Shown piece by piece: positions 1 through 39,346 of a stretch of DNA of 39,346 nucleotides. A program made the position numbers and the translations under genes. Origin of the DNA: Candidatus Desulfobacula maris. Its GTDB lineage: Bacteria > Desulfobacterota > Desulfobacteria > Desulfobacterales > Desulfobacteraceae. The stretch lies in contig JACNHV010000196.1 of the NCBI GenBank assembly GCA_014383445.1, positions 1-39,346 of the forward strand. The letters are read 5' to 3'. A model generated the notes under the pieces. That model had not been told where the DNA came from. It saw only the letters and a list, made by a program, of their open reading frames with translations, and did not search any database. Positions within the stretch are counted from its first letter, which is position 1; each line of letters starts with the position of its first letter.

Positions 1-407
1 CCATGGAGATTGACATCAATGGTTTTCATCCAGGCTGTTTCATCATAGGTATGGATACCGTTTGGCACACCAAATGTGGCACCTGCGTTATTACATAAAA
101 TATCAACTCGATCAAATTTTTCCTGAATGACAGACACCATATTCCGGATGGTTTCCATACGAGTCACATCAACATTGACGACAAGGGTTTTTACTCCATA
201 CGCCTTTTGCAGCTCCTCTCCGATCAACATCATTTCATTCATGGAACCGGTTTTTACATCAGCATCCAGACCTTTTTCGCTTCCATAGTCTGCAATGATA
301 ATATGACAGCCTTCAGAAGCAAGTTTTTTTGAAATAGCATACCCAATCCCGGTCTTTTTGCCGGAGCCCGTGACCAATGCTATTTTTCCTTTTAAATTCA
401 ACTCCAT
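1..407 (-). CDS. short-chain dehydrogenase/reductase (SDR), 3' part cut by window edge
   Basis: This is the N-terminal ~135 residues of a Rossmann-fold SDR oxidoreductase. The reading frame stays open from an ATG at 407-405 to the window edge. The nucleotide-binding signature TGSGKKTGIG lies near residues 13-22, and the structural NNAG motif follows near residue 108. The catalytic Ser-Tyr-Lys residues would lie outside the window. The AAGGGGGAAG ribosome-binding site immediately upstream of the ATG supports this start. SDRs of this kind reduce or oxidise hydroxy/keto groups with NAD(P); the substrate cannot be read from this fragment. A second SDR (30495-31247) is present in the beta-oxidation cluster, but nothing ties the two together. 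Confidence 0.85.
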   Translation of the reverse strand, partial: MELNLKGKIALVTGSGKKTGIGYAISKKLASEGCHIIIADYGSEKGLDADVKTGSMNEMMLIGEELQKAYGVKTLVVNVDVTRMETIRNMVSVIQEKFDRVDILCNNAGATFGVPNGIHTYDETAWMKTIDVNLH

Positions 408-465
408 TCTTCCCCCTTAAAATTTTTATTTACTACTGGGAATCCGTATTAAAATTTTTTTTGGT

Positions 466-780
466 TCAGGGCAATCTGATCAACTGTTTTTCCACATCAG
501 TATTCTGCCTGTATAAAATGAGTACATGCCCTACCATCCCTGCGATATGGGACCCAGTGGCTTTTGCAATTTCTTCGGTCAAAGAATTTTTTATATCTTT
601 TTCTTTATAATCATTAAATTTAACTTTGATCAGTTCAGTGGCTTTTAGAGCCATATCAATTTCTTTCAGCAATATTTCAGTAATCCCTTTTTGACCGATA
701 AACGCCGCCGGATTCAAATTGTGAGCAAGCCCTCTCAAAAATTTTTTTTGTGATCCTTTTAATTCTTTCATATCCTTCAT
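466..780 (-). CDS. yhbY: YhbY-family RNA-binding protein (ribosome assembly)
   Basis: The 104-residue product matches the CRS1/YhbY family in length and layout. It has an N-terminal basic helix, then the KH-like loop FIGQKGIT (residues ~27-34, with the GxxG turn), and a C-terminal strand GHVLILYRQ. Characterised members bind pre-50S ribosomal particles and act in ribosome assembly in the cytoplasm. The start ATG at 780 sits just downstream of an A-rich leader; MKDMKEL offers a second ATG three codons later, so the exact start is uncertain. The gene runs in the same direction as the upstream-truncated SDR gene, with ~58 bp between them, so read-through is possible. The fold assignment is strong; the exact role in this organism is inferred from the family. 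Confidence 0.9.
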   Translation of the reverse strand: MKDMKELKGSQKKFLRGLAHNLNPAAFIGQKGITEILLKEIDMALKATELIKVKFNDYKEKDIKNSLTEEIAKATGSHIAGMVGHVLILYRQNTDVEKQLIRLP

Positions 781-873
781 CCTTTGAAATTTTAATTTAA
801 AAATCCTAACATATCATAAAAAAAATGAAAGTATAAGCATATATACGAAAGAGAGAAATGTATTGCCGACATG

Positions 874-930
874 TTGACGAATATTTTTCAATTATTATTG
901 TTTACTTATATGGTATAGTTTAAATACTAT
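874..930 (+). promoter_or_regulatory. candidate promoter and operator-like inverted repeat upstream of copZ
   Basis: The 781-962 gap is very AT-rich and holds no gene. TTGACG (874-879) followed after 16 bases by TATTGT (896-901) fits a sigma-70-type promoter reading toward the metal chaperone. A separate short inverted repeat, ATAGT-N6-ACTAT (915-930), lies between it and the start codon, where a metal-responsive repressor could bind. Both are read by eye and are weak matches. Confidence 0.25.
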
Positions 931-962
931 TAATTTTAACTTTTTTTAAAGGACGGTTAAAT

Positions 963-1181
963 ATGGCTTCACAAAGAATAACCCTGAATGTCGAGGGGAT
1001 GAGCTGCGGCCACTGCTCGGGAATGGTCAAAAAAACCCTTGAAGAGATGGAAGGTGTTTCCAATATTTCTGTGAGTCTTGATGAAAAGAAGGCCTTTTTT
1101 GATGCAGATGACACTCCAGATCTCGTTGAAAAGGCAATTAAAGAAGTAACTGAGGCTGGGTATAAGGCATCAAGCACATAG
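963..1181 (+). CDS. copZ: CopZ-like heavy-metal (copper) chaperone, HMA domain
   Basis: This 72-residue protein is a single heavy-metal-associated domain. The metal-binding motif GMSCGHC (MxCxxC) lies at residues ~13-19, within the usual beta-alpha-beta-beta-alpha-beta pattern, and the C-terminal GYKAS is typical of the family. Such proteins bind Cu(I) with the two cysteines and hand it to a P-type ATPase or a copper sensor in the cytoplasm. The start is supported by AAAGGA about 10 bases upstream of ATG. No copper ATPase or CsoR/CueR gene is adjacent in this window, so the copper assignment rests on the family alone. The gene is followed directly by a palindromic element (1194-1233). It is transcribed toward the cyclase gene but may end before it. 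Confidence 0.88.
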   Translation: MASQRITLNVEGMSCGHCSGMVKKTLEEMEGVSNISVSLDEKKAFFDADDTPDLVEKAIKEVTEAGYKASST

Positions 1182-1193
1182 TGAATCTAAAAA

Positions 1194-1233
1194 AGTGCTT
1201 GACCGAAAACCGTCGATTTTTCGATCAAGCACT
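1194..1233. repeat. palindromic repeat related to the MITE ends at 8013-8167
   Basis: The arms GTGCTTGACCGAAAA (1195-1209) and TTTTCGATCAAGCAC (1218-1232) form a nearly perfect hairpin with one internal mismatch; A1194 and T1233 add a further pair. Read on the - strand the arm is TAGTGCTTGATCGAAAAA. That differs at only two positions from TAGTGCCTGAACGAAAAA at the right end of the element near 8.1 kb, so I regard both as one repeat family. On the - strand the hairpin is followed by six T residues, so it could also terminate leftward transcription. The GTG at 1195 falls inside the palindrome and is therefore not a credible start for the cyclase gene. Confidence 0.7.
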
Positions 1234-1248
1234 AAACAGGACTTTCAA

Positions 1249-2661
1249 ATGGTTAAAAAAAACGGAGTAAGAATAATCCTCCTTATGGGTGTCTTTTGGA
1301 GGATATTATTTATTGAAGCAGCCCTCCTTGTTTTTTCCCTTTTCTATAAATGGGTGACTGAAGATGTTGCACCCATGGACCTGTTCTGGTATGGTGTCAG
1401 AATAATTATCATGGTGGGGATTATCATCGCATTTATGATGATAACATTGGAAAAATTTTTAAATCGTCGAATCATAACCCCGCTTGAAAAAATTGCCAAA
1501 GCCAACAAAAATATTCAGGAAGACATGACCCGGGCAGGTCAGATCGAAATTTCAGATGATGCTCCTGATGAAATCAAAAGCATTGTAACCTCCAGAGGCA
1601 AAATGCTTGAAACCATTCTCAGCGTTTCTGATGAGCGTTTAAACCTGGTTAATTTTATCCGGGAGACCTTTGGCAGGTATCTTTCCAACAAGGTGGTGGA
1701 TGAAATTTTAGAGTCCCCAAAAGGCCGGCAGATAGGTGGCACAAGAAAGACAATAACAGTATTGATGGCTGACCTGAGAGGATTTACAAGTCTTTCCGAA
1801 ACAAAAGATCCCGAGGAAATGGTACAATTATTGAACCGTTTCCTGGAAAAAATGTCTGTTATTATCCATAAGTATGAAGGTATAATAGATGAAATTATTG
1901 GCGATGCCATTCTTGCGATTTTTGGTGCTCCGGAAAGTCACGACAATGACCCGGAACGAGCTGTTGCATGCGCCCTTGAAATGCAGAACAGCCTGATCCC
2001 TCTAAACAATGAGATCATTGCAGAAGGCTACCCTTCCCTTGAAATGGGAATTGGAATCAATACGGGAACCGTTATTGTGGGCAATATCGGGTCTGAACTG
2101 AGAATGAAATATGGAATTGTAGGTGCTGCCGTCAATACTGCCGCCCGGATTGAATCCAATAGTATTGGTGGCCAGGTCCTTGTGGGAGAATCCACCTATG
2201 ACCATGTCAGAGAGTATGTAAAGGCCGATCCAGCCCAAACTGCCATGATGAAGGGGATGAAAAAACCCCTGGTCTTCTATTCTGTCTTTGCCATTGAATC
2301 CAGATATAATGTTTTGCTGCAGTCACCTGCAGCAGGCAAAATATTATTGCCTATAAAACTTCCTTTTCAATGCTGGAAAATCAAAGACAAGAAAATTGAC
2401 CTTATTCCCCTGGCAGGTGAAACCATCAGGATGGATGACCATAAAATAGATGCCCACATTCCATCGGGGCTGGAAGCTTTTACAGACATCATGCTCAGAT
2501 TTGATTTCTGCCTTGACGCCCATTGTTTTGAAGATATATATGCCAAAAGCATTCCCATTGAAAAAGAAGGGGGGGAAAGCTTTAACCGGCTTCAAATCAC
2601 TTCAATGGATCCAAAAGACAAGTCGATTATAAAAAAATGGATGATCCAGGGTTTATATTAA
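1249..2661 (+). CDS. membrane-bound class III adenylate/guanylate cyclase with HAMP-like linker
   Basis: This predicted cyclase makes cAMP (or cGMP) from the nucleoside triphosphate. Two hydrophobic segments near residues 8-36 and 47-68 anchor it in the inner membrane, and a HAMP-like linker follows. The catalytic domain spans roughly residues 165-360. Both metal-binding aspartates are present, in MADLRGF (D~175) and DEIIGDAIL (D~219). The motif VNTAARIES is also typical of bacterial adenylate cyclases. The last ~110 residues are beta-rich and end in a segment resembling the end of a PilZ domain, but no RxxxR motif is visible, so that is tentative. I chose ATG 1249 over an in-frame GTG at 1195, which lies inside a palindrome. 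The two genes downstream encode an exported SUMF1-fold protein and a transporter with a cyclic-nucleotide-binding domain, a likely effector of this enzyme. Confidence 0.9.
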   Translation: MVKKNGVRIILLMGVFWRILFIEAALLVFSLFYKWVTEDVAPMDLFWYGVRIIIMVGIIIAFMMITLEKFLNRRIITPLEKIAKANKNIQEDMTRAGQIEISDDAPDEIKSIVTSRGKMLETILSVSDERLNLVNFIRETFGRYLSNKVVDEILESPKGRQIGGTRKTITVLMADLRGFTSLSETKDPEEMVQLLNRFLEKMSVIIHKYEGIIDEIIGDAILAIFGAPESHDNDPERAVACALEMQNSLIPLNNEIIAEGYPSLEMGIGINTGTVIVGNIGSELRMKYGIVGAAVNTAARIESNSIGGQVLVGESTYDHVREYVKADPAQTAMMKGMKKPLVFYSVFAIESRYNVLLQSPAAGKILLPIKLPFQCWKIKDKKIDLIPLAGETIRMDDHKIDAHIPSGLEAFTDIMLRFDFCLDAHCFEDIYAKSIPIEKEGGESFNRLQITSMDPKDKSIIKKWMIQGLY

Positions 2662-2702
2662 TCCCTGAAGGCCTTGTTTACCTGTTTTCCCCTTTTTTTC
2701 GC

Positions 2703-2731
2703 TTGACAATACAAAAAAATTGTTCTTGGAT
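2703..2731 (+). promoter_or_regulatory. candidate sigma-70 promoter for the SUMF1-protein/transporter pair
   Basis: A consensus -35 box TTGACA (2703-2708) is followed after 17 bases by TTGGAT (2726-2731). Transcription would begin near 2738. That leaves too little leader for initiation at TTG 2746 and favours a translation start further downstream, after the AAGGAG at 2775-2780. Confidence 0.4.
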
Positions 2732-2745
2732 AGGAAATCATTAAG

Positions 2746-3642
2746 TTGCAAACTGATTTCCATAATTATTTAAAAAGGAGATTTATTATCAGCATAAATT
2801 TCTTAAAAATACATGCCCTGAATAAAGGTTTTAAATTTTTTATTTTTTATTTTGCAGCCTTTCTTATAGGATGGATCTTTCCTTCTTTACCCTTTGCACA
2901 GGAAAAAAAAATTATCAACCATATTGGAATGGAGTTCATTCTGGTTAATCCAGGATCATTTATGATGGGCAGCCCTGAAAATGAGCTGCATCGTGATAAA
3001 AACGAAATCCTGCATGAGATGAAAATTATTAAACCCTTTTATCTTCAATCAACCGAAGTGACAGTTAAACAATGGAAAGCTGTTATTGGAAAAAAATTAT
3101 TTAACCGCATAAAGGGAACGGATAATATGCCGGTAGTTCTGGTTTCCTTTTATGATTGTCAGGAGTTTATCAAAAAGCTGAATAAGCTGAATAAAGGGGT
3201 TTACAGGCTTCCCACGGAGATGGAATGGGAATATGCCTGCCGGGCAGGAACAACCACGGCTTATAGCTTTGGGGATACGATTGACTGTTCAAAAGCTATG
3301 TATGGAAATAACCAGCAAAAACAAACCGATTGCATACAGCACTTCAAATCCATGAAATTGCTCCCAAACCAGGCAGCACCCGTTAAAAGTTTTGCACCGA
3401 ATCCATGGGGTTTCTATGATATGCACGGGAATGTATGGGAATGGTGTTCTGATCCATACATGGATTACAAAAGCAATAAGCTTTATACAGGATATGATCC
3501 CATAAAAACCGATACCAGAATCAAACGGGGGGGAAGCTGGTACAAATATGGATGGTATTGCCGAAGTGCCAACCGTGCCTATGCCCATCCAGGAGCAAAA
3601 TTTCAAACAACGGGTTTCAGATTGGTCCTTGAGGCTGATTAA
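2746..3642 (+). CDS. exported SUMF1/FGE-fold domain protein, probably not a true formylglycine-generating enzyme
   Basis: From about residue 60 onward this is a complete SUMF1-type domain: GMEFILVNPGSFMMG, STEVTVKQW, YRLPTEMEWEYACRAG, PWGFYDMHGNVWEW, and finally RGGSW followed by GFRLV. An N-terminal hydrophobic stretch (residues ~28-50, ending near PFAQ) looks like a signal peptide, so the protein is probably exported. Genuine formylglycine-generating enzymes carry two active-site cysteines after the GGSW/Y motif. Here that region reads WYKYGWYCRSANR, with one cysteine in a position usually held by a nonpolar residue, so sulfatase maturation is unlikely. The start is unclear: TTG 2746 is the only standard start in frame, while a good AAGGAG (2775-2780) precedes only ATT/ATC codons. 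The stop overlaps the next ATG by one base, indicating translational coupling. Confidence 0.8.
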   Translation: MQTDFHNYLKRRFIISINFLKIHALNKGFKFFIFYFAAFLIGWIFPSLPFAQEKKIINHIGMEFILVNPGSFMMGSPENELHRDKNEILHEMKIIKPFYLQSTEVTVKQWKAVIGKKLFNRIKGTDNMPVVLVSFYDCQEFIKKLNKLNKGVYRLPTEMEWEYACRAGTTTAYSFGDTIDCSKAMYGNNQQKQTDCIQHFKSMKLLPNQAAPVKSFAPNPWGFYDMHGNVWEWCSDPYMDYKSNKLYTGYDPIKTDTRIKRGGSWYKYGWYCRSANRAYAHPGAKFQTTGFRLVLEAD

Positions 3643-6600
3643 TGCGGGCAAAATTTCTGGGATTTTTAAAGCTGTATGAAGAAGAGGTCAATCTGCTCCT
3701 GTGGACAGCCGCCCTTTTGTTTATTATCCGAAGTTCAGGGATCATTCTGAACAATTATGCTGAAACAGCTTTTCTAAAGCGATATGGTGTTGAATATCTT
3801 CCCATAGTCAATATGCTCAATGCCGTCGCTACTTTTGTCATTACTGGATTTTTAACAGCCTTCATGGGAAAATTGCCCGGGGCAAGACTTCTAACCTATG
3901 TTTTTATTTTCTGCGGCATCAGTGTTACCCTGATTCGCATTCTTATTCCATTTGGTTTTGAACTTTTATATCCACTGCTTTTTATGCTCAAGAGCCAATT
4001 TGAACTGTTGCAGGCAATGCTGTTCTGGAATATATGCAATGATATTTTCAATACAAGGCAATCCAAAAGACTCTTTCCCCTGCTAACGGCCGGAGGTGTT
4101 ATCGGCCTTATCCTGGGGAGTTTTGGAACACCATATTTTGCAAAATTATTCCAGATGGATAATCTCTTATATCTGTATATGGGAACAACGCTTATAGGAG
4201 CTGCCATAGTTGAGGCCATGGGCCGCAGTTATCCCTCCATGGTTTTTTCAGAAAAAAGTAAAACCAATGGAAAAAAGAAGGATTCCATGATCCAGGAATT
4301 TAAAAAAGTCCTGCCCCTGATCAAGGATTCGGTTCTCATAAAGATAGTGCTGGTTCTGACCTTTATGCCCAACGTGGTTATTCCCATCATGAACTATCAG
4401 TTCAGTTATGCTGTAAATGACCAGTTTGCCAGCGAAGCCAGCATGATTCAATTTTTCGGATATTTCAGGGGAGGATTAAACGTGATAAGCCTGTTCATTC
4501 TCTTGTTTGTAGGAAGAATTTACGGGAAATGGGGCCTTCCCGTTGCCTTGATGTTTCATCCTTTTAATTATATAATTGCTTTTATGGCATTCCTTTTCCG
4601 TTTTGACTTTGTTTCAGCCATGTATGCCAGGCTTTCCACCAATATCATTCGAACCACCATCAATATGCCGGCAAATTCTATATTGATAGGGCTTTTTCCA
4701 AAATCCTATCGTGGGATGATCCGCCCCTTTCTCAGAGGTACTGTTGTCAGGCTGGCGCTTTTTGTGGGATCAGGCCTGATTCTGATATCTGGAAATTTTT
4801 TTCACCCAAAATATCTGACCCTGGTGGCTTTACCCTTTATGCTGGCCTGGATTGCCGCACCCTTTATCCTTAAAGCAAAATATCCCAAAATACTGATGGA
4901 TTTAATTTCCAACAACCTTCTGGATATCAAAAGCATGGAAAAAGAGGAACTGGGACAGATTTTCAAGGGAGATAAAATTTTGTCCCAGCTTAAACAGGCA
5001 TTCCTGTCTGCCAGGGGAAAAGATGCCGTATGGCATGCAAATTTATTGAAACTTTATTCCAGTCAGGATCTGGATAAGAATATCCTTGAGACTCTCGAAA
5101 ACCAGGATGAACAAACCAAGATAGCACTGATTAAAATGATTTCTCCCCAGAGCCTTGCTACATCCATGGAAAGTCTTGTGCGATTTTTAGATCCCCAAAA
5201 ACCAGAAGTCACCATTGCTATTTTAAAAATTTTCTGCCTCCAGGGTTCAAAATCCATAAAAAAAATTGATGTCTCTGTCACACCTTACATCAACAATCCG
5301 CATCCGGTCGTCAAGGGGTTTACAATAGCATGTCTCTATCAGGGAAACCCAAAAAAATATGGTCCCATGATTGATAGATGGATCGAATCAAATGATATAA
5401 ACGATTTACAGTCTGGAATTGTCAGTGCAGGATTGAGTGGGGAAAAAAAATATATAGATACCCTTCTTAAAATACTGCACAGGCAAGATATTGATCAGAT
5501 TATACCAGATATTATCATTGCCCTGTCCAGGCTTGAGGCCGGGGAATTGAATGCTGTCATCTATTCCTATTTTTCCCATGACCATGAAACAGTCAGGATG
5601 GCAGCTTTGGATGCCCTTGATATCAATGATGATTTTTCATTGAAAAAAGCCATTTCGCAATTGGCAGACAATTCAGACGAGATTCACGAATTTGCCATAA
5701 GAAAAATTAAAAAATCCGAATACCAAAATAACAAAATCATGGTTGAATCCCTTGGCATTCCAGGTACCAGGATTAGAAGAGGCCTTTTTGAGCTATTGGT
5801 AACCCTTGATATTAAAGAATTAGACGTGTTTATGTTTGCCAAAAAGAACCTGGATAAATGCTATGAATATCTTGCCATGAGTCAGAATCTTGAAAAACAA
5901 CCCCCGGGGAAAATGCGGGATCTTGCCATTGAACATTTAATTTATCAAAAAGAGCTTGTTCTTGAAAACATTATCCGTGTTCTTGCGATCCGGGATCAAA
6001 CAGGCAGGATGAAAACAGCATGGAGAGGAGTTTTTTCATCAGATACCAGCCAGAGGGCAAACGCCATTGAACTTTTAAATGATATCATGGACCGCCAGCT
6101 TTTTAATGCCATGCTGCCACTTCTGGAAAGCCCGACTCCGGCAATGGCTCTGGCAGAAGGCAAAAAAAAGGCAATAATCCCCAAATTCGATCCTGAAGGA
6201 AAACAGGTTTTTTCAAGTCTTCTATCTTCTGAAGACTGGGTGGATGTTATCATGGGACTTAATCTTACCCAGGGCATGCCCTCTCTGATTGAGGAAAATG
6301 GGATGCTCAGAAAATTGGAAAATTCAATCAATAAGAATATTGCAAAGGAAATGCAAATGATTCAGATGAAGAATAACAAACCGTCGAACGATTCCCAGAG
6401 GATAAGAGCAACCGAGATTTCCCTTGGTGAAACAATATTGCTTTTAAAGGAGATTGAAATCTTTTCCGGTCTCAGTCCAGCTGAGCTGGCAGCCATAGCA
6501 ACCGTTACAAAGGAACTTAATTATCCCGAAGATCAAACAGTTATCAAGCAGAACGATGTGGGCGAAACCGTGTTTCTGGTTATTGATGGTGAGGTGGAAG

Positions 6601-6875
6601 TCATCAAGGAACTGACAGATGGGGATGAAATGGTCCTCGCCATTATCGGACAGGGAGACTCTTTCGGGGAGATGGCCCTACTGGAAAATGAGCCGCGATC
6701 GGCAACCATTCGAACAACAAAACCATCTCGTTTTTTAATCATCCATCAACAGGAATTTAAGGAAACGGCAATGGAATACCCCGGGATTGCTCTGAAAATC
6801 TGCAAAGTTTTAAGCCGCCGTATCCGCCATCTCCACAGCGGTGTTAAAGACAGACAATCTTTCCTCCCTACTTAA
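3642..6875 (+). CDS. MFS/NTT-like transporter fused to HEAT repeats and a C-terminal cNMP-binding domain
   Basis: This 1077-residue protein has three parts. Residues ~1-420 are very hydrophobic with about a dozen membrane segments, resembling ATP/ADP-translocase-like (NTT) members of the major facilitator superfamily. Residues ~430-900 are helical HEAT-like repeats. Residues ~945-1060 form a Crp/Fnr-type cyclic-nucleotide-binding domain with the phosphate-binding cassette FGEMALLENEPRSATI; its Glu and Arg residues for cyclic phosphate and ribose contact are intact. cAMP binding is therefore plausible and would let the cytoplasmic domain gate or regulate the membrane part. The transported substrate is unknown. 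The start codon overlaps the preceding stop (TAATG), and the cyclase that could supply the ligand lies one gene upstream. The 3' end overlaps the convergent PP-loop gene by 8 bases. Confidence 0.87.
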   Translation: MRAKFLGFLKLYEEEVNLLLWTAALLFIIRSSGIILNNYAETAFLKRYGVEYLPIVNMLNAVATFVITGFLTAFMGKLPGARLLTYVFIFCGISVTLIRILIPFGFELLYPLLFMLKSQFELLQAMLFWNICNDIFNTRQSKRLFPLLTAGGVIGLILGSFGTPYFAKLFQMDNLLYLYMGTTLIGAAIVEAMGRSYPSMVFSEKSKTNGKKKDSMIQEFKKVLPLIKDSVLIKIVLVLTFMPNVVIPIMNYQFSYAVNDQFASEASMIQFFGYFRGGLNVISLFILLFVGRIYGKWGLPVALMFHPFNYIIAFMAFLFRFDFVSAMYARLSTNIIRTTINMPANSILIGLFPKSYRGMIRPFLRGTVVRLALFVGSGLILISGNFFHPKYLTLVALPFMLAWIAAPFILKAKYPKILMDLISNNLLDIKSMEKEELGQIFKGDKILSQLKQAFLSARGKDAVWHANLLKLYSSQDLDKNILETLENQDEQTKIALIKMISPQSLATSMESLVRFLDPQKPEVTIAILKIFCLQGSKSIKKIDVSVTPYINNPHPVVKGFTIACLYQGNPKKYGPMIDRWIESNDINDLQSGIVSAGLSGEKKYIDTLLKILHRQDIDQIIPDIIIALSRLEAGELNAVIYSYFSHDHETVRMAALDALDINDDFSLKKAISQLADNSDEIHEFAIRKIKKSEYQNNKIMVESLGIPGTRIRRGLFELLVTLDIKELDVFMFAKKNLDKCYEYLAMSQNLEKQPPGKMRDLAIEHLIYQKELVLENIIRVLAIRDQTGRMKTAWRGVFSSDTSQRANAIELLNDIMDRQLFNAMLPLLESPTPAMALAEGKKKAIIPKFDPEGKQVFSSLLSSEDWVDVIMGLNLTQGMPSLIEENGMLRKLENSINKNIAKEMQMIQMKNNKPSNDSQRIRATEISLGETILLLKEIEIFSGLSPAELAAIATVTKELNYPEDQTVIKQNDVGETVFLVIDGEVEVIKELTDGDEMVLAIIGQGDSFGEMALLENEPRSATIRTTKPSRFLIIHQQEFKETAMEYPGIALKICKVLSRRIRHLHSGVKDRQSFLPT

Positions 6876-7986
6876 TCTGTTTTTCAATTGCACTTGCCAG
6901 GTCATCTCTTCCCTGCTGGCGGAGCAGAGGAATCAAGGGCCTGTAAAATGGCGGCCGGACTCTGATGGTGATATCAAACTCAGAGATGTGCTCTGATGAA
7001 ATTTCGTTTTCAGCAAAAGCACGGGTTTTATCTAATAGTCCAAGGGCCGTCAATTCAGTCATGGTTCTAACACATTTTTCGCATTTACCGCAATTCAAGC
7101 GGTCAGGAACATTGGCAAGACAGACCCTGAAATTCTGAAATGCCACATCCCATTGAGAAACGATCTTTATTTTTTCGATCCTGGAAAGCTGGTAATCCCG
7201 GTGCCTTATCCGAAGATCCAAAGAAGAGTACTCAGGGTCAAGAAGCGGATGAGAGCCACAGGGGTGAAGGTTGGGTATGTCATAGGAAGATGAAATAAAA
7301 ACAAGATCCATTCTCCTGGTAAAAGAATGGGCAATGGCTGCCAGGACTGAACCAAAAAAGCTGTTCAGCCAAAGTTCCCGTTCATCGCAAAGATGCCGGA
7401 TATTGGTATAAACCGGTATCAAAGAAAGCTCAGCATCATTGGTAATTTTTGAAATAGCTTCCATTGCCCTGTCAAAAACAGGGTATTTCATCCCTCGTTC
7501 AACCACACCCCCTATATCAAATCCATGAAGAAAAAAACTGTCCTTAACATAGCCTGGATGGCTGCTGGAATAGTGGAGCCTGTTTAACCGCAAAGCAGCC
7601 AGTGAATCCATGCCGCCTGACATGAACATGCCGGCACCGGGTGTTTTGATCGGCATGATTTCAGACATTGCGGGCGCTTCTATTTTCAAAGGATGGTATT
7701 GTCTCTTTGTCCAGTCCGCAAGGATATGCATGGCTGTTTCAAGGCCTTCCTTTAAGAACGGACAAACTTTTGAATCCATCGCAATTCTTTTTTCCCCAAA
7801 ATGAATGGCCGGCAAAAGACAGCCCACCAGAAATGAATGTGGGTTGACATCAAAATATTCTTCATAGGCCCTGGAGGTTTTGATAAAAACCTCTTTATCC
7901 GGCTGGTTACAGTCCTCAAAACTAACAAGGGCCGAGGCCTTTACACTTTCTTCATCCTTAATCAGATTAAACTTGGAAATTTTCAT
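6868..7986 (-). CDS. PP-loop ATPase (adenine nucleotide alpha hydrolase family) with CxxCxxC cluster
   Basis: The signature SGGMDS at residues 123-128 is the PP-loop of ATP pyrophosphatases, enzymes that adenylate a carboxyl, carbonyl or RNA base. A cysteine set in NCGKCEKCVRT (C299, C302, C305) could bind zinc or an Fe-S cluster, as in QueC/TtuA-type relatives. The 372-residue length and the HGFD segment at residues 154-157 fit a poorly characterised QueC-like subgroup rather than QueC itself, and no queuosine genes are adjacent. The gene follows two leftward genes (GNAT fusion, RimK-like ATP-grasp). It is now separated from them by a palindromic element whose removal restores a ~19 bp spacing. 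I infer that it activates an intermediate in the same peptide-type pathway. The ribosome-binding site is poor. Confidence 0.8.
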   Translation of the reverse strand: MKISKFNLIKDEESVKASALVSFEDCNQPDKEVFIKTSRAYEEYFDVNPHSFLVGCLLPAIHFGEKRIAMDSKVCPFLKEGLETAMHILADWTKRQYHPLKIEAPAMSEIMPIKTPGAGMFMSGGMDSLAALRLNRLHYSSSHPGYVKDSFFLHGFDIGGVVERGMKYPVFDRAMEAISKITNDAELSLIPVYTNIRHLCDERELWLNSFFGSVLAAIAHSFTRRMDLVFISSSYDIPNLHPCGSHPLLDPEYSSLDLRIRHRDYQLSRIEKIKIVSQWDVAFQNFRVCLANVPDRLNCGKCEKCVRTMTELTALGLLDKTRAFAENEISSEHISEFDITIRVRPPFYRPLIPLLRQQGRDDLASAIEKQIK

Positions 7987-8006
7987 AATATAGTATAACC
8001 ATCTGT

Positions 8007-8173
8007 TATTTAGTGCCTGAACAAAAACCTTGTTCAGGCATGGGTTTAAGTTTTAGGTTTTAAGTTTTAACCTAAATCCTAAAACTTAAAACCTAAAACA
8101 ATCTCGAATAGTTACAAGTCTCTAACCAAAATTGAAAAACTATATTTCTAGTTTTTCGTTCAGGCACTATTTA
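8007..8173. mobile_element. MITE-like element with terminal inverted repeats and TATTTA flanking repeat
   Basis: The left end TAGTGCCTGAACAAAAAC (8011-8028) and the right end GTTTTTCGTTCAGGCACTA (8151-8169) are inverted repeats; the core is GTGCCTGAAC (8013-8022) against GTTCAGGCAC (8158-8167). The hexamer TATTTA occurs directly outside both ends (8007-8012 and 8168-8173), consistent with a target-site duplication. The inside is all palindrome: TGCCTGAACA/TGTTCAGGCA (8014-8040), a perfect 20 bp stem (8050-8099), and GAAAAACTA/TAGTTTTTC (8134-8157). There is no coding capacity. Removing one copy of the hexamer plus the element gives AAA TAA at the end of the upstream ATP-grasp gene and 19 bases to the PP-loop start, strong evidence of insertion into an operon. 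Confidence 0.75.
8050..8099. repeat. perfect 20 bp inverted repeat built of GTTTTAR heptads
   Basis: GTTTTAGGTTTTAAGTTTTA (8050-8069) is exactly reverse-complementary to 8080-8099, with a 10-base loop. Each arm is made of 7-base units of the form GTTTTAG/GTTTTAA. It forms the centre of the MITE-like element. In architecture, though not in base sequence, it resembles the heptad hairpin at 20055-20149. Confidence 0.85.
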
Positions 8174-9048
8174 GCACAGGTTGATGTAACATAGTCCAAC
8201 ATCTGCTTTGCAATATCCTTTCCCGTTGCCGCTTCAAGTCCTTTGAACCCAGGTGAATAATTCACTTCGATTATCAAGGGAGGGCAATCTTTTTCAACAA
8301 TAATATCAATGCCGGCAATTTCAAGATGACATGCTTTTGCGGCTTTAAGGGCAATTGAGGCACAGGATTCTGTCACTTCAACAGGACTGGCATGTCCTTT
8401 CTGGTGAATATTGGCTCTGAAATCCTGATAATCCGGCACAAGCGCCATGGCACCAGCTATTTTTCCGCCTATCACCAGCACCCTGATATCCGTACGTTCC
8501 TGTGGTGGAATAAACTGCTGGACAACAAGGCCTTTTTTGGCCTTAAGATTCTGGGTTAAAAAAGTCTGGGCTTCCATCTGACTATTGACCTTGATAACCC
8601 CATCCCCGCCCATTCCATCCACCTGCTTGACCACTACTGGAAATCCGCCCAATTGTTTCACCGCCAGTAAAAAAGATTCCTGTCTGGTGATAAAGAGTGT
8701 TGACGGGACAGGCAGACCTGATGAGACAAGGGTCTGAAGGGTGATAAATTGATTTCTGGCAATGGTAACGCCTTTAAGGCTGTTCACCAGGGGTGTGCCT
8801 GATTGCATAAACTGGCGCAAAAGGACCAGTCCATAATCCCCCATGGGAGATCCCTGCCGGGGCATGATGACATCCAGTTCTTTGTATATCTTTTCAATAA
8901 AAAATTCAAACCGGCTGTCTTTCAAAGAACATAAGATATCATAGGGGTTGATCAGAATGATCTCATTGCCTGAAGCTTCAGCCGCCTGTTTAAGGCGCAT
9001 GTTGGGATGAAAAGAAAAATCATTGACGGTTAGAACACCAATATTCAT
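8167..9048 (-). CDS. RimK-like ATP-grasp ligase
   Basis: This 293-residue protein belongs to the ATP-grasp superfamily, near RimK/alpha-glutamate ligases. MPRQGSP and DYGLVLLRQF occur near residues 82-102. The nucleotide-binding segment PVVVKQVDGMGGDGVIKV is near residues 138-155, DIRVLVIGG near 193, and the metal-binding end IIEVNYSPGF near 266. These enzymes join a carboxylate to an amine through an acyl-phosphate, often adding amino acids to a peptide or cofactor. Its start overlaps the stop of the GNAT fusion gene by four bases (ATGA), so the two are co-translated. The TAG stop is formed at the border of the MITE-like element; without the element the gene would end one base later in TAA. 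With the GshB-like gene across the divergent promoter, it supplies a second peptide-bond-forming activity to the cluster. The substrate is unknown. Confidence 0.87.
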   Translation of the reverse strand: MNIGVLTVNDFSFHPNMRLKQAAEASGNEIILINPYDILCSLKDSRFEFFIEKIYKELDVIMPRQGSPMGDYGLVLLRQFMQSGTPLVNSLKGVTIARNQFITLQTLVSSGLPVPSTLFITRQESFLLAVKQLGGFPVVVKQVDGMGGDGVIKVNSQMEAQTFLTQNLKAKKGLVVQQFIPPQERTDIRVLVIGGKIAGAMALVPDYQDFRANIHQKGHASPVEVTESCASIALKAAKACHLEIAGIDIIVEKDCPPLIIEVNYSPGFKGLEAATGKDIAKQMLDYVTSTCAK

Positions 9049-10859
9049 AATTTAAGTTCCCAGTCTTTTTCAATCATATTCTCGGGCATCCATATACCCA
9101 GTTTTTTGCCAACCTTTTCACTATAATACACAGCAATTTTTTTTGTTTTATTTTTTTTAGCGATCTTATGGGTGGCAGTATTGTCTTCACTGATAATAGA
9201 AAAAATCTTAAATTGTCCCGCTCTTTTTGTAAGCCCTTCCAATAGCCTGGAACCCACACCAAGCGCTCTGTATTCAGGTCTGACAGAGGTGTAGCCTCTT
9301 TCAACAAAATGATTAAAATCAAGTCCTGTAATGGTATTGAGTCTTTGGATAAACTCCTCTCTTGGATGCTTCAGGCTGGAATTGCCGACAATGATACCGT
9401 TTTCCTCTGCATATCCGATTAAATAGGCTCTTTCAAGGTTATACCGTACATATGCTGTATCCACAGATCCGCCAGCTTCCACCATTGCACAGATCTCATC
9501 TAAAAAACCCGGTAACAGCTCATCTGGTTTTCTAAAGTGAAAAGTGATACTGGTTCCCAATGAAATAAGGGTTTCATTGACCCGGTCTGCTCTCAGGCAG
9601 AATAGATTTTTTTTCCCATGAAACTTTAAATAAAGTAAAAGATGCGCAGGATCTGACAAAAATTTCCAGAAAGGTTCACCCGTCAGCTGTTTTACACCTG
9701 AATAGGCTTTCAAAGAAGGATCCATGCCAGTGAGATCTGATTTGCCATCTGACCCGTTGCCAATTAAATTTTCATAGGAATGGGCGATATTGGGATTTAA
9801 TGATATAAACCTGAGCCAATCGTTTTTTATGGCGCTACAGGTATGGTCTGTTAAGTTTACATGATTCCAGACACCTTGTTTGGAAAGATCCCATAATTTT
9901 TTTATCTTTGATGGTTCTTTTTTTTCAAGGCTTTTCCATTGGATCAAAGTCGTTCCCGAGGAAAAAAGGTTTTGGTATTCATTTTCTGCATACGTCTTGT
10001 CCAGGTCTTCCATATCCGCATGGACACCAAAAAAAAGTCCGGGAAGTTCCTTTTTTTTCAAAAAGAATTCAAAAGAGGAAAGCTGATTCTCAAAAAGGAA
10101 TCCTTTTGCTCCGTATTTTTCTTTTAATTTTGCCACAAAATCCCAGAAAAAAAACATATCCTTAAAAATACAGGTTTGAAGCGGCAGTATCAATTCCGGT
10201 GTCAGGTATTCTTTCAAGGGGAACATGGAAAAATCCGGTTCAACATGTGTATCTTGATTTTTACGTTTCCAGGTAGTGTTTATCCATTTTAAAAAAAGCG
10301 GCAGGTTTTGCAGAGAAAAACGGTGATCTGCAGCAGGGGTGTTATTTCCTCCATGATTATTGTTCTGCAGAACAATTGTCTGTATTTCAGGAAAAATACG
10401 TTTTATATAGTGAATAATTGTATTTGCTCCGGAAACCTGAGTTTCAGAGTCCAGAGCAAGGATGACCACCTTTGGAAGGACTTGTTTCAGCATCAAGTCG
10501 AGTTTTTCATGACAGAACGAAATCAAAAGCGGGTTTTGACTTTCATCAATAACACTGCCGGACAGAAAACTCCATCTGATCCTGGAGGGATAAAAAGCAG
10601 CAGAGTACAACAATAATAAATCATCTATCTGGTTTCTGGTTATAAGATATTTTTCAGGATCATAAAATGATTCTGACTTGAAGAAATCTATCACCTTTTT
10701 TGAAAAAATATGATCCACAAAAAACTCAAGGTTGGCATCGTATATTATAGTATTAATGGCTTCACGCAAAAAACATCCAGCTGCAAAGGCGCCGGTAGAA
10801 GATGGAATGGCAGGGCTTGTAAACGGCGGGGTGACGATCAGGACAGTTTTTTTATTCAT
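9045..10859 (-). CDS. pseudo-radical-SAM (B12-binding-like) protein fused to a GNAT acetyltransferase
   Basis: The ~604-residue protein has an N-terminus (VLIVTPPFTSPAIPSSTGAF, then YDANLEFF) like that of B12-binding-domain radical SAM enzymes. Around residues 200-260 it carries the family-like stretch FPLKEYLTPELILPLQT and later YGAKGFLFE. The segment between, where the Cx4Cx2C cluster motif normally sits, is missing, so it should not bind the catalytic [4Fe-4S] cluster. The last ~90 residues form a GNAT domain with acetyl-CoA loop RPEYRALGVGSRLLEGL. I infer an N-acyltransferase riding on an inactivated radical-SAM scaffold. An upstream in-frame start at 11000 is rejected because it would lie upstream of the predicted promoter and inside the divergent gene. 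ATG 10868 and 10886 are other options. The gene is first in the leftward operon. Confidence 0.7.
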   Translation of the reverse strand: MNKKTVLIVTPPFTSPAIPSSTGAFAAGCFLREAINTIIYDANLEFFVDHIFSKKVIDFFKSESFYDPEKYLITRNQIDDLLLLYSAAFYPSRIRWSFLSGSVIDESQNPLLISFCHEKLDLMLKQVLPKVVILALDSETQVSGANTIIHYIKRIFPEIQTIVLQNNNHGGNNTPAADHRFSLQNLPLFLKWINTTWKRKNQDTHVEPDFSMFPLKEYLTPELILPLQTCIFKDMFFFWDFVAKLKEKYGAKGFLFENQLSSFEFFLKKKELPGLFFGVHADMEDLDKTYAENEYQNLFSSGTTLIQWKSLEKKEPSKIKKLWDLSKQGVWNHVNLTDHTCSAIKNDWLRFISLNPNIAHSYENLIGNGSDGKSDLTGMDPSLKAYSGVKQLTGEPFWKFLSDPAHLLLYLKFHGKKNLFCLRADRVNETLISLGTSITFHFRKPDELLPGFLDEICAMVEAGGSVDTAYVRYNLERAYLIGYAEENGIIVGNSSLKHPREEFIQRLNTITGLDFNHFVERGYTSVRPEYRALGVGSRLLEGLTKRAGQFKIFSIISEDNTATHKIAKKNKTKKIAVYYSEKVGKKLGIWMPENMIEKDWELKL

Positions 10860-10906
10860 GGCTTTCATTGTTTTGTTATGATACATTATTAATCTTAAAC
10901 TTTTAA

Positions 10907-10935
10907 TATATATAGTACTGGGAGGATTTAAACAA
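10907..10935 (-). promoter_or_regulatory. candidate leftward promoter in the divergent region
   Basis: On the - strand, TTGTTT (10935-10930) is followed after 17 bases by TATATA (10912-10907), placing the transcription start near 10900. The only gene-free stretch shared by the leftward and rightward operons is ~75 bp (10869-10941), so both promoters must lie here. The rightward -10 could be TATAGT at 10911-10916, but its -35 is poor. Overlapping divergent promoters would allow coordinated control. Confidence 0.4.
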
Positions 10936-10941
10936 GCAATC

Positions 10942-11916
10942 ATGAAAATTGCCTTTTTAATGGACAATCTAAGAAAGATCAATCCGGTATTGGAAACCAC
11001 AAGTTATCTGATGTATGAATGCAACCAGAGGGGACATACAGTGTTTTTTCTGGAACCCCACGATGTCTATATCCGTGGAAATGAAGTTGTTGCAAGGATG
11101 CGAAATATATCAGTAAAACCTGGCCTTACCATTAATGATTACTGGCAGGTATTGATTGAATGCCTGAACAAGGATGACCTGATATTTGAAACCATTACAG
11201 ATCTGGATGCCCTGTTTTTACGAAAAGACCCCCCCATAAGTTATCAGGTCATGGAATTCTTAGGTCCCGTCAGCGACAAGATTTTCATGGTCAACGATAC
11301 AATGGGACAAATAAAGGGTAATAGTAAGGTCTACGCATTGAACTTCCCAGATATTATTCCTGAAACGCATATTTCCAGAGATCCCTACAGAATTAGAAAA
11401 ATCATTGATACTTTTGGCGGAGACATGGTTATAAAACCCCTTCAGGGACACGGAGGACACGGCGTGATCAAGGTGAGCAACCGGGATCAGGAAAATCTGA
11501 ATTCATTGATCAATTATTATATTGATTCAAGCAAACCCTATCCGGAACGTCACCCTACCCTGGTTCAGGAATATTTAGAAAGTGTCAAATATAATGGGGA
11601 TGTCAGAATTCTGCTCTTAAACGGGGAGATATTAGGGGCAATGGGCAGAAAATCGCTCTATGGTGACTTCAGGACAAATGTCCATGCCGGTGCAAAGGTA
11701 TTTAAACATGAAATCACCCACAAAGAACGGGAAATATGTGCAACCTTGAAAGATCAATTAATAAAGGATGGCTTGTATTTTGTCGGGATTGATATTATCG
11801 GTGACAAACTTGTTGAGATTAACTGCGTCAGCCCCGGAGGCATACCCCGGATCAATCAATTGGATAACGTAAAACTGGAAGTCAAGGTCATTGATTTTAT
11901 TGAGCAGCAGATTTAA
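10942..11916 (+). CDS. glutathione synthetase-like (GshB family) ATP-grasp peptide ligase
   Basis: The 324-residue product follows E. coli GshB over its length. It has MKIAFLMD at the N-terminus, FLRKDPP near residue 92, DMVIKPLQGHGGHGV near 157, QEYLESVKYNGDVRILL near 208, and the metal/ATP end FVGIDIIGDKLVEINCVSP near 285. GshB joins gamma-glutamylcysteine and glycine. Here no gshA is nearby, and the segment after EIN (CVSPGGIPRINQLD) differs from E. coli's, so a different dipeptide or tripeptide product is possible. The ribosome-binding site GGGAGG (10920-10925) is 16 bases from ATG, unusually far. This is the first gene of the rightward operon, 12 bp before the transporter lipoprotein gene, tying the ligase product to the peptide transporter. 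Confidence 0.87.
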   Translation: MKIAFLMDNLRKINPVLETTSYLMYECNQRGHTVFFLEPHDVYIRGNEVVARMRNISVKPGLTINDYWQVLIECLNKDDLIFETITDLDALFLRKDPPISYQVMEFLGPVSDKIFMVNDTMGQIKGNSKVYALNFPDIIPETHISRDPYRIRKIIDTFGGDMVIKPLQGHGGHGVIKVSNRDQENLNSLINYYIDSSKPYPERHPTLVQEYLESVKYNGDVRILLLNGEILGAMGRKSLYGDFRTNVHAGAKVFKHEITHKEREICATLKDQLIKDGLYFVGIDIIGDKLVEINCVSPGGIPRINQLDNVKLEVKVIDFIEQQI

Positions 11917-11928
11917 AGGTCCGGCAAA

Positions 11929-13701
11929 ATGAGCTTCAAAAAGAATCTGGATAGATTATTTAAAAGCAATTTAAAACGAGTCTTATTTACCGGGCTTTTG
12001 ATATTAATTTTAGGCATGGTTTTATCCTGTCAGAAAAAAGAGGAAGAAGCACTGCTTAAAATAGGGTTGCCTGAAGAGCCCAAGTCATTTAATGTGTGGT
12101 TGGCAAGTGATAGCAACTCACGTAAAATTCTATCCCAGATTTACCAGCCTTTATATACTCGAGATCCCAAAACATTAAAAATAATCCCCTGGCTTGCCCA
12201 AAAAGACCCTGTCTTTAATAAAGAAGAGCTGTCTTATACAATAAAATTAAGGCCTGCAAAATGGTCTGATGGAACCGACTTTACATCTGATGATGTTGTA
12301 TTTACCAGAAAATTGTTTCTTGATTTTCAAATTCCCGGGTATGCCAGTAAATGGAAGGTGATAAAAAAACTTGATGTCATTGATGAACACACACTTATTT
12401 TCTATTTAAAAGAGCCATCTGCAATTTTCCTTTCCCGGGTATTAACCACTCCCATTGTATCAAAAAAAGAATGGGAACAAATTGCAGCCAATGCCAAAAA
12501 AACAGAAAAACCTTTACGTACCCTGCAGAACCATGTCATTGAAAAACCGCTGGGTACAGGCCCTTTTATGCTGGCTGAATACAAAAAAGGGGCCTATGTT
12601 TACATGAAAAAGAACCCTTATTTTTTTGGTACGGGGAAAAAAATTGGCGATTATATTCTCGGACCTTATGTGGACAGCATCCTTTTTAAAATATACGGGA
12701 CCAGTGATGTTGCAATACTGGCCCTTAAAAAGGGTGATATCGATATGTTCTGGTGGGAAATCCAGCCCGGGTACATAAAAGATCTTGAAGCACAACCAGA
12801 TATTGAAGTATTTCTGAATGAAAAAAACGCTTTGTATTTCCTGGGGTTTAACCTGAGAAAACCACCCTTTGATGATAAAATGTTACGACAGGCCATAGCC
12901 ACCCTTATTAACAAAGAATTCATTCTTACAAGAATTCTTCAAAATTATGGCTCGCCCATGCACTCTATTATACCATCTGGAAATACCTTCTGGTACAATC
13001 CCGATGTCCGCCGATATGATGTGGGGCAAAAAGATGAAGACCGATTCAAAACAGCCCATGAGATGCTTAAAAAAGCAGGTTATACATGGGATAAAGAACC
13101 TGTGATATCAGATAATGGCATTGTTGAGGGGCAGGGAATTCGTCTTCCCGATGGAAAACCAATGGATAATTTTGTAATCCTTACACCCCCTGCTGATTAT
13201 GATCCCAAAAGGGCCTTTGCCGGTATGATGATCCAGGAATGGCTCAGAAAAATAGGCATGCCCGCCTTTGCAAGACCCATGTCCTTTAACTCACTATTGG
13301 ACAGGGTAAAAGGAAAACATGATTTTGATGCCTTTATTTTAGGCTATGGCAAGCTTAATCTTGATCCAGACTATCTAAGGACATTTTTCGATTCAAAAAA
13401 TGATAAACCCAGGGGCTGGAACATGAGCGGATACAACAATCCTGATTTTGATAAGATTGCTAAAAAGCAGCTTAGTATTATTGATGAAGAAGAACGGAAA
13501 AAATTGATCTGGGAAATGCAGGAAATTCTCATGGAGGATATCCCATATATCCCTTTATATAATCCCCATATTTTAGAAGCTGTTTCCAAAAAAAGATTTG
13601 AAGGATGGGTTGAAGAAGTAGACGGTATAGGCAATATCTGGTCACTATGCATGGTAAAGAAAAATAATGGATATTCTAACAACATGGATAAAGGTAAATG
13701 A
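11929..13701 (+). CDS. peptide ABC transporter substrate-binding lipoprotein (SBP family 5)
   Basis: A 590-residue extracytoplasmic solute-binding protein of the DppA/OppA/NikA family. The N-terminus has a hydrophobic signal and lipobox GMVLSC (cysteine near residue 35), so it should be lipid-anchored facing the periplasm. Family features include LKIGLPEEPKSFNVW, LRPAKWSDGTDFTSDDVVFT, PLGTGPFMLAEYKKG near residue 204, RQAIATLINKE near 321, and a C-terminal YIPLYNP. The family captures di- and oligopeptides, nickel complexes or opine-like compounds, and the ligand cannot be read from sequence. The gene overlaps the first permease by four bases (ATGA) and follows the GshB-like ligase with an AAAGG ribosome-binding site. 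I infer that the ligand is the product, precursor or metal complex of this cluster's peptide. Confidence 0.92.
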   Translation: MSFKKNLDRLFKSNLKRVLFTGLLILILGMVLSCQKKEEEALLKIGLPEEPKSFNVWLASDSNSRKILSQIYQPLYTRDPKTLKIIPWLAQKDPVFNKEELSYTIKLRPAKWSDGTDFTSDDVVFTRKLFLDFQIPGYASKWKVIKKLDVIDEHTLIFYLKEPSAIFLSRVLTTPIVSKKEWEQIAANAKKTEKPLRTLQNHVIEKPLGTGPFMLAEYKKGAYVYMKKNPYFFGTGKKIGDYILGPYVDSILFKIYGTSDVAILALKKGDIDMFWWEIQPGYIKDLEAQPDIEVFLNEKNALYFLGFNLRKPPFDDKMLRQAIATLINKEFILTRILQNYGSPMHSIIPSGNTFWYNPDVRRYDVGQKDEDRFKTAHEMLKKAGYTWDKEPVISDNGIVEGQGIRLPDGKPMDNFVILTPPADYDPKRAFAGMMIQEWLRKIGMPAFARPMSFNSLLDRVKGKHDFDAFILGYGKLNLDPDYLRTFFDSKNDKPRGWNMSGYNNPDFDKIAKKQLSIIDEEERKKLIWEMQEILMEDIPYIPLYNPHILEAVSKKRFEGWVEEVDGIGNIWSLCMVKKNNGYSNNMDKGK

Positions 13702-14672
13702 AAACAAAAAAAATTATTTTCAATAAATTGATTGAAATAACCATCCTTTTCTTTATTATCCTGACGGTTTTGTTTTTCCTTTTCCGGGCCGCTCCCGGTG
13801 ATCCTGTCTCAAGAATGGTTGACCCAACACTGACTCCCGAGGATATCCAGCTTCTCATCGCACAGATGGGGCTTGATGAACCTGCGTGGAAACAATATAT
13901 AATTTATATAAAAAATTTTTTTTCGGGCAATCTGGGCCATTCTTTTCATTATGGAGAACCCGTCAGCAATATAATACTGGACAGAATGCCCTGCACCATT
14001 CTTCTTTTTACCACATCCACGCTTTTAGCCGCATTTGCGGGAGTATTTTTAGGCAAAATCGCAGCCTGGAAAAAGGGATCAGCAATTGATAATGTTTTAT
14101 CAATAGGCGCCCTTCTCTGTCATACCCTTTTTATCCCATGGTTTGCCCTGCTTGTTTTATGGGCTTTTGCCTATAAGCTTGGCTGGTTTCCTCTGGGTGG
14201 AATTATTTCCCCGGAATTATGGATCAATGATACATCTTTTTTTATAAAAATGCTGGATGTGTTGCACCATATGTTTTTGCCTTTGTTAACACTTTTTTTC
14301 ATTCACCTTGGCTCCTACCTTTTACTCATGCGATCCAGTATGCTGGGTGTATTAAAAGAAGAATATATTATTACGGCAAGGGCAAAAGGCCTTTCCGACA
14401 AGGTAATACGAAATAAACACGCTGCCAGGAATGCTGCACTGCCCGTAATTACCAGCGTAGGCTTAAGTCTTGCTTTTTCCATAAATGGCGGCGCTTTAAC
14501 AGAACAGATTTTTACCTGGCCAGGCATAGGCAGAGAGCTTATTTTTGCCGTAAGCAACAATGACTATCCTCTTGCCCAGGCCTGTTTTTTACTGATAACG
14601 GCTGTGGTGCTTATCGCCAACCTGATTGTGGATCTCTTGTATGCATATATGGACCCGAGGATCAGCTACTGA
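13698..14672 (+). CDS. peptide ABC transporter permease, DppB/OppB type
   Basis: A 324-residue inner-membrane permease with about six membrane segments. It has the classic N-terminal feature of this subunit, FLFRAAPGDPVSRMVDPTLT near residues 28-47, and the cytoplasmic EAA-type loop near YIITARAKGLSDKVIRNKHA (residues ~223-242) that contacts the ATPase. It pairs with the next gene to form the transmembrane channel of a PepT-family importer. The start overlaps the binding-protein stop (ATGA) and the stop overlaps the next start (TGATG), so the subunits are translationally coupled. The loop between helices carrying the HMFLPLLTLFFIHLG segment also matches the family. Import direction is inferred from the partner binding protein. 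Confidence 0.92.
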   Translation: MKTKKIIFNKLIEITILFFIILTVLFFLFRAAPGDPVSRMVDPTLTPEDIQLLIAQMGLDEPAWKQYIIYIKNFFSGNLGHSFHYGEPVSNIILDRMPCTILLFTTSTLLAAFAGVFLGKIAAWKKGSAIDNVLSIGALLCHTLFIPWFALLVLWAFAYKLGWFPLGGIISPELWINDTSFFIKMLDVLHHMFLPLLTLFFIHLGSYLLLMRSSMLGVLKEEYIITARAKGLSDKVIRNKHAARNAALPVITSVGLSLAFSINGGALTEQIFTWPGIGRELIFAVSNNDYPLAQACFLLITAVVLIANLIVDLLYAYMDPRISY

Positions 14673-15589
14673 TGAAAAAAATAGAAAAAAAACCAGAGCA
14701 TAGAAATCATTATATCGAGAGATTTACAAAATCCTGGGCCATATTTATAAAAAACCCCATGGGAAAAACAGGCCTTATTATTTTATCGGCTTTCATGCTC
14801 ATGGCCATTGCAAGTTTTTTCGTTCCGCTTTTAGGTCCTGTTTATCACCCCATGACAGGTGCTGATCCAAACATAACATATTCAACCGGCCCCAGTCTTC
14901 AGCACTGGCTTGGAACGGATTTTATTGGAAGAGATCTTTTTGTGCAACTGCTGGAAGGTGCGAAAGTTGCCTTCATTGTAGGTCTTTCCTGTGCCTTCAT
15001 AAGTGTTGTTCTTGGCACTGCAATAGGGATGATATCCGGATATGCAGGCGGAATAGTTGACACAATCCTCATGAGGATCGCTGATATATTCATGGTGCTG
15101 CCTTCCCTTGTAATTCTTCTGATCCTGGCCTCATTATGGGAGTTGAGTATCTGGGTCATTATTTTTATCATTGCAATCATGAGATGGCCATCTGTATCAC
15201 GAATTATCCGTTCCCAGACCCTGTCTTTGAAATCAAGGCCGTTTATTGAAGCCTCCAGAGTAGCGGGTGCATCGAATTTCAGAATCATTTTTAAACATAT
15301 TATGCCCAATGTTCTTCCATTGGCATTCTTGTATATGACATTCAGGGTAACATCAGCCATACTGGTAGAAGCAGCCCTGTCTTTTTTGGGATTTGGCGAT
15401 CCAGGACAGGTCAGCTGGGGCATGATGCTTCAATGGGTTTGGAGCTCAGGCCATATGTTCCAGGCACCATACTGGCTTTTACCTCCTGGTATTTGCATCT
15501 CTTTGCTGACCCTATCATTTTACATGCTGGGCCGTGCAATGGATGAAGTTCTTGATCCAAGACTCAGGAAGGAAGAAGAGGAAGAATAA
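14672..15589 (+). CDS. peptide ABC transporter permease, DppC/OppC type
   Basis: The second permease subunit, 305 residues. A short cytoplasmic N-terminus is followed by the first helix and the family motif LGTDFIGRDLFVQLLEGAKV near residues 84-103. The EAA loop follows in FIEASRVAGASNFRIIFKHIMPN near 190-212, and the C-terminus ends in DEVLDPRLR as in most DppC proteins. It forms a heterodimer with the preceding permease. It abuts the first ATPase gene with no intergenic base (TAA then ATG). Nothing appears broken or unusual. The ligand is set mainly by the binding protein, so specificity cannot be predicted here. Confidence 0.92.
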   Translation: MKKIEKKPEHRNHYIERFTKSWAIFIKNPMGKTGLIILSAFMLMAIASFFVPLLGPVYHPMTGADPNITYSTGPSLQHWLGTDFIGRDLFVQLLEGAKVAFIVGLSCAFISVVLGTAIGMISGYAGGIVDTILMRIADIFMVLPSLVILLILASLWELSIWVIIFIIAIMRWPSVSRIIRSQTLSLKSRPFIEASRVAGASNFRIIFKHIMPNVLPLAFLYMTFRVTSAILVEAALSFLGFGDPGQVSWGMMLQWVWSSGHMFQAPYWLLPPGICISLLTLSFYMLGRAMDEVLDPRLRKEEEEE

Positions 15590-16567
15590 ATGGCATTACT
15601 AAAGGTTGAAAATTTAAGTGTCGGCTATAAAAGCAAAAAAGGCATGGTTAATGCTGTCAATAACATATCCTTTTCAATAGAACAAGGCCGATCTCTGGGA
15701 TTTGTTGGAGAATCCGGATGTGGAAAAACCACAATTGGAATGACACTTATGGGTCTTTTGCCTGAAAATGCTTCCATTCTTAAGGGAGACATCATTTTTA
15801 ACGGCAATAACCTTGCCAGCTTTAATGATGAAAAATGGAGGGCGTTCCGAGGCAAAGAAATTTCCATGATATTCCAGGCTGCAATGAATGCCTTGAATCC
15901 GGTCATCCGGGTGGATGAACAGATTGCAGAAGTGATACAGATCCATAATCCTGCGATGTCTAAATCAGATGTTTCCAACCAGGTAAAAAAAATATTCAGC
16001 CTGGTTGAAATTCCTGAAGATCGTTTAAGAGATTTTCCCCATCAATACAGTGGCGGCATGAAACAAAGAGCCATTATCGCCATGGCGCTTGCATGCGCCC
16101 CAAAACTGATTATAGCTGATGAGCCTACAACAGCCCTGGATGTAATTGTCCAGGACCAGATCTTAAAAGAGATCAAAAAGATTCAAAAAGCCTTGAATAC
16201 CAGTGTTATTTTTATTTCCCATGATATTGCCGTGGTTGCAGATGTCTGCAAAGACATCTGTGTCATGTATGGCGGACACATAGTGGAAAAAGGCACTAGA
16301 GAAGAGGTGTTTAAATCTCCGCGACACCCTTATACCAAAACTCTATTGGGATCATACCTGACGTTGGACTCATATGAAGATATCAATGTTCCTGAGATAC
16401 GTGAAGCTCCTGATTTGATTACAATGACAGGAGGATGCCGTTTCTCAGCCAATTGTAATTGCAAATCTCAAAAGTGCCAATGCCAAACCCCTGAATGGGT
16501 GAACCTTTCTTCAACACATCAGGCTCTTTGTTTCGAAGAGTTATTAAATAAGGACAAAAATGACTGA
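15590..16567 (+). CDS. peptide ABC transporter ATPase, DppD/OppD type
   Basis: A 325-residue ATP-binding subunit. It has Walker A GESGCGKTT (residues ~41-49), Q-loop IFQAAMNALNP near 93, signature YSGGMKQR near 152, Walker B LIIADEPTTALD near 173, and a switch histidine in FISHD. The C-terminal extension typical of DppD/OppD holds four or more cysteines (GCRFSANCNCKSQKCQC), matching the region that binds an Fe-S cluster in some family members; this version is unusually Cys-dense. It energises uptake with the next gene's product, whose start overlaps this stop by eight bases. Confidence 0.92.
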   Translation: MALLKVENLSVGYKSKKGMVNAVNNISFSIEQGRSLGFVGESGCGKTTIGMTLMGLLPENASILKGDIIFNGNNLASFNDEKWRAFRGKEISMIFQAAMNALNPVIRVDEQIAEVIQIHNPAMSKSDVSNQVKKIFSLVEIPEDRLRDFPHQYSGGMKQRAIIAMALACAPKLIIADEPTTALDVIVQDQILKEIKKIQKALNTSVIFISHDIAVVADVCKDICVMYGGHIVEKGTREEVFKSPRHPYTKTLLGSYLTLDSYEDINVPEIREAPDLITMTGGCRFSANCNCKSQKCQCQTPEWVNLSSTHQALCFEELLNKDKND

Positions 16568-17384
16568 GGAACAAAATATACAAACGCCCATCATTGAATT
16601 AAATGGTGTGACAAAAGAATATAGCTCAAAAAAAAACTTTTTATCAAAAGGCGAAACCAATATTATCGCCCTGAATAATATAAGTCTGGCAATACAAAAA
16701 AAAGAGATCTTTGGCCTTGTCGGCCAGAGCGGCAGTGGCAAAACAACGATAGGAAGGCTTTTGGTAAAGCTTGAAGAACCAACCAAAGGGATAATAAAGC
16801 TTAATGGCAAGCCAACAAACAAGCTTAAAGGAAAGGCCCTGAAACACTATCGGTCAAAGGTTCAGATGATTTTCCAAGACCCTTATCAATCCCTGAATCC
16901 TCATCTTTCTATTGCTGAAACCATTATAGAACCACTGGTTGTCAACAAGATCGGCAACGCCCTCACCCGGCGCGATAAAGTGCTGGAAACCCTTGAAATT
17001 GCGGGCCTGTCTCCAGGAGAAGATTTTTTTCACCGATACCCTCATCAATTGAGTGGTGGCCAACGGCAGCGGGTCGCCGTGGCACGTGCCATTATCCTGG
17101 ATCCAGACTTTATTGTGGCAGATGAACCCACTTCAATGCTGGATGCCACCATTGCCATCCAGCTTTTTCAATTGCTTTTGGATATTAGAAAAAAATTTAA
17201 AATGACCTTTCTTTTTATTACGCACAACCTGGCTGCAGCAAGATACCTGTGTGATAGGATTGCGGTAATTCACAATGGGGTTATCGTTGAAACCGGAAGT
17301 GCGGACAAGGTGATTAAAGATCCTCAACATCCCTACACCAAAAAACTGATACTGGCTCAACCCGGATTTAATTTTAAAAATTAA
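16560..17384 (+). CDS. peptide ABC transporter ATPase, DppF/OppF type
   Basis: The second ATP-binding subunit, 274 residues. It contains Walker A GQSGSGKTT near residues 55-63, Q-loop MIFQDPYQSLNP near 102, signature LSGGQRQR near 163, Walker B FIVADEPTSMLD near 184, and FITHN. It stops soon after HPYTKKLILAQP, so it lacks the cysteine-containing C-terminal extension present in the partner subunit and in many OppF proteins. Together with DppD-, DppB- and DppC-like proteins it completes a five-part importer. The radical SAM gene begins 41 bp downstream in the same direction and is probably co-transcribed. Confidence 0.92.
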   Translation: MTEEQNIQTPIIELNGVTKEYSSKKNFLSKGETNIIALNNISLAIQKKEIFGLVGQSGSGKTTIGRLLVKLEEPTKGIIKLNGKPTNKLKGKALKHYRSKVQMIFQDPYQSLNPHLSIAETIIEPLVVNKIGNALTRRDKVLETLEIAGLSPGEDFFHRYPHQLSGGQRQRVAVARAIILDPDFIVADEPTSMLDATIAIQLFQLLLDIRKKFKMTFLFITHNLAAARYLCDRIAVIHNGVIVETGSADKVIKDPQHPYTKKLILAQPGFNFKN

Positions 17385-17425
17385 ATTGCCAATCTAAAAT
17401 AAAAAACAACAATGGATATATCAAA

Positions 17426-18658
17426 ATGAAAGATACCTTGTTCATACAGTTTTATAACAAAACAAAAAGCGGATGGTTTGACCTTAGCAATGGATTTTCA
17501 GACACCTGGGACCTGTGTAATGGAAAAGGTGACTTTTACTGGATGCTGCATGAAGAAGACAATGACAAGTGGTATTTGGAAGAAACCTATCAGGATATTC
17601 CCCTTCCCATACAAAAGGGAGTAGTCTATGTCAGCGCCAGTTATTTCAACCACTTATATCAGGCCTACACCTGGTCAATCCAACATCCTGATATTCAGTT
17701 CATTGTCGGCGGACCTGTGGCTTCTGAACGAAGCATCGGCAACAACAAATGGAATTCCGTTCACTTCAAGGTAGAAAAAGAGCTGCCGCCCAATCTGATA
17801 CTCACAGGCCAAAGTGTTGAAAGCCTCTTCAAAGTGCCAGAGTTTTCAGGGAAGTGGAAACTTAAAATGCCAGAATCAATTCCTGAGAACAGCAAAATTT
17901 ATTTTTCCTATACCCTTGAAAATCAATGCTATTGGAAAAAATGCCCTTTCTGCTCCATTGCCCAGCATTGTTCGGAACATTTCAGAAAACGCAAAAACCT
18001 GGACCTTGAATTCAAAAATCTTGACTTTAAAGGAAACAAAATAGTCCGTCTAAACACAGGCTCTATTACACCGGAACACATCAAAGCCATTCTTCCAAAC
18101 CTGCCCATTGGGAATGATATTGAATACCGGTTCTTTATGCGGGCAGCTAAAGCAGAGACCAATGCCCTAAAACAGGCGATTAAAAACTTTGACAAAAAAA
18201 TTCCAAACTGCACATTGGGTTTTGGTATTGAATTTCCCTCGGACCGGATGTGGAAATATCTGGATAAAGGCACCATAATGAGCGAGGTCGTTGAAACCCT
18301 TGAATTTTGCATGCAAGCAGGCTTTAAGGTCAATGCCAATGTTATTCTCGGGTGGAACAATCTTATAGACCAGGACCTGAAAGACCTGGAAAAATTCATG
18401 GACAGCCTTTCAGGACATACCGTCACAACCCTGCAGCTTAGATGGCTGTTTGCCCACCCATACACAAAAATATACGATACCTATGACGGAGTAGATGACA
18501 CCATTCGATTGGGACCGTTTAATTGTGGATTTAATGTAAAAGTGGATGCCGAACAAAAAGAATTAAACCTTGCAGCAGCCGAAATTATCAAGGAAAAATG
18601 TGATCTTAAGCACATAAAACTGGAAGGCTATAAAAACTTAAGAAAAGGTCAACTTTAG
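17426..18658 (+). CDS. radical SAM protein with Cx4Cx2C cluster motif and B12-binding-like N-terminus
   Basis: A 410-residue enzyme. NQCYWKKCPFCS places cysteines at 168, 173 and 176 (Cx4Cx2C), a spacing seen in some B12-domain radical SAM families whose motif reads GCYWGKCxFC. Later motifs support the radical-SAM barrel: GFGIEFPSDRMWKYLDKGT near residues 267-285, and the glycine-rich ANVILGW. The first ~150 residues include FIVGGPVAS, resembling a cobalamin-binding Rossmann domain, but no clear DxHxxG cobalamin motif is visible, so B12 use is doubtful. It is the last gene of the rightward operon, behind the peptide transporter. With the ATP-grasp, PP-loop and GNAT genes it suggests radical modification of a small peptide. 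The reaction is unknown. The pseudo-radical-SAM protein at 9045-10859 may be its partner. Confidence 0.8.
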   Translation: MKDTLFIQFYNKTKSGWFDLSNGFSDTWDLCNGKGDFYWMLHEEDNDKWYLEETYQDIPLPIQKGVVYVSASYFNHLYQAYTWSIQHPDIQFIVGGPVASERSIGNNKWNSVHFKVEKELPPNLILTGQSVESLFKVPEFSGKWKLKMPESIPENSKIYFSYTLENQCYWKKCPFCSIAQHCSEHFRKRKNLDLEFKNLDFKGNKIVRLNTGSITPEHIKAILPNLPIGNDIEYRFFMRAAKAETNALKQAIKNFDKKIPNCTLGFGIEFPSDRMWKYLDKGTIMSEVVETLEFCMQAGFKVNANVILGWNNLIDQDLKDLEKFMDSLSGHTVTTLQLRWLFAHPYTKIYDTYDGVDDTIRLGPFNCGFNVKVDAEQKELNLAAAEIIKEKCDLKHIKLEGYKNLRKGQL

Positions 18659-18688
18659 CAGACCGTTCCACAAGGATAATAAAAGTGG

Positions 18689-19315
18689 TCAGCCAGCTTG
18701 AAACAAGTCTTCAAGGGTGGGGATAAAAATATCCACCAATGTCTTGTGGATCCATTGGGTATAAGCCTCACTATCGGGGTCAATATGAAGCAGCCATGCG
18801 GCACTGGTCGGGGTACCAAGGTAGTAGAAGGCTAAGGCATTAAAGCTATCGGTAAAACGACAGATCTCTTCATGAGATGCCTTTAAATGCAAGGATTTGC
18901 TCAGTATTTCACGAATTGTCTCCACCGTCTCGATTATTCGGGCTTGACCGGGTACAGTCTCAATGGTTTCAACGGAAAGATTCAATAATAAAATTCTAAA
19001 GACCCAGGGGTTTTTCTGAGAAAAATCAATCAATCGCTGAACATAAAGGGAAAAACCCTGGACTCGTTCCATGTGGCTTACTTCCATGACAGCTTTTTCG
19101 CAGGTATTGTGAAGGTTCTTACATATCAATTCAGCTACACCATCAAACAAATCCGCTTTTGTGGGGTAATAATAGCGGATTAATGCATGGGGAAACCCAG
19201 CTTCCCTGGCAATCATACGGATACTGGCTGCAGTATAGGAATTTTTTGCAAAAACAAGGCATGCAGCATCAAGTATTGCTTTCCTGGTCTTTTTGGGGTC
19301 TTTTTTTTTCTTCAT
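18689..19315 (-). CDS. TetR/AcrR-family transcriptional regulator
   Basis: A 208-residue repressor-type protein. The N-terminal DNA-binding domain shows AILDAACLVFAKNSYTAASIRMIAREAGF followed by IRYYYPTKADLF (residues ~13-57), the standard TetR helix-turn-helix. The remaining helices form a ligand-binding and dimerisation domain without a recognisable subtype. It converges with the radical SAM gene, with only ~30 bp between the stops and no clear terminator. Upstream lies a long perfect-armed palindrome (19359-19399) that could be its operator or a transcript hairpin. The likely target is unclear: the next gene upstream on the same strand is the broken DJ-1/PfpI gene and, beyond it, curA and an old-yellow-enzyme gene. 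Control of those redox genes is a reasonable guess. Confidence 0.9.
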   Translation of the reverse strand: MKKKKDPKKTRKAILDAACLVFAKNSYTAASIRMIAREAGFPHALIRYYYPTKADLFDGVAELICKNLHNTCEKAVMEVSHMERVQGFSLYVQRLIDFSQKNPWVFRILLLNLSVETIETVPGQARIIETVETIREILSKSLHLKASHEEICRFTDSFNALAFYYLGTPTSAAWLLHIDPDSEAYTQWIHKTLVDIFIPTLEDLFQAG

Positions 19316-19358
19316 ATACGTTTTGATCTTTTCAAAGATTTTTGCAATATCTATATTG

Positions 19359-19399
19359 CCCTGAATCTTAGACTATTTGTTTATAGTTAAGATTCAGGG
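19359..19399. repeat. long palindrome upstream of the TetR gene
   Basis: CCCTGAATCTTA (19359-19370) pairs perfectly with TAAGATTCAGGG (19388-19399). Inside, ACTAT (19372-19376) pairs with ATAGT (19383-19387), leaving one bulged G and a 6-base loop. It lies ~45 bp upstream of the TetR start in the otherwise empty 19316-19477 interval. No T-run follows on either strand, so it is not a standard terminator. It could be an operator, an RNA structure in the leader, or another short palindromic element like those elsewhere in the window. Confidence 0.65.
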
Positions 19400-19477
19400 T
19401 GATCTGTTGTGAAGTGTATTCCAGGACGAATTTTAACCAGATACTTTGCCATTCATGGCAGGTATGCGTCACTACCT

Positions 19478-20200
19478 CTACTTATTGAGAAGCTTATTCA
19501 TCATTTCAATCGCGACCGCCTTTGAGGATGCAGGATTCTGACCCGTTAACAGATTTCCATCAACCTCAACATGACTTTCCCAGTCAGCTCCCTTATGATA
19601 AAGACCCTGGTTAGACTTGAGCATATCTTCAAGTAAAAAAGGGACAACCTCTGTGAGTTGCACAGCTTCTTCTTCAGAATTGCTGAAGCCGGTTACTCTT
19701 TTGCCTTTCACCAAGGGGGAACCATCCTCACGTTTTGTATGGTATAGAACTCCTGGCGCATGGCAAACCAGCCCAATCGGTTTTCCTTGCTGTGAAAAAG
19801 TCTCCAGGAGTGAAATGGAACTTTTGTCTTCAGCAAGATCCCAGAGAGGTCCGTGCCCTCCAGGATAGAAAACGGCATCGAAATTTGAAGGATCCAGAGT
19901 GTCTAAACGGAGTGTGTTGGCGAGATGTTTTTGAGTGAACCCTAAGGTGACGTCAACATTCTGGTCTTTAAATACGTAATAAGGGGAGGCGAATTCTTCC
20001 AGCCAGAAACCGGTTTTTAGCCCTGTGTTTCCAAGTTTATCGTGGGAGGTTTATATGAAAGTAGTGAGATTTGAGTTTTGAGTAGTGAGAAAAAACCATC
20101 AGTCTATCCCCCCTCACATCTCATATCTCACATCTCATTACTCTTTCATTTTTTGTTGTGCCCGCAAGGGCATGGGTGTTAGTAGCATCAGTATTTTCAT
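19478..20200 (-). pseudogene. DJ-1/PfpI (Hsp31-like) gene split by a 129 bp palindromic insertion
   Basis: The gene starts at ATG 20200 (MKILMLLT, with AAAGAG upstream) and is then interrupted. From 20047 it resumes in the exactly expected place: SHDKLGNTGLKTGFWLEEF, then FYPGGHGPLWDLA, the nucleophile-elbow motif LVCHAPGVL with its cysteine, VTGFSNSEEEAV, and a normal C-terminus. The family consensus at this point reads ..LTSHDKLG.., so the insertion separates T from S. The inserted 129 bp keeps frame but brings stops (TAA at 20053-20051, and an earlier one after ~20 codons), so full-length protein cannot be made. No ATG, GTG or TTG exists in frame downstream until TTG at 19714. Intact relatives are glyoxalase III/deglycase-like stress proteins, which fits the neighbouring redox enzymes. 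Confidence 0.85.
20048..20176. mobile_element. non-coding heptad-repeat palindromic insertion inside the DJ-1 gene
   Basis: The segment carries an imperfect ~35 bp inverted repeat. The left arm (20055-20089) is heptads ending in TGAG, such as TAGTGAG, ATTTGAG and TTTTGAG. The right arm (20113-20149) is heptads beginning in CTCA, such as CTCACAT and CTCATAT. A small hairpin TGCCCGCAAGGGCA lies at its other end (20160-20173). No ORF of its own is present. The exact borders are set by comparison with the protein family and may be off by a few bases; ACACC and AAACC at the two edges could be a degraded target-site duplication. It must move in trans if it is mobile. Confidence 0.7.
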
Positions 20201-20226
20201 GAAAAACTCTTTTTTTAAACGATCGA

Positions 20227-21264
20227 TTAGTGTTTGTCATTAACTCGGATAACCAATTTGCCGAAGTTCTGACCATCCAACATGCCGATAAAAGCATTCG
20301 GTGCATTCTCTAACCCATTAATCAGATGCTCACGGTATTTTATCTGTCCTGTGCTCAGCCATTGGAACATCTCTTTTGCAAATTCGTCGTAACGGTGGCC
20401 ATAATCATCAAAAATAATGAATCCCTGAACTTTTAATCGTTTGACTAAAATAGTACCCATCAGAAGAGACATCCGGTCCGGTCCATCAGGAAGCTGAGTC
20501 ACATTGTACTGTGAAATAAGCCCGCACACCGGAATTCTGGCCTTTGTATTGAGCAGCGGCAAGACCGCATCGAATACTTTTCCTCCTACGCTCTCGAAAT
20601 AGATGTCAATTCCCTTGGGGCAAACCTGGTTAAGTTGCCGGGCAAAATCCAAAGATTTGTGATCCAGACACTCATCAAATCCAAGCACCTCTTTTGCGTA
20701 GTTGCATTTTTCGCTACCACCGGCAATACCGACAACACGACAACCTTTCAACTTCCCTATTTGTCCTACTGTTGCACCAACAGGACCTGTGGCAGCAGCG
20801 ACAACCAGGGTCTCTCCCTGTTTGGGTTGGCCAATATCCAATAACCCCATATAGGCAGTAAAACCCGGCATGCCCAATATTCCCAATGCATAGGAAGGGT
20901 TCTGAGGAGTTTTTCCTAATCGGGTCAGGCCGGAACCATCAGAAAGCGCATAATCCTGCCAGCCGCTATACGCAAGGACCCACTCACCTTCCTTGTAATC
21001 AGGGTGCCGGGATGTTTCAACCTGAGAAATTGTCGCACCCACCATCACTTGATCAATCTTCACAGGTTCTGCATAAGATGGCGCGTCGTTCATCCTGCCC
21101 CGCATATAAGGGTCAAGGGAAAGATACTCGGTGCGCAGCAGCACCTGGCCTTCAGCCGGCTTAGGTAAAGGTGTGTTCACCATCCGGAAGTTCTCGGAAA
21201 CCGGAGTGCCGTGGGGTCGTGCAGCGAGCACGATGGAACGGTTGTGTTCTTTATTTTGAATCAT
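20227..21264 (-). CDS. curA: NADP-dependent oxidoreductase, CurA/leukotriene B4 12-hydroxydehydrogenase-like
   Basis: A 345-residue zinc-free member of the medium-chain dehydrogenase superfamily. It shows LSLDPYMRGRM near residue 48, GMPGFTAYMGLLDIGQPKQGETLVV near 131, the NADP-binding motif AATGPVGATVGQIGKLKG near 156, and YFESVGGKVFDAVLPLL near 215. These match E. coli CurA (YncB), an alkenal/curcumin double-bond reductase. It saturates C=C bonds conjugated to carbonyls using NADPH. The gene overlaps the old-yellow-enzyme gene by 14 bases, so the two form an operon of ene-reductases likely dealing with reactive electrophiles. The disrupted DJ-1 gene, another carbonyl-stress function, lies just downstream. 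Confidence 0.9.
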   Translation of the reverse strand: MIQNKEHNRSIVLAARPHGTPVSENFRMVNTPLPKPAEGQVLLRTEYLSLDPYMRGRMNDAPSYAEPVKIDQVMVGATISQVETSRHPDYKEGEWVLAYSGWQDYALSDGSGLTRLGKTPQNPSYALGILGMPGFTAYMGLLDIGQPKQGETLVVAAATGPVGATVGQIGKLKGCRVVGIAGGSEKCNYAKEVLGFDECLDHKSLDFARQLNQVCPKGIDIYFESVGGKVFDAVLPLLNTKARIPVCGLISQYNVTQLPDGPDRMSLLMGTILVKRLKVQGFIIFDDYGHRYDEFAKEMFQWLSTGQIKYREHLINGLENAPNAFIGMLDGQNFGKLVIRVNDKH

Positions 21265-22387
21265 GATTTGCTCCTTTTTCTTTTTTTAACGATTCTTTTT
21301 TTTCAATAGCACAATGCAACGCCTCTTCCATGGCAAGAGTTGAAAAGCACTTATTACATGAAATGCAGGATGCCTTTTTCCTGTCTCCTGCGGCCCATCT
21401 TTTGACAAGGTCAGGTTCCCTGATAAGCGGCCTAGACAGAGCAACATAGTCTGTGAATCCTGATGTTACGACTTCTTCTGCAATATTAAAGGACAGAAAA
21501 CCGCCCACAAGAATAAGCGGAATCTTTATGTTCTTCTTGAATTCTTCGGCAGCCTTCCTGTAGTAAGCTTCCCGCTCTTCAGACTTTGATGTGCCGGCCC
21601 TGGAGGGAATGAGTTTGCCCGATTCGAAGGTTCCGCCGCTCATCTCGATAGCGTCTATTCCACGGTCTTCAAGCATATGGCAAACCTTGATGGTCTCATT
21701 TACCGTGATCCCCCCTTCAAGAAAATCCTCCGAGTTGATCTTGACCAAGACCGGGAATGACTTTCCGACTCTTTGCCTGATCTCTTCGTACACCTGAACA
21801 AGAAACTTTGCCCGGTTTTCAAGAGTTCCACCGTATACGTCATCCCGCAGGTTATAATAGCCAGACAAAAACTGACTCAACAGATAGCCATGGGCCGCGT
21901 GGATCTGAACTGCATCAAAGCCTGATTTTACAGCTCTTTCTGCAGCATCTCCAAAAGCGCTTACAGTTCTTTCAATCTCATTAACCGTCATTGCAGACGC
22001 TTTTTTAACACTATCCACAATTACATCTGAAGGGCCCATGGGTGAATATTCGTCTTTTCCGATGCCGTTTTTTCCGGCATGGGCCAACTGAACGGCAACA
22101 AGACTGCCGTGTTCATGAACAACTGAAGCCACCTGTTTCAAGCTTTCGATCATTACGTCGGAATAGATGCCCATCTGTCTTGGGCCTGCCTGACCTTCCA
22201 TTGTCACATGGGCGTGACCCGTAATAATAAGCCCGGCCTCACCAAGGGCGAGTTGTGCCATGCAGGCCAACAACTGGTCATTCACCCTTCCATCAAGATC
22301 TGCCATTGCTTCGTGGGTAGCAGATCTGACAAACCGATTTTTTATATTCATTCCATTTATCGTGGTTGATTCAAATAATCTGGACAT
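21251..22387 (-). CDS. NADH:flavin oxidoreductase, old yellow enzyme family
   Basis: A 378-residue FMN-dependent (beta/alpha)8-barrel ene-reductase. Family features are IKNRFVRSATHEAMAD near residues 16-31, GLIITGHAHV near 54, AVQLAHAGKNG near 97, AVQIHAAHGYLLSQFLSGYYNLRDDVYGG near 158-186, and FTDYVALSRPLIREPDL near 316. The C-terminus adds a cysteine-rich tail, CISCNKCFSTLAMEEALHC, as in many anaerobe members. The start follows an AAGGAGAAA site. It is the first gene of an operon with curA. The chimeric pseudogene just upstream retains the C-terminal half of a NemR-like TetR protein, suggesting this operon once had a nemR-type repressor. The substrate is unknown; enones, quinones or nitro compounds are typical. 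Confidence 0.9.
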   Translation of the reverse strand: MSRLFESTTINGMNIKNRFVRSATHEAMADLDGRVNDQLLACMAQLALGEAGLIITGHAHVTMEGQAGPRQMGIYSDVMIESLKQVASVVHEHGSLVAVQLAHAGKNGIGKDEYSPMGPSDVIVDSVKKASAMTVNEIERTVSAFGDAAERAVKSGFDAVQIHAAHGYLLSQFLSGYYNLRDDVYGGTLENRAKFLVQVYEEIRQRVGKSFPVLVKINSEDFLEGGITVNETIKVCHMLEDRGIDAIEMSGGTFESGKLIPSRAGTSKSEEREAYYRKAAEEFKKNIKIPLILVGGFLSFNIAEEVVTSGFTDYVALSRPLIREPDLVKRWAAGDRKKASCISCNKCFSTLAMEEALHCAIEKKESLKKEKGANHDSK

Positions 22388-22445
22388 TTTTCTCCTTTAT
22401 TCGTCTGTGTTGAATTTGTTTTTTAATTATATAGATAAATCATAA

Positions 22446-22830
22446 TCAGGGTTTTAGAAAAAAATCAAAAAGGAGACTTATGCACTCTTTGACCGGTGCT
22501 GTTGAGTTCACTATTTTCATATTCAGTAGTGCCCCTTCCCAGGCATTCCAGATGAATTCTGTTAAGGCATCAGCTGAAATATCACCCCTGATGGTTCCCA
22601 TGGTTTGACCTTGACTGATCTGTTTTGAAACTCGATCTTTCCAGACAGTCATAGCATGATGCATTTTTTGCCGACATAGATCACTGGCCTCACTGATCTC
22701 TGCCGCCAAATTTCCTATGAGACAACCCGTTCTCACTTCACTTTGCTCATGATGGGAAATGATCATCTCAAGACTGTATCTCAATGCCTCAAACGGATCC
22801 TTTGGGCCGCTTTTGAGTAAATCATCCCAA
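22446..22830 (-). pseudogene. TetR-family regulator, C-terminal fragment (NemR-like) fused to peptidase fragment
   Basis: The last ~125 codons of a 241-codon open frame encode the ligand-binding half of a TetR regulator: DPFEALRYSLEMIISHHEQ, the characteristic TGCLIGNLAAEIS, QGQTMGTIRGDISADALTEFIWNAWEGALLNMKI, and a normal C-terminus. The helix-turn-helix half is absent, replaced in frame by an M28 peptidase fragment. NemR-like regulators commonly sit beside ene-reductase genes, and here an old-yellow-enzyme gene lies directly downstream. The junction is placed only approximately, around codon 100-118 of the open frame. The product, if made, could not bind DNA. Confidence 0.75.
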
Positions 22831-23351
22831 AGGATCGATAAGTTACCCTGCAGGTTTGCATGTCTTTCGACAAAGGCAGCCTGTCCCATGGTTTCGTTTC
22901 CTATTTCATGACCAAACATGGAGACAAAGATTATGTTTCTGTCTCTTTGTGATTGAGGAATCATGGAAAAATATCTGGCTATTTCAAGAATACTGGCTTG
23001 AGAGCCCAAATTATCAATCGCACCATCAAACCAGCTATCATAATGGCCACCAATGATGATGGTTTCATCAGTTTTTCCGTTACCAGGGAGTTCACCTACA
23101 ATATTGTTGGCTATGCCAGGCACCAAAGAGTATTCCAGGTTAACCTTGACGTTGACTGGTCCTGATTTCATACTGTTTTTAAGTTTTATTCCATCACTTT
23201 TTCCAATTGAGAATACAGGTATAGGAAATAGATCCGGTTTCTCTGCTTTCTGGTTTTTTATTTCTCCAACATTTCCGACCCGATTTCCTGTTGGACCATC
23301 TATTCGTGTTTCAGCAATGATGATTGCTTTTGCACCTCCCTTTAAGTGTGG
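22831..23351 (-). pseudogene. M28-family metallopeptidase fragment with PA domain
   Basis: This fragment keeps the middle of an M28 aminopeptidase. Part of a PA domain (GGAKAIIIAETRIDGPTGNR, FPIPVFSIGKSDG) reads in frame upstream of ATG 23171. The catalytic core follows with metal ligands in IIIGGHYDSWFDGAIDNLGS and FVSMFGHEIGNE. The N-terminus is missing: a TAA stop at 23360-23358 precedes it and no homologous sequence is visible beyond. The C-terminal part of the fold is replaced by the TetR fragment. With both ends lost I call it a remnant, although the frame is still open through the junction. Confidence 0.72.
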
Positions 23352-23404
23352 TAATTTTTATGATATTGATTTTTTTTATTCCAATAAATGAAAAATTGTG
23401 AAGA

Positions 23405-23431
23405 GCTGTGATTTTGTACTTTCATCACAGC
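23405..23431 (-). terminator. hairpin downstream of the QueG-like gene
   Basis: GCTGTGAT (23405-23412) pairs perfectly with ATCACAGC (23424-23431) around an 11-base loop. On the - strand it is followed by TCTTCACAATTTTTC, a loose T-rich tail. It lies ~50 bp after the end of the leftward Fe-S/beta-oxidation cluster, where a terminator is expected. The stem is short, so this is tentative. Confidence 0.4.
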
Positions 23432-23481
23432 CCTGTAATAAAAAAATTAAGTAATTATTCAGTTAAACCGGTAAAATGAAT

Positions 23482-24609
23482 TTAAATACCGGCACAAACT
23501 TTCATTGCGTCTTCTAATTCTTCTTTTACAAGTCCGGTTGCGCCGGGTTTTATTTTTTTTAGCGCAGACAAACCATACTCTCCTCCGATATGACCCATGG
23601 CCCATGCAATCATTGCTTTCACTCTTTCATCAGAGTTTTCATTAAATGCACGAACAAGATCCGGCAGATAAAAAGGATCAAGGCTGTTTCCCATGACCCG
23701 GGCAACATTCATTTTCCATCGCCACAAATTCTTGTCCGACATGTAGAACATGTGGGGCCATATTTTTGCATTAAAATAATTCTTGTCCATGTGAAGGAGA
23801 AGGCAAAGATCGAAATCTTTTGCCTTTGCAACAACCTTATCATTGATTGGAAGTTCCTTTGCCAGCCATGGCTGATTTCTGGGGCAGACATTCTGACACC
23901 GGTCACACCCGTAAATATACAAGCCCATGGGTTCTCTTAACTCTTTCGGGGTAATCCCCTCTCCAAAATAAGTCAGGTATGATATACACTTTCGCGGATC
24001 TATTCTGCCATTTCCCTTCAGAGCCCTTGTGGGACAGGCTGCAATGCAGGTGTTCTTGCACCAGTCAGGGCAATTGATCCCGATGGTGGGTGTTCCAGGT
24101 GTAAATTCCTTGTCAATTACCACTGCAATGGGCAGGGTCCATGAGCCGCCACGGACAACCTTGTTTGAATAAAAAAGGCAGTTTTTTCCAAATCCGCCCA
24201 TGCCGGCCCGGGCTGCGGCGACCCTGTGGGGAAGATTAAAAGGGACCTTTGAATCAATACCATTGTCCCTTAAGAAGCTTCTGAATTTTTTAATTCTCAA
24301 ATAAAGCCCGTCTTTGGTAACCCTGTCATCGTCAAGATAGCATCGGCCGAAATGGCTTTCCATGGTTTTTGGATAGGATTTTAGAAAATAGGTTTCCATG
24401 AGGACGATAATCGTTTTTGCCTCTGGGAGAATTGTTCTGGGGTCAACGCCATTGTGAAGGTCCAATCCGACGTCATTGGTCCATGCATATTCGTCCTCCA
24501 TTGTGGCCAGTAATTTTGCATGGTCTTCAAAAGGCCTGGCCGTTGTAAAACCAACGTCCTCAAAACCGGCTTCCTTTGCTGCCTTGATAATGTCTTTTTT
24601 TTGAACCAT
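23482..24609 (-). CDS. QueG-like [4Fe-4S] reductase (epoxyqueuosine reductase family relative)
   Basis: A 375-residue iron-sulfur protein. The central domain has NLPHRVAAARAGMGGFGKNCLFYS near residues 125-148. Two cluster-binding motifs follow: CPDWCKNTCIAACPTRAL near 180-197, and GCDRCQNVCPRNQPW near 236-250. PRKCISYLTYFGEGITPKELRE is also characteristic of QueG. The C-terminal HEAT-like helices (VARVMGNSL, VKAMIAWAMGHIG) match the QueG layout. QueG itself reduces epoxyqueuosine in tRNA using cobalamin. The position directly behind a ferredoxin-like gene in an acyl-CoA oxidation cluster suggests instead a paralogue in electron transfer or reductive chemistry. The substrate is unproven. Confidence 0.82.
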   Translation of the reverse strand: MVQKKDIIKAAKEAGFEDVGFTTARPFEDHAKLLATMEDEYAWTNDVGLDLHNGVDPRTILPEAKTIIVLMETYFLKSYPKTMESHFGRCYLDDDRVTKDGLYLRIKKFRSFLRDNGIDSKVPFNLPHRVAAARAGMGGFGKNCLFYSNKVVRGGSWTLPIAVVIDKEFTPGTPTIGINCPDWCKNTCIAACPTRALKGNGRIDPRKCISYLTYFGEGITPKELREPMGLYIYGCDRCQNVCPRNQPWLAKELPINDKVVAKAKDFDLCLLLHMDKNYFNAKIWPHMFYMSDKNLWRWKMNVARVMGNSLDPFYLPDLVRAFNENSDERVKAMIAWAMGHIGGEYGLSALKKIKPGATGLVKEELEDAMKVCAGI

Positions 24610-24635
24610 TTTTATCCTCCTTAAATCAGCCCTCT

Positions 24636-25703
24636 TTAAACCAATCCTCTTTTTTTAGCCATCTGCATCATTTGTGCACCCGTGGTTTCAGGTGGCAGGC
24701 GAAGCTCTTGTTCAGGTTTATCCACAAGGGTCAGTGCCTCTGTTGGACAGGTGGTTACACAAAGTCCGCAACCGATACATCGTTTTTCAGATACGCAAAT
24801 GAGCTCTTCTTCATCCAGAGTAAGAGCATCCATCTGACATCTTTCCAGGCAGGCTTCACATCCGGTACACGCGTCCCTGTCTGCCGTGATCACATGATTG
24901 GAAAATACGATACTGGCAGGGTGTGGATGTTGGCTTATGGCTTTAAGAACGCCACAGCAATCCCCGCAGCAATTGCACATCCCGGAAGGATTCTGGGATG
25001 TGGCAGGTTGGGTGACAAGCCCTTGTTCACGACATTTTTCAAGTATCTCAATGGCCTTTTCCAGCGAAATTTCTCTTCCCATATCCCTGTCAAGATAATA
25101 TTGTCCCATGGACCCGAACATGAAACAGGCTTCCTTTATTTTGCCGCATCCCTCATCCATAATCTCGGTCCGCTTTCTACAGATGCAGTCGGTAATAATA
25201 ATCCTATCCTTGCTTTTTAAAATCTGGACTGCATCGTCATAGGCCGCAACATTATGGGTGACATCAATGGATTGATTGACCGGGATCACTCTTAAAAAAT
25301 AATCCGCACTTTTCTGCATGTTAGAATCAAAGGCTTCCTTAAAATACTGCCCTGTCATTTTTGCCAGATCCGGTTTCAGTGTTTTGACCTGGAATTCAAA
25401 GATACCGTGGACAAAGGCAATCGCACCATATTTGATTATGCCGTTTTTCTTGACACGAAAGAGCAATCCCCTTTCAGCCATATCATCTAAATGAACTGCC
25501 GTCTTTTCGATAGCCTGATTGATTCTCTTGGCAATGGTTTCAGGCGTTTCAAGCTGATGGGTAAGTGCCAGGGCCATTGCTGCATCCTCTGGAGTGAACA
25601 GATATTTTAAGATCTTAATTTCAATCCCGGATTCTGTAGCAGGAAATCCCATGGAAAAAAGGTCAAGGCGTTCCTGTAATTGACGATAAATTTTAGTGGT
25701 CAT
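24636..25703 (-). CDS. ferredoxin-type multi-cluster Fe-S protein
   Basis: About 355 residues from ATG 25703, chosen because AAAGGAAAG lies just upstream; an in-frame ATG at 25754 has only a weak site. The N-terminal ~100 residues look like a winged-helix/regulatory segment. The middle carries cysteine-rich motifs (CICRKR, and GMCNCCGDCCGVLK). The C-terminus holds two classical [4Fe-4S] motifs, CTGCEACLERCQMDAL and CIGCGLCVTTCPTEAL. Such proteins are common next to acyl-CoA dehydrogenases in sulfate reducers, where they may carry electrons to the quinone pool or a heterodisulfide-type complex; that role is inferred. It is followed 26 bp later by the QueG-like gene, and the pair likely functions together. 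Confidence 0.8.
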   Translation of the reverse strand: MTTKIYRQLQERLDLFSMGFPATESGIEIKILKYLFTPEDAAMALALTHQLETPETIAKRINQAIEKTAVHLDDMAERGLLFRVKKNGIIKYGAIAFVHGIFEFQVKTLKPDLAKMTGQYFKEAFDSNMQKSADYFLRVIPVNQSIDVTHNVAAYDDAVQILKSKDRIIITDCICRKRTEIMDEGCGKIKEACFMFGSMGQYYLDRDMGREISLEKAIEILEKCREQGLVTQPATSQNPSGMCNCCGDCCGVLKAISQHPHPASIVFSNHVITADRDACTGCEACLERCQMDALTLDEEELICVSEKRCIGCGLCVTTCPTEALTLVDKPEQELRLPPETTGAQMMQMAKKRGLV

Positions 25704-25780
25704 CAGATTCTTTCCTTTATGGTTTGCTATGCTGGTTATTACAATTCTGTTCATTTTTTCTTTTCATAGCTTCTTAGGTT

Positions 25781-26554
25781 TTATTTCATCCTATATGTAT
25801 AGCTCATCATGATCTGATTTCGATCTTCCATGTTTAAAGCTGCTTCCAATCCTGCGCAATCCAGATTGCAATTAATGGCCTCCTTGGTCATGCGGATCCC
25901 CATGGGGTTTTTTTCAACCATTGTTTTGGCCAGGTCTTCTGCGGTGCTAATCATCTCATCCTTTGACACGACCCGGGAAGCAAATCCCAGGTTCAAGGCA
26001 TCGGTCGCATCCATCCAGTTGCCGGTGAGCAGATATTCATAGGCTCTGCCTGCTCCGATAAGCCGCGGCAAAAAATAGCTGGATGCCATGTCTGCCCCGC
26101 CAAGGCCGATATTGATGTAGGCGGCTGAAAACCTTGCATTTTCAGCCAGGATTCTTAAATCCGAGGCCATGGCCAGTGAAAATCCAATACCAGCGGCGGC
26201 ACCGTGGACGCATGCAATAACAGGCTGGGGAATCTGGCGCATAGCCAAAAAAAGCCGGCTCATTCGAACCTGGGCATTGTAAGCCTGAATAGGGGTCATA
26301 TTGAAAATTTGCGGGGCATAGACTTTGATGTCAAGCCCTGCGCAAAAACCCTTGGCATCGCCGCCATCCAGGATGATGACCCGGGTCTCTTCATCGTACC
26401 GCAGCTGCTGTAAAAGGGTTTCAAACGCCTTTACCATGCTATGATCAAAGGCATTATAGGTGGAGGGCCGGTCCAGGGTTAAATATCCAATATTATTTTT
26501 GGTTTTAAATTTAAATGGCTGATCCTGGTTTTCTGATTTTGTATCTTTATTCAT
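25781..26554 (-). CDS. enoyl-CoA hydratase/isomerase family (crotonase) protein lacking the classical Glu pair
   Basis: A 257-residue crotonase-fold protein. The oxyanion-hole segments are present: GFCAGLDI near residue 70 and GAAAGIGFSLA near 118. In classical enoyl-CoA hydratase the two catalytic glutamates occur in G-C-E-L-A and F-G-Q-P-E. Here the matching positions read G-F-S-L-A and F-S-A-A-Y, so neither is conserved. An aspartate in GLGGADMASS aligns with the catalytic Asp of dienoyl-CoA isomerases and is retained in many EchA-type proteins. I therefore favour an isomerase or other CoA-ester reaction over hydration. It lies between the ferredoxin-like gene and an acyl-CoA dehydrogenase in the same direction. 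Confidence 0.83.
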   Translation of the reverse strand: MNKDTKSENQDQPFKFKTKNNIGYLTLDRPSTYNAFDHSMVKAFETLLQQLRYDEETRVIILDGGDAKGFCAGLDIKVYAPQIFNMTPIQAYNAQVRMSRLFLAMRQIPQPVIACVHGAAAGIGFSLAMASDLRILAENARFSAAYINIGLGGADMASSYFLPRLIGAGRAYEYLLTGNWMDATDALNLGFASRVVSKDEMISTAEDLAKTMVEKNPMGIRMTKEAINCNLDCAGLEAALNMEDRNQIMMSYTYRMK

Positions 26555-26601
26555 ATGATTATCTGTCTCCCTGTTATGGGTTTGTCCTAAAAAATTGAGA
26601 T

Positions 26602-28401
26602 TTAATCTGTAAAACAGGCCTCAGGCATTGCCAGTGTTACCATGGTTTTATTTCGTAAGGTCATGGATATGCTTTTAACCTTGGCAAGTTCATGGGAATA
26701 AAAGTATGTGGCTACATGGATTTTTCCTTCATAAAACAGCTTGTCCGCTTTTTTCAAGACCTCTTGTTCTAATTTTTCTGCTGCTGCATGAGCCATGGAC
26801 AGCCATTGCCAGGCAATAGCCACAATGCCGAACATTTCAAGATAAAGAGTGGCATTGGCCAGATACGCATCCGGACCTTTTTCCCCGGCAAGTGCCACCA
26901 ACTCCATGGTTATTGTTTCAAGAAGTGTCATATTAGACAAAAGTGCATCAGCCATATCCGCTAATCCGGCAGCCTGTCTTGCTTGGTTCACCGTTTCCGA
27001 TATCTCATATTTTAATAACACCATGGCTCTGCCATTTTCTGCAACCACTTTTCTACCCAGAAGATCCATGCCCTGAATTCCAGTCGTACCTTCGTGGATG
27101 GTATGGATGCGCATATCCCTGAAATGCTGTTCAGCAGGGAAATCATCACAATACCCATATCCGCCAAAGCATTGGATAGCGTTACTTGTGGACAGGATTC
27201 CCATTTCAGACGGATAGGTCTTGGCGATGGGAGTCAGCAGTTCCAACAGCAAATGACAATCGGTCTGGGACGGGTCTTTGGCAAGGATATCCTCGTACAT
27301 GCCGCATTGTAGGATAAGGGATAGAGACCCTTCCGCCACAGCCCTTTGAAAAAGCAGCATGCGCTTGACATCCGGGTGCTGAATAATCGGGACTGGGGCT
27401 GAATCTTTGGGGTCAGCTATCTTTCTGCCCTGGTGCCGTGTCCTGCAGTAATCAAGGGCTGCATGATAGGCAGCCGTAGCAATGGCCGTGGCTCCCATCC
27501 CTACTTCCAGGCGGGCACCATTCATCATCTGGAACATATAGGACAATCCCTTGTTCTCTTTGCCCACCAGATACCCTGTGCAGTTCCCCTTTTCCCCCAT
27601 GCGCAATCCCACGATAGGGGCTCCCCGGTATCCAAGCTTGTGGAACACCTGGGTGACGATTACATCATTGTCCATAAGATTGCCCTGTTCATCAGGCCTG
27701 AATTTGGGCACCAGGAAAAGTGAGATACCTCTTGTCCCTGAAGGAGCACCCTTAATCCTGGCCAGCATGAGATGAATGACATTGTCCACCCCGTCATGGT
27801 CGCCGGCCGAGATAAAGATCTTTTCTCCGTTTATTTTGTATTGTCCATCTTCAACGGGCAGTGCTTCACAACAAAGGTCTCCTAAGGAACTCCCGGCTTC
27901 GGGTTCCGTAAGCGCCATGGTACCCTGCCATTTGCCTGAGAGCATTGGGGACAGATAGGCATTTTGCAGTTTTTCGGAGCCAAAACCTAAAATTAAATTT
28001 GCAGCACCCATGGTCAGCCCGGAATAGACTGATGCAGAATAATTGGATGCAGCAAAAATAAAATTGATACAATGGAGCAGGGAAGCCGGCATATTATCTC
28101 CTTCCCAAATTTCTGGGAAACCTGCAGAAATCCAACCGTCTTTTCCCAGGGTTTCAAGCATGGGCCTGACCGACTTATGAATCCGGACCCTGCCGTTTTC
28201 CAATACAGGCGGATGTCTGTCCATTTCTTCAAATACAGGGTGCATCACTTTTTTCCCCAGATCAAAGGCCGCCTTGAGCACCATATCAATGGTTTTAGGG
28301 GTATGGCCTTTTAAATATTCAGGGGTTTTGGAATGGTAATTTCCCCCTCTTGAATGGAGGGTGAACTTCAGGTTCTTTATGCTCATAAATTTGTCTGTCA
28401 T
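26602..28401 (-). CDS. acyl-CoA dehydrogenase, ~600-residue DmdC-like type
   Basis: A 599-residue FAD-dependent dehydrogenase. It has the long form with an extra C-terminal domain (PF12806-like) found in DmdC (3-methylmercaptopropionyl-CoA dehydrogenase) and many Desulfobacteraceae homologues. Visible features are GTMALTEPEAGSSLGDL near residue 155, YKINGEKIFISAGDH near 188, QCFGGYGYCDDFPAEQHFRD near 408, and the catalytic glutamate motif HEGTTGIQGMDLLGRKV near 434. It removes two hydrogens from an acyl-CoA and passes electrons to ETF. The substrate chain is unknown. It is paralogous to 28655-30466, with a broken hydroxyacyl-CoA dehydrogenase between them. A GGAAAC site precedes the ATG. Confidence 0.92.
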   Translation of the reverse strand: MTDKFMSIKNLKFTLHSRGGNYHSKTPEYLKGHTPKTIDMVLKAAFDLGKKVMHPVFEEMDRHPPVLENGRVRIHKSVRPMLETLGKDGWISAGFPEIWEGDNMPASLLHCINFIFAASNYSASVYSGLTMGAANLILGFGSEKLQNAYLSPMLSGKWQGTMALTEPEAGSSLGDLCCEALPVEDGQYKINGEKIFISAGDHDGVDNVIHLMLARIKGAPSGTRGISLFLVPKFRPDEQGNLMDNDVIVTQVFHKLGYRGAPIVGLRMGEKGNCTGYLVGKENKGLSYMFQMMNGARLEVGMGATAIATAAYHAALDYCRTRHQGRKIADPKDSAPVPIIQHPDVKRMLLFQRAVAEGSLSLILQCGMYEDILAKDPSQTDCHLLLELLTPIAKTYPSEMGILSTSNAIQCFGGYGYCDDFPAEQHFRDMRIHTIHEGTTGIQGMDLLGRKVVAENGRAMVLLKYEISETVNQARQAAGLADMADALLSNMTLLETITMELVALAGEKGPDAYLANATLYLEMFGIVAIAWQWLSMAHAAAEKLEQEVLKKADKLFYEGKIHVATYFYSHELAKVKSISMTLRNKTMVTLAMPEACFTD

Positions 28402-28446
28402 GGTTGTTTCCTTAGGGTAAAAATGTCACTTGGCAGCGGATTGATT

Positions 28447-28644
28447 TTATCGGATACCTTCCATAAAATTCGGATTCAAAAAATCCGGTTTGGGATAGTA
28501 ATAAACTCCGCGACCACTTTTTGTTCCCAACTCTCCATTTTCCACACGTTTTTGAAGCAATGCAGCATTTGCAAAGGATTGCAGGCCGATCTGAAGCCCC
28601 ATGGTTCCGGAGCCCAGAATCAGCACATTTTTTATTGCTTCCAT
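28447..28644 (-). pseudogene. 3-hydroxyacyl-CoA dehydrogenase with large in-frame internal deletion
   Basis: The 66-codon frame starts with the NAD-binding beta-alpha turn of 3-hydroxyacyl-CoA dehydrogenases, IKNVLILGSGTMGLQIG (GxGxxG). After only ~20 residues it jumps to the extreme C-terminus of the same family, LLQKRVENGELGTKSGRGVYYYP. A normal enzyme has ~280 residues or more, so about 200 or more codons, including the catalytic His/Glu, are missing. The frame is preserved across the junction and AAGGAC precedes ATG 28644, so a 66-residue peptide may still be translated. It lies between two acyl-CoA dehydrogenase genes, overlapping neither after start correction. The missing step could be filled by the SDR at 30495-31247. 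Confidence 0.8.
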
Positions 28645-28654
28645 GCTATTGTCC

Positions 28655-30466
28655 TTATCCAAATGCCTGTTCTTCCATTATCAATGCGGCATCACTAAGA
28701 CCTTGAACCGCTTGCATTTTTCCATAGGTTGCCGGCAAAATAGTTTCAATGTAGAACCTGGCTGTGGTGACAATGCCTTTATAAAAAATTCGGTCTTTTT
28801 GTTTTGGATTGTTTTCAAGTGCCGTTGTGGCTGTCAGCGCGCGCCAAAGGTGCATCCATCCCAGGGTTACTTCTCCGGTAACTTCAAGAAAAGGGTGGGC
28901 ATTGGCAAAGGCTGAGGCATATTTTTCCGATCTGGCTGCCTGGCCAATGATCATGGCAGTTGCACCAAGGCTTTCGACCTGCTTTGAAAGGGCTTTGGCA
29001 AGCGGGGCCAACGATGGTTTTTCTTTTGCCGCAGCAATGGCCTTATTAATTTCATTTAGAAAACTTAAAAAGACATTGCCTTTTTCCATGCCAAGCTTTC
29101 TACCCAGAAAATCCATGGCCTGGATACCATTTGTGCCTTCATAGATAGAGGCAATTTTAACATCCCGTGCCAATTGTTCCGCAGGAAATTCGCTGGTATA
29201 TCCATAACCGCCATAAACCTGGATGGCTTCAATGCAGACATCAAATCCCTTTTCTGAGCAATAGGCTTTTACCACTGGGGTGAGAAGTTCAACCATATCA
29301 GAGGCAAATTTTTTGTCTGCTTCATTGGTTGCCACTTCTTTTTTATCAAAACAGGCATAGACATAATAAACAAGGCTTCTCATTCCGTCCACCTGGGCTT
29401 TCATCCCGGTCAGCATCCGTCGTACGTCCGGGTGTTTAATAATGGGGATGGATTTTGCATCTGGATCTTTAAGGCTGGCAATATCTTTTCCCTGAACTCT
29501 TTGTTTTGCATAATCCAAGGCATATAGATAAGCCAATGAAGCTGCTGAACTGCCCTGAAAACCAACACTGAGGCGGGCTTCATTCATCATATGAAACATA
29601 ATCTTGAGCCCCTGGTTTTCTTCTCCCAGCAAAAAGCCCCTGCAGTTTCCATTGGCACCCAGGGACAGGGAACAGGTGGGTGAACCGTGCATACCCATTT
29701 TTTTCTCTATGCCAACACACTGGACATCATTTGATTCACCAATGGTTTTATCATCATTGACCCAGAATTTCGGGACAATGAAGATGGAAATACCGGCACT
29801 TCCCTCAGGGGCACCCTCTATTCTGGCAAGGACTGGGTGGATAATATTTTCTGTAAGATCATGATCGCCACATGTGATAAAAATCTTGTTTCCGGTGATG
29901 GTATAGGTTCCGTCATCATTTTTTTTCGCGGAGGTGGTCAGAGCCCCGACATCTGACCCTGCTTCGGGTTCAGTCAACAGCATGGTGCCGGACCACTTGG
30001 CAGTATACAGATTTTTAACAAAGAGATTTTTCTGATGGTCGGTTCCGTAAAGTTCTATCATTTTTCCTGTCCCGTGGCCCATGTGGGTAAATCCGCTCAA
30101 GGAATAATTGGCTCCCACTGTATATTCCATAATGGCTACAGAAATTAAAAAAGGAAGTCCCTGTCCCCCCCATTTTGTATCTTCCATGGTGGAGGTAAGG
30201 TCTGCATCCAGAACCGCTTGTCTTGCCCTTCGAAATGATTCCGGTGTTAAAACCCGACCATTTTCAAACCGGACACCGTTTTTATCGCTTTCAGCAAGGG
30301 TGGGTAGTATTTCTTTGATGGACAGTTTTCTGGCTTCAGAAATTATCATGTCAACTGTTTTTTTGGTAAAATCTTCAAATTTTTCAAACTTAAGTAACTG
30401 TTCAGCATCTAGAAGTTCATACAAAATAAAATCAATTTCTTTTCTATCTGCTATGAGTTGAGCCAT
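28655..30466 (-). CDS. acyl-CoA dehydrogenase, ~600-residue DmdC-like type (second paralogue)
   Basis: A 603-residue FAD enzyme of the same long subfamily as 26602-28401. It has SGTMLLTEPEAGSDVGALTT near residue 154, YTITGNKIFITCGDHD near 187, AIQVYGGYGYTSEFPAEQLARD near 413, and the catalytic-Glu motif YEGTNGIQAMDFLGRKLG near 439. Electrons would go to electron-transfer flavoprotein, which is not encoded in this window. The conserved catalytic residues suggest both paralogues are active, perhaps on different chain lengths. The start follows AAGGAATAAAG. It is the second gene of the leftward cluster, 28 bp after the SDR, consistent with co-transcription from the promoter near 31.3 kb. Confidence 0.93.
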   Translation of the reverse strand: MAQLIADRKEIDFILYELLDAEQLLKFEKFEDFTKKTVDMIISEARKLSIKEILPTLAESDKNGVRFENGRVLTPESFRRARQAVLDADLTSTMEDTKWGGQGLPFLISVAIMEYTVGANYSLSGFTHMGHGTGKMIELYGTDHQKNLFVKNLYTAKWSGTMLLTEPEAGSDVGALTTSAKKNDDGTYTITGNKIFITCGDHDLTENIIHPVLARIEGAPEGSAGISIFIVPKFWVNDDKTIGESNDVQCVGIEKKMGMHGSPTCSLSLGANGNCRGFLLGEENQGLKIMFHMMNEARLSVGFQGSSAASLAYLYALDYAKQRVQGKDIASLKDPDAKSIPIIKHPDVRRMLTGMKAQVDGMRSLVYYVYACFDKKEVATNEADKKFASDMVELLTPVVKAYCSEKGFDVCIEAIQVYGGYGYTSEFPAEQLARDVKIASIYEGTNGIQAMDFLGRKLGMEKGNVFLSFLNEINKAIAAAKEKPSLAPLAKALSKQVESLGATAMIIGQAARSEKYASAFANAHPFLEVTGEVTLGWMHLWRALTATTALENNPKQKDRIFYKGIVTTARFYIETILPATYGKMQAVQGLSDAALIMEEQAFG

Positions 30467-30494
30467 TTTCTTTATTCCTTTATCAAAATTATTG

Positions 30495-31247
30495 TTACAC
30501 TAACATCCCGCCGTCACAGATCAGGCTGGCGCCGGTGGTGAAGGAGGCGGCATCTGAAACAAGATACAATACAGCACCAGCCATTTCATCAGGATTTGCA
30601 TACCGCCCCATGGGAATCTGGGACAGGGCATGCTGACAGATTTCATCCGAGGAAATGATGGCGCTTGCAAACTTAGTATCGGTAAGACCCGGCAAAAGCG
30701 AATTGATCCTGATTCCTTTTGGGGCAAGTTCCCTTGAGAGGGTTTGTGTCATATTGACCAGGGCTGCCTTGGTAGCGGAATAAACCCCCTGTAAAAGCCC
30801 GGGACTTACTGCATTTACAGATGCGACATTAACAATGGCGCCTTTATCTTTCATGAGGGGCACTGCATGTTTAATCATGAAAAAAGGCCCTTTCAGGTTT
30901 ACATCCAGGGTTTTGTCCCAGATACCTTCATCTGCCGTGAGCATTTCTCCAAAATGGGGATTGGTGGCAGCATTATTTACCAGTATATCCAGGGTTCCAT
31001 ATTTTTCTATAATCTTTTCATACATGGCTTTAATCTGATCTGGATAGCCCGTATGACACGCCATGGCTTCGGCCTTTCCTCCTGATTCTCTTATTTTCCG
31101 GGCTGCGGTTTCAAGATTTTCAGCCTTCCGGCTTACCAGGATACATCGGGCTCCGTACTTGGCCAGCTTTTGAGCGCATGCAAGTCCAATCCCCCTGCTG
31201 GCGCCTGTAATAACTGCGATTCGTCCATCTAATTTAAATTCTTTCAT
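30495..31247 (-). CDS. SDR-family oxidoreductase, FabG-like
   Basis: A complete 250-residue classical SDR. The cofactor motif TGASRGIG lies near residues 14-21, NNAA (variant of NNAG) near 90, NVASVNAVSPGLLQGVYSATKAA gives the catalytic Ser and YxxxK near 141-159, and the C-terminal SLICDGGMLV matches FabG-like enzymes. It probably oxidises a 3-hydroxyacyl-CoA or reduces a 3-ketoacyl thioester, and so may replace the deleted hydroxyacyl-CoA dehydrogenase downstream. It is the first gene of the leftward beta-oxidation cluster, with a TTGACA-type promoter ~60 bp upstream and an AAGGTGTCAAA site before the ATG. Confidence 0.9.
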   Translation of the reverse strand: MKEFKLDGRIAVITGASRGIGLACAQKLAKYGARCILVSRKAENLETAARKIRESGGKAEAMACHTGYPDQIKAMYEKIIEKYGTLDILVNNAATNPHFGEMLTADEGIWDKTLDVNLKGPFFMIKHAVPLMKDKGAIVNVASVNAVSPGLLQGVYSATKAALVNMTQTLSRELAPKGIRINSLLPGLTDTKFASAIISSDEICQHALSQIPMGRYANPDEMAGAVLYLVSDAASFTTGASLICDGGMLV

Positions 31248-31280
31248 TTTGACACCTTTTCAATTTATAAAGTTTAATCA

Positions 31281-31315
31281 AAGATTATATTTTGTCTAAA
31301 CAATGTCAAGTATTA
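31281..31315 (-). promoter_or_regulatory. promoter of the beta-oxidation cluster, with 13 bp motif shared with the liv promoter
   Basis: On the - strand TTGACA (31309-31304) is a perfect -35 box. AATCTT lies 17 bases on, with a better TATAAT only 14 bases on. The surrounding 13-mer TAATACTTGACAT (31315-31303) recurs exactly at 38682-38670 upstream of the liv operon. This could mean a common regulator or a duplicated border sequence. Confidence 0.45.
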
Positions 31316-31325
31316 ATTAATCAAT

Positions 31326-31754
31326 TCATCTCAATAGTATAATCTTAAAGCAAATAAAACCTTTAACCGGCAATTTTGAAAAAAAACCCTGTTCAACTCC
31401 TTCTTTTATTATTTTGGTGAGTGCTCCTTGTGCCGAGAGTGAACTTTCCTTTAGGTATCGCAATACTTCATCAGAGAGATTTTTCAATGCTTCCCCTGAT
31501 TGAAGATGAAATAAATTGATCAAAATGTTTGGATTATAATCATAAACTTCAATAAACGCATCACAGAATTTTCATATTTTAGAATCAACAGAAATTTTCT
31601 GATTGGCAACCATAGTAAGCTTATTAGAAAGGTTCTCCAATATTTCTATGGAAAGCAATGTATGCAATTCATGCTTACCATTAAAATATAAATACAATAT
31701 TCAGGGACTCAATTGTGCTTCAATCGAACCTGGTTTTATAGTTACAGATTGGAT
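31326..31754 (-). pseudogene. TetR-family regulator remnant, 5'-truncated with two in-frame stops
   Basis: This is the main content of the 31248-31763 gap. Reading one frame leftward gives VTIKPGSIEAQLSP, stop, ILYLYFNGKHELHTLLSIEI, then NLSNKLTMVANQKISVDSKI, stop, KFCDAFIEVYDYNPNILINL and on to GALTKIIKEGVEQGFF. This is a recognisable TetR protein from mid helix-turn-helix (xxKPGSIxAxF) into the ligand domain. Both stops are TGA. The first ~40 codons are missing, and homology ends ~10 bp from the acyl-CoA synthetase stop. Only a 65-codon piece (from TTG 31523) remains open. It was probably the local repressor of acyl-CoA genes. Confidence 0.78.
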
Positions 31755-31763
31755 TTAAATCTT

Positions 31764-33569
31764 TCAATACATTGCCTCAATCAGGTCTCCAAATGCCTTG
31801 TTAATGAAATTTCGTTTGACCTTCATGGTGGGGGTAATCTCCCCGTCCTCTTCATAAAGTTTTTTGGGTAAAATAGTGAATTTTTTAATTTTCTCCACTT
31901 GGGACAGAGTTTCATTGACTATTTTGATCTCTTTATCGATAAGGGATTTGATCTGTTCGTGGGCGGTGAGGTCTTTGTATGTGGAAAACTGGATTTTGTT
32001 GTCCTGGGCGAATTTAACCACGTTGTCCTCATCAATGATGATCAGGCAGCTTAAAAATTTACGCTTGTCGCCAATTACTACTGCATCGTTGATGTAGAGG
32101 CTTGATTTGAGCTTGTTTTCAATGTATTGCGGGGTGATATTCTTTCCGCCTGCGGTTACAATAATATCTTTTTTGCGGTCAGTGATGCTCAGATATCCGT
32201 CGTCATCAATGGTTCCCACATCACCTGAAAGTAGCCAGCCGTCCACAATGGTTTCAGCTGTTGCCTTTGGGTTTTTGAAGTATCCTTTGAATACACCCGG
32301 GGATCTGACAAGAATTTCACCGTCATCGGCAATTTTAATTTGTACCCCTTCCAATGGAACGCCCACCGTTCCGAATTTTACCTCGCCTAGCTTGGCCGTG
32401 GTGGTAACGCCTGTACCTTCCGTCTGCCCGTACCCCTCCACCAGGTTCACGCCAATGGAGTGGAAAAAATGGAGGATTTCAGGGGCAATGGGTGCGGCAC
32501 CGGAATAGGCCACGCGCATGCGGTCAAAGCCCAGGCGCTCTTTGAGTTTGCGAAACACGGCAAAGTGAGCCAGGTTGTACAACAACTCGAGCGTGGCCGG
32601 TACGGGTTTGAACTCCATCATCAGGCCGGCCCGCTTTTTGCCGATCTTGAGGGCATAGTTGAAGACAAGGCGTTTGAACCAGGTAGCATCAGCCATTCGG
32701 ATCAGGATGACAGAATAGTATTTTTCCCAGATGCGGGGGACTGCATGGCCCACGGTGGGGGAGATCTCCATCATGTTGTCCGTGATGGTGTCCATGCTCT
32801 CAATAAAATTAACCACATGCCCCACATCAAAATGGGCCAGTATGGTGAAGAGCTGTTCAAAAATGTGGCAGAGCGGTAGAAACGACATGATATCATCGTT
32901 GTCATACATGGGATTGTTGGACGAAATGGCCTTTCCCATCCAGACACAATTTTTATGTGTCAGCATGGCACCTTTTGGCGGTCCCGTGGTTCCAGAGGTG
33001 TAAATGAGAACGGAAAGATCTTCAGGGTCTATTTTTTGAATGCTCTCTTCAAGCCTTCCCGGGTTTTCCTGTTCTTTTTTGGCTCCCAGTTCCAGCAACT
33101 GCTCAAAGGTCATGACCATGGGGTCTTTGAAATTATGCAGGCCCTCGGTGTCCCATACGATGATTTTTTCAAGCCCAGGGGCCCTGTCCCGAAAATGAAT
33201 CCACTTGTCGAGCTGTTCTTCATTCTCTACGAAAAAAATTTTGGAATCTGAGTTGGCCACCACGTACTCCACCTGCTGCCAGGCATTTGTGGAATATACA
33301 CCGGCGGTTGCAGCACCGCAGCACTGGATACCGATGTCTGCATAGACCCACTCCGGGCAGTTGTCACCAATGATGGATGCACAGTCTCCTTTTTTTAGCC
33401 CCAAAGACATCAAGGCATAAGCCACACGGGAAACATTCCGGTCATATTGGTTCCAGGTGATGTCCTTCCAGAGGCCGTATTCCTTCTTTCGCATGGCCAC
33501 CCGGTCGCCCCAGCGGGAAACCGCAGCCTTAAACTTGGACGGTACTGTATAATCATTATTTTCAGACAT
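31764..33569 (-). CDS. AMP-forming acyl-CoA synthetase (long-chain type)
   Basis: A 601-residue adenylate-forming enzyme that activates a carboxylic acid with ATP and CoA. It contains the P-loop LIYTSGTTGPPKGAMLTHKN near residues 189-208, the VEGYGQTEGTG motif near 375-385, the hinge YLSITDRKKDIIVTAGGKNITPQ near 455-477, and a C-terminal catalytic Lys in TPTMKVKRNF. The sequence is FadD15-like (long-chain class), but substrate length cannot be fixed. It is the last gene of the liv-type transporter operon (38 bp after LivF), so transported acid and activation are probably linked. Its stop lies about 10 bp from the truncated end of a TetR remnant. Confidence 0.93.
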   Translation of the reverse strand: MSENNDYTVPSKFKAAVSRWGDRVAMRKKEYGLWKDITWNQYDRNVSRVAYALMSLGLKKGDCASIIGDNCPEWVYADIGIQCCGAATAGVYSTNAWQQVEYVVANSDSKIFFVENEEQLDKWIHFRDRAPGLEKIIVWDTEGLHNFKDPMVMTFEQLLELGAKKEQENPGRLEESIQKIDPEDLSVLIYTSGTTGPPKGAMLTHKNCVWMGKAISSNNPMYDNDDIMSFLPLCHIFEQLFTILAHFDVGHVVNFIESMDTITDNMMEISPTVGHAVPRIWEKYYSVILIRMADATWFKRLVFNYALKIGKKRAGLMMEFKPVPATLELLYNLAHFAVFRKLKERLGFDRMRVAYSGAAPIAPEILHFFHSIGVNLVEGYGQTEGTGVTTTAKLGEVKFGTVGVPLEGVQIKIADDGEILVRSPGVFKGYFKNPKATAETIVDGWLLSGDVGTIDDDGYLSITDRKKDIIVTAGGKNITPQYIENKLKSSLYINDAVVIGDKRKFLSCLIIIDEDNVVKFAQDNKIQFSTYKDLTAHEQIKSLIDKEIKIVNETLSQVEKIKKFTILPKKLYEEDGEITPTMKVKRNFINKAFGDLIEAMY

Positions 33570-33607
33570 TTATTAACCTATGTATTATTTGGCTTTTGAT
33601 ATCAATT

Positions 33608-34390
33608 CTATCGCCATGCTTTTTTCCGTTTCCAGCGCTGATACCCCTTGGCAGATGTTTCTGATTTTACACCCATATAAAACTCTTTGACGTCCTTGTC
33701 CTCCATCAGGTCGCAGGAGTTTCCCTTCATGACAAAACGGCCGTTTTCCAGGATCAGGCCTGTTTGGGAAACACCCAGGGCCATCCTGGCGTTCTGCTCC
33801 ACAAGCAGGATGGTGACGCCCTCGTCATTGATGGTCCTGATAATCTCAAAGATTTCTTTTACCAGGAGGGGAGAAAGTCCCAGGGAGGGTTCATCCAGGA
33901 GAAGCAGTTTGGGCCGGCTCATCAGGGCTCGGCCGATGGCCAGCATCTGCTGCTCGCCCCCGGACATGGTACCTGCCCACTGGTTCACCCGATCCTTGAG
34001 TATGGGGAAATAGTTAAAAACCCGGTCAAAATCATCGTCAATGCCTTTTTTGTCATTCCGGGTATAGGCCCCCATGAGAAGATTCTCCCGGATGGTGAGT
34101 TCTTCAAATACCTCACGTCCTTCAGGCACCAGGGTAATTCCCTTGCGCACGATCCTGTCCGTGTCCATGCCGTCGATGCGCTCACCCATGAACTCAATGG
34201 TTCCCTTGTCCGGCTGGTCATCGATCAGGCCCATGATGGTTTTTAAAATAGTGGATTTCCCGGCGCCGTTATTGCCCAGAATAGCCGTTATGCTTCCCTC
34301 TTCCACAGTAAGGGAAGCCCCCCGGATGGCGTAAATCAGATCGTAGTAGGTCTCGATATTTTTTATCTCAAGCAGTGCACTCACCTTCAT
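33608..34390 (-). CDS. livF: branched-chain amino acid-type ABC transporter ATPase LivF
   Basis: A 260-residue ATP-binding subunit of the HAAT (liv) family. Motifs are Walker A GNNGAGKST near residue 39, signature MSGGEQQMLAIGRAL near 142, and Walker B LLLLDEPSLGLSP near 163, whose LGLSP is typical of LivF. Its start overlaps the livG end by 23 bases; a GTG two codons in (34384) is an alternative. With LivG, LivH, LivM and LivK it forms a complete importer. The protein has an extra basic tail (GYQRWKRKKAWR) not usual in LivF. Confidence 0.93.
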   Translation of the reverse strand: MKVSALLEIKNIETYYDLIYAIRGASLTVEEGSITAILGNNGAGKSTILKTIMGLIDDQPDKGTIEFMGERIDGMDTDRIVRKGITLVPEGREVFEELTIRENLLMGAYTRNDKKGIDDDFDRVFNYFPILKDRVNQWAGTMSGGEQQMLAIGRALMSRPKLLLLDEPSLGLSPLLVKEIFEIIRTINDEGVTILLVEQNARMALGVSQTGLILENGRFVMKGNSCDLMEDKDVKEFYMGVKSETSAKGYQRWKRKKAWR

Positions 34391-35156
34391 CTTCTCCCAA
34401 GTAGGCTTTTAAAACTTCTGGATGCTTCTGGACGTCTTCGGGTTTCCCTTCGGTGATGGGCTGACCGAAATTTATTGCCAGGATGCGATCGGAAATGTCC
34501 ATGACCATGTTCATGTCGTGTTCAATGAGCAGGATGGTGATTCCCAGTTCATCCTGTATATCCTTGACCCAGAATATCATGTCCTGTTTTTCTTCGGAAT
34601 TCATCCCGGCACAGGGTTCGTCCAGCAGCAGCAGTTCGGGTTCCAGAGCCAGCGCCCGGCCCAGTTCAATCTGTTTTCTGGTGCCGTAAGGCAAGCCGCC
34701 CACAAGCTTGTTCCGGGATGCCTGGAGGTCCAGAAAATCAATGATTTCTTCTACTTTTTTTCTGTGTTTAACCTCCTCTTTCCCGGCAAAAGAGTTTCTG
34801 CCCCATAAAAAACCGCCACGGAAAAGACCGGTTTTCATGTAGATATGACGTCCCAGCATGATATTTTCCATGGTATTCAGGTTGTCAAAGAGCTCTATGT
34901 TTTGAAAGGTCCGGGCAATGCCTGCCCTGGCAACCCTGTCCGGTTTTTTACCCAGGATGGTTTTGTCCTTGAGCAGAATCTTTCCTGAACTGGGCTTGTA
35001 GATACCGTTGATACAATTGAAAAGGGTGGTTTTTCCTGCCCCGTTGGGGCCGATAATGGAAAAAACCTCACCCTTTTTCACCTCAAACGATATATTGTCC
35101 AGGGCTTTTAACCCGCCAAAAAGGATAGACAGGTCTTTGACTTCAAAAAATGCCAT
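34368..35156 (-). CDS. livG: branched-chain amino acid-type ABC transporter ATPase LivG
   Basis: A 262-residue ATPase. Walker A GPNGAGKTTLFNCING lies near residues 37-52, ARTFQNIELF (Q-loop) near 84, LPYGTRKQIELGRALA (the LivG-specific signature) near 156, and Walker B LLLLDEPCAGMN near 177. It partners LivF. It is preceded by an 82 bp gap containing a strong hairpin after the binding-protein gene, so its expression is probably lower than that of the binding protein. No defects were seen. Confidence 0.93.
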   Translation of the reverse strand: MAFFEVKDLSILFGGLKALDNISFEVKKGEVFSIIGPNGAGKTTLFNCINGIYKPSSGKILLKDKTILGKKPDRVARAGIARTFQNIELFDNLNTMENIMLGRHIYMKTGLFRGGFLWGRNSFAGKEEVKHRKKVEEIIDFLDLQASRNKLVGGLPYGTRKQIELGRALALEPELLLLDEPCAGMNSEEKQDMIFWVKDIQDELGITILLIEHDMNMVMDISDRILAINFGQPITEGKPEDVQKHPEVLKAYLGEDEGECTA

Positions 35157-35183
35157 TTGCCTAAGTTTCCCGCAATTCGTGTT

Positions 35184-35224
35184 AAATGTAAAAGGAGACT
35201 GGATGGTTCGGCATCGCAGCCTCC
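35184..35224 (-). terminator. hairpin between the binding-protein gene and livG (attenuating terminator or 3' stabiliser)
   Basis: On the - strand GGAGGCTG (35224-35217) pairs with CAGTCTCC (35201-35194) and GATG (35215-35212... read with its partner CATC 35205-35202) continues the stem after one bulged base, around loop CCGAAC. The tail is TTTTACATTT. It begins 15 bp after the binding-protein stop codon. A partial terminator here would give the usual excess of binding protein over membrane and ATPase subunits. Confidence 0.7.
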
Positions 35225-35238
35225 TGTTCTGAAATAGG

Positions 35239-36489
35239 CTATTTGCCCATTGGGATGTATTCGGTTTTAACCCAGTCTGTCAATACCTTGGCTTTTGCAT
35301 CTGCTGTGGCCTGTGCAAGAAAGACGGTGGTCTGGCCAATGCGGCAGCTGGGATCGTTGGCTTTAAACGGTGCAAAGCTGACTTTTCCCATGATACCCTG
35401 AAAGTCTTTTATCTTTTCCATCTCTGCCACAAGTTTTTCCCGTGTGAGATCTCTGCCACAGTTTTTCAAGGCTTCAATCATTGGCTCGACATATCCCATA
35501 CCTGCGGCAAAGGTCAATCCCCATCGTTCTTCCTTGGCAGCAAATTTTTTAAAGGCTTCTTCGTGGTATTTCTTTAATACGGGGTGGGTGGATGCGTTCA
35601 CATCTTCAATATTGCCGATACCAACTGCTGTAGGATCCATCATACCGAAACTTGCCAGAATGGTCCCGGCATACCCCCCTTTGGTAATGGCCATCATGAG
35701 CGGGATATCTCCGCAGGTGGTGGAGGTCATCCACTGGGGTTCAAACTGCATGGCCTTGCCCGTGCCCTGGAGACGGGCAACGTGCCCGGGACCCACGAAG
35801 AGCAGAACTGCCTCGGCTTCTGAATTACGGAATTTCATAATGTGGGGTTTCATATCCACGTCGGCCACATTGACCGGTATTTCAGCAACAAGCTTAAGGC
35901 CTGATTTGGCCAGCTGTTTCTGGGCACCTTCCAGCCCCTGTTTGCCGTAATCGTCATTCTGATAGGCAATGGCAATATTTTTAAACCCCAAGGTTTCCAC
36001 CGCATATTTGCAGAGCAGCTGGGCATCTCCCAGGTAAAGCGGATAGGTGTTGAAAAGATACTTGTTGGGCGGTTCTATCCAGTGGCGGGAGCCGGCAGAT
36101 GGTCCTATCCAGGGGATCTTCCTGTCCATGAGGTAGTCTTTTACAGCCAGACCCGGTGCCGTTCCCACTCCGGAAACCCAGGCAAACATGCCGATATCTT
36201 CCTGGAGTTGTTTGACACCTCCCATGGTCTTGGCTGGATTGTAGCCGTCATCAAAGTAGTGATGGACAAGTTTTCTGCCGTGGATGCCGCCTTCTTCATT
36301 GATCATCTTGAAATAAGCGTCGGTTCCCCTGGCCACTGCACCCCATGGAGCTGCCGGACCGGTCTGAGGACCCCACTGACCGATATGGATTTCCGTATCG
36401 GTGATGCCTTCTTCCGCTGCTGCATTAAAAGCCAGGCCGAGTACGACCACCGTCATAAAAGTCAAAACGTACACAAGATACTTTTTCAT
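35239..36489 (-). CDS. liv-type periplasmic substrate-binding protein
   Basis: A 416-residue type I periplasmic binding protein (Peripla_BP_6/LivK class). It has a cleavable signal peptide ending near NAAAEE (residues ~22-27). The domain opens with TEIHIGQWGPQTGPAAPWG and has GGIHGRKL near 68, NTYPLYLGDAQLL near 152, and GTILASFGMMDP near 275. At ~390 mature residues it is longer than LivJ/K and nearer to the binding proteins of aromatic or aliphatic acid importers. Combined with the acyl-CoA synthetase at the operon end, this suggests an organic-acid ligand rather than leucine. The next ~108 bp upstream (36490-36597) holds no gene and no structure I could recognise. Confidence 0.88.
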   Translation of the reverse strand: MKKYLVYVLTFMTVVVLGLAFNAAAEEGITDTEIHIGQWGPQTGPAAPWGAVARGTDAYFKMINEEGGIHGRKLVHHYFDDGYNPAKTMGGVKQLQEDIGMFAWVSGVGTAPGLAVKDYLMDRKIPWIGPSAGSRHWIEPPNKYLFNTYPLYLGDAQLLCKYAVETLGFKNIAIAYQNDDYGKQGLEGAQKQLAKSGLKLVAEIPVNVADVDMKPHIMKFRNSEAEAVLLFVGPGHVARLQGTGKAMQFEPQWMTSTTCGDIPLMMAITKGGYAGTILASFGMMDPTAVGIGNIEDVNASTHPVLKKYHEEAFKKFAAKEERWGLTFAAGMGYVEPMIEALKNCGRDLTREKLVAEMEKIKDFQGIMGKVSFAPFKANDPSCRIGQTTVFLAQATADAKAKVLTDWVKTEYIPMGK

Positions 36490-36597
36490 GCTTTTTCTCC
36501 TTTTTTTGGTTAGTAGAGGGTGCTGAAAGAATTGTCCTTAATGAAATAAGATCAAATACGATTCAGCCATTCCCCAATAATAGTTATCACACCTTCT

Positions 36598-37473
36598 TTA
36601 TACCTTCTTTACATAATGCCTGGCAAAAAGTCCGCTGGGCTTGATGCAGAGCACTATGACAATGATTGCAAATGCAACCACTGATTTAAACTCAATGGAG
36701 ATATAACCGCCAAAGAGATGTTCCACTATGCCCACGATATAAGCACCGAAAACAGCTCCCGGCAAAGAAGTCATACCGCCCACAACTGCACCGGCAAACC
36801 CTTTGAGCATAGGGCCCCACATCATGTAGGGCTCCACCAGCACAGGAGCGGCGAGCAAGCCTGCAACACAGCCCACCACGGCTGAAATTCCCCAGGTGAC
36901 CATGCGGATCTGTTTGGTTTTAATGCCCATCAGGGCGGCGGCATTTTCATTCATCTGGGTGGCTTTCATGGCAACACCCATCCTGGAAAAGCGAAAGAAG
37001 AGAAACAGGGTCAGCATAATAACCAGTGCCACCACCAGGGTGAGCAGGTCCAAAGAACTGATGAAAACATCCCCGATGATGATGCTGTCGTATGTGGAGA
37101 TCGGAAACGGCATGGCCCGCTGGTCAGCACCGAATTTCCATGAAACAAAGCCTAAGAGCATCATTTCCATGCCGATGGTAATGATGATCAGGCCCAGTAT
37201 ATTGGGTTCCTTTGCACGCCTCAGAATGGCAAATTCCAGAAAACATCCCAGAATAAAAGCAAAGATCAAGGTTGCCGGAAAAGCTATGTAGTAAGGGATA
37301 TTATAGGTGGAAAGCAGCATAAAGGCTATAAAAACAGGCAAAAGCGCCATCTCCCCCTGCACAAAGTTGGGCACCTCGGATGCCTTGTAGATCAATACCA
37401 TCCCCAGACCCATCAAGGCATATGAACTGCCCACTGCAATACCGCTGAGTACCATCTGTAAGAAATCGACCAT
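36598..37473 (-). CDS. livH: branched-chain amino acid-type ABC transporter permease LivH
   Basis: A ~291-residue permease with eight or so membrane segments. Family features are GIAVGSSYALMGLGMVLIYKASEVPNFVQGEMA near the N-terminus, an EAA-like loop ATQMNENAAALMGIKTKQI near 175, and GGMTSLPGAVFGAYIVGIVE near 235. I selected ATG 37473, five codons inside the longest frame, because AAAGGAATACA directly precedes it; the upstream alternative is a TTG. It pairs with LivM as the membrane channel. Confidence 0.92.
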   Translation of the reverse strand: MVDFLQMVLSGIAVGSSYALMGLGMVLIYKASEVPNFVQGEMALLPVFIAFMLLSTYNIPYYIAFPATLIFAFILGCFLEFAILRRAKEPNILGLIIITIGMEMMLLGFVSWKFGADQRAMPFPISTYDSIIIGDVFISSLDLLTLVVALVIMLTLFLFFRFSRMGVAMKATQMNENAAALMGIKTKQIRMVTWGISAVVGCVAGLLAAPVLVEPYMMWGPMLKGFAGAVVGGMTSLPGAVFGAYIVGIVEHLFGGYISIEFKSVVAFAIIVIVLCIKPSGLFARHYVKKV

Positions 37474-37513
37474 TGTATTCCTTTTCAAGTTTTTTTCATG
37501 AATTCAATTTATT

Positions 37514-38563
37514 TTAAAACGGCCATGTCATCCAGTACTTTTTGAACCGTATCCAGATGCCGAATATACCCAGGGGTTCGAACAGCATGATGATGATCAG
37601 GATCAGTCCGAATACGATTAACTGGATATTAGAGACACCTGTAAGGGTAAAATAGGACTCTGACAACGCTCTTATCCAGTCTCCGACATAGGGGATTTCA
37701 AGAATATTTCGAAGCTGCAGGTCGAGAAAACCGAGGAGACACGCCCCGGCGACAGATCCCATGATGGACCCTAAACCCCCCACCACCACCATGGTCAGGA
37801 ACATGACCGACATGAACATACTGAACAGCTCGGGCTCAATGAACCTCAGCACAAAGGCGTAAAGGCCGCCGCCGACACCGGCATAAAATGCGCTGACGGC
37901 AAAGGCCAGGGTTTTATAGAGGGTCAGGTTGACCCCCATGGTAGATGCTGCGATATCAGCGTCCCGGATGGAGATAAAGGCCCGGCCCACCTTTGTTTTG
38001 ATGATATTGCGGGCAACGAGCACCAGGAAAAAAGTGATGGGGATCAGGATGAAATAAAAGTCCTTGTCCGTCTCGATGTGCCAGGAGCCAATGGTCAGGT
38101 CCGGGGCGTGCAGTCCCTGGCGTTCGCCGAACATTTTAATCTTGCCGATGATCTGGGTAGCGGTGATGCCGAATCCCAGCGTGGCAATGGCGAGGTAGGG
38201 GCCCTCCAGACGCAGGGCCGGCAGACCGAGCAGAAAGCCTAAAAGAGCTGCCACAAGGCCGGCACAGGGCAGTGCCAGTAAAAAAGGAAAATGGGCATGG
38301 GTCATCAGGGCAATCGTGCCATATGCACCGATGGCAAAAAAGCCGGCATGCCCCATGGAAATCTGACCCGTATAGCCCACCAGAATATTCAGGCCCACCA
38401 CAACGATTACATTGATGGCCATGAAATTAGCCACATATACATAATAATTTTTCGCAATAAAAGGAAAGATGCTGAGGAGCAGAATCAGAACCCCCGACCA
38501 GAAGACAATTGTACCGGAGGTGAAAATCTGAACATCCTCGTAATAATCTCGTTTCCTATCCAT
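37514..38563 (-). CDS. livM: branched-chain amino acid-type ABC transporter permease LivM
   Basis: A ~349-residue permease and the first gene of the leftward liv operon. Family features are VVVGLNILVGYTGQISMGHAGFFAIGAY near residues 52-79, LEGPYLAIATLGFGITATQIIG near 118, ISIRDADIAASTMGVNLTLYKTLAFAVSA near 194, and VVGGLGSIMGSVAGACLLG near 255. The longest frame begins with GTG 38599. ATG 38563 is preferred because CAGGAG lies eight bases upstream, and the extra residues look non-family. About ten hydrophobic segments are visible. No truncation is seen. Confidence 0.92.
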   Translation of the reverse strand: MDRKRDYYEDVQIFTSGTIVFWSGVLILLLSIFPFIAKNYYVYVANFMAINVIVVVGLNILVGYTGQISMGHAGFFAIGAYGTIALMTHAHFPFLLALPCAGLVAALLGFLLGLPALRLEGPYLAIATLGFGITATQIIGKIKMFGERQGLHAPDLTIGSWHIETDKDFYFILIPITFFLVLVARNIIKTKVGRAFISIRDADIAASTMGVNLTLYKTLAFAVSAFYAGVGGGLYAFVLRFIEPELFSMFMSVMFLTMVVVGGLGSIMGSVAGACLLGFLDLQLRNILEIPYVGDWIRALSESYFTLTGVSNIQLIVFGLILIIIMLFEPLGIFGIWIRFKKYWMTWPF

Positions 38564-38647
38564 GCCTGCATTCTCCTGGTAAGACAGTGTAATATCCACT
38601 GACTAAAATTTATTATTGAATCTACAATTTTAATTTTTATTAAATCT

Positions 38648-38682
38648 ATAATTTGATATTGATTAAATGATGTCAAGTATTA
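38648..38682 (-). promoter_or_regulatory. candidate promoter of the liv-acyl-CoA synthetase operon
   Basis: On the - strand TTGACA (38676-38671) is followed after 17 bases by AATTAT (38653-38648). The surrounding 13-mer TAATACTTGACAT is identical to that upstream of the SDR/beta-oxidation cluster. The interval 38564-38770 is otherwise AT-rich and non-coding and serves both this operon and the divergent GntR gene. Confidence 0.5.
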
Positions 38683-38711
38683 TTTTGATTATTTGGTTTG
38701 AAAAATGCTAT

Positions 38712-38723
38712 CTATCTTGATAG
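38712..38723. promoter_or_regulatory. short inverted repeat upstream of the GntR gene, possible operator
   Basis: CTATC-TT-GATAG lies ~48 bp before the GntR start and ~36 bp beyond the liv -35 box. A short dyad in a divergent regulator/operon gap is a typical autoregulatory site, but the sequence is not a textbook GntR or FadR box. Confidence 0.3.
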
Positions 38724-38770
38724 TGTAATAATAAAATTTAAAAACCTTGGCCACTGGAATTAAGAAAACA

Positions 38771-39346
38771 ATGAATGATGAAACAATTATTAAATCAGAT
38801 AACGGGATATTTAATCTGCTGCTTATCAAATTGTATACACGGCAATTAACTCCCGGAGAAAAACTACCGTCCTTAAGGACCTTTGCCAAAGAACTCGGTG
38901 TAGACCAGGCATCTTTGCGTATCGCTCTTAAACAACTCGAAATGATGAACCTTCTCGATATCAGACGAAGTGACGGTGTCTATATCCAGGATTTCAAGGA
39001 AACAGGAGGATTGGATTTTTTAACCACCCTTTTTTCTGTAAAGGAAATCCAGGAAAATGAGTCCATCCTGGACACTTTTCTTGTGGAAGAAGTCTTAAGT
39101 TTCTGGAGCGCAATTTATCCGGAAATCATGTACATGGCGAGCTTGAAATTTTCATCCCTTGATTTAAAACGATTTTTAGAAATACTGGATTCACAGATAG
39201 AAAACATTGATGATATAGACAAGCTTGTTGACCTTGATATCAAGGCTCAGGAGATGCTGGGCAAACTTGCCAATAATCTTATTGTATCCCTGTTTTTAAA
39301 TTCTATGGCGCCATTGATCAAGAAAATGACAGATATGCTGTACCGG
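38771..39346 (+). CDS. GntR-family transcriptional regulator, C-terminus cut by window edge
   Basis: 192 codons are open to the window end. Residues ~8-75 form a GntR winged helix: LLLIKLYTRQLTPGEKLPSLRTFAKELGV, DQASLRIALKQLEMMNLLDIRRSDGVYIQDF. The rest is helical and FadR/FCD-like in character, though the subtype cannot be fixed because the protein is incomplete. It is transcribed away from the liv-acyl-CoA synthetase operon and shares its promoter gap, so it is the best candidate regulator of that operon, probably responding to an acyl-CoA or organic acid. The ribosome-binding site before ATG is weak (AAGAAAAC). Confidence 0.85.
   Translation, partial: MNDETIIKSDNGIFNLLLIKLYTRQLTPGEKLPSLRTFAKELGVDQASLRIALKQLEMMNLLDIRRSDGVYIQDFKETGGLDFLTTLFSVKEIQENESILDTFLVEEVLSFWSAIYPEIMYMASLKFSSLDLKRFLEILDSQIENIDDIDKLVDLDIKAQEMLGKLANNLIVSLFLNSMAPLIKKMTDMLYR

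Follow-up and report, generated by a model that had tools for sequence, protein, structure and literature searches.

What do the genes of two divergent operons in Candidatus Desulfobacula maris make, and do they act as one system? We analyzed a stretch of 39,346 nt (assembly GCA_014383445.1, contig JACNHV010000196.1, positions 1 to 39,346 of the forward strand), here called the window. We found that, in this sulfate reducer, the window probably encodes a conserved set of about 13 genes for the synthesis and transport of a capped, peptide-like small molecule. An initial annotation had listed ten of these genes, and all ten lie where it placed them. It had the unit begin at 6868; we found instead that the conserved unit runs from 1195 to 18658 and that three members at 1195-6875 had been overlooked, namely, the genes for a nucleotidyl cyclase, a PvdO-like protein and an NTT-HEAT-cNBD protein.

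Genes and layout of the conserved unit

A trio of PP-loop, RimK-like and GNAT genes on the reverse strand diverges from a forward-strand operon headed by a GshB-like ligase gene. The shared gap that had been described between them is present (10860..10941; presumably the promoter region), although it measures 82 bp and not about 75 bp. Intergenic gaps inside the cluster are at most 84 bp, save for a 180-bp gap between the RimK and PP-loop genes, which is taken up by a repeat that matches the genome at many places. Thus, a precursor-peptide gene longer than about 28 codons would not fit between the genes, although a precursor that is very short, overlaps another gene or is encoded elsewhere may exist. 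Scans of the window with Rfam and for tRNAs were both empty. Four cluster proteins were scanned against defense and phage libraries; none matched PADLOC, and the PHROGs matches were weak except for one of RimK type.

The first upstream gene (1195..2661, forward strand) encodes a class III nucleotidyl cyclase with two N-terminal TM-like segments (Pfam Guanylate_cyc, 102 bits), and its homologues are present in 29 of 80 loci bearing the PP-loop gene. The second (2746..3642, forward strand, putative start codon) encodes a PvdO/FGE-like protein (Pfam FGE-sulfatase, 171 bits), found in 37 of the 80 loci, that has an N-terminal hydrophobic segment and is predicted to be periplasmic. Its top PDB match and closest solved relative is PvdO (5hha, 1.6e-20), which shares the hydrophobic segment and presumably functions in pyoverdine maturation; no other pyoverdine gene stood out in the window. 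Four cysteines are invariant in 15/15 aligned sequences. We take two cysteine positions of the formylglycine-generating enzyme (FGE) to be catalytic. The first aligns to a lysine in the window protein, and the second aligns to position 272, which is cysteine in 2 of the 15 sequences, the window included. Since the two are not both kept, we do not class the protein with this enzyme.

The third upstream gene (3642..6875, forward strand) encodes an NTT (TLC) transporter-like membrane domain followed by HEAT and cyclic-nucleotide-binding domains. Pfam confirmed this order (TLC, 28.1 bits against a cut-off of 21; cNMP_binding, 77.2 against 27.5), with HEAT_2 at 24.1, under its cut-off of 27.7. We found no plasmid relatives at an E value of ≤1e-20. 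The domain order is identical to that of the NTT-HEAT-cNBD proteins of Major et al. (2017, PMC5381601). The passages of that paper drawn on here give the role of the fusion as unknown and propose cyclase-made cAMP as a possible effector of the cNBD. They describe no gene cluster of the present kind, whereas the subset found here is tied to a cyclase and biosynthetic genes.

The PP-loop ATPase (6868..7986, reverse strand) carries an SGGMDS motif and a four-cysteine site (C289/C299/C302/C305), all invariant in 20/20 aligned sequences, the window included. It matched no Pfam or NCBIfam family at an E value of ≤0.01, and a profile search of PDB sequences found nothing meaningful. Foldseek with the predicted structure, a poor model (pLDDT 68), returned nothing at an E value of ≤0.001 and only weak TilS matches.

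The RimK-family ATP-grasp ligase (8167..9048, reverse strand) passes TIGR00768 (194.6 bits against a cut-off of 143.4), and 67 of 84 PP-loop hits have its gene no more than 600 bp upstream. Residues K141, D248, E261 and N263, which we take to be its ATP-grasp metal and ATP residues, are near-invariant in 21 sequences. The founder of the RimK family modifies ribosomal protein S6, and the system might likewise modify a ribosomal or other protein by RimK-style tail addition and acetylation. We consider this very unlikely. In several genera the trio does lie about 10 kb or less from L21/L27/Obg genes, but this proximity is seen neither in the window nor in the mapped same-genus loci (L036, L037, L052, L132). 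Moreover, the ligase misses the ribosomal S6 ligase equivalog PRK10446 (152.3 against 331), and protein modification would leave the importer and the NTT protein unexplained.

The GNAT acyltransferase (9045..10859, reverse strand) occupies, by sequence and structure comparison, the C-terminal ~175 residues of its protein, follows a variable N-terminal alpha/beta extension and has an intact RxxGxG motif. The ATG at 10859 suits most relatives better as a start than the GTG at 11000. This protein had been described as a GNAT fused to a cluster-less radical SAM scaffold, an ancestry that we found unproven. The N-terminal ~430 residues have no C-x(2-5)-C-x2-C motif in 9/9 long homologues, and profile comparison of this part with the active radical SAM protein detected nothing. 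Foldseek with the whole GNAT model listed 50 matches, all of which are acetyltransferases or contain one. On these grounds we do not adopt radical SAM ancestry. The extension is poorly conserved, missing from many homologues and dispensable.

The GshB-like ATP-grasp ligase (10942..11916, forward strand) matches 1gsa at 5.2e-31 and falls short of both GshB equivalog cut-offs (PRK05246, 266.7 bits against 272; TIGR01380, 242.1 against 299.05). The presumed metal and ATP residues are intact in both ATP-grasps. Next come the genes for a family 5 solute-binding protein (11929..13701; SBP_bac_5, 231.9 bits), permeases B (13698..14672) and C (14672..15589; both BPD_transp_1), ATPase 1 (15590..16567; ABC_tran and oligo_HPY) and ATPase 2 (16560..17384; ABC_tran), all on the forward strand. 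A binding protein, two permeases and two ATPases thus stand in a single operon, as in Opp/Dpp-type systems. All five components are shared with Opp/Dpp/Nik importers; no substrate-specific equivalog cut-off was reached among the matches listed, and, unlike those importers, the operon here starts with a ligase gene. In a count by gene order, 38 of 48 GshB hits are followed by the binding-protein gene before any other core gene, and 4 of the other 10 are at a locus edge. The last gene (17426..18658, forward strand) encodes a radical SAM protein that scores 20.7 bits with Pfam Radical_SAM, under the cut-off of 29.5. Its CX4CX2C cysteines are invariant in 14/14 rows; the motif differs from the textbook CX3CX2C.

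Co-occurrence, recurring operons and a smaller core

The GNAT and PP-loop gene sets are identical in the window's family, where the same 36 of 86 genomes carry both. The GshB-like ligase (at least 69% identity) and the NTT protein are found in these 36 carriers plus one fragmented genome (G074). The radical SAM gene is present in 30 of the 36 carriers and in G074; four genomes (G020, G024, G056 and G082) lack it although they are at least 96% complete. The two operons are at most 30 kb apart in 18 carriers, more than 1.4 Mb apart on the same contig in 3 and on different contigs in 15. Some of the latter are perhaps due to contig breaks. The PP-loop and GshB sets are likewise identical in genus g1 (10 of 26 genomes) and genus g4 (5 of 19), and 4 of the 5 g4 carriers have the pair split between contigs or separated by more than 1.4 Mb. 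These co-occurrence counts are raw, with kinship left uncorrected. That the operons are two or more unrelated units, adjacent by coincidence, is extremely unlikely: half of the carriers do not show them together, but the operons share genomes there all the same, and they are together again in other families. The proposal that the two operons form one functional system accordingly holds, and the neighborhood comparison that could have parted them did not.

Across the order, 389 genomes were sampled and 82 have the PP-loop marker, including 32 of the window's family; the system also reaches other families of the phylum (11 of 395 genomes). Among 48 PP-loop loci fetched from outside the family, many of them on short contigs, 43 have RimK and 38 have GNAT. 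A second family of the order (L231, L242 and L243) shows the two-operon layout as well, minus the radical SAM gene. A reduced core of NTT, GNAT, PP-loop and GshB genes is kept together in four distant genomes from two families (G352, G392 and G310 in one and G261 in the other), and all four minimal clusters lack the importer and RimK. In yet another family, a 12-kb stretch of G390 holds the NTT gene, the trio, GshB and an importer, and here GshB and the trio share a strand. The gene set thus holds together as one system, while the importer, RimK and radical SAM protein fall outside its smallest core. As the first two are missing from the minimal clusters and the third is missing from four genomes, part of the scheme proposed below is optional.

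The 40 most widespread neighbor families (from 40 loci and the window, 41 sequences) include exactly the system genes. In addition there are a GAF protein, another type of cyclase and genes whose presence reflects local synteny shared by one genus or a few. Three of the 41 sequences, from two genomes, have a glycosyltransferase of one recurring family near the system. This bears on a further reading, envelope or exopolysaccharide modification, in which the PP-loop protein would amidate or aminoacylate a carboxylate of a glycan that GNAT also acylates, and the NTT and PvdO-like proteins would act at the membrane. PP-loop relatives do occur in such settings among the 6 of 17 plasmid records that we examined for setting. 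Two relatives (39-41% identity) are encoded on one Nostoc plasmid, where a polysaccharide cluster surrounds one of the genes. More distant relatives (25-30%) in Gloeothece, Gemmobacter, Priestia and Azospirillum records have a polysaccharide pyruvyl transferase gene adjacent or at most two genes away, and that of Priestia sits among glycosyltransferase genes. The Paracoccus relative has no such neighbor. These other settings count against the small-molecule reading given below, as do seven of the 80 PP-loop loci that show none of GNAT, RimK, GshB and NTT; three of these are on contigs of at most 7.1 kb, and the four with longer flanks (L156, L158, L214 and L217) have diverged PP-loop proteins (29-44%), with a glycosyltransferase gene near that of L158. 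Against polysaccharide modification, Pfam found otherwise no glycosyltransferase, flippase or pyruvyl transferase among the 27 recurrent non-core families, and two peptide-ligase-type ATP-grasps with a peptide-type importer suit a peptide better. We consider polysaccharide modification quite unlikely.

Proposed product and its handling

Our tentative reading, to which we give a little less than an even chance, is that these genes form one conserved, uncharacterized small-molecule system for a small peptide that is N-acylated, built by ligases and modified at its carboxyl end. The ligase, acylation and carboxylate-activation logic of the initial annotation is reasonable; the adenylation that it assigned to the PP-loop protein is just one of the possible outcomes. 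We infer the following reactions, direction of transport and regulation. The GNAT enzyme would acylate an amino group in the cytosol. The ATP-grasp ligases would join amino-acid-like units; the GshB-like ligase is present in all carriers and in the smallest clusters, and RimK is present in most loci of the order. The PP-loop enzyme would use ATP to activate a carboxyl end, and an amide would be the simplest outcome. The product would be a short N-acylated peptide-like metabolite, made independently of the ribosome and of GshA.

The NTT-HEAT-cNBD protein may transport this product, or else a partner, through the inner membrane, gated by a cyclic nucleotide from the co-encoded cyclase, and the PvdO-like protein may act on the product in the periplasm. 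The oligopeptide-type importer could take the product back or feed the GshB-like ligase with a building block, and the radical SAM protein could add a lineage-specific modification. A new class of acyl-peptide metabolite in sulfate reducers that is secreted, matured in the periplasm and reimported, as a signal or metallophore whose movement through the NTT-HEAT-cNBD protein is gated by cyclic nucleotides, is possible but on balance doubtful. If true, this reading would give this orphan transporter family a first function. The genes tie the family and the Pfam-less PP-loop protein to a concrete biosynthetic set, which makes both testable.

Comparison with glutathione and NAGGN routes

The initial annotation had named no pathway with this gene set, and we likewise found no established one in family libraries or open-licence literature. 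Glutathione synthesis by GshA and GshB is similar in that one ligase here resembles GshB. However, neither GshA family matches any of the 36 carriers (PF04107 is present in 1 of 86 family genomes, the noncarrier G077, and PF04262 in none). Thus, the system is not the known glutathione route in these carriers, and it bears on the non-glutathione small molecules of these anaerobes, whose group is a major player in marine sediments. A suggested metal or thiol link found no counterpart in GshA or in a TonB-type receptor, which is absent from the 40 most widespread neighbor families (27 non-core ones scanned with Pfam).

NAGGN is N-acetylglutaminylglutamine amide, an acyl-dipeptide amide. Its pathway, with an asparagine synthetase-like protein, the GNAT/ATP-grasp synthetase TIGR03103 and a peptidase, also combines GNAT, ATP-grasp and PP-loop activities, as in a cluster seen in L166, whose M42 peptidase name and NAGGN product we presume; the combination would thus yield an acyl-dipeptide amide in nature. 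The window system might make a compatible solute that resembles NAGGN and stays wholly inside the cell, an N-acetylated dipeptide amide; the importer would then scavenge osmolytes. The three activities are those of the NAGGN genes in the window's family, and each is represented once in the smallest core, alongside a membrane protein. We nevertheless consider this unlikely. The NAGGN PP-loop protein belongs to another family, and that pathway lacks the NTT, importer, cyclase, PvdO-like and radical SAM proteins of the window; an osmolyte would not predict a periplasmic PvdO-like protein or a cyclase. The GNAT alignment showed no profile similarity to a NAGGN synthetase of G017, and the TIGR03103 synthetase is not in the cluster, where RimK scores 35.7 against a cut-off of 569. 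Among the family genomes, 13 of 36 carriers and 12 of 50 noncarriers have TIGR03103 genes that pass the cut-off (kinship not corrected), so there is no clear replacement of NAGGN or pairing with it. We dropped replacement on both this distribution and the GNAT comparison. Ten of the 13 carriers with TIGR03103 belong to genus g8.

Extent of the system in the family

The initial annotation had proposed ten genes at 6868-18658 as one candidate peptide-type synthesis and transport system. We found all ten in the window with open frames, including all 5 parts of the ABC importer (11929-17384, +). To define the unit, we clustered open frames over 41 sequences (40 fetched loci and the window) and considered the 40 most widespread families. 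These included the ten genes and also the cyclase (1195-2661, +), PvdO-like (2746-3642, +), and NTT-HEAT-cNBD (NTT; 3642-6875, +) genes, and thus the unit begins at 1195 and not at 6868. Queries with the TetR gene (18689) and with the two oxidoreductase genes that follow it found no match in the loci searched. We concluded that the system is real, conserved, unassigned, and larger than first described.

Two further families among the 40 were a GAF-domain protein, seen in 10 of the 41 sequences, and another type of cyclase, seen in 3. The rest track local synteny shared in some genera; examples are L21/L27/Obg, NrfD-type, and carboxylase genes, a transposase, an ABC exporter accompanied by an outer-membrane efflux protein (4/41), and a glycosyltransferase family (3/41). 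L21/L27/Obg genes lie near the GNAT-RimK-PP-loop operon in several family genera (loci L040, L041, L043-L051, and L053-L055). The GAF-domain protein (~790 residues) is absent from the window; in some genera its gene lies close to those for the cyclase, radical SAM, or GshB (L040, L049, L117, L120, L121, L123-L125, L132, and L134).

GNAT gene matches at 68-93% identity were on contigs labeled Desulfobacula sp., uncultured proteobacterium, and Proteobacteria bacterium. Among 86 genomes of Desulfobacteraceae, the family of Desulfobacula, the GNAT (9045-10859, -) and PP-loop (6868-7986, -) genes occur in the same 36 carriers (GNAT matches in genomes G075 and G084 are only fragments). The GshB-like gene (10942-11916, +; at least 69% identity, leaving out one 39% match in G043) and the NTT gene each occur in the 36 carriers and in G074, an 81% complete assembly of 1180 contigs. 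The radical SAM gene (17426-18658, +) was found in 31 family genomes, 30 of them carriers. The PP-loop and GshB-like genes were less than 30 kb apart in 18 of the 36 genomes with both, 1.49-2.37 Mb apart on one contig in 3, and on separate contigs in 15, where contig breaks may mask linkage in some. Co-occurrence that includes these unlinked cases supports the earlier proposal of a single system. Carriage is patchy in two genera (10/26 and 5/19 genomes), with identical gene sets within each; this is hard to get by chance, on counts not corrected for shared ancestry.

Distribution beyond the family

The PP-loop profile matched 11 of 395 genomes sampled across the phylum, including the window's own, and GNAT accompanies the PP-loop gene in 7 of the other 10. 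Both occur with NTT, RimK, and GshB in G219 and G390 and with RimK and NTT in G400, where no GshB was seen before the contig end. Minimal clusters of NTT, GNAT, PP-loop, and GshB alone were found in G352, G392, G310, and G261. Diverged PP-loop genes stand alone in tandem in G246 and adjoin NTT in G358 and G453.

In an order-wide sample, the PP-loop gene was matched in 82 of 389 genomes, 32 within the family. We drew 48 loci, none fetched earlier, from 47 genomes outside the family; with many contigs short, RimK was present in 43, GNAT in 38, NTT and PvdO-like in 20 each, GshB in 18, the binding protein in 16, and radical SAM in 4. At L231, L242, and L243, PP-loop/RimK/GNAT are divergent from GshB/binding protein/permeases/ATPases. 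Across 100 loci, the next core gene after GshB-like was the binding-protein gene for 38 of 48 hits (L237 counted twice); of the others, 4 were at a locus edge, 4 were minimal clusters, 1 had NTT intervening, and 1 had an importer encoded on the other strand. Two observations count against the scheme proposed below: the importer, RimK, and radical SAM are each missing from some loci, and 7 of 80 PP-loop loci showed no other core gene.

At L157 and L159, the NTT gene is immediately upstream of a diverged PP-loop gene, followed in L157 by a radical SAM gene; this arrangement may represent a third form of the system. Diverged PP-loop proteins (39-44%) are encoded as tandem pairs at L156, L214, and L217, with other core genes absent.

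Proteins of the cluster and a candidate product

No Pfam or NCBIfam family matched the PP-loop protein at E <= 0.01, but its SGGMDS motif and its four-cysteine site are both unchanged in all 20 sequences aligned. A glycan substrate for it is possible, because relatives in cyanobacteria and others lie in or near polysaccharide genes (6 of the 17 plasmid records were examined), but such genes do not adjoin the Paracoccus relative. Nostoc plasmid L160 encodes two relatives annotated as hypothetical (15001-16176 and 29451-30626; 41% and 39%), one within a polysaccharide cluster and adjoining a flippase gene.

The RimK protein (8167-9048, -) passed the TIGR00768 cut-off. The GshB-like protein matched E. 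coli GshB (1gsa) along its length (5.2e-31) and did not reach the equivalog cut-offs for GshB. The three cysteines of the radical SAM protein (CX4CX2C) are kept in 14/14 sequences. The GNAT domain is the C-terminal ~175 residues of its protein, whose model (pLDDT 83.8) resembles PDB acetyltransferases; the ~430 residues N-terminal to the domain vary and are missing from many homologues. This part had been read as a cluster-less radical-SAM scaffold, a reading for which we found no support: none of 9 long homologues has the cysteine motif, and comparison with the active radical SAM protein gave no match. In the PvdO-like protein, a hydrophobic segment lies at the N-terminus and four cysteines are invariant, but the full pair of catalytic cysteines of formylglycine-generating enzyme is lacking.

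The glutathione and NAGGN routes did not fit. Neither GshA family matched any of the 36 carriers, which argues against glutathione. The cluster has no NAGGN (N-acetylglutaminylglutamine amide) synthetase, and 13 of 36 carriers have NAGGN genes versus 12 of 50 noncarriers. The initial annotation saw no precursor peptide frame in any gap of the cluster. The gaps between its genes are at most 84 bp, with one exception filled by a repeat element, and so leave too little space for a precursor-peptide gene of the usual size. The element (8014-8166, ~153 bp) is bounded by terminal inverted repeats (TGCCTGAAC) and sits in the gap from the stop of RimK to the start of the PP-loop gene; this gap is just 22-31 bp in four close relatives. 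It looks like a MITE-type repeat, because 12 more places in its own genome match over more than half its length, 8 of them across at least 138 bases.

The NAGGN-producing cluster has a GNAT/ATP-grasp protein beside an asparagine-synthetase-type PP-loop protein. The smallest core here also has GNAT, ATP-grasp, and PP-loop activities, but they are split over different proteins and joined by a membrane protein. By this analogy, the simplest guess is that an N-acylated short peptide would be made, with its carboxyl end activated and perhaps amidated. The hydrophobic segment and cysteines of the PvdO-like protein suggest that it would act in the periplasm, and thus on a product that would pass through the membrane. 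As the gene of the GshB-like ligase comes first in the importer operon, this ligase may use imported material as substrate. Judging from the cyclase and cNBD, a cyclic nucleotide may control the system; passages of Major et al. (2017; PMC5381601) propose such control for the NTT-HEAT-cNBD family in general terms.

The ABC exporter and outer-membrane efflux protein, found near the system in four genomes (L044, L120, L121, and L124), could serve to export the product. Upstream of the cyclase, 963-1181 encodes a small protein, named by eye as heavy-metal-associated-domain-like, which among 72 loci searched matched just close relatives (L003, L006, and L036). The N-terminal part of a TetR-type regulator (22446-23171) also matches Peptidase_M28 in Pfam (42.6 versus a cut-off of 21.3 bits).
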